NCBI GenBank assembly: GCA_016219025.1
Contig: JACRCM010000117.1
Span: 1 to 42,778 of the forward strand
Length of the DNA stretch: 42,778 bases
Direction of reading: 5' to 3'
From: Deltaproteobacteria bacterium
GTDB taxonomy: Bacteria; Desulfobacterota; GWC2-55-46
Below, piece after piece: positions 1 to 42,778 of the stretch. The translations under genes were made by a program, and so were the position numbers. The notes under the pieces were generated by a model. It saw only the letters and a list, made by a program, of their open reading frames with translations, was not told the origin of the DNA and did no database searches. How positions within the stretch are numbered: position 1 is the stretch's first letter; the number at the start of each line of letters is the position of its first letter.

Positions 1-102
1 AAACAGGCTTTTTCAGGGGTCTCAATTTCAGTATTCCGTCGGCGGACGCTCCGATGGAAAACGGAGCGGCCCGGCGCCGCGTGTGACTTTAGTGCTTGCT
101 TT

Positions 103-300
103 ATGGCCAAAAATAATCTAAAAAAGATAAGAGAGGCGATGTTGCTCAGCAAGGCCGAGCTTGCAAGGAAGGCCGGGCTCTCGCCGCTCACCGTGGACAG
201 GATCGAACGCGGATTCCCGTGCAGGGTGGATACCAAGAGGAAGATAATCCAGGCGCTCGGGTACAGGCTCTCGGACAGGGGGAAGGTCTTTGCTGATTAG
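103..300 (+). CDS. Small XRE-family helix-turn-helix regulator
   Basis: This 65-residue protein is a bare Cro/C1-type (XRE) DNA-binding domain. Residues about 5-60 carry the family pattern, with AELARKAGLS and LTVDRIERG forming the recognition helix-turn-helix, followed by a helix containing TKRKIIQALGY. No sensor or dimerisation domain is attached. The ATG start has no clear Shine-Dalgarno sequence. The gene ends 42 bp before pilM on the same strand, so it may control or be co-transcribed with the pilus genes; that is inference from position. It could equally be a solitary regulator of unrelated genes to the left of the window. The fold assignment is safe, the target is unknown. Confidence 0.85.
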   Translation: MAKNNLKKIREAMLLSKAELARKAGLSPLTVDRIERGFPCRVDTKRKIIQALGYRLSDRGKVFAD

Positions 301-342
301 CGGGGGCGGCGCGCAAAAGCTGATAATGGGCATGAGGCACAG

Positions 343-1407
343 ATGATAAACCCGTTCCAGAAAAAGAAAGAGGCCGTGGCGTTCGACATCGGCTCGAATT
401 CCATCAAGCTCATCCAGATGTCCCAGTCCAAGAAGGGCTGGGAGCTCCAGAAGATGGGTATGACGGAACTGCCGCCGGAGGCCATAGTAGACGGCTCCAT
501 AATAGACTCCATGACCGTCACCAACGCCTTGAAGGAGATGGTCAAGGAGCACGGGGTCAAGATCAAGGACACGGTCTCGTCCCTCACAGGACACTCCGTC
601 ATCATCAAGAAGGTCAACTTCCCGGCCATGACAGAGGACGAGCTCGCCGACTCCATCCAGTGGGAGGCGGAGCAGTATATACCGTTCCCGATAACCGACG
701 TGAACATAGACTTCCAGATACTCGGCGCGGACACCGAGGGCAAGGGACAGATGGACGTCATGCTCGTCGCCGTCAAAAAGGACGTGATAAACGACTACAC
801 GAACGTCATCAAGGAGGCGGGCCTCAACCCCGTCGTCATAGACGTCGATTCGTTCGCGCTTGAGAACATGATGGAGGTGAACTATCCGGTGACCCCTGGC
901 GAGAACGTCGCCGTGGTGAACATCGGCGCGTCCATAACCTCCATAAGCGTCATCGCGGGCGGCATGACGGTCTTCACGCGCTCCATACCCATGGGCGGCA
1001 ACCAGTTCACCGAAGAGATACAGCGGCAGATGAACGTGAGTTTCAGGGACGCCGAGGAGATGAAGACGGGCAAGAAGACCGAAGGCGTGGACGTTGCCGC
1101 GCTGCAAGGCGTCGTGGAAACGGTCTCGACGAACCTCTCCTTCGAGGTGAAAAGGTCGCTGGACTTTTTCATCGGCGGCGCGCAGGGCGCGGACATAAAC
1201 AAGATATATCTCTCGGGCGGCGGGGCCAAGTCCAAGGGGCTCCTTGAAATGATGCAGGACAAGACCGCAATGCCGGTCGAACTTGCCGATGCCTTCAAGA
1301 ACCTCATCGCCAACCCCAGGCAGTTCGACACTGAGAAGCTGGGGGCGCTCTCGCAGCACTTCGGGGTCGCCATCGGGCTTGCTACAAGGAGGTTTGCAGA
1401 CAAATGA
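343..1407 (+). CDS. pilM: Type IV pilus inner-membrane platform protein PilM
   Basis: PilM is the cytoplasmic, actin/FtsA-like ATP-binding protein of the type IV pilus alignment complex, where it binds the N-terminal tail of PilN. The 354-residue length is typical. Near the N-terminus FDIGSNSIKLIQM is the first phosphate-binding loop of the actin fold, VVNIGASITSISVI the second, and IYLSGGGAKSKGLLEMM the late adenosine-binding motif. The ATG start is preceded by GAGG at a 5-nt distance. Its last codons overlap pilN by 4 bp (ATGA), which implies translational coupling. It is the first gene of a complete pilMNOPQ set. No pilA, pilB, pilC or pilT is in the window, so the rest of the machine must be encoded elsewhere. 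Confidence 0.96.
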   Translation: MINPFQKKKEAVAFDIGSNSIKLIQMSQSKKGWELQKMGMTELPPEAIVDGSIIDSMTVTNALKEMVKEHGVKIKDTVSSLTGHSVIIKKVNFPAMTEDELADSIQWEAEQYIPFPITDVNIDFQILGADTEGKGQMDVMLVAVKKDVINDYTNVIKEAGLNPVVIDVDSFALENMMEVNYPVTPGENVAVVNIGASITSISVIAGGMTVFTRSIPMGGNQFTEEIQRQMNVSFRDAEEMKTGKKTEGVDVAALQGVVETVSTNLSFEVKRSLDFFIGGAQGADINKIYLSGGGAKSKGLLEMMQDKTAMPVELADAFKNLIANPRQFDTEKLGALSQHFGVAIGLATRRFADK

Positions 1408-2024
1408 TCCGCATAAACCTTCTACCCGTAAGGGCCGCCAAGAAAAAGGAGACGGTCAGGTTCCAGCTTACCGTGGCCGGGCTTATAACGTTCATGGTGG
1501 TCATGGTCTCCTTCGGCGTCTATCTGATGTTCAGGAGCGAGGCGGGCGTCCTTGCCCGGCAGATAGAGACCGACAAGAAGGAACTCGACGACCTGGCGAA
1601 GAAGATAGGCAAACTCTCCAAGATCGAGGAAGAGAAGGCCGTGGTCCAGGAGAAGCTCGACACGATAAAGAAACTCGAGGAGGGCAAGGCCGGCCCGGTG
1701 AACCTCTTCAAGGTCGTATCGCGGTCCATGCCAGACAAGGCATGGCTGTCGAACATAAGGGACGACGGCGCGGGCGTCACCCTCAAGGGGTATGCGGCGG
1801 ACGAAAGGGTCGTGGCCGAACTCCAGAGAAGGCTGCAGGAGCACGTCAAGGATTTCGGCGCGCCCGATCTCGTCGTGGCCCAGAGGGTGACCGAGAAGGA
1901 GACCGGTGTGGAGGTCGTCAACTTCGAGATCCGCGTGACAAGGCCGGCGGCTCAGGTCCAGGTCAAGGATAAAAAAGCCAAGAAGAAGGACGCCGCGCCC
2001 GCCGCCAAGCCAGCGGCAAAATAG
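1404..2024 (+). CDS. pilN: Type IV pilus assembly protein PilN
   Basis: PilN is a bitopic inner-membrane protein that pairs with PilO in the periplasm and docks PilM through its cytoplasmic tail. The start MIRINLLPVR matches the conserved PilM-binding tail (INLLP). One membrane helix follows at about residues 22-45 (LTVAGLITFMVVMVSFGVYL), then a coiled coil at about 50-95 and a ferredoxin-like periplasmic domain. The C-terminus is a Lys/Ala-rich low-complexity tail (KDKKAKKKDAAPAAKPAAK). At 206 residues the length is usual. The ATG overlaps the pilM stop by 4 bp. Confidence 0.95.
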   Translation: MIRINLLPVRAAKKKETVRFQLTVAGLITFMVVMVSFGVYLMFRSEAGVLARQIETDKKELDDLAKKIGKLSKIEEEKAVVQEKLDTIKKLEEGKAGPVNLFKVVSRSMPDKAWLSNIRDDGAGVTLKGYAADERVVAELQRRLQEHVKDFGAPDLVVAQRVTEKETGVEVVNFEIRVTRPAAQVQVKDKKAKKKDAAPAAKPAAK

Positions 2025-2041
2025 ATCCCGAGGTGCGTCTC

Positions 2042-2695
2042 ATGGCCCCAAAGATAAACATCAACCTTGACGTAGTAATGAAGCTGCCCCTCAACAAGAG
2101 GGTGGGCATACTTGCAGGCGCGAACGCCGTTTTGGCGGCGTTGATAGCGTGGTTTCTGACATGGCCGGCCTATTCGCAGGGGGCCGTCCATCGGGTGCAG
2201 CTTGCCGACCTGAGCAATAAGCTCGTGAAGGACAGGAGGATCGCCGCGGACATCCCCAAGTATCTGCGCGAGAAAAAGGAGATGGAGGATAGTCTCGTAA
2301 AGGCGCTCACCCAGCTGCCAAATGACAAGGAGATACCCGACCTCATAGACAGCATCGCCACGAGCGCCCAGCGCGCGGGTTTCAAGATACTCCTCTTCAA
2401 GCCCGAAAAAGAGGCGCCAAAGGGATTTTATGCCGAGGTGCCGGTAACCATGAAGGTCGAAGGCAAATTCGAGAGCCTCTATGATTTCACCAATAAGGTG
2501 GGGGGCCTGCCTAGGATAGTCAACATCGGCGCCATGAACATAGACTCGGCAGGCCATAATGCGAGGCACGTTCCGATGCTGAAGGCCGATTTCGTGGCCA
2601 CGACCTTCAGGTTCATACCCGTCCAGGAGGAGGCGGATAAGGCCGCCGGGGCGAAGGCCGCGGCCAATGCGCCCAAGGAAGAAGGTAAGAAATGA
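2042..2695 (+). CDS. pilO: Type IV pilus assembly protein PilO
   Basis: PilO forms the periplasmic heterodimer with PilN and links the inner-membrane platform to PilP and the secretin. The protein has a short cytoplasmic segment, a membrane helix at about residues 23-40 (ILAGANAVLAALIAWFL), a coiled coil and a ferredoxin-like domain. A GTG lies in frame 9 bp upstream, but ATG at 2042 is preferred because GAGG at 2029-2032 sits at the right distance and the protein then begins MAPKININLD. The length is 217 residues. The C-terminus overlaps pilP by 4 bp (ATGA). Confidence 0.94.
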   Translation: MAPKININLDVVMKLPLNKRVGILAGANAVLAALIAWFLTWPAYSQGAVHRVQLADLSNKLVKDRRIAADIPKYLREKKEMEDSLVKALTQLPNDKEIPDLIDSIATSAQRAGFKILLFKPEKEAPKGFYAEVPVTMKVEGKFESLYDFTNKVGGLPRIVNIGAMNIDSAGHNARHVPMLKADFVATTFRFIPVQEEADKAAGAKAAANAPKEEGKK

Positions 2696-3249
2696 TTAAG
2701 ACCCTGAGGACACCCTTTATAATAGCGGCGGTTCCGTTACTACTGCTCTCTTGCGATAATGGCGGCGGAGGCGGTAAGGCCGTAGGCACGAAGGCCGTGC
2801 AGAAAGAGGCGCCCAAGCCGCAGGAAGAGGCACCCAAGCCGGTGGAGGCCGTTGTAAAGCCCGATGAGCCGCTTAAAAATCCGTTCCTCAGCTATATCCT
2901 GATTAAAAAAGAGGCGATGGAGGAGATGAAGGTCATAAAAGGCCCGCTTGAGTGCTGTGAACTCGCGGCCTTCAAGGTCGCGGCGGCGGTGGTGGCCGGG
3001 AATAAGAGCTATGCCCTCGTGAGCGGACCCGACAATAAGAGGTATATCGTGAGGGCGGGCGACAAGATGGGCGTGAACAACGGCAAGATTACGGCGATAG
3101 ACACAGAGGGCATTACGGTAAGGGAGCAGACCAAGGACGCGGAAGGCAATATAGCCGCCTCTACGGATACCATGTTGAAGATATATCAGGATGACGGCGA
3201 GGGCGGAGGCAAGGGCGCGGCCAAAAGACCTCCAGCCGGTAAACGGTAA
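2692..3249 (+). CDS. pilP: Type IV pilus lipoprotein PilP
   Basis: PilP is an inner-membrane lipoprotein whose C-terminal beta-sandwich (HR domain) contacts the N-terminal domains of the PilQ secretin. The first 21 residues are a lipoprotein signal ending in the lipobox LLLSC, so Cys21 would be acylated. A Gly-rich and Pro/Lys/Glu-rich flexible linker follows (residues about 24-65). The conserved domain at about 65-175 contains NPFLSYI, LVSGPDNKRYIVRAGDKMG and the beta-strand pattern ITAIDTEGITVREQ. It is the fourth gene of the pil operon; a 187-bp gap with a tandem repeat separates it from pilQ. Confidence 0.93.
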   Translation: MIKTLRTPFIIAAVPLLLLSCDNGGGGGKAVGTKAVQKEAPKPQEEAPKPVEAVVKPDEPLKNPFLSYILIKKEAMEEMKVIKGPLECCELAAFKVAAAVVAGNKSYALVSGPDNKRYIVRAGDKMGVNNGKITAIDTEGITVREQTKDAEGNIAASTDTMLKIYQDDGEGGGKGAAKRPPAGKR

Positions 3250-3257
3250 GCCTCGAC

Positions 3258-3297
3258 GCCTATGCGCCTATGCGCCTATGCACCTATGCACCTATGC
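3258..3297 (+). repeat. Tandem octamer repeat, 5 copies, upstream of pilQ
   Basis: Five head-to-tail 8-bp units, three GCCTATGC followed by two ACCTATGC, start 8 bp after the pilP stop and end 139 bp before the pilQ ATG. The 8-bp period is not a multiple of three, so the array is not coding in origin. It lies in the only non-overlapping gap of the pil operon. Confidence 0.95.
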
Positions 3298-3436
3298 AAT
3301 CGACGCCGCGGGTCAGGCAAGAACAGTCCGGATTTTATGTCTCAGCGCAGGCTCGTCCGTTTTTGAGCGCGTTATCGGGTTAGTAAATGCCTCAGCCTCA
3401 GACAAAAGAAGTCTTCGCAATAATACGGAGGTCGTC

Positions 3437-6289
3437 ATGCACATATCGGGTATTAGTTTGAGGGCGGCGTTATCCTGCGCGGCCATATGCGGCGTTATGG
3501 CGTTTGCAGGCTGCGCCACGGTTGACACCGCCAAGCCCGGGGCTCCGGGCGCGGAGCAGCCGGGTAAACCGGCGTCCGCGACAGTGGAAAAGAAGGCCGC
3601 GGGAAAGATCGCGGTAGAGGGCATTCGCGTATCCGGCGACGGGGACAGGGTGATAGTAAACACCACCGGACCGGTCAAGTACACCGTCTTCAAGCTGAAC
3701 GACCCGTCGAGGTTGATTATCGACCTGCCCGGCGTAGACATGTCGCGCATAACCGGGCCGGTCATGGTGAATAACGACTACGTCAAGGAAATTACGGCGC
3801 AGTCCGGCACGGAAGGGATGAATATAGGCCGGGTCGTCATTGGTCTTAATCAGGGCATAGAGCACAAGGTCAGGGCGGGCGAGAATATGCTCCTCGTGAG
3901 CCTCACGAAGAACATTTACGTGCCCGACGAGGGAGCGGCCGCGCCAAAGGCCGCCGTTGCCGGCGTGGAAGCAATGGCGTCCCAGCCCGCCGGGGAGGAG
4001 GCCAAACCGGAAGCCAAACCAGAGGAAAAGACAGCGTCTCCCGCGGCAAAGATTGTCGGGATAGATTCAAAGGCGGTCAACGGGAATACCGTGATATCCG
4101 TAACGGCCGACGCAGCGGTGGGCAACTACAACGCATTTGTGCTTGACGGTCCGCCGAGGATAGTCATCGACGTATGGGGCGTCAAGAATTCCGTGGGCAA
4201 AGGCATGGTGAAGCTGAACGGAAAATATGCCAGGTCGGTGAGGCTTGGCACGTATCAGGACAAGGTCAGGCTTGTGGTGGATACCACGGAAAAGAAACTG
4301 CCGCCTTACGTTATAACCAAGGAAGGCAGCGCGCTTATGCTGAATATCGGACCGAACCCCGCGCCGCAGGCGCAGGCGTCGCCGACTGAGGCCCCCGCGG
4401 CGGTTGCCGCCAAGGCGGCTGAGCCTGCGGCGGTTGTAGCCGCGCCCCATGTCGAGGCGGCGCCTCAGGCAGCCGCGCCGGCGGCTCCGGTTGAGACGGC
4501 GGCGCCCGCCACGGCCCCCGAAGGCGCGAAGGTCACTATGGTTGACTACCGCAGCGTGAACGGCGGCGGAAGGTTGACCATAGCGCGGTCGAAAAAGACC
4601 GATTATACCGTGGTGGAATCACCGGACGGCAAGACCGTGACGTTCGATATAAAAGACGCCACTATCGTGGAGGATCAAAGAAGGACGCTTGACGCCACGA
4701 AGCTCAAGACGGCCGTAACCACGGTAAGCTCCTATCAGGAGAGCGATGCCCCGGCCAGCGGCGTGCGCGTCCTGGTCAAGCTCTCGGACAAGACCGGCTA
4801 CAAGGTCAACGAGGATAATGGGACTATAAGCGTGGAATTCGCCGCGCTGACCGCCGCGGCGCCAACGCCGGCGGCGGAGCAGACGGCAGAGCCGGTCGAT
4901 TACACGAAGGCAGTCGAATCCACCTCAGGCGAGGAGGCCAAGACCGATTCGAGCGGGAAGGCCAGGGTCTACGTCGGTAAAAAGATCGACATCGACATGG
5001 TAGACGCGTCCATTACCGACGTATTCAGGCTCCTGGCCGAGGTAAGCAACCTTAACATAATCGCCTCGGACGACGTAAAGGGTACCGTGTCGCTGCGCCT
5101 CAAGGAAGTCCCGTGGGATCAGGCGTTCGATATTATACTCAAGAGCAAGGACCTGGGCATTACGAGGGAGGGCGCGGTGATCCGGGTCGCGCCTGCGGAT
5201 AAGCTCCGCAAGGAGAGGGAGTCGGCCCTTGCCGCAAAGAAGGCGCAGGAGAAGCTCGAGACGCTGGAGATAAAGTTCATCCCGATAAATTATGCCGCCG
5301 CCGCCGATATCGAGCCTCACGTCAAGAAGGTGCTCTCGGAGCGCGGAGAAGTCACGAGCGAGAAACGCACCAATACTATCATCATTAAGGACGTCAAGAA
5401 GGGCATAAACGACGCGATTAAGGTGATAACCAGGCTCGACACCCCCATCCCGCAGGTCGAGATAGAGGCCCGGATAGTCGAGGCCGATTCCAGCTTCACG
5501 AGGGACTTGGGCATCCAGTGGGGCATCGATTCAAGGATACAGAACGACGGGGTCCGCATGAACACCATGGGCAGCACGACCCAGAACGGCCAGATGGCCA
5601 CGCAGCCTGCTCAGCAGCTGCTTCTCACCACTGACAAGGCGGATACCACGACGACGACAAGGGGCAAGGATTGGGTCATGGATACCGGCGTGACGAATTA
5701 CGCCGTTAATCTTCCCGCCGCCTCGACGCTCGGCGCGTTCGGACTCCTCTTCGGCAGGGCCGGCGGAAGCAATCCCTACCTCCTCGACCTCCGTCTATCC
5801 GCGGGCGAGACGACGGGACGCTTGAAGACGATATCGCGTCCGCGCGTAACCACGCTCGACAACAAGGAGGCGAAGATCGAACAGGGCGAGTCCATACCGT
5901 TCGAGACCACGTCCGCCTCGGGCACGTCTACCACGTTCATCGACGCGAACCTGAGCCTTACGGTTACGCCCCACATCACGCCTGACGGGAGCGTGCTCCT
6001 CAAGATAAAGGCGTCGAGGAACTCCATAGGCACATTCAGGACTTCTTCCGGCGCGCCGTCCATCAACAAGAAAGAGGCGTCCACCGAGGTGCTTGTGCTT
6101 AACGGGGAGACCACGGTCATAGGCGGCATAGTGGTGTCGGAGAAGAACGACAGCGAGCAGGGGATCCCGTATCTGAAGGACATCCCGGTCCTTGGATGGG
6201 TCTTCAAGAACAAGTCGATTTTAGACAGCCAGAAGGAACTCCTTATCTTCATCACGCCGACCATAATCAAGGAAAAGGCCGCGGCCTGA
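3437..6289 (+). CDS. pilQ: Type IV pilus secretin PilQ with three AMIN-like domains and a lipobox
   Basis: PilQ is the outer-membrane ring through which the pilus is extruded. The open frame continues upstream to 3191, but ATG at 3437 is chosen. GGAG lies 6 nt before it, the protein then begins with a signal peptide, and the upstream part only reads through the octamer repeat. The signal ends FAGC, so Cys26 would make PilQ a lipoprotein. Domains in order: AMIN-like units near residues 55-140, 200-300 and 370-465, separated by Ala/Pro-rich linkers; STN (N0) at about 514-575; N1 (KH-like) at about 610-670; and the secretin barrel at about 675-945, with [20 protein letters not shown] and the late VIGGIV motif. 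The length is 950 residues. A strong intrinsic terminator follows, closing the pil operon. Confidence 0.95.
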
Positions 6290-6309
6290 GCCTCAACCAA
6301 TGCCCATCA

Positions 6310-6344
6310 AGGTGCATCCCGGTTGCGGGGTGCACCTTTTTTTT
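6310..6344 (+). terminator. Intrinsic terminator after pilQ
   Basis: The stem AGGTGCA (6310-6316) pairs with TGCACCT (6331-6337), with further C-G pairs inside, and is followed by an uninterrupted run of eight T. It begins 20 bp after the pilQ stop and separates the pil and aro genes. The aroC ribosome site (AGGA) starts right after the T run. Confidence 0.9.
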
Positions 6345-6357
6345 AGGAACTAAGACC

Positions 6358-7578
6358 ATGCTAAGATACCTTACTTCAGGCGAATCCCACGGCAAGGAAT
6401 TGACGGCGATTATAGAGGGCATGCCAACGGGCCTCGATATCGCCGCCGCTCAGATAGACCGCGACCTTGCAAGGCGGCAGGCGGGCTATGGACGCGGCGG
6501 CAGGATGCGGATTGAGACCGACCGGGTGGAGATTACCTCAGGGGTAAGGTGGGGCATGACCACCGGCTCCCCCATAGCCCTTGTCATAAAGAACAGGGAT
6601 TGGGAAAACTGGCTGGAGGCGATGGCCGTGGCGATCCCGGACGCGGTCGAGGATGAGCGCCAGGTGACGAGGCCGAGGCCGGGACACGCGGACCTTGCGG
6701 GCGGGATCAAGTATGGGCATCGGGACCTCCGCAACGTCCTTGAGCGTTCAAGCGCGAGAGAGACCGCGGCGCGGGTGGCGGCCGGGGCCGTCGCAAAAAG
6801 ACTTCTGGAGTCGTTCGGCATCACCGTCGCAAGCTGGGTCGTGGAAATAGGCGGGGTCAGGTGGACCCGCGTGAGGAGGCTCGACGCGGCCCGTCTCTTC
6901 GCCGGAGCAGAGGCATCTCAGGTGAGATGTCCCGATGAGGGGGCGTCCGCCAGGATGATGAGGCGCATAGACAAGGCGAAGGCCGAGGGCGACAGCGTGG
7001 GCGGCGTCTTCGAGGTCGCGGTCACCGGCGTGCCCCCGGGGCTCGGCAGCCACGTCCAGTGGGACAGAAAGCTCGACGCGAGGCTCGCGGCCGCGCTCAT
7101 GTCCATTCAGGCCATAAAGGGCGTCGAGGTGGGCGTTGGATTCAAGGCCGCCTCCATCCCCGGTTCCAAGACGCATGACGAGATATTTTATATGGCGAAG
7201 GCCGGGACCATGACAAAGGCGGCTCATGCGGCAGGGCCTTGGTGGCCCCGCTCCCCGCGGTTTTACAGAAAGACGAACAACGCGGGCGGGATCGAGGGCG
7301 GCATGTCCAACGGAGAGCCGATAATGCTGCGCGCCGTAATGAAGCCGATACCGACGCTCTACAGGCCGCTGCGTTCCGTTGACATCGGGACTAAGGAGCC
7401 GTTCAAGGCGAGCGTCGAGCGTTCCGACGCATGCGCCGTGCCTGCGGCGGCGGTCGTGGCAGAGGCCGCGGTCGCGTTCGAGATAGCCGGGGCGTTCATG
7501 GAGAAGACCGGCGGGGATTCGCTCGCCGAGATAAAGAGGAATTACGAGGGTTATCTCGCTCAGGTGGCGGAGTATTGA
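6358..7578 (+). CDS. aroC: Chorismate synthase
   Basis: AroC converts 5-enolpyruvylshikimate-3-phosphate to chorismate using reduced FMN, the last step of the shikimate pathway. The protein starts [21 protein letters not shown] is the N-terminal signature. Other family motifs are [32 protein letters not shown] and, late, [20 protein letters not shown]. The length is 406 residues, slightly above the usual 360-390. The frame is open back to 6196, but the extra codons read through the pilQ terminator; ATG at 6358 has AGGA 9 nt upstream. aroK begins 17 bp after its stop. Confidence 0.97.
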
Positions 7579-7595
7579 ACTGGAGAAGGTAGAAG

Positions 7596-8123
7596 TTGAA
7601 GATCGTGCTTACCGGCTTCATGGGCACGGGCAAGACCACCGTCGGCAGGAGGCTTGCCAGGGACATGGGGCTCAAATTCATCGACCTTGACGAGGAAATC
7701 GAGCAGGGCGCGGCCGCCCGGATCAGCGCTATATTCAGGGAGCATGGCGAAGTACATTTCCGCACGCTTGAGGGCGAGGCGGTAACAAGGCTCGTATCAG
7801 GCGTTTATGGCGGGGACGTTGTGGCCGCCACGGGCGGGGGCGCGGTAGTCAGTGACTCCAACAGGGCGGCGCTCAGGTCATGGGGGGTGGTTGTGCGCCT
7901 TGCCGCGTCAGCCGATGAGATAAGGAATAGGGTCGGCGGCGGCGCAGCAAGGCCGCTCCTCTCAGACGGCAAGACGCAAGAGGATATGGAAAAACTCCTC
8001 GCCTCGCGCGAGGACGCGTACAGGGATTGCGACCTGAGCGTCGATACCACCGGGCGCAGCGTCGCGGAGGTAGTGGCTGACATAAAGGAATTTTTAAGGA
8101 AAAAGGCCGCACGAACCTCTTAA
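7596..8123 (+). CDS. aroK: Shikimate kinase
   Basis: Shikimate kinase phosphorylates shikimate at O3 with ATP. The P-loop GFMGTGKTTVGRRLA lies at residues 7-21. FIDLDEEIE follows, with the shikimate- and Mg-binding aspartates. FREHGEVHFRTLEGEAV carries the shikimate-binding FR..E motif, ATGGGAV the next glycine-rich loop, and RPLL the lid arginine region. The length is 175 residues, as usual. The start is TTG at 7596, behind GGAGAAGG; the product aligns with the family from that point. It sits between aroC and aroB, 13 bp from the latter. Confidence 0.96.
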   Translation: MKIVLTGFMGTGKTTVGRRLARDMGLKFIDLDEEIEQGAAARISAIFREHGEVHFRTLEGEAVTRLVSGVYGGDVVAATGGGAVVSDSNRAALRSWGVVVRLAASADEIRNRVGGGAARPLLSDGKTQEDMEKLLASREDAYRDCDLSVDTTGRSVAEVVADIKEFLRKKAARTS

Positions 8124-8136
8124 TCAATAACCTATC

Positions 8137-9228
8137 ATGGGAAATATCACCGTAGAACTCGGCGGGCGTTCATATCCGATAATCATCAGAGACGGGATGC
8201 TCCCGTCCATAGGGCCGCGCATGCATAGGCTCGGGCTCAGGGGCAGGGCCGCGGTCGTCACCAACGCGCTTGTCGGCGGACTTTATGGCAAGACCGTCAT
8301 GGGGTCGCTCAAGGACGCCGGGTTTGACGCCGTCCGCATTACCCTGCCGGATGGCGAGGAATACAAGAACGTCGAGGCCGTGGGGATGGTATATGACGGC
8401 CTTGTGGCGCACCGGATGGAGAGGACGAGTCCGGTGGTGGCGCTCGGCGGCGGCGTCATAGGCGACATAGCGGGCTTTGCCGCGGCCACATATCTGCGCG
8501 GGACGCCGTATATACAGGTCCCGACCACGCTCCTTGCGCAGGTCGACAGTTCCGTCGGCGGAAAGACCGGCGTGAACCACCCCATGGGCAAGAACCTCAT
8601 AGGCGCATTTCATCAGCCGAGGGCCGTCTTCACAGACCCCGCGGTTCTCAAGACGCTCGACGAGAGGCAGTTGCGCGCCGGGGCCGCGGAGGTGATAAAA
8701 TACGGCGTCATACTCGACGAGGCGCTCTTCGCATTCATGGAGGCGAATGCCGGGCGGATATTCGCCTCGGTCAGTCCGTTGTCCATGGCCATAGAGAGGT
8801 CGTGCCGGATAAAGGCCGGCGTCGTCTCGGTGGATGAACGGGAAGGGGGGCTTAGGGCGATACTCAACTTCGGCCATACCTTCGGACACGCCATCGAAAA
8901 CATAGCCGGTTATGGCGCCCTTGTGCACGGCGAGGCCGTGGCCATAGGCATGTGCATGGCGGCCGAACTCTCCGTATCCCTGGGCCTTTGCGCCCCGGAC
9001 GCGGCGAGGCGCATAAGGTCGCTTGCCGCCGCCTTGGGTCTGCCGGTTCACCCCCCGGATATCGCCCCCGGCGCGTTCATGGCCGCCTTGCGCATGGACA
9101 AAAAGGTCAGCTCCGGCGTGATCCGCTTCATACTCCCGACCTCTATCGGCAAGGTCGTCATCCGCGAGGTGGACGAGCGCGATATAAAACTGGCGATAAG
9201 GAAGTCATTGAGAGACTCGGCGCGGTAA
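8137..9228 (+). CDS. aroB: 3-dehydroquinate synthase
   Basis: AroB makes 3-dehydroquinate from DAHP using NAD and a divalent metal, the second step of the shikimate pathway. Visible motifs are LPDGEEYKN near residue 70, ALGGGVIGDIAGFAAATYLRG (NAD-binding and core helix), QVPTTLLAQVDSSVGGKTGVN and the metal site with NFGHTFGHAIE and, later, VHGEAVAIGM. The length of 363 residues is standard. No strong ribosome site precedes the ATG; the leader reads AATAACCTATC, which resembles a unit of the GATAACC heptamer family seen later in the window. It is the last gene of the aroC-aroK-aroB group; a promoter-like sequence follows it. Confidence 0.97.
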   Translation: MGNITVELGGRSYPIIIRDGMLPSIGPRMHRLGLRGRAAVVTNALVGGLYGKTVMGSLKDAGFDAVRITLPDGEEYKNVEAVGMVYDGLVAHRMERTSPVVALGGGVIGDIAGFAAATYLRGTPYIQVPTTLLAQVDSSVGGKTGVNHPMGKNLIGAFHQPRAVFTDPAVLKTLDERQLRAGAAEVIKYGVILDEALFAFMEANAGRIFASVSPLSMAIERSCRIKAGVVSVDEREGGLRAILNFGHTFGHAIENIAGYGALVHGEAVAIGMCMAAELSVSLGLCAPDAARRIRSLAAALGLPVHPPDIAPGAFMAALRMDKKVSSGVIRFILPTSIGKVVIREVDERDIKLAIRKSLRDSAR

Positions 9229-9318
9229 GGCAGGGACGGCCGTTTTAGTTTGGGCATTCCCCGGCGATTTGATATGATGCTGCCGTATGGCCTTGGTTTG
9301 CGGCTTGCAAGTTTATGC

Positions 9319-9347
9319 TTGACTTGGCCTTGATTCTTTAATAATTT
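9319..9347 (+). promoter_or_regulatory. Candidate sigma70 promoter upstream of the TPR/Roadblock genes
   Basis: TTGACT (9319-9324) and TAATTT (9342-9347) are spaced by 17 bp in an AT-rich part of the 197-bp gap after aroB. Just downstream lies a perfect inverted repeat, GGGTAT (9351-9356) and ATACCC (9363-9368), where transcription would start, so it could be an operator. A second TATAAT at 9399-9404 has no matching -35 box. The rest of the gap shows no gene. Confidence 0.5.
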
Positions 9348-9425
9348 TAAGGGTATCATAGAATACCCCGCGTTAGGCCGGGGCCGGGCATACGGTGTTA
9401 TAATATAAAGGGGCGTGAGACTGGC

Positions 9426-9626
9426 ATGGTCAAGGCCGGGGATGACATCTTTTTTACTAAAAGCATGGCGGAGATATTGGAGAAGCAGGGGCACTACGAG
9501 GATGCCCTGACCATATACAAGATACTGCTCGACTCCGCGCCGGGCGGGGCGGACGAATCTCTGGCCGAGAAGGTCAGGACGTTGAAGAACCTGGCCGAAC
9601 GCGGCAGGAGGAAGGACAGGGCGTAA
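9426..9626 (+). CDS. Small TPR-like protein (66 aa)
   Basis: The 66-residue product has one recognisable tetratricopeptide-like helical hairpin: SMAEILEKQGHYEDALTIYK matches the TPR consensus (A..L...G....A...Y). A second, more charged helix follows (residues about 40-62). Neither a signal peptide nor a membrane segment is present. It may be a protein-protein adaptor, and with the Roadblock protein 68 bp downstream it could form a pair, but the function is not known. The start ATG has only a weak GGGGCG-type ribosome site. A short stem GGTAAG/CTTACC and a C-rich tract lie between this gene and the next. Confidence 0.6.
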   Translation: MVKAGDDIFFTKSMAEILEKQGHYEDALTIYKILLDSAPGGADESLAEKVRTLKNLAERGRRKDRA

Positions 9627-9694
9627 GGATGGGAGGTAAGGGGTCTTACCATGTCCCGCTCCCCGCCCCCTATTCTTAAAAGGAGATACCCACT

Positions 9695-10060
9695 ATGTCA
9701 TTCGCTGGGATTTTAAAGGAGTTGGTGGACGGCAGCGGGTGCGGGATTGCGTCGGCCATAATGGGCACTGACGGATTGGCCGTGGCCAAGTATGTAAAGG
9801 AGAACGCCGAGTACGACGTCGAGACGGTAGGCGTCGAGTACGGCAAGGTGCTCTCCGAGATAACTAACGCCTCCGAGATACTGTGCCTCGGCGAGGTGGA
9901 GGAGGTCGTCGTAACCACGCTCGGCACGGACGTGATACTGCGGACGGTAAGCGCCGATTATTTCATCGCCTTCGCGGTCGCAAGGGGCGCGAACGTAGGC
10001 CGCGCGCGCTTCCTCCTCAGGAGGGCGGCCTCCCAGGCAAGGAAGGAAATCGTTGTCTAA
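9695..10060 (+). CDS. Roadblock/LC7-domain protein
   Basis: The 121-residue protein fits the Roadblock/LC7 fold: an N-terminal helix (FAGILKELVD), the strand SAIMGTDGLAVAKYV with the typical D-G turn, a central helix (VEYGKVLSEITNASEIL), then strands VEEVVVTTLGTDVILRTVS and YFIAFAVARGANVGRARFLL and a last helix. In bacteria such proteins often act as GTPase-activating or scaffold partners of small Ras-like GTPases (MglB for MglA). No GTPase gene is seen here, so the partner is unknown. AAGGAG stands 9-12 nt before the ATG. The C-terminal codons overlap the possible TTG start of the M24 peptidase, so these two genes are probably coupled. Confidence 0.8.
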   Translation: MSFAGILKELVDGSGCGIASAIMGTDGLAVAKYVKENAEYDVETVGVEYGKVLSEITNASEILCLGEVEEVVVTTLGTDVILRTVSADYFIAFAVARGANVGRARFLLRRAASQARKEIVV

Positions 10061-11141
10061 GGCCGCCTCTGCGTGCATGAAAAAGAGGCGCGCCCTCGTC
10101 CGCGAAGAGGCGGCGCGGCGCGGGGTGGACGGGTTTCTCGTAACCGACATCAGGAACATACGCTACCTGTCGGGGTTTACCGGCGGTTCTGCGTATATGC
10201 TCGTTACAGCCGGACGGGACTGGTTTCTGACGGATTCGAGATACGGGGAGCAGGCGAGGGACGAGGTCAGGGCCGCGTCCCTCAGGATATACAAAAAACC
10301 GCTTGAGGCCATAGCCGCCCTTGTCTCGGAATTGCGCCTGAAGGTGGTCGGATTCGAGTCCAACAACCTGACGGTCGACGCGCATGGGAGGCTCAGGAAG
10401 GTCCTCTCCGGCGTCAGGCTCAAGCCGGTCTCCGGCTTCATAAACGGCATTCGCGCGAGGAAAGACCGGTTCGAGATAGAGCAGTTGCGCGCCTCGGCGC
10501 GCCTCCTCTCCCTGTGTTACGAGACAACGGAGCGAATGTTGCGCCCTGGGGTCGTCGAGTCGGAGGTCGCGTTCGAGGCCGAGGCCGCGGCCAGGGACGC
10601 CGGGGCCGAGGGGCTCGCGTTCGACACCATAATGGCGTCGGGCTGGCGCGGCGCCCTGCCCCACGGCAAGGCGTCCGATAAGCGCGTGAGAAAGGGCGAA
10701 CTCGTGGTGGCCGACATGGGGGTCGTCTTCAACGGGTATAATTCCGACTGCACCCGCACCTACTGCGTGGGGCGCGCCGGGGCAAGGGAGCGCGAGGTCT
10801 ATCAGGTCGTCCTGGACGCCCAGCGCCGCGCCATCGAGACGATAAGGCCTGGCGTGCCGTGCTCCGAGGTAGACCGGGCGGCAAGGGATTATATCGCGGA
10901 GGCGGGTTACGGCGGATACTTCGGCCACGGCACGGGTCATGGCGTCGGCCTTGACATACACGAGCAGCCGGTCGTCGGGCCGGCGAGCAAGGACGCGCTT
11001 GCGGAGGGCATGGTTATAACCGTCGAGCCGGGGATATACATACCGGGGTGGGGCGGGGTCAGGATAGAAGACATGGCGCTTGTCACGAAGGACGGGTTTG
11101 AGATATTGACCGGGACGGCGAAGGACCTGCTCTGCCTTTAA
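10053..11141 (+). CDS. M24-family Xaa-Pro aminopeptidase
   Basis: This is a pita-bread metallopeptidase that removes an N-terminal residue preceding proline (PepP/PepQ family). Residues about 1-140 form the creatinase-type N-terminal domain ([20 protein letters not shown]). The catalytic domain follows with the metal ligands in order: [19 protein letters not shown] (two Asp), [14 protein letters not shown] (His), [20 protein letters not shown] (two Glu). The length is 362 residues from TTG at 10053, which has AAGGAAGGAA just upstream and overlaps the Roadblock stop. ATG at 10077 is the alternative (354 aa). In related genomes this gene usually neighbours efp and accBC; here accB follows directly and efp is absent. 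Confidence 0.92.
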
Positions 11142-11151
11142 GGCGGGGCGC

Positions 11152-11175
11152 GGTGCCTGGGTGCCTGGGTGCCTG
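11152..11175 (+). repeat. Tandem octamer repeat, 3 copies, upstream of accB
   Basis: Three perfect copies of GGTGCCTG lie head to tail between the M24 peptidase stop and the accB start. They fall in frame with accB, which lengthens the apparent open frame back to 11153. The period of 8 bp and the intergenic position match the array before pilQ, but the unit differs. Confidence 0.93.
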
Positions 11176-11245
11176 GGGGATGGAGCCGCCTCGTGATTCC
11201 TCGCCCGCGTTAAAAACCGAGTTAAACCTACAAAAGGATGGAGAG

Positions 11246-11698
11246 ATGGACATCAAGGAAATAAAGGCATTATACAAGTTCTTGAAGGACACCGACATAA
11301 TCGAGGTCGAGGTCGAGGGCGCCCAGGGCAAGGTAAGGATCAAGCGCGCAGGGGTCGCGCCCGTCGAACATGCCGCATTAGCGGCGCCTGCCCCTGCCCC
11401 GCCCGCGCCGGCGGAGGCGGCAATGGGAGAAGCGCCGCGGACGCAGGCCGGCAACGTCAAGATAGTCACCTCCCCGATGGTCGGCACCTTCTACAGGGCC
11501 TCGTCCCCGGAGGCGCAGCCGTTCGTCGAGATGGGCAGCATCATAAAGAGCGGCAGCCCGCTTTGCATCATCGAGGCGATGAAGCTCATGAACGAGGTCG
11601 AGAGCGAATATTCCGGCAAGGTCGTCTCCATACTCGTCGAGAACGGACAGCCCGTGGAGTACGGCGAGCCCCTCTTCCATATCGAGGCGTCGAAGTAG
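11246..11698 (+). CDS. accB: Acetyl-CoA carboxylase biotin carboxyl carrier protein
   Basis: AccB carries the biotin that shuttles CO2 from biotin carboxylase to the carboxyltransferase in the first step of fatty acid synthesis. ATG at 11246 is chosen over the longer frame because the product then begins [18 protein letters not shown], the family N-terminus, behind GGATGGAGAG. An Ala/Pro-rich linker spans about residues 45-70. The biotinyl domain at about 73-150 contains [16 protein letters not shown] and the biotinylation motif EAMKLMNE, in which Lys is modified. The length is 150 residues. accC starts 28 bp later. AccA and AccD are not in this window. Confidence 0.96.
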
Positions 11699-11726
11699 GC
11701 ATCTTAAGAACGTTAGGGGGTATCTT

Positions 11727-13061
11727 TTGTTCAACAAGGTTCTCATCGCCAACAGGGGCGAGATAGCGGTAAGGATTATAAGGGCCTGCAAGGAGATGGG
11801 CATAAGGACGCTCGCGGTCTACTCCGAGGCTGACAGGGAGGCCCTGCACACGAGGTTCGCCGACGGTGCCATCTGCATAGGGCCCGCTAAGAGCGCGGAC
11901 AGCTACTTGAACGTCACCTCGCTCATAAGCTCGATGGAGGTGGCCGACGCCGAGGCCGTGCATCCGGGATACGGCTTTCTGGCGGAGAACGCCGGGTTTG
12001 CCGAGGCGTGCGAGAAGTGCGGGATAAAATTCATAGGCCCGGCCTCCGCCACCATGCGCCTCATGGGGAATAAGGTCGAGGCCAAGAAGGTCGCGGAGAA
12101 GCTCGGCGTGCCCGTGCTGCCGTGGAGCAACCGGGGACTCGCCGACGAAAAAGAGGCGCTGGAGGTGTCGAAGAAGATCGGTTTTCCGGTGCTCATAAAG
12201 GCGTCCGCCGGCGGCGGAGGCAGGGGCATGAAACTCGTGCACACGCAGGCGTCCCTCTCAAGCGCCTTTAACATGGCCAAGATGGAGGCGCTCTCGGCGT
12301 TCGGCGACGCAGAGGTATTCATCGAGCGCTTCTGCGAACTGCCGCGCCACATAGAGATACAGATAATGGCGGACGAGCACGGCAACGTCATCCACCTCGG
12401 CGAGCGCGAATGCTCCATACAGAGGCGGCACCAGAAGATACTGGAGGAGTCGCCCTCTCCGATAATGGACGCGAAACTCCGCCAGAAGATGGGCGAGGCC
12501 GCGGTCAAGCTGTCAAAGGGCATCGGATACACGAACGTCGGCACCGTGGAGTTTCTCCTCGACAAGAACAAGTCCTTTTACTTCATGGAGATGAACGCGA
12601 GGGTGCAGGTCGAGCACCCGGTCACGGAGTTCGTCACAGGGGTGGACCTCGTCAAGGAGCAGATACGCATAGCTGGAGGGGAGCGGCTAAGGCTAAGGCA
12701 AAAAGACGTGTCGTTCAACGGCCACTCCATAGAGTGCAGGATCAACGCCGAGGACCCCAAGACCTTCGTGCCGTCGCCGGGCAGGATAACCGAGATGATC
12801 ATGCCGGGCGGGCCTGGCGTGCGCATCGACAGCGCCATATACTGCAACTATAACGTGCCCCCGCACTACGACAACCTCCTTGCGAAGCTCATCGTCCACG
12901 CCGAGAACCGGCATGAGGCCATAGCGAGGATGACGAGGGCGCTTGAGGAATTTCACATCGGCGGCATAAAGACGAACATCCCGCTGCACCTCAAGATTAT
13001 GAAAGACCACGACTTCATCGCGGGTAAGACGGATATCGACTTTCTGTCGAGATTTACATAG
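11727..13061 (+). CDS. accC: Acetyl-CoA carboxylase biotin carboxylase subunit
   Basis: AccC carboxylates the biotin of AccB using ATP and bicarbonate. Its 444 residues cover the full ATP-grasp enzyme: KVLIANRGEIAVRIIRACKE at the N-terminus, the glycine-rich lid KASAGGGGRGMK, HIEIQIMADEHGNVIHLGER, the ECSIQRRHQK motif, and EMNARVQVEHPVTE with the catalytic Glu and Arg. The start is TTG at 11727, with AGGGGG upstream at a normal distance. The tight linkage to accB identifies it as the acetyl-CoA carboxylase subunit, in contrast to the paralogue at 22526, which is paired with a carboxyltransferase. A GC-rich inverted repeat follows the gene. Confidence 0.96.
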   Translation: MFNKVLIANRGEIAVRIIRACKEMGIRTLAVYSEADREALHTRFADGAICIGPAKSADSYLNVTSLISSMEVADAEAVHPGYGFLAENAGFAEACEKCGIKFIGPASATMRLMGNKVEAKKVAEKLGVPVLPWSNRGLADEKEALEVSKKIGFPVLIKASAGGGGRGMKLVHTQASLSSAFNMAKMEALSAFGDAEVFIERFCELPRHIEIQIMADEHGNVIHLGERECSIQRRHQKILEESPSPIMDAKLRQKMGEAAVKLSKGIGYTNVGTVEFLLDKNKSFYFMEMNARVQVEHPVTEFVTGVDLVKEQIRIAGGERLRLRQKDVSFNGHSIECRINAEDPKTFVPSPGRITEMIMPGGPGVRIDSAIYCNYNVPPHYDNLLAKLIVHAENRHEAIARMTRALEEFHIGGIKTNIPLHLKIMKDHDFIAGKTDIDFLSRFT

Positions 13062-13066
13062 GGAGA

Positions 13067-13100
13067 CCGTGGCCGTCTTTAACGCGGCTCACGGCCACGG
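13067..13100 (+). terminator. Inverted repeat between accC and lipM, possible weak terminator
   Basis: CCGTGGCCGT (13067-13076) and ACGGCCACGG (13091-13100) are perfect 10-bp arms around a 14-nt loop, starting 6 bp after the accC stop. The tail is CATTTT rather than a long T run, so termination would be partial at best. The lipM ATG is only 6 bp after the stem; folding could also affect its translation. Confidence 0.5.
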
Positions 13101-13106
13101 CATTTT

Positions 13107-13883
13107 ATGGACAATTGGGGTCTTATAATGGACGCCCCGTCGAGCGGGGCGCTGAACATGGCGGTTGACGAGGCCATGCTCGCCGCGCTGGAGGCCGGGG
13201 CGGCCTCCGGGCCGTCGCTCAGGCTTTACGGCTGGAGCGAACCGGCCGTGTCGATAGGCCGCAACCAGGACGCAACGGCATTTGCCGGCACCGGCATGCC
13301 GGTGGTCAGGAGGATAACCGGAGGCAGGGCCGTGCTCCATGACGCTGAGGTGACGTATTCCATCGTCTGCCCGGCGCGCCATCCTCTCTTCGATAACGGC
13401 ATCGCGGGCGCATACAAGGTTATCAGCGGCTGCATAATAGAGGCGTTGAGGGGCGCGGGCATACACGCGGAGTTGGCCCGGCCTGAGCGGGCAAGCGGGA
13501 CGAAGGCAAGGGATGCCTGTTTCATATCTCCTTCGCGCTACGAGGTGATGGTGGACGGCAGGAAACTCGCCGGCAGCGCGCAGCGCCGCCTCAAATCGGC
13601 ATTCTTGCAGCACGGCTCCATCCTCCTCGGCGTTGACGCCGAGGCGCTTGGCCGCGTGTTCGGGGAAGAGGCCGCCTGCGCCCTGATGAAAAAGATTGCG
13701 TGGGTGGGCGCATATAGCCCGATAGACGCCGATGGGTTGAGGGGCCTTCTTCTGCGCGGGTTCAGGGACGGGTTGTCCGCGCGTTTCAATGAGAGGCACC
13801 TGAGCGGGGCGGAAGAGTATGCGCGGGATGGCATACTGAAAAACGGCATTGAAGGCACCGCGCCTATGACGCGGACCGTGTAA
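13107..13883 (+). CDS. LipM-type octanoyltransferase / lipoate-protein ligase family
   Basis: The protein belongs to the biotin/lipoate ligase fold family that attaches octanoyl or lipoyl groups to carrier domains. It resembles Bacillus LipM (octanoyl-ACP:GcvH transferase) along its length: MAVDEAMLAAL near residue 16, RRITGGRAVLHDAEVTYS around residue 70, then ACFISPSRYEV with the cysteine that LipM uses for acyl transfer, and GRKLAGSAQRR with the conserved lysine, then LQHGSILL. It has 258 residues and no ATP-ligase accessory domain, which fits LipM better than LplA. ATG 13107 lacks a good ribosome site. No lipA or lipoyl-dependent complex is nearby, so the target is not shown. The family is secure, the exact reaction less so. 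Confidence 0.82.
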   Translation: MDNWGLIMDAPSSGALNMAVDEAMLAALEAGAASGPSLRLYGWSEPAVSIGRNQDATAFAGTGMPVVRRITGGRAVLHDAEVTYSIVCPARHPLFDNGIAGAYKVISGCIIEALRGAGIHAELARPERASGTKARDACFISPSRYEVMVDGRKLAGSAQRRLKSAFLQHGSILLGVDAEALGRVFGEEAACALMKKIAWVGAYSPIDADGLRGLLLRGFRDGLSARFNERHLSGAEEYARDGILKNGIEGTAPMTRTV

Positions 13884-13903
13884 ATCTATCTTTTGCTGCG
13901 ACC

Positions 13904-13931
13904 GATAACTGATAACCTACAACTGATAACC
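13904..13931 (+). repeat. GATAACC-type heptamer array upstream of the TPR gene
   Basis: Four consecutive 7-bp units (GATAACT, GATAACC, TACAACT, GATAACC) fill the 56-bp gap before the ATG at 13940. The last unit ends 8 bp before the start codon, where a ribosome site would be expected. The same heptamer recurs at 29290, 30368, 30424, 31751 and 32693. Confidence 0.85.
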
Positions 13932-13939
13932 GGTTCCAA

Positions 13940-16090
13940 ATGGCCCTGAAAGACAAATTGATGGAACGCGCCCAGAACTTCCTTCAGAAGGGGTATCTGG
14001 ACAAGGCGATAGTGGAGTACAAGGCGGCCTACGACGCCGACCCCAAGGACATCTCCATACGTCTGCGTATAGGCGACCTCTACGTGAAGATGGGCATGAA
14101 GGTCGAGGCCGTGGCCGAGTACAAGGAGGTCGCCAAGACCAACGCCCAGCGCGGGTTCTACCTCAAGTCCATAGCCGTCTATAAGCAGGTATTGAAGCTC
14201 GAGGAGACGAACTACGAGGTGCACTACAAGCTGGCGGAGCTATACGCCAAGCAGCGCCTGGTATCCGACGCGATAAGCGAATATTCGTTCCTGGCGTCCA
14301 ATTTTGAAAGGAAGGGCAAGACCGGCGAGGTGATGCAGCTCCTCAAGGAGATGCTCGACATCGATCAGGAAAACATCGGCGTGCGCCTCAAGCTCGCGGA
14401 TATCTACCAGAAGCTCAACTTCGAGAAGGACGCGCTTAACGAGTATTCCATAATCTTCAAGAAGTACGTCGCGCAGGATAAGCTCGACAAGGCTGAAAAG
14501 ATATACGCCACGCTCCACGGCACCTACCCCAAGGACATCCATATCGTCAAGGGCCTTGCCGAGCTCTACAAAAAGCGCCGCGACGACGCGAGGTGCCTCA
14601 AGTTCTCAAGGGAACTCCTAAAGATTTGCGTCGAGAGGTCCGACGCGGAGGGCATCAAGCACGTAGCCGAATCCATACTCGAACTCGACCCTAACGACGC
14701 GGATAGCCTCAAGGCCCTGGGCAGGGGCAAGAAAGAGGCGAAGACGGCGGCCCCCAAGGCGAAGGGGCCGGAGCCGCTCATCGGGTTCTCTGAAAAAGAT
14801 GCATGGAGGCCCGCCCATGCGCTTGAGCCTGAGCCGCTTATCAGTTTTCCTGATTTTGGAGAGGCGCAGAAGCCGCCGGAGGCGCCGGGGTTTGCGGTTC
14901 AGCCGGAGGCCGTAACCCCTCCGCCTTTGCAGCCTGAGGAGCCTCTGATATCGTTCCCCCTTGAGGGGGTTGGCCTCGACGGCCTTGAGATGAATCCCAA
15001 GGAAGGGCCTCACCCGGAGCTTATGCCCGAGGAGGCCGTTGAGGAGGCGCCGCACGAAGCCCCGGCCATGGAATTCGAGTTTGAGGTGGAGGCGGGGCCG
15101 CCAGAGGACGGCGCCCCAGCCGAGCCGGAGGCCGGGATGGAGCTGCCCGGCAAGGCTCAATCCGAGATCGACGCCATCTTCGGCGCCGCCGCCGGGACGG
15201 AGGCCCCGTCCGATGCCGCCCCCGCCATAGAGTTCGAGTTCGAGGCCCCGGCCGAGACCGTTGAAGAGGTGAAGGAAGAGCCGGTAGAAGAACCGGAGAC
15301 GGAGATAAAGGAAGAATTTATCTTCGAGGAGGTTCACCTGGAGTTGTCCGAGGTGGAGCCGCATGTCGAGTCCGAGGCCGCCAGGCTGGTGACGCACGAC
15401 GACCTGACGAAGGCCATCACCGAGTTGACCGAGCATCACGAGCCTCTGGAGATGGTGGAGGAGGAGCCTTCCATTGAAGCCATGCCGCCGGGGGAGGAGG
15501 CTCCAGCCGAACCTCAGGGGGAATGGAAGGGCGAGGACTTCGTGGACCTCTCGAAGGAGCTCGGCATGGAGGAGGCGCTCTCTGACCTTGCCGGGTCGTG
15601 GAGCGGGGCCGCCGGGGGCGGCGCCAAGGAGACTTACGACGAGTTCAAGACGGGCATAGGCAACCAGCTCAATAAAGAGGATTCCGAGACGCACTTCAAT
15701 CTTGGCATAGCCTACATGGAGATGGAGCTTATGGGCGAGGCCGTCAAGGAGTTCAAGATAGCGCTCAAGGACCCGCGCCTCGAATTCGACTGCTATACCC
15801 GCCTTGCCCTGTGCGCGATGGCCGAGCGCAACCCGGACGAGGCGATAGTCTATTACACGAAGGGGCTGCGCGTGGCGGGGAGGAGCGACGAAGAGAGAAA
15901 GGGCATGATGTACGAACTCGCGCTCGCGTATGAGGCCGCGGAGAAGGTCGAGGAGGCGGGCAAACTGTTCACCGCCATTTATGCCGTTGATCCCGGCTAC
16001 CGCGAGACCGAGAAGAAGATGAGAAAGATCGCCGAGTCCATATACCGGATACCGCTTGAGGACGGGATGCTTGAGGTGGAGCTGATGTAA
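13940..16090 (+). CDS. Large TPR protein with acidic disordered linker
   Basis: This 716-residue cytoplasmic protein has two tetratricopeptide blocks. Residues about 1-260 hold at least six repeats (for example FLQKGYLDKAIVEYKAAY, LAELYAKQRLVSDAISEYS, LAELYKKRRDDARCLKFSRE). Residues about 270-565 are a Pro/Glu/Ala-rich, strongly acidic, probably disordered stretch. It contains three copies of a short motif EPLI(S/G)F, coding around 14770-14960, and repeated EFEFE patches. Residues about 570-700 return to TPRs (HFNLGIAYMEMELMGEAVKEF). No signal peptide or membrane span is seen. Such proteins act as scaffolds; the specific partner is unknown. It may be linked to the pilus or polarity genes upstream, but that is only proximity. 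Confidence 0.85.
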   Translation: MALKDKLMERAQNFLQKGYLDKAIVEYKAAYDADPKDISIRLRIGDLYVKMGMKVEAVAEYKEVAKTNAQRGFYLKSIAVYKQVLKLEETNYEVHYKLAELYAKQRLVSDAISEYSFLASNFERKGKTGEVMQLLKEMLDIDQENIGVRLKLADIYQKLNFEKDALNEYSIIFKKYVAQDKLDKAEKIYATLHGTYPKDIHIVKGLAELYKKRRDDARCLKFSRELLKICVERSDAEGIKHVAESILELDPNDADSLKALGRGKKEAKTAAPKAKGPEPLIGFSEKDAWRPAHALEPEPLISFPDFGEAQKPPEAPGFAVQPEAVTPPPLQPEEPLISFPLEGVGLDGLEMNPKEGPHPELMPEEAVEEAPHEAPAMEFEFEVEAGPPEDGAPAEPEAGMELPGKAQSEIDAIFGAAAGTEAPSDAAPAIEFEFEAPAETVEEVKEEPVEEPETEIKEEFIFEEVHLELSEVEPHVESEAARLVTHDDLTKAITELTEHHEPLEMVEEEPSIEAMPPGEEAPAEPQGEWKGEDFVDLSKELGMEEALSDLAGSWSGAAGGGAKETYDEFKTGIGNQLNKEDSETHFNLGIAYMEMELMGEAVKEFKIALKDPRLEFDCYTRLALCAMAERNPDEAIVYYTKGLRVAGRSDEERKGMMYELALAYEAAEKVEEAGKLFTAIYAVDPGYRETEKKMRKIAESIYRIPLEDGMLEVELM

Positions 16091-16190
16091 GAGGCGTTGA
16101 AGACAGCGGTCTCTGAGTATGGGAGGCTGGGCTCATAAAGCAGTTTTATTCAACGGCCCTTGGCGGACGCTGTCGAAGGAGGTGCGCGAA

Positions 16191-17570
16191 ATGACGGCAG
16201 AGCAGCGCGAGGTGGAAGGTTCGCTTTACTCTTATGAAGACAATATCCTGCCTCGTGTTGAACCCATAGCCGATCGCGTTTACGCGCTCCGCAGCGCTGG
16301 CGCTCTCACGTCCGACGTACTCTATAGATTGCGGCAGTATTTCAAGATCAAGAATATATACAACTCGAACGCAATCGAAGGCAACCTGCTTGATATCGGC
16401 GAAACAAGGCAGGTAGTAGAAGTTGGGCTGACAATCTCAGGCAAATCACTTAAAGATCAGGCTGAAGCAAAAAATCTTGCCGCGGCAGTGGACTTTCTTG
16501 AAGAACTTGTAAGAGACGTTTCCCGTCCCATCATGGAGAGCGATATACGCCAGATACACGGCCTGATCCTCAAAGGCATTGATGACGATAATGCAGGCCG
16601 GTACAGGACTGAACCGGTTGAAATATCCGGCTCAAGCTATAAACCGCCCGGGCCGGAAAAGGTGCCCGGCGACATGGCCTCTTTGGGGAGTTGGTTGTCG
16701 GTAAAAAGCTGCCCAGGCGACCGCTTCAGCACGGTAGACGGGATGCTGAACGCGGCGGCCGCACATGCGTGGCTGGTCTACGTGCATCCCTTCAAGGATG
16801 GCAACGGCCGCACTGCGCGTTTATTGATGAATCTATTCCTTATGCGTTACGGCTTCCCCATAGCGGTTGTTCTGCGTGAAGACCGCCTTAGATACTATGA
16901 GGCCCTTGAGATTTCGCAGAGCTCGGACCTTACGCCCTTTATCGATCTGATTTCGGAATGCGTTGTCGAGAGTTTGGATGAGTATGAGGCCGCGGCGCGC
17001 GAGCACCGCGAGACCGTTGAATGGGCGCGTTCGCTCGCGCAGAGATTCAGCGAACAGGAGTTAAGGAGGGTCAGCAATCATTATGAGATATGGAAAAACG
17101 CGATGGAACTGTCGAAGAGTTATATGCGGGATGCGGCTATGCTCATAGACGGTTCGGCGTCATTGGCCAGGGTATATTTCAAGGACTTCGGCACGCTGGA
17201 TTTTGAAAAGTATCTGTCCCTGCGGCAGGCGGAATCAGCCAAAAAAACGTGGTTTTTCAGGATGGATTTTTGCCGTGGAGAGCGTTCGGTGCGTTATCTG
17301 TTCTTCTTCGGATATAGAAGCCACATACTGCGCGACCGTTGCCACGTCACCCTGCATATCGCCAGAGAGGAACCGCAAGGGTCGTATCACTTCGAGCGTC
17401 TCGCCAACCTGAACCAGACAAACGCGCCGAATCTGGCCGAAGTAGGTTATGACTCAAAGGCCGAGCGGTTCGTAGCAAGGTTGAAAAGCGATCAGACCAA
17501 GACGGGTAAGATTGAGGAACTGGGCCGGACATTCTTCGAGGATGTCATGCGGCTGCATTTTTCTTCGTAG
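16191..17570 (+). CDS. Fic-domain protein (AMP-transferase) with N-terminal inhibitory helix
   Basis: Fic proteins transfer AMP or another phosphate-containing group from a nucleotide to hydroxyl side chains. The catalytic loop HPFKDGNGRTAR begins at His199 and matches the full HPFx(D/E)GNGRxxR consensus, so activity is expected. SNAIEGN at residues 59-65 matches the [S/T]xxxE[G/N] inhibitory helix placed N-terminally (class II), with Glu63 expected to block ATP. The C-terminal 200 residues are an accessory region of unknown role. The frame opens at 16119, but ATG 16191 follows a strong GGAGGT at 7 nt and starts MTAEQREVEG. The gene is visibly richer in A and T and less biased in codon use than its neighbours, which suggests acquisition. 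No antitoxin gene is next to it. Length 459 residues. Confidence 0.9.
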   Translation: MTAEQREVEGSLYSYEDNILPRVEPIADRVYALRSAGALTSDVLYRLRQYFKIKNIYNSNAIEGNLLDIGETRQVVEVGLTISGKSLKDQAEAKNLAAAVDFLEELVRDVSRPIMESDIRQIHGLILKGIDDDNAGRYRTEPVEISGSSYKPPGPEKVPGDMASLGSWLSVKSCPGDRFSTVDGMLNAAAAHAWLVYVHPFKDGNGRTARLLMNLFLMRYGFPIAVVLREDRLRYYEALEISQSSDLTPFIDLISECVVESLDEYEAAAREHRETVEWARSLAQRFSEQELRRVSNHYEIWKNAMELSKSYMRDAAMLIDGSASLARVYFKDFGTLDFEKYLSLRQAESAKKTWFFRMDFCRGERSVRYLFFFGYRSHILRDRCHVTLHIAREEPQGSYHFERLANLNQTNAPNLAEVGYDSKAERFVARLKSDQTKTGKIEELGRTFFEDVMRLHFSS

Positions 17571-17685
17571 CGCCCCTCTCAGCCCATTTTAGACCTCGGC
17601 GCTCAAAGACGCTGATAAAAGGACAAATACGATATGCAAAGATGGGGAAGATTGACGCATCGAACTACGTTACCCTCAGTGGTGC

Positions 17686-19215
17686 ATGGTGAAGAAAAGA
17701 CCCGTTGATAAGAGGATAATCGGAAAGGGACGGCCAGCGCCGTCCCTTTCCGTTTTCAAGGCGCTCAATGAGATTGCCAGGCTCAGGGATGACGCGGTCG
17801 TCGAGGGGGTGGGCGCGCTTGCAAAGGGTCTGGGCATGGAGGTATGGCTCGTGGGCGGCGTGGTTCGGAACATCGCGCTCGGCATGGAGAGACCCCCTGA
17901 TTACGACTTCGCGGTCTCAGGGGACCCCAATGCCATTGCCATTGCCTCGGCGCGGCGTTTGGGCGGCTCCTGTTTCGTGCTCGATAAGGACGCGCCTTCG
18001 TACCGGGTGGCATTCAAAAAAGGCGGCGCAGCCTCAGGGGTGAGCCTCGATTTTTCGCCGTTGAAGGGCAAGGGCGTGCTCGACGACCTCAAGGCCAGGG
18101 ATTTTACGGTAGACGCGATGGCCGTGGACGTCAGCGCGTTATTTGCCGGAGAGGACGCGGGCGTGCTCGACCCGTGCGGCGGCGTGGAGGACGCAAAGGC
18201 CCGCGTCTTGAGGGCCGCGTCTCCCGGCGTATTTGACGAAGACCCTCTCAGGATGCTCAGGGCCGTAAGACTTTCGCGGCAGTATGGTCTTGAGATAACC
18301 GCCGATACGTCCTCTCTTATCAGGGCAAAGGCCGGGTTGATAGGGCGGAGCTCCGTGGAGCGGGTGCGGGACGAACTGCTTGCGATATTTTCAAACGAAG
18401 GCGCGTCCGTCGGCATCAGGATGCTCTACGAGACCGGCCTTATGAGGGTTATCATCCCGGAGATGGGGGATTGGGATGCCCCAACGGGATACGACGTGCT
18501 CTCGCATACGTTAAAGACCCTTGACGAGGCCGAGGCGTTGCTTGATGCCGTCACCGAAGCGTCTTTCGGCGGATATCACCTTCAAATCAAGAGGCGCATG
18601 GACGCGTCGGCCGGCGCGGTCTCGGGCAAGGCGTTTTTCAAGCTCGCTGCGTTTTTTCACGATGTCGGCAAGCCCTCGGTGATGACCAGCGAGGACGGCA
18701 GGCTCCGGTTCCGGGGGCACGACCATGTTGGAAGCCTGATGACGAAGGAAATATTGAGGAGGCTCAGGTTCAGCCGCACGACAGCCGGAGATGTCGCCAA
18801 GCTCGTCGGGAACCACCACAGGGTCTTCGGGCTCGTCGATCTGGCCAGACCGACCGCCCGTGCCAAGGCGCACCTCCTGCGCTCGGCCGGGCCCGGCCTT
18901 GGGATAGACCTTCTCCTCCTTGCGCTTGCGGACGCGAGGGCCACGCGCGGCGGCGAGGACGAGGCGCTCTTGAACGCGGTCCGCGGCATGATAGCGTTTC
19001 ATTACGAGGTCTATACGCGCAAGAGGCCGAAGCCCGTCTTGACCGGCACGGAGATAATGAAGACCTTCCGCATCCCCGAAGGCCCGCTCGTGGGAGAGGC
19101 CATGGCATGGATCGCCGAAGGCGTCGAGTCCGGCGCCGTGAAGACGAAGAAAGATGCCGTAGCGTTCGTGAGGGAGAGGCTGATGGAGAGACAGAAGGAG
19201 CGGCAAGGGCGGTGA
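17686..19215 (+). CDS. CCA-adding / poly(A) polymerase family nucleotidyltransferase with HD domain
   Basis: This class II nucleotidyltransferase adds CCA to tRNA 3' ends or poly(A) to RNA. The palm motif LVGGVVRNIALG is followed by PPDYDFAV, whose Asp pair binds the catalytic metal; the usual VRD is VRN here. RDFTVDAMAVD and DPLRMLRAVRLSRQYGLEI are the next conserved blocks, which recognise the base and bind RNA. At about residue 325, FKLAAFFHDVGKP is the HD motif of an appended phosphohydrolase-like domain, with HDHVG later. The length is 509 residues, like bacterial CCA enzymes with an HD domain. The tRNA-His in this window already encodes CCA, so the enzyme may serve repair, or polyadenylation. 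ATG 17686 is the first in-frame start. CCA versus poly(A) activity cannot be settled from sequence alone. Confidence 0.88.
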   Translation: MVKKRPVDKRIIGKGRPAPSLSVFKALNEIARLRDDAVVEGVGALAKGLGMEVWLVGGVVRNIALGMERPPDYDFAVSGDPNAIAIASARRLGGSCFVLDKDAPSYRVAFKKGGAASGVSLDFSPLKGKGVLDDLKARDFTVDAMAVDVSALFAGEDAGVLDPCGGVEDAKARVLRAASPGVFDEDPLRMLRAVRLSRQYGLEITADTSSLIRAKAGLIGRSSVERVRDELLAIFSNEGASVGIRMLYETGLMRVIIPEMGDWDAPTGYDVLSHTLKTLDEAEALLDAVTEASFGGYHLQIKRRMDASAGAVSGKAFFKLAAFFHDVGKPSVMTSEDGRLRFRGHDHVGSLMTKEILRRLRFSRTTAGDVAKLVGNHHRVFGLVDLARPTARAKAHLLRSAGPGLGIDLLLLALADARATRGGEDEALLNAVRGMIAFHYEVYTRKRPKPVLTGTEIMKTFRIPEGPLVGEAMAWIAEGVESGAVKTKKDAVAFVRERLMERQKERQGR

Positions 19216-19247
19216 TTCAGGCGAGGGCTTTCGCCCCGCATTTTGTC

Positions 19248-19275
19248 TTGACACAAGCCCCGCGTGGGTTACACT
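19248..19275 (+). promoter_or_regulatory. Sigma70-type promoter upstream of the b-type cytochrome
   Basis: TTGACA (19248-19253), a perfect -35 box, and TACACT (19270-19275) are spaced 16 bp apart, 44 bp before the start codon at 19319. This is the best promoter match in the window. Confidence 0.65.
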
Positions 19276-19318
19276 TATATGAGGCGTTGCCGCCCGTCTC
19301 ATACTGGAGAATCGCGCC

Positions 19319-19993
19319 ATGTCAAACTACCACCCAACGCTCGTCTATCACTGGTTCCTGCGGGTAGTCCACTGGGCTATAGCCGGGGCCGTCGCGCTTC
19401 TCCTGCCGCTCGGCATATTAATAGCCGTGGCCGACGACCTTAAAGTCCCGGAGGCGAACGCCGACGTGGTCGTGGGCATACACGCCGCAATAGGGTTTTT
19501 CTTCGCCTCCGCCATCCTCATCCGCGTGATACTGCTCTTTGCCTGGGGAGATACCTCCGGTTGGCGCGACGTTGCGCCTCATACGAGGGCGCAGTTCAAT
19601 ATCGCAAGAGACACCATAAAGTATTACCTCAAGGGCTTCAGGGGAGGGCCCCCGCTTTACTACGGACATAATCCTTTTGCCGGGATAGTCTACACGGCGT
19701 TTTTTTTCTTCGCGCTCACCCAGGCCGCAAGCGGCATAACGATGGTGGTCGTCCATCTGCTCACCGAGGGTGGCGGGAATAAGGCGGCTAAGGCATACGC
19801 GGACGCGGCGTTCATCGCGCACGACGTGGGCGCGCTCTTCGTAATATTCTACGTCTTCGCCCACCTCGGCGCCCTTGCCCTGCATGACATAGTAGAGCGG
19901 CGCGGCCTTGCGTCGAGCATGATAAGCGGATGCAAGTTTTTCAACGACGAGGAACTGAAGGAACTCGAGGCCCGCAAGGGCCGTGGAAGATGA
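19319..19993 (+). CDS. Cytochrome b561 / Ni-hydrogenase b-type cytochrome family membrane protein
   Basis: This integral membrane di-haem cytochrome of the PF01292 type passes electrons between the quinone pool and a periplasmic redox partner. Four membrane helices are visible: residues about 10-38 (FLRVVHWAIAGAVALLLPLG), 50-78 (GIHAAIGFFFASAILIRVI), 115-145 (GIVYTAFFFFALTQAASGI) and 160-190 (HDVGALFVIFYVFAHLGALA). Candidate haem ligands are His11, the His of VVHW, the His of GIHAA, and the His of AHDVG and FAHLG. The length is 224 residues. No hydrogenase, formate dehydrogenase or cytochrome c gene flanks it, so its partner is unknown. It has its own promoter-like sequence. Confidence 0.85.
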   Translation: MSNYHPTLVYHWFLRVVHWAIAGAVALLLPLGILIAVADDLKVPEANADVVVGIHAAIGFFFASAILIRVILLFAWGDTSGWRDVAPHTRAQFNIARDTIKYYLKGFRGGPPLYYGHNPFAGIVYTAFFFFALTQAASGITMVVVHLLTEGGGNKAAKAYADAAFIAHDVGALFVIFYVFAHLGALALHDIVERRGLASSMISGCKFFNDEELKELEARKGRGR

Positions 19994-20007
19994 CCCTTGC
20001 CGGCGTT

Positions 20008-20035
20008 GCCCGCCGCCCGCCGCCCGCCGCCCGCC
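20008..20035 (+). repeat. Tandem heptamer repeat, 4 copies
   Basis: Four perfect GCCCGCC units lie between the cytochrome gene and the MEMO-like gene, 15 bp after the cytochrome stop and just before a promoter-like sequence. A period of 7 bp in an intergenic gap again matches the other arrays. Confidence 0.92.
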
Positions 20036-20045
20036 ATCCCCGGAC

Positions 20046-20075
20046 TTTACAATAACAATCCCCCTGTGTTAGTAT
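20046..20075 (+). promoter_or_regulatory. Candidate promoter upstream of the MEMO-like gene
   Basis: TTTACA (20046-20051) and TAGTAT (20070-20075) are spaced by 18 bp in a locally AT-rich stretch, 32 bp before the ATG at 20107. Confidence 0.4.
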
Positions 20076-20106
20076 TTTTACCGGTGCGATAAGCCCGATA
20101 AAGGGC

Positions 20107-20925
20107 ATGGACAGGTCTGCTATGGTGAGAAAACCCTGCGTTGCCGGGCGGTTTTATCCGCAAGAGGCGGCTGCGCTGCGCGAAAACGTCTCCCAGCTCC
20201 TCGCCAATGGCGGGACAAAGGAGAAGGCGGTTGCCGTCATGGCCCCGCACGCCGGGTACGTATACTCCGGGGCCGTGGCCGGGGCCGTCTATGCCACCGT
20301 GTCCGTGCCGGACGCCGTCATCCTCATCGGCCCTAACCATACCGGGCTCGGGGAGAACGCCGCCGTAATGCCGGACGGCGTCTGGCGCACGCCCCTGGGC
20401 GGCGCGCCGGTAAACGAAGAGCTTGCCGGGCTGTGTCTGGACTCATCCCCGCTCTTCAAGGGCGACTGCTCCGCGCACCTGATGGAGCACTCCCTTGAGG
20501 TGCAACTCCCGTTCATCCAGCTCCTGAACGGCTCCGCGTCGATCGTGCCGATAACCGTAATGACCGCGGACGCGGGAGATTGCGAGGAGATGGGCGCGGC
20601 CATCGCGTCGGCGATAACCGCTTACGGCAAGGACGCGCTCATCGTCATAAGCTCGGACATGAACCACTACGAACCTGACAAGGTCACGAGGGCCAAGGAC
20701 AAGCTCGCCATCGCCAGAGTGCTCGCGCTCGACGCGGCGGGGCTTCTCCTCGTAGCCGGGAAAAAGGACATTACCATGTGCGGCATAATACCCGCCGCCA
20801 TAGCGATATTCGCCTCCAAAAGACTCGGGGCCAGAGAGGCCCATCTGGTCAGATACGCCACGTCAGGAGAGGCGTTCGGCGATTTTTCGCAGGTCGTAGG
20901 ATACGCCGGGGTGATGATAAAGTAA
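20107..20925 (+). CDS. amrB: AmmeMemoRadiSam system protein B (MEMO family)
   Basis: The protein is a MEMO-family member, related to extradiol dioxygenases. Conserved blocks are AGRFYP near residue 15, [38 protein letters not shown] and MCGIIPA; the three His and the Cys of the metal-like site are all present. The length of 272 residues is typical. In many prokaryotes it is encoded with AMMECR1 and a radical SAM protein (the AmmeMemoRadiSam set), whose chemistry is not established. Neither partner is in this window. ATG 20107 is taken as the start; ATG 20125 ([13 protein letters not shown]) is an alternative that fits the family N-terminus slightly better. Confidence 0.9.
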
Positions 20926-20953
20926 AAGCCGTGAACGGTTATCGGTTGTCCCA

Positions 20954-20982
20954 CTCGTTCCCAAGCGGAGCTTGGGAACGAG
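20954..20982. repeat. GGA-loop palindrome (REP-like), upstream of gltX
   Basis: The perfect 13-bp arms CTCGTTCCCAAGC (20954-20966) and GCTTGGGAACGAG (20970-20982) enclose the loop GGA. Two hairpins of the same design lie at 39077-39130. A single GGTTATCGGTTG heptamer-like unit (20937-20948) directly precedes it. Such 'cgttccca...tgggaacg' palindromes are widely dispersed in bacterial genomes. Confidence 0.88.
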
Positions 20983-21023
20983 AAATGATCACGCATCACG
21001 GTTTTTCACAAGGGGGTTTCGCA

Positions 21024-22421
21024 TTGACTGTCCGCACTCGCTTCGCGCCGTCCCCGACCGGGTATCTTCACGTCGGCGGGGCGCGCACCGCGCTCTTCAA
21101 CTGGCTATTCGCCAAGCGTCACAAGGGCAAATTCATCCTGAGGATCGAGGACACCGACGCCGCGCGCAGCACCGAGGAGTCCATACAGGCGATACTCGAC
21201 GGCATGGAGTGGCTCGGTCTTACGTGGGACGAAGGGCCTTTTTTCCAGAGTAAGATGTTCGACGCATACAGGGCGCACGCTAAAAAGCTCCTTGACGCCG
21301 GGCTTGCCTACAGGTGCTACTGCGCGCCTGAGGAGCTTGAGGCGCGGCGCGAGGCCGCCCTCAAGGAGGGACGCCCGCCCAAGTACGACGGCAGGTGCAG
21401 GGCGCGCACTGACGCGCCCGATAAGCCCTACGCCGTGAGGTTCAAGACGCCAGGCGGAGGCGCGACCTCTTTCGCGGATGTCATAAAGGGCCATATCAGC
21501 TTCGAGAATTCAGCCATGGAAGACCTCGTGATATTGAGGAGCGATTCCACCCCGACCTACAACTTCTGCGTGGTGGTGGACGACGCCACGATGGGCATAA
21601 CGCACGTCGTGAGGGGAGACGACCACATAAACAACACGCCCAAGCAGATACTCATATACAGGGCGCTTGGGTACGAGTTGCCGGTCTTCGCGCACCTGCC
21701 CATGATACTCGGCTCGGACAAGACGCGCCTATCGAAGCGCCACGGCGCTACCTCGGTCATGGCTTACAAGGAAATGGGCTATCTGCCCCACAGCCTCGTC
21801 AACTATCTCGCGCGCCTTGGTTGGTCGCACGGGGATCAGGAGATATTCTCCATCGAGGAGCTTGTCGAGAAGTTCTCGTTCGAGAACGTCGGCGCGTCTT
21901 CCGGCGTCTTCAACCCGGAAAAGCTCCTCTGGCTCAACCACCCGGACATAAAAGAGATGAGGGAGGAGGCAATAGCCCCGCTCCTCCTGCCGTTCCTGAA
22001 GGAGAAGGGCATAGACGCCGGGGGCGACGCGAGGCTCCTCGCCATCATAAAGACCCTGAAAGAGAGGGCCAAGACCCTGCGCGAGTTGTCGGACGCGGCG
22101 GAGTTCTATTTCGCAGGCAAGGTCTCTTACGACCCGAAGGCCGCCGAGAAGTTCCTGACGAAGGAGGCCCTGCCTCTTTTCGAGGGGCTTATCGCGGGCT
22201 TGTCGGGTCTCTCCGAATTCACCGAGGCGAAGGTCGAGGAGGTCTTCAACGCGATACTTAACGCGAACGGGTTGAAGCTCGGCAAGCTCGCCCAGCCGGT
22301 GAGGGTCGCCCTGACCGGCGGCACGGTCAGTCCCGGGATATTCGAGATGATAGCGGCGATGGGCAAGGAGAGGGCCGTCGCAAGGCTCCATGACGCCGCC
22401 GCTTACATGAAAAAGGGCTGA
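21024..22421 (+). CDS. gltX: Glutamyl-tRNA synthetase
   Basis: GltX charges tRNA-Glu (and in some bacteria tRNA-Gln). The class I signatures are present: [14 protein letters not shown], the HIGH-like motif, at residues about 9-22, and [11 protein letters not shown], the KMSKS-like motif, near residue 235. The linker domain has [14 protein letters not shown] without a zinc-binding set of cysteines. The length of 465 residues is normal. The frame is open back to 20778, but TTG at 21024 is the start: GGGGG lies 7 nt upstream, the product begins [13 protein letters not shown], and the upstream part reads through the GGA-loop palindrome and the end of amrB. No gatCAB genes are in the window, so discriminating versus non-discriminating specificity cannot be judged. 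Confidence 0.95.
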
Positions 22422-22422
22422 T

Positions 22423-22444
22423 GCGGGCAATCCCCGCCTATTTT
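22423..22444 (+). terminator. Short GC hairpin after gltX, weak terminator
   Basis: GCGGG (22423-22427) and CCCGC (22433-22437) form a 5-bp stem starting 2 bp after the gltX stop, followed by CTATTTT. Short stem and broken T run, so weak. Confidence 0.4.
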
Positions 22445-22446
22445 CC

Positions 22447-22476
22447 TTGACTTTCCGATGCAATATTGGCTAAATA
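22447..22476 (+). promoter_or_regulatory. Candidate promoter and leader hairpin of the pyruvate carboxylase operon
   Basis: TTGACT (22447-22452) and TAAATA (22471-22476) are 18 bp apart in AT-rich DNA. Downstream, in the presumed leader, GGCCGC (22484-22489) pairs with GCGGCC (22500-22505), a small hairpin 20 bp before the pycA start. Confidence 0.45.
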
Positions 22477-22525
22477 TTCCATTGGCCGCGTCATTTTTAG
22501 CGGCCGGGGATAACGGTATTCAGGC

Positions 22526-23944
22526 ATGTTCAAAAAGGTATTGATAGCAAACAGGGGCGAGATCGCCACCAGGGTCATCAGGGCTTGCAAGGAGCTTGAC
22601 ATACCCACGGTCGCCATCTATTCGGAGGACGACGCCACGTCCCTCTACGTCAAGAAGGCCGATGAGTCCTACATGGTCGGCCCCGGGCCGATACAGGGGT
22701 ATCTCAACATCCACCGCATAGTCGACCTCGCCACGAGGATAGGCGTGGACGCGATACATCCCGGGTACGGGTTCCTCTCGGAAAACCCCAAGTTCGCCGA
22801 GCTCTGCGAGGAGAAGGGCATAACGTTTATCGGCCCGGCGAGCACGACGATAACGGACATGGGGGACAAGGTCAACGCCAGGCGCATGATGAAGGCCGCC
22901 GGCGTGCCTATACTCCCAGGCACCGAGGACTCGGTAAAGGACGCCGGCGAGGCGGTCGCCTTCGCCGAGGAGATGGGCTATCCCGTAATGATAAAGGCGT
23001 CGGGCGGCGGAGGCGGCAGGGGGCTCAGGGTGGCGCGCAACAGGGGAGAGCTCGTCGATTCCTTTATGACCGCAAAGAAGGAGAGCGCCGCGGCATTCGG
23101 GCTGTCCGAGGTCTTTCTCGAAAAGTATCTGGAGCGGCCCCATCATATAGAATTCCAGATACTTGCCGACAATCACGGCAACATAGTGCACTTAGGCGAG
23201 CGCGACTGCTCCATACAGAGGAGGCACCAGAAACTCATCGAGATAACGCCGTCGCTCATGCTCGACGAGGGCCTCAGGGCGCGCATGGGCGCCGACGCGA
23301 TAAAGGCCGCCGCAGCGGCCAATTACACGAACGCGGGCACGGTCGAGTTTCTCGTGGATAATAAGATGAACTATTACTTCCTTGAGATGAACACGAGGAT
23401 TCAGGTCGAGCACGCGATAACCGAGGAGACCACGGGGATAGACCTCGTCAAGAAGCAGATAGAGATAGCCGCGGGCGCCCCGCTCGGCATCAGGCAAGAG
23501 GACGTCAGGATAAACGGCTACGCGATGGAGTGCAGGATATGCGCCGAAGACCCCAAGAACAACTTCTTCCCCAGCTTCGGCAAGGTCACGGCCTACTACT
23601 CGCCCGGCGGCATAGGCGTGAGGATAGACGGCGCGATATACAAGGACTTCATTGTGCCCTCGCACTACGACTCCCTCGTGGTCAAGCTGATAGTAAGGGG
23701 CTCGACCTGGGAGGAGACGGTCGCCCGGACTCACAGGTGTCTTGACGAGTTCGTTATACGCGGCGTAAAGACGACGATACTCTTTCTCAAGAAGATAATG
23801 AAAGACCCGGACTTCAAGGCCGGAGGGTTCGACACCGGCTATATCGACAGGAAGCCCGAGCTTATGGACTACGACGAGTACGGCGAGCCGACTGACGTGG
23901 TCGCCGCCATATCGGCGGCCATAGCCGCGCATCACGGGTTCTAA
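22526..23944 (+). CDS. pycA: Pyruvate carboxylase subunit A (biotin carboxylase)
   Basis: This 472-residue ATP-grasp biotin carboxylase is a paralogue of accC in the same window. The motifs are KVLIANRGEIATRVIRACKE, KASGGGGGRGLR, HIEFQILADNHGNIVHLGER, DCSIQRRHQK and EMNTRIQVEHAITE. It is assigned to pyruvate carboxylase because a biotinylated carboxyltransferase gene follows 24 bp later. Two-subunit pyruvate carboxylases replenish oxaloacetate from pyruvate. The ATG at 22526 has no strong ribosome site. Slightly longer than AccC (444 aa), with extra C-terminal residues from about 440. Misassignment to acetyl-CoA carboxylase is unlikely, given the neighbour. Confidence 0.92.
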   Translation: MFKKVLIANRGEIATRVIRACKELDIPTVAIYSEDDATSLYVKKADESYMVGPGPIQGYLNIHRIVDLATRIGVDAIHPGYGFLSENPKFAELCEEKGITFIGPASTTITDMGDKVNARRMMKAAGVPILPGTEDSVKDAGEAVAFAEEMGYPVMIKASGGGGGRGLRVARNRGELVDSFMTAKKESAAAFGLSEVFLEKYLERPHHIEFQILADNHGNIVHLGERDCSIQRRHQKLIEITPSLMLDEGLRARMGADAIKAAAAANYTNAGTVEFLVDNKMNYYFLEMNTRIQVEHAITEETTGIDLVKKQIEIAAGAPLGIRQEDVRINGYAMECRICAEDPKNNFFPSFGKVTAYYSPGGIGVRIDGAIYKDFIVPSHYDSLVVKLIVRGSTWEETVARTHRCLDEFVIRGVKTTILFLKKIMKDPDFKAGGFDTGYIDRKPELMDYDEYGEPTDVVAAISAAIAAHHGF

Positions 23945-23968
23945 TAACCGGCAAACGGATTGAAAATA

Positions 23969-25876
23969 ATGCCAAACACCAACAAGAACAAGGCCGCAAA
24001 AAAGCCGGAGAAAAAAGACCTCCGCACGCGGATCACCGACACGGTGCTGCGCGATTCCCACCAGTCGCTCCTCGCCACGCGCATGAGGACCGCCGACATG
24101 CTCGGGGCCGCCTCCATGCTCGACCGGGTGGGATACTGGTCGCTTGAGGTCTGGGGCGGGGCGACGTTCGATTCGTGTCTGAGGTTCCTGAAAGAAGACC
24201 CGTGGGAGAGGCTCATCCAGCTCAGGAAGGCGATCCCGAACACGCGGCTACAGATGCTCCTGCGCGGCCAGAACCTGGTCGGCTACAGGCACTACCCCGA
24301 CGACGTGGTCAGGAAGTTCGTCGAGAGGGCCGCGAAGAACGGCGTCGACATCTTCAGGATATTCGACGCCTTGAACGACCTGCGGAACATCGACGTGGCG
24401 GTCAAGGCCGCTAAGGACGCCCGCGCGCTCGTCGAGGCGACTATCTGCTACACGACCTCGCCGGTGCACACGCACGACGGGTTCGTGGAGATGGCCTTAA
24501 AGCTCGAGGCAATGGGCGCGGACACGATATGCGTGAAGGACATGGCCGGACTCCTGACCCCGATGGCCGCGTTCGATCTCGTGACCAAGCTCAGGCAGAA
24601 GGTCGGGCTCCCGATACACATACACTCGCACGATTCATCAGGGCTCGCGGCCATGAGTTATCTGAAGGCCGTGGAGGCCGGCGCGGAGATAATCGACTGC
24701 GCGATATCGTCGCTCGCCTCCGGCACGTCGCAGCCGCCGACCGAGACGATGGTCGCGGCCCTGCGGGATACGCCTTACGACACCGGACTCGACCTCGCGC
24801 TCCTCTCCGACATCGGCGATTATTTCAGGGACGTGAGGAAGAAGTACAAGAGGTTCGAAAGCGAATTCACGGCCATAAACACAAAGACCCTCGTGGTGCA
24901 GATACCGGGCGGGATGATATCGAACCTCGCCAATCAGCTCAAGGAGCAGAACGCGCTCGACAAGATGAACGCGGTGCTCGAGGAGATCCCCCGCGTGAGA
25001 AAAGACATGGGGTATCCGCCGCTCGTCACCCCGACCTCGCAGGTCGTGGGCACGCAGGCGACGCTCAACGTGCTCATGGGCGAGAGGTATAAGGTCATCA
25101 CGAGCGAGACGCGCAACTACTTCAAGGGCCTCTACGGCAGGCCGCCGGGGCCGGTGGACGAGGCCGCCAAGAAGGCCGCCGTAGGCGGGGAAAAGGCCAT
25201 CACGTGCCGCCCGGCGGACCTCCTCGAACCCGAGCTCGAGAAGATAGCCCGCGAACTCGACGGAAAGGCCAAGAGGATAGAGGACATCCTGAGCTACGCC
25301 CTATTTCCGGTAGTCGCCCTCGAGTTCTTCGAGCAGCGGGAGGCAGGCAAGCTCGAACCGGAACCGCTGGAGGAAAAGACACCGGAGGACGCGGTCGCCG
25401 CGCCAGCCGGGCTGCGTCTCGCGCCGAGCGAGTTCGTCGTCACGGTGCACGGGGAGAACTACAAGGTAAAGGTGGCCGGGACGGGCCATAAGGACAAGGT
25501 TACTGGCAAGAGACCGTATTTCATAAAGGTCGACAACCGTCTCGAAGAGGTGATGGTCGAGTCCCTGACCGAGGTCATACCCTCGACCGCCGGAGAGATA
25601 GAAGGCTCGTCCGTGACGCAGTCGCTCCGTCCCAAGGCAAGAAAGGAGGGCGACGTGACGACGCCGATACCCGGCAAGGTCACCTCCATCAAGGTGTCCG
25701 TAGGCGAGAAGGTGGAGGAGGGCGATACCCTCCTGACCGTCGAGGCCATGAAGATGGAGAACGAGGTCCACACGCCGGTCAGCGGCGTCGTAAGGAAGAT
25801 AAACGTCAAGATAGGCGACTCCGTGAACCCCGACGAGACCCTCATCGAGGTCGAGCGCGAACAAGCCGCGCAGTAA
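23969..25876 (+). CDS. pycB: Pyruvate carboxylase subunit B (carboxyltransferase plus biotin domain)
   Basis: The 635-residue protein transfers CO2 from biotin to pyruvate. Residues about 20-290 are an HMG-CoA-lyase-like TIM barrel with TVLRDSHQSLLATRMRT (metal and pyruvate binding) and DTICVKDMAGLL. A PYC/OADA domain follows to about 470. The C-terminus is a biotinyl domain, with VEAMKMENEVHTPVSG holding the biotinylated Lys. The same architecture occurs in the alpha subunit of Na+-pumping oxaloacetate decarboxylase, but the beta and gamma membrane subunits are missing and a biotin carboxylase is present, so carboxylase is favoured. The frame opens at TTG 23960; ATG 23969 is preferred, with GGA about 10 nt upstream. 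Confidence 0.92.
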   Translation: MPNTNKNKAAKKPEKKDLRTRITDTVLRDSHQSLLATRMRTADMLGAASMLDRVGYWSLEVWGGATFDSCLRFLKEDPWERLIQLRKAIPNTRLQMLLRGQNLVGYRHYPDDVVRKFVERAAKNGVDIFRIFDALNDLRNIDVAVKAAKDARALVEATICYTTSPVHTHDGFVEMALKLEAMGADTICVKDMAGLLTPMAAFDLVTKLRQKVGLPIHIHSHDSSGLAAMSYLKAVEAGAEIIDCAISSLASGTSQPPTETMVAALRDTPYDTGLDLALLSDIGDYFRDVRKKYKRFESEFTAINTKTLVVQIPGGMISNLANQLKEQNALDKMNAVLEEIPRVRKDMGYPPLVTPTSQVVGTQATLNVLMGERYKVITSETRNYFKGLYGRPPGPVDEAAKKAAVGGEKAITCRPADLLEPELEKIARELDGKAKRIEDILSYALFPVVALEFFEQREAGKLEPEPLEEKTPEDAVAAPAGLRLAPSEFVVTVHGENYKVKVAGTGHKDKVTGKRPYFIKVDNRLEEVMVESLTEVIPSTAGEIEGSSVTQSLRPKARKEGDVTTPIPGKVTSIKVSVGEKVEEGDTLLTVEAMKMENEVHTPVSGVVRKINVKIGDSVNPDETLIEVEREQAAQ

Positions 25877-25889
25877 GGCCGTTTAAAAT

Positions 25890-25910
25890 GGGAGGCGGGA
25901 GGCGGGAGGG
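25890..25910 (+). repeat. Tandem heptamer repeat, 3 copies, upstream of the M20 gene
   Basis: GGGAGGC, GGGAGGC and GGGAGGG lie head to tail 14 bp after the pycB stop. The later C-rich stretch 25947-25967 is a rough reverse complement of the array, so the 96-bp gap could fold on itself. No ribosome site is seen before the next ATG. Confidence 0.8.
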
Positions 25911-25972
25911 GGAAGGTGGAAAAAGCCTTGCCATTGCGCGTCACATCCCCCACGCCCCCTACCTCCTAAAAC

Positions 25973-27145
25973 ATGGCTGAGGCAAACGACGTGAAAACCG
26001 GGTTTCTCAAGGCTGTCGATGCGCTCGCCGGGCGGTTTACGGCATTATCCGACTCCTTCTACCGCGACCCTGAGACCGGCCTTCAGGAGCACAGGACATC
26101 CGCGGCCATGCAGGCGATCCTCCGTGAGCACGGCTATGCGGTCGAGCCCGGGGTCGCCGGGATGCCGACGGCCTTTCGCGCAACGCTTGGCGCGGGCAGA
26201 CCGGCCGTGGCCATCCTCGCCGAGATGGACGCGCTGCCGGGCATAGGCCACGGCTGCGGCCACAATATCGCCGGCACGGCCTCCGTGGGCGCGGCCTGCG
26301 CCCTTGCGTCGGCATTGCCCAAGCCGTTCAATGGCGGGTCGATTATAGTCTTGGGCACCCCCGCCGAGGAACTCGGCAAGGGAAAGATCGAAATGCTCAA
26401 GGCCGGAGTCTTCGCGGACATAGACGCGGCCATGATGGTGCACGGCTCTTCAAGGCGCACCGTTGTAAAATATTTCCTCGGCCTTATCAGGCTCAACTTC
26501 GTTTTTGCCGGGCGCGCCTCACACGCATCCGCCTACCCTGAAGAGGGCGTAAACGCCCTCGACGCCGTCATCCAGACGTTCAACTCGATAAATGCCCTGC
26601 GCCAGCAGATGCGGGGGGATTGCCGCGTCCACGGCATCATAACCGACGGGGGCCGCGCCCCGAACATCATCCCGGAGAGGGCGGCGGCGGCGTTCTACGT
26701 GAGGGCGGGCGGCATGGCCGAACTCGCCTCCATCAAGGAAAGAGTCTTGAAGTGCGCCGAGGCCGCGGCCCTTGCCACGGGCTGCGCCCTGACGGCCACC
26801 GAGGGCGGCGAGATGAACTCGCCCATGAAGATAAACCCCGCGTTCATAGACACGTACCGCGGCGCGCTAAAGACGCTCGGCCTTGAGGAAGACGCGCAGC
26901 CCGCGGACAAGCACGTCGGCTCCTCCGACATCGGCAACGTCTCGCAATGCGTCCCAACCATCCATCCGCACGTGCCCATAAGGGACGGCATAAACATCCA
27001 TACCCGCGAGTTCGCCGACGCCACCGTCACGGACGACGGCCACAGGGCGCTCATGGAAGGGGTCAAGTGCATCGGGCTCACGGCCATTGAAATCCTCTTC
27101 AATCCCGATACGTTAGACCGCATAAGGCGGGATTTCAAGGGATAG
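25973..27145 (+). CDS. M20-family metallo-amidohydrolase / peptidase
   Basis: The 390-residue protein is a dizinc M20D amidohydrolase of the type that cleaves N-acyl amino acids, p-aminobenzoyl-glutamate or dipeptides. Zinc-ligand blocks are AEMDALPGIGHGCGHN (bridging Asp and His), GTPAEE (general base Glu) and MVHGSS. The lid and dimer domain follow, with GRASHASAYPEEGVNALDAV, and IHPHVPIRDGINIHT near the end gives the last His. The substrate cannot be told from sequence. It follows pycB on the same strand but a 96-bp repeat-bearing gap separates them. No signal peptide is visible, so it is cytoplasmic. Confidence 0.88.
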   Translation: MAEANDVKTGFLKAVDALAGRFTALSDSFYRDPETGLQEHRTSAAMQAILREHGYAVEPGVAGMPTAFRATLGAGRPAVAILAEMDALPGIGHGCGHNIAGTASVGAACALASALPKPFNGGSIIVLGTPAEELGKGKIEMLKAGVFADIDAAMMVHGSSRRTVVKYFLGLIRLNFVFAGRASHASAYPEEGVNALDAVIQTFNSINALRQQMRGDCRVHGIITDGGRAPNIIPERAAAAFYVRAGGMAELASIKERVLKCAEAAALATGCALTATEGGEMNSPMKINPAFIDTYRGALKTLGLEEDAQPADKHVGSSDIGNVSQCVPTIHPHVPIRDGINIHTREFADATVTDDGHRALMEGVKCIGLTAIEILFNPDTLDRIRRDFKG

Positions 27146-27265
27146 ACGCCCCAGGGCGCCCATTCTCAGGTAGACTTGATAAGAAGATTGTGCTATATGC
27201 AATATATGAGGCGCGCAATGGCCGCGGCCACGGCAAAGAGGCGGAATACGGTGTATAATATCCCC

Positions 27266-28459
27266 ATGTTGCGTAAACGCGGACGCGGATTGGATATCTT
27301 ACGTTATTGTATGCTCATTGCGGCCCTCTCCCTTTTGACCGGGCGCGGCGCGTATGCCGTAGATGCGGATGGGCGGAAAACCATAGATTCCACGGGCTAC
27401 GCCGTCATCTACGGGGACAATGCCCTCGTGGCGCGGGACGCGGCCATTGCCGACGCCCTGCGCAAGGCAGTGGAGCAATCCGTCGGCACGCTCGTCTCCT
27501 CCGATACCCTCGTATCCGACTATCAGGTGCTCTCGGATAACGTCTACACCAAGAGCCAGGGTTACGTGAAGGAGTACAAGGTGATACGGGAGGGCCAGGC
27601 ACAGAACATGTATCAGGCCACGGTCACGGCGGTCGTGGCGATGGGCGATATAAAAAACGACCTCGACGCCCTTGGGCTGTTGATGGTGAAGGTGGAGAAG
27701 CCGAGGGTGCTCTTCCTCATAACCGAGAAGGGGCTTGGGATATATAACGACACGCTCCGCTCCGCCGGCTCCGAGGCCGACGTGCCTGCCGCCGAGTCCA
27801 CGCTTAAAGAGGCGTTCCTGAAGAAGGGTTTTAATATCATAGACGTATCCGCATCGACCGGCAAGATCGACGCCGGGGGAGGCTCGATATCCTCCGGGCT
27901 TTCAAACGACGCGGCGCGCAGGATAGGGCGCGGCCTCAACGCCGAGATAGTCGTAAGGGGCAAGGCCGTGGCGAGGGAGGGGCAGAGGATATCTGCGTCT
28001 CAGGTGGGCGTCTATCTCGCCGACATAACGGCGGACGTTGTAAGGGTGGACGACGGGACGGTCCTTGCGAGCGCCAAGGGGCACGGCGCGGCGCGGAACA
28101 TCTCTGCTGCGTCAGGGGGTGTCGATGCGCTCTCAAAGGCCGCCGACGAGATTGCGGACAGGCTCATCGACCAGATAACCGCCAAGTGGACGAGCGGCAA
28201 CATGGTGACCATAAGGGTCGCCGGGCTTGCCGACTACAGGAAGGCCGCGGACTTCAGGAACCTCCTCAAGAAGCAGGTGCGCGGGGTGACAAACGTATAC
28301 CAAAGGCGGTTTGAGGACGGCACGGCCGTATTCGACATGGATGTCAAGGCCACGGCTCAGGCCATAGCCGACGACCTTGCAAGAGTTCCGGGCGCCCCGG
28401 TGAAGATAACCGGCACCACGCAAAACACCATAGAGGCCGTCTTCCAGGGGCCGCAGTGA
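27266..28459 (+). CDS. Exported FlgT-like protein (FlgT N-terminal and CsgG-like domains)
   Basis: The frame opens at 27176, but ATG 27266 gives a proper signal peptide (basic start MLRKRGRG, hydrophobic LIAALSLLTG, cleavage after AYA) and 397 residues. Residues about 30-140 match the FlgT N-terminal pattern: SIGYAV-like strand, AVIYGDNALVARDAAIADAL, then a GYVKEYKVIREGQ strand. Residues about 145-290 (KPRVLFLITEKGLG, LNAEIVVRGKAVA) resemble the ABD-type domain of FlgT and CsgG, which binds at the periplasmic side of the outer membrane. In Vibrio FlgT belongs to the flagellar H ring. There is no flagellar gene in this window, so the local role is open. TATAAT sits 7 bp before the ATG without a -35 box. 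The stop overlaps the next gene by 4 bp (GTGA). Confidence 0.72.
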   Translation: MLRKRGRGLDILRYCMLIAALSLLTGRGAYAVDADGRKTIDSTGYAVIYGDNALVARDAAIADALRKAVEQSVGTLVSSDTLVSDYQVLSDNVYTKSQGYVKEYKVIREGQAQNMYQATVTAVVAMGDIKNDLDALGLLMVKVEKPRVLFLITEKGLGIYNDTLRSAGSEADVPAAESTLKEAFLKKGFNIIDVSASTGKIDAGGGSISSGLSNDAARRIGRGLNAEIVVRGKAVAREGQRISASQVGVYLADITADVVRVDDGTVLASAKGHGAARNISAASGGVDALSKAADEIADRLIDQITAKWTSGNMVTIRVAGLADYRKAADFRNLLKKQVRGVTNVYQRRFEDGTAVFDMDVKATAQAIADDLARVPGAPVKITGTTQNTIEAVFQGPQ

Positions 28460-29241
28460 GGGAGAGCGGTTTGGTTACGGCTGCGGGCGTTGGGCGCGCA
28501 AACGGAGGTTGGCGGTTCTTTCTGCTCCTGTGCGGCATCGCGGTCTTGCTCTCGGCCTGCGCCGGGGTGGATAGGAAGGATGATGACGCGAGGTTCGCGC
28601 ACTCGGTGGCCGCGCTCCCTCTCTACAACGCCACGAACGACGTGGAAGGCCCTCGGATGGTGCGCGATCAGGCCGCCGGACGCATGAAGCGCCTGCGCTA
28701 CAGGAATATGCCGGTAAAGGACGTTGATCTGGCGCTGCGCGACCGTCTGGGAATAACGCTGGGTTCTCAACTCGACCTGGCGACGCCTCAGGAGCTCGGC
28801 GCTGAACTGGGGGTTGATTATCTGCTATACGGGTATCTGCTGGACTTCGATACCATAACCACCGGCATCTATAACGTGAATAAGGTGAGGGCGGCCTTCA
28901 AGCTCGTCGAGGCCAAGTCCGGGCGCGTCGTATGGTCGAGGGCCGGCGGCGTAAGGAACGAGATACACAGCGCTGGCGAGGCGGGCGTCGGCATAGCCGC
29001 CCTGATCCATGCGGCTGACAAAGGGGATGCCGAGCTATACAAGACCATACCCGGGCTGGAGGGCATACCCGGACTCACGGACTGGAAGACCGGGTACAGC
29101 GAGCACGAGAAGTCCGTCGGGACGGCCGCGCTCTTTTCGCTCGGCGAGCAGCTCGTCACACAGGCCCTCGGCGTCCACCTATACATCGAGTCCTACGACA
29201 TGCTCGATAGGATAATGGGGGACTTCCCGCGAGGGGAGTAG
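28456..29241 (+). CDS. GNA1162-like (DUF799) outer-membrane lipoprotein
   Basis: The 261-residue protein has a long N-terminal region and a lipobox LLSAC with Cys35 as acylation site. The start is GTG, overlapping the previous stop. The C-terminal part follows the GNA1162/DUF799 pattern: SVAALPLYNATND, a helix with DLALRDRLGITLGSQL, ELGVDYLLYGYLLDFDTI, then AAFKLVEAKSGRVVWSRAGG, where the protein states Leu-Val-(D/E)-x-K-x-G-x-x-(L/V)-W. This family is commonly encoded beside csgG in small operons, as here. Its biochemical role is not known. The assignment rests on the motif pattern and context rather than on high identity. Confidence 0.7.
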   Translation: MRESGLVTAAGVGRANGGWRFFLLLCGIAVLLSACAGVDRKDDDARFAHSVAALPLYNATNDVEGPRMVRDQAAGRMKRLRYRNMPVKDVDLALRDRLGITLGSQLDLATPQELGAELGVDYLLYGYLLDFDTITTGIYNVNKVRAAFKLVEAKSGRVVWSRAGGVRNEIHSAGEAGVGIAALIHAADKGDAELYKTIPGLEGIPGLTDWKTGYSEHEKSVGTAALFSLGEQLVTQALGVHLYIESYDMLDRIMGDFPRGE

Positions 29242-29289
29242 GGGGGCGTTAGGCCAGTTGTCAGTGAAGGATAAAAACGCATTTTTACC

Positions 29290-29331
29290 GATTACCGATA
29301 GCTGATAACTGATAACGGATAACCGATAACC
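29290..29331 (+). repeat. GATAACC-type heptamer array, 6 units, upstream of the CsgG-like gene
   Basis: Six uninterrupted 7-bp units (GATTACC, GATAGCT, GATAACT, GATAACG, GATAACC, GATAACC) are followed directly by TATCAAGGAG, the ribosome site of the CsgG-like gene at 29350. The later units are closer to consensus. Confidence 0.93.
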
Positions 29332-29349
29332 TATCAAGGAGCATCCGGC

Positions 29350-30315
29350 ATGACCATTAAAAAAATCTTCGCAAGCCTTGCGTCTTTCGCGGCGCTATCA
29401 TTTTTCATGGCGGCCACCACGTCATGCTCGCCGACGACGACCGGCTCGGTAAAGGAGGACGTCTCCATCACCGGCCGGACTGAAAAACTTGAAGAGGCCG
29501 GGGTTCAGTATCGCGGGCCTGAATACAACGTCGCCATACTCCAATTCACCAATAAGACGCCGTCCCGCGCGCTTGGGTTGGGGGAGGCGGCCACGGACGT
29601 GCTCCGCACCATCGTCAAGAAATCCGGGCTTGAGCCGATAAGCATCACCGTGGACGAGCTCAGGCAGCAGGAGAAGATGATCGCCCTCCAGCAGTCCGGC
29701 GCGGTCAAGACCGGCAGGAAGAACGCCGCCGAGGGGTTCGAGTCGATAGACTTGCGCATCTCCGGGGCCGTGACTTCGTATGCCGAGCTTGAGGAAGGCT
29801 CCAACGTCCTCGTGGCGCAGAGCAAGACTCAGGTGGCGAGGGTTCAGGTGGACTACGCGCTCGTTGACGTGGCCACCGGCAGGAGCCTCGTTGCCGAGTC
29901 CGGCATGGGCGAATACAGGAAAAAGACCGGCGGCGTGCTCGGGCTCGGCTCAAAGTCCACCGCCGACGTGGGCCTGCGCGAGGGCGCGCTCCGGGACGCC
30001 CTGACCAAGGCCATGACGAGGATGGTCGAGAAGCTCAATCAGATGCCGTTTCAGGGCCGCGTCCTCGCGGTGGAAGGCTCGACCATCGTAGTGAAGGCGG
30101 GCACGAGGTCAAGGTTGCCTGAAGGCACGGTCTTCGACGTGCTCCGCTCAGGACAGGATTTGGTCGACCCGGACACTGGAAGGGTGATAGGCAAGCGGGA
30201 GAAGAAGATAGGCGAGATTATGCTGACCAACCACCAGACGGAGAAGATATCCGAGGCGTCCGTAAAGTCCGGCGCGGGGTTTGAAGCCGGGGATGTCATA
30301 AGACAGGCCAGGTAG
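29350..30315 (+). CDS. CsgG/HfaB-family lipoprotein
   Basis: The 321-residue lipoprotein has a signal peptide ending TTSC (Cys26). The CsgG core follows: YNVAILQFTNKT, LGLGEAATDVLRTIVKKSG, then the ADR-like strand pattern IDLRISGAVTSYAEL, VQVDYALVDVATGRSL and a helical segment with LREGALRDALTKAM. CsgG forms a ring-shaped pore for curli subunits in the outer membrane; relatives such as HfaB serve holdfast attachment. The C-terminal 90 residues (VLAVEGSTIVVKAG, LPEGTVFDVLR) resemble the extra C-terminal domain of some relatives. No curli csgA, csgB, csgE or csgF is seen. AAGGAG 7-11 nt before ATG makes the start certain. It lies between the GNA1162-like and TPR/SLH genes. Confidence 0.82.
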   Translation: MTIKKIFASLASFAALSFFMAATTSCSPTTTGSVKEDVSITGRTEKLEEAGVQYRGPEYNVAILQFTNKTPSRALGLGEAATDVLRTIVKKSGLEPISITVDELRQQEKMIALQQSGAVKTGRKNAAEGFESIDLRISGAVTSYAELEEGSNVLVAQSKTQVARVQVDYALVDVATGRSLVAESGMGEYRKKTGGVLGLGSKSTADVGLREGALRDALTKAMTRMVEKLNQMPFQGRVLAVEGSTIVVKAGTRSRLPEGTVFDVLRSGQDLVDPDTGRVIGKREKKIGEIMLTNHQTEKISEASVKSGAGFEAGDVIRQAR

Positions 30316-30367
30316 GGCATTGCGAGACGACGGGGTTAGCCGTTTTGGCGTTGCGAGGCGCGAAGAG

Positions 30368-30395
30368 GTTATCGGTTATCAGTTATCGGTTACCG
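30368..30395 (-). repeat. Inverted heptamer array (GTTATCG), 4 units
   Basis: GTTATCG, GTTATCA, GTTATCG and GTTACCG run head to tail; they are reverse complements of the GATAACC heptamer. An array in direct orientation lies at 30424-30444, so the pair can form a long stem. Degenerate fragments of a 'cattgcgag...gcgaag' type repeat occur just before (30318-30366). Confidence 0.88.
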
Positions 30396-30423
30396 GTGAA
30401 TGGTAAAAGAACATGTCTTTATC

Positions 30424-30444
30424 TTTAACCGATAACCGATAACC
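30424..30444 (+). repeat. Heptamer array (GATAACC), 3 units
   Basis: TTTAACC, GATAACC, GATAACC followed by GAT. It is the partner of the inverted array 30368-30395; together they form an imperfect stem-loop with a 28-bp spacer in the gap before the TPR/SLH gene. Confidence 0.85.
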
Positions 30445-30518
30445 GATTTTCGAGAGGCGCGTCAGAGGCGTTGGTGGTTTACGGCGGACGTGAAAATCAA
30501 ATAAAGGAGGTCGCAAAC

Positions 30519-31745
30519 GTGGCGAAGATAATAAGGTTTCCGGTGGTTTTGGTGGCGTTGCTCCTGCTCATATCGGCGGGGTGCGCCAAGCACGTCTCCA
30601 AGTGCACGAGCCCGGAGGACAACCCGCAGCATCATTACCTTCTGGGCATGGGACTGCTTGAGAAGGGCGACGTAACCGGGGCGGAGGACAAGTTCCAGAG
30701 GGCGATAACCTGCGAGGAGGGCTTCGGCCCGGCCTACGCCGGCGTCTCCCTCGTCAACACGGAAAAGGCCATAGCCCGGTACAAGGCGCAGAAGGACGCG
30801 GCGCACATGAAGGTCGACGTAGACCGCGCGATGGAGTCTCTTGAGGCGAGCGCGAAGAACGCAAAGGACGACGAGGACACGTTCGCGTACCACGTGGCGG
30901 TCATAAGGGTCGATACGGCCCTCAAGCCCGGCAAGTGGCTCGACGACGCGGAGGAGCATTACAAGGCCGCGATGAAGCTCAAGGTAGACGACAGGAAGCT
31001 CCTCTACTACGACGGCAGGGAGGCCGCCATGTACTTCATGGGCAGGGCCTACCTTGAAGGCAAGGCGTTTCAGGCCGCGAGGGACAGGTTTGCGGACGTG
31101 ATAGGCGAGAAGACCTCCAGCAAGTGGGCGCCTCTGGCGGAGAAGCAATGGAACAGGACGGATAAAATAGTAAGGGCGATGGCCGGGATAACCGTCGGGG
31201 ACGTCGGCAAGACCATAGCGGCTCAGGGTATGGTCAGCCGCGCGGACATGGCCGCCCTTTTAATCGACGAGCTCAAGATAGACAAGCTATTCGCCGGGCG
31301 CATCCCGGTGGAGTCGCGCTTGGCCAAGATGAAGGCGGATTTTACGCCCGCCGACACGCTTGCGTCCCCGTTCAAGGACGAGATACTGACGCTCATGAAG
31401 TGGGGGGTGCGCGGGCTTGAGCCGGTCTACGACGAGCAGACGAGGGCGTATATGTTCAGGCCCGACAACATGGTCACAAGGAAGGAGTTCGCCCTTGTTC
31501 TGGAGGACGTGCTCATAAAGCTCATGGGCGACGATAAGCTCGCCACCGCCTATTTCGGCCAGGACAAGTCGCCGTTCCCGGACGTGGCGGCCTCGGCGGC
31601 CTGGTACAACGCGGTAATGAACGTGGTCACGAGGAGCATCATGGAGACGGAGCTTTCCGGCGAATTCAGGCCGGACGCGATGGTTGACGGCGCGGAGGCC
31701 ATACTCGCCATAAGAGTCCTGCGCCATCGGCTCAATATTAATTAG
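30519..31745 (+). CDS. TPR lipoprotein with S-layer homology (SLH) domains
   Basis: The frame opens at 30471, but GTG 30519 stands behind AAAGGAGGT at 7 nt and gives a lipoprotein signal (MAKIIRFPVVLVALLLLISAGC, that is a basic start, hydrophobic core and lipobox SAGC, Cys22). Residues about 35-210 are TPR-like (YLLGMGLLEKGDVTGAEDKF). Residues about 235-405 hold SLH-like units, for example VSRADMAALLIDEL, FRPDNMVTRKEFALVLEDVL and FPDVAASAAWYNAVMNVVTR with FRPDAMVDGAEAILAI. SLH domains bind peptidoglycan-linked polymers, so this lipoprotein may tie the outer membrane to the wall. Inference: a tether or anchor for the neighbouring envelope proteins. Length 408 residues. Confidence 0.85.
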   Translation: MAKIIRFPVVLVALLLLISAGCAKHVSKCTSPEDNPQHHYLLGMGLLEKGDVTGAEDKFQRAITCEEGFGPAYAGVSLVNTEKAIARYKAQKDAAHMKVDVDRAMESLEASAKNAKDDEDTFAYHVAVIRVDTALKPGKWLDDAEEHYKAAMKLKVDDRKLLYYDGREAAMYFMGRAYLEGKAFQAARDRFADVIGEKTSSKWAPLAEKQWNRTDKIVRAMAGITVGDVGKTIAAQGMVSRADMAALLIDELKIDKLFAGRIPVESRLAKMKADFTPADTLASPFKDEILTLMKWGVRGLEPVYDEQTRAYMFRPDNMVTRKEFALVLEDVLIKLMGDDKLATAYFGQDKSPFPDVAASAAWYNAVMNVVTRSIMETELSGEFRPDAMVDGAEAILAIRVLRHRLNIN

Positions 31746-31750
31746 AGACC

Positions 31751-31771
31751 GTTAACCGGCAACCGATAACC
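31751..31771 (+). repeat. Heptamer array, 3 units, upstream of the LPP20-like gene
   Basis: GTTAACC, GGCAACC and GATAACC lie directly before GATCAAGGAG, the ribosome site of the gene at 31789. The junction of repeat and ribosome site matches that at 29331. Confidence 0.85.
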
Positions 31772-31788
31772 GATCAAGGAGACGACTG

Positions 31789-32640
31789 ATGAAAAAACTC
31801 ATATTCATACCGCTGTTCGTGCTGCTCTTCGCGGTCTCGGCCATAGCCGAGACCGACATGCCGCAGGAGGTGAGGGACACCAGGCATGCGCTCATGACCG
31901 GCTCGCTCGTGGTCAAGGGCGAGGGCGCGGCCCCGCAGGACAGGCCGCTTTCCCCGGCGCAGAAGCGCATCATGGCCTTGCGCGCCGCCAAGATAATGGC
32001 CGCGAGGGAATTGTCCGAGGTCGTCGACGGCATCTCCATAAGCGGCGAGACCACGGTGGTCAACGCGGCGGCCGCCTCGGATACGATAAAGTCGTCGGTG
32101 CAGGGCCTGATAAAGGGCGCGCAGGTCGTAAAAGAGGTCTACGACCCGGTGAGCGAGATGGCCGTGGTCTATCTCTCCATGCCGATGACCGGCTCGAACG
32201 GGCTCGTGGCGTCGATACTGCCGCAGGTGCTGATGTCCGCGCCTCCAGCCGCGGCCCCGCCCTATATGCCGCCGCCTACCGCGCCCGAGGTCAAGCCCGC
32301 GGCCTTTGACGGATTGATACTTGACGCGCGCGAGCAGGCGTTCAAGCCCGCGCTGATAAACCGGGTTGTAACGAAGGGCGGAGAGGTGCTCTACGACCCG
32401 GCGAAGGTCGCGCAGAACATCCTCGTGGAGAGGGGCGCCGCCGAGTACACGAACGACGTGGGCAAGGCCAAGGCGCTCCTCGGCGAGCGCGGCGCGTCCA
32501 ACCCGGCGGTGGTCAAGGTCAGCGGGGTGATAAAGTCCACGGACGTCGAGGTCTCGCCGGAGGACGCGAGCGCGATATTCTCCTCCAACCAGACCGCGCA
32601 TTATCTCGAAGGCGCGAAGGTCGTATTCGTGCTCAAGTAA
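31789..32640 (+). CDS. Exported LPP20-like protein
   Basis: A 283-residue secreted or periplasmic protein: MKKLIFIPLFVLLFAVSAIA is a classical Sec signal (cleavage after AIA) without a lipobox Cys. Residues about 35-120 carry the LPP20/FlgP-type pattern: the helix AQKRIMALRAAKIMAARELS (family A..A...A...L), ETTVVNAAAASDTIKSSVQ, and GAQVVKEVYDP followed by VVYLSMPM. A Pro/Ala-rich loop follows (APPAAAPPYMPPP), then a less defined C-terminal part. FlgP, an outer-membrane lipoprotein of the H ring, belongs to this fold. It is the last of five envelope genes; the repeat island follows. AAGGAG precedes the ATG. Confidence 0.8.
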   Translation: MKKLIFIPLFVLLFAVSAIAETDMPQEVRDTRHALMTGSLVVKGEGAAPQDRPLSPAQKRIMALRAAKIMAARELSEVVDGISISGETTVVNAAAASDTIKSSVQGLIKGAQVVKEVYDPVSEMAVVYLSMPMTGSNGLVASILPQVLMSAPPAAAPPYMPPPTAPEVKPAAFDGLILDAREQAFKPALINRVVTKGGEVLYDPAKVAQNILVERGAAEYTNDVGKAKALLGERGASNPAVVKVSGVIKSTDVEVSPEDASAIFSSNQTAHYLEGAKVVFVLK

Positions 32641-32647
32641 ACGTTAG

Positions 32648-32758
32648 CAGGTTGCTGAAAAATGCCTTTTCCGTCATTGCGAGGAGTAAGACGTTATCGG
32701 TGACCGGCAACCGATAACCTGTTCGCAATGACGGCATTTTGAGTTTTTCAGCAACCTG
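32648..32758. mobile_element. MITE-like 111-bp element with nested inverted repeats
   Basis: The ends CAGGTTGCTGAAAAA (32648-32662) and TTTTTCAGCAACCTG (32744-32758) are perfect inverted repeats. Inside, CCGTCATTGCGA (32671-32682) pairs with TCGCAATGACGG (32723-32734), and in the centre a heptamer palindrome GTTATCGGT/ACCGATAAC (32693-32718) forms the tip. TTAG flanks both ends (32644-32647 and 32759-32762) and may be a target duplication. No transposase is encoded. Confidence 0.75.
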
Positions 32759-32791
32759 TTAGAGGAAAGGCCGCGCGAAAACCGCATACGT

Positions 32792-32841
32792 ATCCAGAGG
32801 GGTTTCAGCCCGGTCCCGCCGGCCCTCTGGATGCGTCTTTT
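32792..32841 (+). terminator. Terminator-like stem in the repeat island
   Basis: ATCCAGAGGG (32792-32801) pairs with CCCTCTGGAT (32823-32832) across a 21-nt loop, followed by GCGTCTTTTT. It could end transcription of the envelope cluster about 190 bp after its last stop; alternatively it is another dispersed palindrome. Confidence 0.5.
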
Positions 32842-33060
32842 TGGGGCGGTCTCCGGGTGGATGGTTTTTGCTAAAGGGAGCCGTAGGGCGGGCTGTGCCC
32901 ACCATTTGCACGAACGCGGGTTGATGGCAGGGTTGCTTTGTAAATAGAGCTGCTTTGTAACTTTTGGCGGGCGCAGCCCACTCAAAACCCCTTCCCCCGC
33001 CTTTGGGGGGAAGGAAGGGATGGGGGGGCGGTTGGGGCAACCCCCCACCCCCCGCCTAAA

Positions 33061-33091
33061 CGATTTACAGATAGAGCTACTTTGTAAATCG
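33061..33091. repeat. Copy of a short dispersed repeat, palindromic ends
   Basis: CGATTTACA (33061-33069) and TGTAAATCG (33083-33091) flank a core ATAGAGCTACT. A second copy in inverse orientation lies at 33270-33292 (22 of 23 positions identical to 33068-33090), and a diverged copy at 32937-32960 with ATAGAGCTGCTTTGTAA. Confidence 0.8.
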
Positions 33092-33197
33092 TAGCCTTAT
33101 GCGGGGGTAGGTTCAACCCTCCCCCAAAAAGCGGGGGAAGGAGGTTTTTGATTGACAGGCGAGACAGTATCTACAATACTTAGGCAGAAATCGTGTT

Positions 33198-33303
33198 TGT
33201 CATTCCCGAGGACTTTTATCGGGAATCCATCGCTTCCGGGGATGCAAAAACTCTGGATTCCCGCTTAAAGATTTACAAAGTAGCTCTATTTGCGGGAATG
33301 ACA
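33198..33303. mobile_element. 106-bp MITE-like element with TGTCATTCCCG ends
   Basis: TGTCATTCCCG (33198-33208) and CGGGAATGACA (33293-33303) are perfect 11-bp terminal inverted repeats. Inside are a further ATTCCCG/CGGGAAT pair (33202-33208 and 33220-33226), GGATTCCCG, and the inverted copy of the short repeat (33270-33292). The ends resemble the widespread 'gtcattcccgc...gcgggaatgac' palindrome class. It reads open into mlaE but is not part of it. Confidence 0.75.
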
Positions 33304-33393
33304 GGATGGCTACGTTGCATTACTTATACAGAAGTCAATAATCAGAGGTTCCTAAACCGTCCACCGATAACCGTTTTACCGGCAAAGGCCGCG

Positions 33394-34179
33394 ATGGAAA
33401 TCTTCAGGCATATCGGGGCGCTCGCCCTGGGGCGCGTGCATGACGCGGCGGGCGTCTGGAGGATAATAGGCGGCGCGGTAGCATCGCCCCTCGTCAAGTT
33501 CAGGAAAGGGAGGCGCGTCTTCTGGGACGTGCTCCTGCGCCAAGTCTATTTCACGGGCCTCGAGGCCGTGCCCATCATCTCGTGGATAGCCCTCATACTC
33601 GGTTTTATCGTCGTGGCGCAGGCGCTCTCCATACTCCCCAAGCTCGGCGGGGCTTCGCTCGTCGGCGAGATACTGGTATGGGTCGTCGTCAGGGAGGCCG
33701 GGCCTGTGTTCGCCGCCGTAATCGTCATCGCCAGGAGCGGCACGGCCATAGCCGCCGAACTGGGGAGCATGAAGATAAACAACGAGCTGACGGCGCTTGA
33801 ACTCATGGGCATCGACCCGGTCTATTACCTCGTCGTGCCCAGGGTGCTCGGCACGGCGGTGAGCGTCTTCGTCCTTACTTTTTACTTCGAGGCTGTATCC
33901 ATCCTTGGCGGGTTTCTACTGGCGGGCTTCGGCGGCAGCGTTACGTTTTACGCCTATTCGTCGAGCATACTCGACGCGATGGGGCTCGTCGAGGCGTCGG
34001 TCTCCATTCTAAAGAGCGTGCTCTTCGGGCTCATAATAGGCGCGGTATGCTCGTATCAGGGGTTGCAGGCCGAACGGAGCATCACGCAGATACCGCAGAA
34101 GACCACCAGGGCCGTCATACGGAGCCTTACGTCGGTCTTTTTTCTGGACGCGGTCATAACGTCGATATTTTATATGTGA
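33394..34179 (+). CDS. mlaE: Mla/MCE lipid-transport ABC permease (MlaE family)
   Basis: MlaE is the inner-membrane permease of the phospholipid transport system, with five to six hydrophobic segments. The sequence matches the family throughout: VYFTGLEAVPIISWIALILG, VAQALSILPKLGGASLVG, EAGPVFAAVIVIARSGTAIAAELGSMKINNELTALELMGIDP and LVVPRVLGTAVSVF; ARSG...AELGSM is the usual signature. ATG 33394 gives 261 residues, the standard length; the longer frame to 33193 reads through the MITE-like element and is not coding. The ribosome site is weak (AAAGG). The ATPase-like gene starts 79 bp later. Confidence 0.94.
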   Translation: MEIFRHIGALALGRVHDAAGVWRIIGGAVASPLVKFRKGRRVFWDVLLRQVYFTGLEAVPIISWIALILGFIVVAQALSILPKLGGASLVGEILVWVVVREAGPVFAAVIVIARSGTAIAAELGSMKINNELTALELMGIDPVYYLVVPRVLGTAVSVFVLTFYFEAVSILGGFLLAGFGGSVTFYAYSSSILDAMGLVEASVSILKSVLFGLIIGAVCSYQGLQAERSITQIPQKTTRAVIRSLTSVFFLDAVITSIFYM

Positions 34180-34258
34180 GGCGCGGCAAAGGCGCTGATG
34201 CGTGAAATGCAGATTCTTTTGCGTATCACACATCACGCGCGCGTCACGAACTATAACC

Positions 34259-34939
34259 ATGTCAACCCTGATAGAGCTAAGAGACGTGTCCGAGCGCGGC
34301 GAGGACGGGCGTATGGTCTTCGACGGCGTAAGCCTCGAGTTGCGCGGCGGGGAGAGGGTCTTTCTGACCGCCCCGCCCGGCTCAGGCAAGGGACTCCTGC
34401 TCCGCTGGATGGCGGGGATATCCATGCCGGAGAAGGGGACGGTATGCGTCTTCGGCAAGGATACGGCCAGGTTGAGCGCCGGCGTTTTGAACGCAATGCG
34501 TTGCAGGATGGGGCTCCTCGTGCTCAACAACGTCCTGATAAGCAATCTGAAGGTCATAGAGAACTGCGCGTTGCCGCTCCTCTACCATACGGAGATGCCA
34601 TATAAAGAGGCGATGGAAAAGGCGGGCGGGCTCCTCTCGCGCTCGGGGTTTACCGGCGACCCGTGGGAATTGCCCGGCCCTTTGCCCATGTATGTGAAAA
34701 AACAGGTGGCCATCGCCAGGGCGCTCGCCCTTGATCCGGAGGTGGTAATCTGCGAAAACATGGGCGAGGGGCTGACCGAGGCGGATAAGGAACATCTCTT
34801 CGGCCTGTTGCTCGGCTGGCACGGCGGCGCGCCCTCGAGGCTCCTCCTCGCAACCTCGGCCGAGGCGGCGGACGCGGCCCTCATCAACCCCGGCAGGCGT
34901 CTGCGCATCGCAGGCGCCGGGATAGCCGAGGCGCATTGA
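34259..34939 (+). CDS. MlaF-like ABC protein with degenerate ATPase motifs
   Basis: By position and overall fold pattern this is the ATP-binding subunit of the Mla transporter, but the catalytic motifs are damaged. The Walker A loop reads APPGSGKGLL: the Lys is there, the following Ser/Thr is Gly. The Q-loop Gln is Leu (MGLLVLNNVLIS). The signature motif LSGGQ is lost (LPGPLPMYVKKQ). Walker B is VVICENMGEGL, with the Asp changed to Cys while the Glu stays. The switch His is missing (LLLATSAEA). The reading frame is intact for 226 residues, with normal codon use, so it is not a simple pseudogene. The frame opens upstream at 34202; ATG 34259 gives the family N-terminus MSTLIELRDVS. Confidence in the family is high, in ATPase activity low. 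Confidence 0.8.
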   Translation: MSTLIELRDVSERGEDGRMVFDGVSLELRGGERVFLTAPPGSGKGLLLRWMAGISMPEKGTVCVFGKDTARLSAGVLNAMRCRMGLLVLNNVLISNLKVIENCALPLLYHTEMPYKEAMEKAGGLLSRSGFTGDPWELPGPLPMYVKKQVAIARALALDPEVVICENMGEGLTEADKEHLFGLLLGWHGGAPSRLLLATSAEAADAALINPGRRLRIAGAGIAEAH

Positions 34940-34951
34940 ACGGATAACTCT

Positions 34952-35950
34952 ATGGATAAGATAACCGGCAAGGACGCGAGATTCCGGGGGCTTGAGGTCA
35001 AGGTGGGCATACTGGTCGCCTCGGCGGTCGCCGGCATGGCCGTCATCATCATCCTCATCGGCATCCAGAAGGACATCTTTACCCATAAGTATCACATCTC
35101 CTTCACCTCGGAGTCAGGGGCGGGGTTCAACGAAGGAATGCCGGTAAAGCTCTCAGGCTTCAAGATAGGCAGGATACAGAAGATCGAGCTGACCGACGCG
35201 GCCCGCGTCAAGGTGACCCTTGAGATAAACAGGAAGTATGAGCAATGGGTGCGCAACAACTCCTTCGCGCGCATGGGCAAGGAAGGGCTTATAGGCGACA
35301 CGTTCATCGAGATCGCGCTCGGCGGGCCGGGCGGGAATATGTTGAAGGACGGAGACGAGATATCATATTACAAGACCGGCGGCATGGAGGAGCTGGTGGC
35401 CGAGGCAAAGCCGATACTGAACGAGGTCAAGGACATCATCCATTACGTGAACGACCCGAAGGGCGACCTGAAGGCGTCGATAGCCAACATCAGGGAGTTC
35501 ACCGCCGAACTCAAGGAGACGAGGAGGTCGATCGACAGGACGGTGAAGGACGCGGACGCGGCCATCGTGCAGGCCAAGGCCCTTATCTCCGGCATGGACG
35601 CGAAGACCGGCCCGGTCATCGCGTCGGTGGCAAGGGTGGTTGGCAGCCTTGAGGCCGTCACGCGGAGGGTGGACGGTATCCTTGAGAAGACCAACTCGAC
35701 CGCCGAGAAACTCGACGGCGCGATGGACGGCGTAAAGACGCTGACCGGCGCGCTCGCTCAGGATACGCCCAAGATACGCGGCCTCATAGAGAACGCCTCT
35801 CTTGCCGCCTCCGAGGGAAAGGGTCTGATAAAGGGCGTCAAGGCGGGCTGGGTCGGCAGGCTCACGGCCCCGCCCCCGCAAGAGGCCCCGGCCCTCATTC
35901 CGCTCGATGCGTATCCCAGAAGACCGCCGGCACCGGAGGCGGCTAAGTGA
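34952..35950 (+). CDS. mlaD: MCE-domain substrate-binding protein (MlaD family)
   Basis: MlaD-type proteins sit in the inner membrane and form hexameric rings that pass lipids. One membrane segment lies at residues about 16-40 (VKVGILVASAVAGMAVIIIL). The MCE domain follows at about 45-130, with YHISFTSESGAGFNEGMPVK, LSGFKIGRIQKIELTD and IGDTFIEIALG. Residues about 140-300 form a long helical coiled-coil region rich in E, K and A; a short Pro-rich tail ends the protein. The length of 332 residues is above E. coli MlaD (183) and closer to longer MCE proteins. It starts 12 bp after the mlaF-like gene and overlaps the next gene by 4 bp. Confidence 0.92.
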   Translation: MDKITGKDARFRGLEVKVGILVASAVAGMAVIIILIGIQKDIFTHKYHISFTSESGAGFNEGMPVKLSGFKIGRIQKIELTDAARVKVTLEINRKYEQWVRNNSFARMGKEGLIGDTFIEIALGGPGGNMLKDGDEISYYKTGGMEELVAEAKPILNEVKDIIHYVNDPKGDLKASIANIREFTAELKETRRSIDRTVKDADAAIVQAKALISGMDAKTGPVIASVARVVGSLEAVTRRVDGILEKTNSTAEKLDGAMDGVKTLTGALAQDTPKIRGLIENASLAASEGKGLIKGVKAGWVGRLTAPPPQEAPALIPLDAYPRRPPAPEAAK

Positions 35951-36882
35951 CGCGGTCTGCATATATAGGGGCGGCCTTCGCCATCGCGTTTCTTCTGGCC
36001 CTGACAGGGTGCGCCTCCGTCGATAAGAACGCCGATGCGCCTGAAGCGGGCAGGATCGCCGGACTCAGGGCCGAGGGCGTTGAGGCCGCGGTGGCGGGCG
36101 ATGCCGCCCGCTCCCGCGCCGCGTTCGCTTCGGCGCTCAAGTCGGACCGGGCGATTGACAACAGGGGCGGGGAGGTCGTGGACCTTATAAACCTCGGCAG
36201 GGTTTCGCTCGCTTTGGGCGACGTTGAAGGGGCGAAGGGATACTCAGGCGAGGCCGTCTCTCTCGCCTCCGCGCTTGGCGATGTCAAGGACCTCTCCGAG
36301 GCATACGCCACGCTTGCAAAGGCGGAATATGCGTCTGGCGGCATCGATGGCGCCGGGAGCGCCATCAGGCACATCGACATGGCGCTGTCATTGGACAAGC
36401 GCGACAGGGCGGGCGATGGCGCTAAGATGAACGTAAAGGGCGGCGCGCTCATCGCCGCGGGCAGGGCAGTAGAGGCCGAGGCTGTCTTGAACGAGGCGCT
36501 CAAGTCGAACCTTGAAGGCCGCGACGCGATGGAGACGGGCAATTCGTACAGGGCTCTGGCCGGGACGCGCGTCCTCGGCGGACGGGACGGCGACGCGCTG
36601 GCCGATTACCGGAAGGCGTATGAATACGACCGCGCCATCGGGGCGGGCGCCAAGATAGCCGCCGACCTCCGCGCGATAGCCGCGCTTCAGATGAAGGCCG
36701 GGCAAACCGCCGAGGCGGGGTTTTCCCTCAAGCGGCTCTATGCCGTGGCGGACGCAGGCAATCTTACGGACGAGGCGCTCTTCGCCCTCGATAATCTCAT
36801 CAAGCTGCGGGAGGGCGGAGCTGACGCGGAGGACTTCTATCGCAAGCGCAGGGATGAACTCCTGAAGGGTATGCGGAAATGA
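35947..36882 (+). CDS. TPR-like lipoprotein in the mla operon
   Basis: This lipoprotein has a signal peptide ending LTGC (Cys22). The 311 residues are mostly alpha-helical with TPR-like repeats: DLINLGRVSLALGDVEGAKG, AYATLAKAEYASGGIDGAGS, and SYRALAGTRVLGGRDGDALADY. It begins with GTG overlapping the mlaD stop and ends with an ATGA overlap into the kinase, so it is translationally tied to both. Its role is unknown. It may be the auxiliary lipoprotein of this transport system, or a periplasmic input to the kinase. No MlaC-like domain is seen. Confidence 0.78.
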   Translation: MTRSAYIGAAFAIAFLLALTGCASVDKNADAPEAGRIAGLRAEGVEAAVAGDAARSRAAFASALKSDRAIDNRGGEVVDLINLGRVSLALGDVEGAKGYSGEAVSLASALGDVKDLSEAYATLAKAEYASGGIDGAGSAIRHIDMALSLDKRDRAGDGAKMNVKGGALIAAGRAVEAEAVLNEALKSNLEGRDAMETGNSYRALAGTRVLGGRDGDALADYRKAYEYDRAIGAGAKIAADLRAIAALQMKAGQTAEAGFSLKRLYAVADAGNLTDEALFALDNLIKLREGGADAEDFYRKRRDELLKGMRK

Positions 36883-37988
36883 AGCCAAGGGTGCTCGTAG
36901 TCGACGACGAAGAGATGAACGCGATCCTGCTCTCCACGAAGTTTGAGCGCGCGGGCTACGAGGTGGAGCGCGCAAAGGACGGCTTCGAGGCGCTCCAGAA
37001 GGTCTCTGTCTTCCACCCGGACATCGTGCTCCTCGACGTGATGATGCCGAGGATGGACGGGTATGAGGCGCTCCGGAGGCTCAAGTCAAAGGAGGAGACG
37101 CGCTACATCCCGGTCATAATGCTAACCGGCAAGGCCGACGTGGAGGACAAGGTCATGGGCCTGGAGGTTGGCGCGGAGGATTACATCAGCAAGCCCTACA
37201 GCCTTCAGGAGGTTGCGGCCAGGGTCAAGTCGCTCCTCAGGATGCGCTCCCTCCAGACGCGGCTGCGCGAGACGGAGAAGATGGCCGCGCTGGGCGAGAT
37301 GGTCGACGGGATAGCGCACGAGATAAGGAACCCGCTCACCGCCATAGGCGGCATGGCCAGGCGGCTCCATGAGCACGAAACCGACCCTCAGCACAGGGAG
37401 TACGCCGACCGGATAATCAAGTCCGTCGAGCGTCTTGAGCGGATGCTCCAGCGGGTCGACGAGTACAAGAAGATACTCGTATCCACGCTCAGGCCTGGCG
37501 ACATAAACGGCGTCATTGCGGATGCCGCGCGCGACGCCGCCGAGTTCATAGAGAATGAGGGCAAGGAGATAACGGTAAAGACCGACCTCATGGAACGCCC
37601 GCCGCTGCTGAACCTCGACGCAGGGAACCTCCGCGTGGCCATATTCAACGTCCTTCAGAACTCCGTGGAGGCCATCGAGAAAAAAGGCGAGATAAGGATA
37701 GAGACCAGGCCGGCCTTTGACCAGACCTTCGTACTCAGGGTCTCGGACAACGGGATAGGGATAGAGAAGGACTCCCTCCGCAATATATTCAACCCGTTCC
37801 AGACCTCCAAGTTCCAGGGCGCCGGGCTCGGCCTTACCATCACCTACAGGATAATCCACGACCACGGCGGCGAGATAACGGTCGAGAGCGCGCCGGGCAA
37901 GGGCACGGTGGTGACGATGAGGTTCCATCCGGTAAAGGCGGTGGTGGCCGCGGGGGCAAGGGCAGGGCAGCAGGGCGCGCGTTATTAA
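36879..37988 (+). CDS. Response regulator / histidine kinase fusion (REC-HisKA-HATPase)
   Basis: The 369-residue soluble protein joins an N-terminal receiver to a kinase core. REC occupies residues about 1-118: VVDDEEMNA holds the acidic pair, LLDVMMPRMDGYEAL the phospho-acceptor Asp, MLTGKA the Thr region and ISKPYS the Lys. HisKA follows, with ALGEMVDGIAHEIRNPLTAI giving the phospho-accepting His in an HEIRNPL box. HATPase_c (about 225-355) has QNSVEAIEKKGEI (N box), VSDNGIGIE (G1) and GAGLGLTITYRII (G2). There is no membrane or sensor domain, so its input must be a partner that phosphorylates the REC, or a cytoplasmic signal. It is translationally coupled to the TPR lipoprotein by a 4-bp overlap. 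No DNA-binding output domain is present. Confidence 0.93.
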   Translation: MKPRVLVVDDEEMNAILLSTKFERAGYEVERAKDGFEALQKVSVFHPDIVLLDVMMPRMDGYEALRRLKSKEETRYIPVIMLTGKADVEDKVMGLEVGAEDYISKPYSLQEVAARVKSLLRMRSLQTRLRETEKMAALGEMVDGIAHEIRNPLTAIGGMARRLHEHETDPQHREYADRIIKSVERLERMLQRVDEYKKILVSTLRPGDINGVIADAARDAAEFIENEGKEITVKTDLMERPPLLNLDAGNLRVAIFNVLQNSVEAIEKKGEIRIETRPAFDQTFVLRVSDNGIGIEKDSLRNIFNPFQTSKFQGAGLGLTITYRIIHDHGGEITVESAPGKGTVVTMRFHPVKAVVAAGARAGQQGARY

Positions 37989-38037
37989 CCGCTTTCACGC
38001 TCCGCGCGGGCAATGCGGTGAACGTATTATTTTATGT

Positions 38038-38079
38038 TGTAAGGTCAATGACGTGGAAGGCCCCGCCATTGACCTTACA
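38038..38079. repeat. Perfect 13-bp inverted repeat in the convergent intergenic region
   Basis: TGTAAGGTCAATG (38038-38050) and CATTGACCTTACA (38067-38079) are perfect arms around a 16-nt spacer, between the convergent kinase and NYN genes. This may be a bidirectional terminator without a T run, or the end of a mobile palindrome. Downstream, GGGTTA/TAACCC (38134-38139 and 38148-38153) forms another stem, and the motif GTTGGGTTACG is repeated at 38131 and 38231. Confidence 0.75.
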
Positions 38080-38244
38080 GTTGGCAGGGTTGCGCTTTTC
38101 AACCCAACACATACGCGATGGCACGCAATTGTTGGGTTACGCTACGCTAACCCAGCCTGCCATTTTCGCTGCGCTCTGAATGACATCATCGGAGGAATAA
38201 ATCAGAGCTTCCATAATTATCTCGCGTCCCGTTGGGTTACGTGC

Positions 38245-39063
38245 CTACACCCTTGTCACGTTCGCGGCCTGGAGTCCTCTGTCGCTCTTTACGAGGTCGA
38301 ACTCGAAGATCATGTCGCGGCTGGGGAGTTGGGACTTGTCGGTCCTCGGCTCGAATGCGGATTCGTGGATGAAGGCCGTGCCGTAAGGCGACTCGGCGTT
38401 GCGGGTGTCGGTTATCCAGAGGCCGGGGCCTATGCGCTTCAGGTAGCGCATGAAGCCGAAGTTCTTGGTGTGGTTGTAGGTGTAGCAGATGCCCCTTACC
38501 CTTGAGCCTTCCTCGCCCCAGGGCCTTGCCGCGTCCTCGGTCTTTATCGGCAGGAGGTTGGGGATGAGATAGCCGGACATGAAGAGGTCGACCTCGCGCT
38601 TGAGGTTGGACGATATGTTCTGGAACGCCACGTCCTCGACCCTGCACCCCTTGTTCTGGAGCGCCCGCACGACCTGTATGAAGTCGCCGTCGCCCGTGGC
38701 CATCATGACCTTTTCGAGGTTTTCGGATTGGAGGAGCGCGTCAACGGCCATGTCGAGGTCGGCGTTTGCCTTGCCGAAGCGGTTGCCCGCCTCGTCGGTA
38801 TACCACATGACGACCTTCTCGATGACCTTGTATCCGAAGTCCCTGAGCGTGGAGTAGAAGTTATAGGTCTTGTCGCGGTATTCGGAGTCCACCTGCGCCC
38901 GCTGCTCGTCGAAGGCGACGTAGGCGTTGAGCCTGACCGGCTCTCCGAAGTCGCGGCACGCGAAGTCCCGGAGCACGTCGAAGCGCATCCCGTAGCCGCC
39001 GTTGCGCGTGATGTTGGCGACGTCGATATATACGCCGACCCTATGAGATTTTTGTTTGGTCAT
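38245..39063 (-). CDS. NYN-domain RNase-like protein fused to a cold-shock-like domain
   Basis: The 272-residue protein begins with a NYN (LabA/DUF88, PIN-like) nuclease domain at residues about 10-165: YIDVANITR and then KANADLDMAVDALLQ and ATGDGDFIQVVRALQNKG carry the conserved Asp ladder that binds metal. The last 75 residues look like a cold-shock/OB domain: TKNFGFMRYLKR, YGTAFIHESAF, FEFDLVKSDRGLQAANV. The combination suggests an RNA-binding nuclease, but no substrate is known. The frame opens at 39114; ATG 39063 is preferred because GGAGGGG stands just upstream. It is the last gene of the - strand group, 80 bp after the AAA gene, and that gap holds two GGA-loop hairpins. Confidence 0.85.
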   Translation of the reverse strand: MTKQKSHRVGVYIDVANITRNGGYGMRFDVLRDFACRDFGEPVRLNAYVAFDEQRAQVDSEYRDKTYNFYSTLRDFGYKVIEKVVMWYTDEAGNRFGKANADLDMAVDALLQSENLEKVMMATGDGDFIQVVRALQNKGCRVEDVAFQNISSNLKREVDLFMSGYLIPNLLPIKTEDAARPWGEEGSRVRGICYTYNHTKNFGFMRYLKRIGPGLWITDTRNAESPYGTAFIHESAFEPRTDKSQLPSRDMIFEFDLVKSDRGLQAANVTRV

Positions 39064-39076
39064 ACGCCCCTCCATT

Positions 39077-39103
39077 GCCACGGGACGCGGAGCGTCCCGT
39101 GGC
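39077..39103. repeat. GGA-loop palindrome, first of two in tandem
   Basis: GCCACGGGACGC (39077-39088) and GCGTCCCGTGGC (39092-39103) are perfect 12-bp arms around GGA. It is 2 bp from the second hairpin and belongs to the class seen at 20954. Confidence 0.88.
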
Positions 39104-39105
39104 TG

Positions 39106-39130
39106 CGTTCCCACGCGGAGCGTGGGAACG
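39106..39130. repeat. GGA-loop palindrome, second of two in tandem
   Basis: CGTTCCCACGC (39106-39116) and GCGTGGGAACG (39120-39130) are perfect 11-bp arms around GGA. It shares CGTTCCCA with the hairpin at 20954-20982. The AAA gene stop is 14 bp away. Confidence 0.88.
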
Positions 39131-39143
39131 ATAACATAACCGT

Positions 39144-40043
39144 TCAGAATATCCCCTTAGTCACGTCCTCGCCGTCTATGACGTTGTCATTATCGACCCA
39201 GAAGACGTTGTCGCCTATGACGTGCATTATCCTGGGCAGGCCCGCGGAGTAGTGGCACAGCCCTGAGAGGGCCTCGTCCTTGACCTTCATGCCAGCCGCA
39301 TTGAAGGTCTTTGTGAAAAACGCCTTCATATCGTCGTCGTTGAACGGTTTTAGATCGATAATGTTGAAGACGCGCTCTATGGGCTGATAGTTACCGATCA
39401 TCTCCTGCCTTTTTTCCTCCACCCCGCAGAGCATGAGAAGGATGGGCAGCGGCGCGCTTGAGAGGCCGTTTTCGTCTATCAGCGCCTTCAGGAAGTGCGG
39501 AAACTGCTGGTTGGAGGCTATCCAGTTTATCTCGTCCATGATGAGCATGACCCCGCGGATGCCGTGCCCATGGAGTCTGCTCGTGAGCTCGTGCAGGAGC
39601 GGCAGGAATCCGTTGGCGAGCCCCGCCGAGTCGGCCCTAAGGGTCTCGACGTCGATGTTTATGCCCAGCGCGGCGTCCGCTATCGTATACTTGGAGAGGA
39701 ACTCCCTTATGGCGTCCGTCACCGCCTGATTCGGGTGGCGCGTCTTGACGAGCGCGTCGACGGTCTTCGCCGCGACGTCCTCTATCGTTTTGGCGCTGCC
39801 GAGGAGGAGGTGGATGCCGAGTATGTGGTGGTACTTCTCGGCGTACCGGCGCATGTATCCGGCCAACGACGATTTGCCTATCCCGTGTTCGCCCGTGAGG
39901 AAGACCGCCTGCTGCTTGCCGTGTTCGACCTGGCCTATGGCCCGCATTATCTTCTTCAACTCGTTCTGTCTGCCGATGAAGAACTTTACGGGCACGGGCT
40001 GGCCGACGTAGAAAGGGGACTTCCCTTTTGCCGCTTTGGTCAT
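39144..40043 (-). CDS. Cdc6/Orc1-like AAA ATPase, possibly truncated at the C-terminus
   Basis: The 299-residue protein has an AAA ATPase core: FFIGRQNELKKIM at the start, Walker A GEHGIGKSS near residue 45, Walker B VMLIMDEINWI near 155, a sensor-1-like LLMLCGV, and the lid region LCHYSAGLPRIMHVIGDN. The pattern is that of AAA proteins related to Cdc6/Orc1 (AAA_16 class) that lack a replication role in bacteria. The product stops soon after the lid (EDVTKGIF), where I would expect one more helical segment. The frame is open upstream to 40520, but ATG 40043 has AAGAGG at the right distance and gives a normal family N-terminus; the upstream part is gyrB antisense frame. It follows gyrB by 38 bp on the same strand. 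Confidence 0.78.
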   Translation of the reverse strand: MTKAAKGKSPFYVGQPVPVKFFIGRQNELKKIMRAIGQVEHGKQQAVFLTGEHGIGKSSLAGYMRRYAEKYHHILGIHLLLGSAKTIEDVAAKTVDALVKTRHPNQAVTDAIREFLSKYTIADAALGINIDVETLRADSAGLANGFLPLLHELTSRLHGHGIRGVMLIMDEINWIASNQQFPHFLKALIDENGLSSAPLPILLMLCGVEEKRQEMIGNYQPIERVFNIIDLKPFNDDDMKAFFTKTFNAAGMKVKDEALSGLCHYSAGLPRIMHVIGDNVFWVDNDNVIDGEDVTKGIF

Positions 40044-40081
40044 GCGTGCCTCTTCGTGTTGTGCGCGTGGTGGTTGATTGG

Positions 40082-42667
<2,586 letters not shown>

Positions 42668-42688
42668 CTAAGATGGTCGAAAGAAAAT

Positions 42689-42765
42689 TGGGGTGAGCGA
42701 GGGGATTCGAACCCCCAACCCCCGGAGTCACAGTCCAGTGCTCTAACCGTTGAGCCACGCCCACC
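42689..42765 (-). tRNA. tRNA-His (anticodon GTG)
   Basis: Read on the - strand, the acceptor arms GTGGGCG (from 42764) and CGCTCAC pair, with one G-T. The D-stem is GCTC/GAGC, and the anticodon arm CTGGA/TCCGG closes a loop CTGTGAC with anticodon GTG. The T arm is GGGGG/CCCCT around TTCGAAT. The discriminator is C73, as expected for tRNA-His, and a G stands at position -1 (42765). CCA is encoded at 42691-42689. The gene is complete and lies upstream of gyrB in the same orientation. Confidence 0.97.
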
Positions 42766-42778
42766 ACGCGAGGTATCC

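Follow-up and report, generated by a model that had tools for sequence, protein, structure and literature searches.

A five-gene cassette in the genome of a Deltaproteobacteria bacterium (assembly GCA_016219025.1, contig JACRCM010000117.1) unites domain families of the flagellar H ring and basal disk with lipoproteins of the CsgG and GNA1162 types. We consider it about an even chance (roughly 0.5) that the five products constitute an outer-membrane-associated periplasmic ring or scaffold that operates without a flagellum and is tied to the wall through SLH repeats. An envelope scaffold, rather than a part of a flagellum, is probable because the five genes travel together with or without flagella. 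Within the window, the whole stretch of 42,778 nucleotides that was analysed, five consecutive plus-strand open reading frames, all for exported proteins, are present at 27266-32640 as the earlier note had described. These genes and the DNA behind them are arranged as follows:

g1, 27266..28459, plus strand: exported FlgT_N-domain protein with an SHS2-type N-domain, a weakly LptE-like middle and a signal peptide
g2, 28456..29241, plus strand: GNA1162-like lipoprotein; GTG start, 4-nt overlap with the g1 stop; lipobox LSAC
g3, 29350..30315, plus strand: CsgG-like lipoprotein whose C-terminal domain is FlgT_C/TsaP-like; lipobox TTSC
g4, 30519..31745, plus strand: lipoprotein; TPR-like repeats at the N-terminus, three SLH repeats at the C-terminus; lipobox SAGC
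g5, 31789..32640, plus strand: exported LPP20/FlgP-family protein that has an additional C-terminal domain and lacks a lipobox
Site of a sixth gene in relatives, 32641..33192, no strand: here repeat-rich DNA with no barrel gene
MlaE, MlaF, MlaD and a TPR lipoprotein, 33193..36882, plus strand: assigned from Pfam and synteny

The earlier note had given each product a signal peptide or lipobox. Export holds for all five, and a lipobox is confined to g2, g3 and g4. Both g1 and g5 carry signal peptides without a lipobox and are not predicted to be lipoproteins; none of 23 g5 orthologues has one. The GTG start of g4 is preceded by AAGGAGG.

Profiles back the predicted family of every member, with g5 the weakest case, and the FlgT-like, CsgG-like, GNA1162-like and LPP20/FlgP assignments of the earlier note withstood profile and structure searches; failure of the first two had been named there as grounds for abandoning the idea. 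The g1 match to Pfam FlgT_N (2.2e-5) lies slightly under the Pfam cut-off, and the same domain is matched in all 22 g1 orthologues, at best with 3e-10. This protein also matches NCBIfam LipL46 (6.7e-14), far under the cut-off of that family, and its profile weakly matches the FlgP structure 9hmf (7e-4). For g2, the Pfam GNA1162 match (PF05643; 3.6e-8) scores 33.6 bits against a cut-off of 25.9, and its profile finds the GNA1162 structure 4hrv at 5.5e-11. As a single sequence, g5 reaches LPP20 with a value of 0.11, below threshold, so that the assignment was rejected on that basis and rescued only by the family profile. LPP20 is matched in 16 of 23 g5 orthologues, and the profile pooled from these orthologues finds the solved C. 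jejuni FlgP structure 9hmf at 6.8e-15 and FlgP in structure 8z5n at 6e-10. The g5 model, of medium confidence (pLDDT 67), resembles Tp0624.

The SLH lipoprotein g4 matches Pfam SLH in three stretches (9.4e-16), and its TPR match is weak. The arginine of the TRAE motif is invariant across 25 sequences in SLH repeats 1 and 2 (R242 and R322), and repeat 3 lacks it. SLH matches occur once per genome in 40 genomes and always in g4, whereas no SLH protein was found in the 14 relatives that lack g3 (Fisher p=9e-10 versus carriers). The earlier note had counted this lipoprotein as part of the cassette, and in most carriers it proves to be constantly present; no other SLH protein was detected in this genome or in related carrier genomes. 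A role for g4 as the sole membrane tether was rejected, as OmpA/Pal-type domains are found in 58 of 59 relatives.

Across most of the class, g5 is followed by MlaE, MlaF, MlaD, a TPR lipoprotein and a histidine kinase. This arrangement invites a reading in which the cassette forms the half of an MCE/Mla lipid transport system that lies in the periplasm and outer membrane, with g1-g5 and a barrel protein carrying or receiving lipid from MlaEFD in place of MlaA and MlaC. Genes for MlaA, MlaB and MlaC were not seen in the window, g1 has a weak LptE match, and LptE/DUF330 lipoproteins are among the matches in the g3 fold search. There is a parallel in H. pylori, where a flagellar ring protein of the outer membrane protects the barrier and the Mla system has no MlaA/C (PMC11756786). 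However, the Mla genes do not adjoin the cassette in four genomes (L046, L048, L143 and L144) or in the distant families f31, f51, f64, f50 and f60, and Mla was accordingly rejected as an obligatory partner. We also know of no lipid-transport role for FlgP- and SLH-type proteins, and overall we regard this explanation as unlikely.

The barrel is a gene of about 250 aa for an outer-membrane protein, found in relatives at the site that corresponds to the gap at 32641-33192, which the earlier note had passed over. It was not found in this genome, and it adjoins the kinase in f4 genomes devoid of the cassette; it was rejected as an obligatory sixth part and is a frequent neighbour only. The barrel gene, MlaEFD and the histidine kinase are thus usual followers that are separable from the cassette.

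The CsgG-like features of g3 raise the possibility of a secretion pore. Here g3, with g2, would be a CsgG-type outer-membrane channel for an adhesin or fibre subunit, and the other members would serve accessory and anchoring roles. The Pfam CsgG match of g3 (7.7e-5; 22.5 bits against a cut-off of 20.8) also appears in 25 of 26 orthologues (E<=0.1), and g3 has orthologues that are 81-53% identical. A Foldseek search with the AF2 model, which is of medium confidence (pLDDT 68), returns CsgG 4uv2 at 1.6e-9, and the model has long strands where the first CsgG hairpin sits. Yet the same search returns FlgT (8z5n/3w1e) at 1e-14, and the C-terminus matches TsaP 6ve2 at 1.2e-5. As modelled, g3 is structurally nearest to flagellar FlgT and then to CsgG, which weakens the pore proposed in the earlier note. 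Moreover, the alignment to E. coli CsgG ends ahead of the second hairpin, and the strand segments are rich in charge with no clear lipid face. CsgF occurs in one of 59 relatives and is missing from this genome, no CsgE or CsgA gene came to light in the loci inspected, and no conserved cargo gene was seen in the neighbourhood of the cassette. An export device, also suggested earlier, gains no positive support from these searches, and we judge a secretion pore to be improbable.

The five could also be unrelated envelope genes, each with its own job, that are neighbours through conserved synteny alone. The wider region, including an M20 peptidase, Mla and the kinase, is itself syntenic in the class, where closeness proves little, and the order g1-g5 is kept in about 21 metagenome-assembled genomes (MAGs) of that class. 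However, two distant families with other neighbours also have all five genes together, in a different order, g5-g4-g1-g2-g3 (7 genomes). The g4-g5 pair lies less than 1 kb apart in 37 of 56 genomes with g4, spanning 17 families, and in L112 a lipoprotein with CsgG and FlgT_C domains and a g1-like gene again adjoin this pair. Several sister-family genomes retain the flanks (a pilin-like pair or sat, the barrel and the kinase) and lack the cassette as a block. Because order is kept across the class, linkage persists in distant families and the set is missing as a block where the flanks are retained, the five genes are a real unit whose linkage is beyond chance. The neighbourhood that the earlier note proposed to look for is therefore found in other genomes, reordered copies included, and non-linkage, which it had offered as a ground for refutation, did not hold. 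Retained linkage despite reordering largely refutes synteny alone, which is highly improbable. Partial sets also exist: g2, g3 and g5 without g1 and g4 in L143 (G007), g2-g3 only in f39 genomes, and g1-g2-g3 only in L065.

The cassette occurs independently of flagella. This genome lacks FlgI, and among relatives the gene is absent from 14 of 45 g3 carriers (this genome and 13 others), and 8 of 14 non-carriers have it (Fisher p=0.52). A phylum-wide sample gives p=0.45. Several complete cassette carriers lack FlgI. The earlier note had asked whether the set occurs without flagellar and curli genes; it does so for flagella and almost always for curli. A flagellar accessory (H-ring) locus left as a relic where the flagellum was lost would suit the Vibrio-like FlgT/FlgO/FlgP domain content and the FlgI found in 31 of the 45 carriers, but this independence already contradicts it, the cassette lies far from FlgI in flagellated relatives (about 458 kb in G003, about 91 kb in G006), and in several families its genes remain intact and conserved where FlgI is missing, leaving it the least credible explanation.

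Comparison with known systems places the cassette near several of them. It shares with the Vibrio flagellar H ring the FlgT N-domain (g1), the FlgT middle and C-terminal fold (g3) and the FlgP family (g5), in exported, envelope-associated proteins. In contrast to the H ring, it is unlinked to flagellar genes, distributes the FlgT domains over two proteins, and adds an SLH lipoprotein and a GNA1162-like lipoprotein; FlgP is a lipoprotein, whereas g5 is not predicted to be one. The Campylobacter/Helicobacter basal disk (FlgP, Lpp20) is related through the g5 family profile, although this genome is without FlgI and g5 has an extra C-terminal domain and no lipobox. Like the curli channel, g3 combines a CsgG domain with a lipobox, but it differs in its C-terminal FlgT_C/TsaP-like domain, in the near absence of CsgF and in hairpins that are putative. 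GNA1162 (DUF799) and CsgG form a small operon of the Neisseria type, which g2-g3 resembles; here, however, the pair is set among FlgT-, FlgP- and SLH-type proteins, with no DUF4810 partner among the scanned genes. TsaP, the secretin-associated protein of type IV pili, matches the g3 C-terminal domain, but g3 has no LysM domain and the putative wall binder is g4. OmpM-type tethers are likewise outer-membrane-attached proteins with SLH repeats that could bind the wall. OmpM joins SLH to a beta-barrel in one chain, whereas g4 combines a lipid anchor with a TPR part. Gracilicutes reportedly lack OmpM (PMC10628300), whereas most of the MAGs that carry the cassette are deposited as Deltaproteobacteria; the MAGs have OmpA/Pal-type domains as well.

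For the ring or scaffold, we infer a physical complex in the shape of a ring, the attachment of its SLH repeats to the wall and the biological role outlined here. The lipoproteins g2 and g3 would attach to the outer membrane at its inner leaflet, and the SHS2-domain proteins g1 and g5 would assemble on them, as FlgT and FlgP assemble around the flagellar LP ring. The TPR part of g4 would bind this assembly and its three SLH repeats the cell wall, and the resulting structure would rivet the outer membrane to peptidoglycan. Most likely, the scaffold would brace the outer membrane around a machine that crosses the envelope, or would itself be a local rivet between membrane and wall. The type IV pilus is a candidate for the braced machine because PilM is present in every related genome tested (59 of 59). 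Every relative has type IV pilus genes, whether or not it carries the cassette, and as evidence this co-occurrence is uninformative, neither for nor against a link. In weighing the ring or scaffold, homology to the ring formers FlgP (g5) and FlgT (g1 and g3), and also to GNA1162 (g2), was counted in support; the partial sets and the medium confidence of the g3 and g5 models were counted against.

No paper on this gene set was found in the literature searched, where a single paper mentions both GNA1162 and CsgG, once each, and the work found on FlgT, FlgP and LPP20 concerns flagella or pathogen antigens. The cassette is probably an undescribed envelope scaffold. More tentatively, and doubtful as it stands, it may represent a self-standing, SLH-anchored outer-membrane ring machine in flagellated and non-flagellated lineages of the Deltaproteobacteria type; flagellar H rings and basal disks would then have taken their FlgT and FlgP parts from a general envelope module of this kind, and these parts would not have been invented for the flagellum. 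The origin of accessory rings in high-torque flagellar motors is an open question, for which the cassette offers a relative outside the flagellum, complete with linked partners. It also puts a putative SLH-type link between membrane and wall into lineages recorded as Deltaproteobacteria, despite the reported distribution of OmpM, and its linked genes provide a concrete list of proteins for co-purification.

The five consecutive + strand envelope genes described in an earlier note lie exactly where it placed them: an FlgT_N-like gene (g1), a GNA1162-like lipoprotein (g2), a CsgG-like lipoprotein (g3), a TPR/SLH lipoprotein (g4) and an LPP20/FlgP-family gene (g5). Its claim of a signal peptide or lipobox in each product also holds, with lipoboxes in g2, g3 and g4, and signal peptides and no lipobox in g1 and g5. 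A loose lipobox pattern occurs in 3 of 22 g1 orthologues. g1 and g2 overlap by 4 nt, and gaps of 108, 203 and 43 nt follow g2, g3 and g4; the gaps 3' of g2, g3, g4 and g5 contain short repeats. The relevant window features are:

343-6289, some 21 kb upstream of the cassette: type IV pilus genes pilM, pilN and pilP, plus a secretin that has three AMIN domains
16119-17570: Fic/DOC-family protein (Fic 5.7e-21), flanked by a TPR protein and a tRNA nucleotidyltransferase
27266-32640, + strand: the cassette, g1 to g5
29281-29341, 30363-30454, 31748-31781, 32688-32724 and 33350-33377: TTATCGGTTATC / GATAACCGATAACC repeats, both orientations
32929-33292: 17-23 nt repeats (AGAGCTACTTTGTAAAT), close to the preceding repeats
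33193-37988: MlaE, MlaF, MlaD, then a TPR lipoprotein and a response-regulator/histidine-kinase protein

The same five-gene neighbourhood, sought in other genomes, proved to be linked there. A single-copy g3 orthologue is present in 45 of 59 related genomes (56-81% identity where full length), and among the loci read all five genes keep an identical order in some 21 different genomes of the class. This is weak evidence of a unit, because the flanks are syntenic too. Stronger evidence comes from outside the class, where seven genomes of families f31 and f51 have all five families adjoining in the order g5-g4-g1-g2-g3, in quite different surroundings. Phylum-wide, g4 occurs in 56 of 297 genomes, with g5 within 1 kb in 37 of them (17 families) and within 5 kb in four more. 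A g1-like gene accompanies the g4-g5 pair in families f64, f50 and f60, as does a CsgG lipoprotein in f64 and f50; at locus L112 the CsgG lipoprotein near g4-g5 also has FlgT_C. Sister-family (f4) genomes G032, G039, G041, G045 and G047 lack all five genes and keep the flanks (a sulfate adenylyltransferase or pilin-like pair, an outer-membrane barrel gene, a kinase). Partial sets occur in G007 (without g1 and g4), f39 genomes (g2-g3 only) and a Nitrospirota-labelled MAG, L065 (g1-g2-g3 only).

Some loci carry additional related genes. A second module adjoining or close to the cassette (L094, L107, L112, L047) comprises a g1 paralogue, a ~662 aa TPR lipoprotein, with a CsgG domain in L112, and a ~765 aa protein, with fn3 and weak CsgG matches in L094. 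Proteins of ~840-920 aa with GNA1162-like matches adjoin or lie close to g5 in L122 (4374-7106), L125, L126 and L131; the L122 protein is a fusion of this domain with a right-handed beta-helix/NosD-type region.

For g1, the FlgT_N match (2.2e-5, 25.3 bits) falls under the 28.8 cut-off, and FlgT_N is matched in all 22 orthologues tested (best 3e-10); a LipL46 match of 6.7e-14 is far under that model's cut-off. g2 scores above the GNA1162 cut-off and matches the solved structure (4hrv, 5.5e-11). g4 has a TPR-like part followed by three SLH repeats (9e-16). The single g5 sequence matches LPP20 at only 0.11, and its family profile matches FlgP of C. jejuni (9hmf, 6.8e-15) and Vibrio (8z5n, 6e-10). 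A low-confidence g5 model (pLDDT 67) resembles Treponema Tp0624 (1e-8), a protein with a D1-D2 tandem unit that lacks an assigned function (PMC5104382); given that confidence, the likeness may serve as a lead only.

A CsgG-type pore seems the less likely reading of g3. The protein scores above the CsgG cut-off, and CsgG ranks second for its AlphaFold2 model (pLDDT 68; 1.6e-9), ahead of GNA1162, PelC and LptE-type lipoproteins. However, the nearest fold is flagellar FlgT (8z5n chain 0 and 3w1e, about 1e-14), the alignment with E. coli CsgG does not reach the second membrane hairpin, and the strands are charge-rich. The C-terminal third matches TsaP (6ve2, 1.2e-5). Two further CsgG-domain proteins in this genome (L001 and L002, contigs C137 and C167; frames of 470 and 664 aa) outscore g3 on the CsgG model. 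CsgF (curli) occurs in 1 of 59 relatives.

The earlier note proposed to test whether the set occurs without flagellar genes, and it does. The P-ring gene FlgI was not found in the source genome (86.8% complete) or in 13 other g3 carriers, several 97-100% complete, and is present in 8 of 14 non-carriers (p = 0.52). Across the phylum, too, g4 shows no relation to FlgI (p = 0.45). In flagellated carriers G003 and G006, cassette and FlgI share a contig, far apart. We therefore do not class the cassette as an H ring, whose FlgP is a lipoprotein in Vibrio, whereas none of 23 g5 orthologues has a lipobox.

PilM is present in all 59 relatives, and a pilus role for the cassette is possible. Loci L038, L040, L042, L043 and L044 have a prepilin-like gene (GFTVLELLFVM...), and most also a small membrane-protein gene, between an M20 peptidase and g1; neither is in the window. 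Most relatives have a gene for a ~250 aa beta-barrel protein after g5 (OMP_b-brl in 8 of 22, best 6e-5); no copy was detected in the source genome, where repeat-rich DNA occupies its site. Across most of the class, MlaE-MlaF-MlaD, the TPR lipoprotein and the kinase come next, with no MlaA, MlaB or MlaC seen in the scanned window stretch. Genera g6 and g7 and the distant families have no Mla beside the cassette, so Mla is separable from it. The beginning of the listed MlaE frame (33193-33380) seems to lie within a repeat, the first ~55 residues being repeat DNA read through; the actual start therefore probably lies downstream.

SLH matches among the 59 relatives number one per genome in 40 genomes, each time g4, and none in 14 relatives without g3 (Fisher p = 9e-10). 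Five g3 carriers lack a match; in at least one of them, G016, g4 is present with an SLH part under threshold, and G007 has no g4. OmpA/Pal-type domains occur in 58 of 59 relatives, so g4 adds to the usual tethers and does not replace them. According to PMC10628300, Gracilicutes lack the SLH porin OmpM, and the named relatives are mostly deposited as Deltaproteobacteria, which makes an SLH lipoprotein unusual there.

The cassette parts are relatives of proteins that form rings at the inner face of the outer membrane: in Vibrio, FlgT and FlgO are constituents of the H ring, for which the lipoprotein FlgP is required (PMC6504787), and FlgP forms the C. jejuni basal disk (PMC12222027). On this basis, the preferred reading is a ring or scaffold that is independent of flagella. 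In it, lipoproteins g2 and g3 would sit at the membrane, g1 and g5 would assemble on them, and g4, whose SLH repeats presumably bind the wall, would clamp this assembly to it. The assembly may encircle another machine, the type IV pilus being one candidate, or act as a stand-alone rivet. A literature search found no publication on the five-gene set; the families are already known, and what seems new is their combination, its flagellum independence and the regular presence of an SLH lipoprotein.
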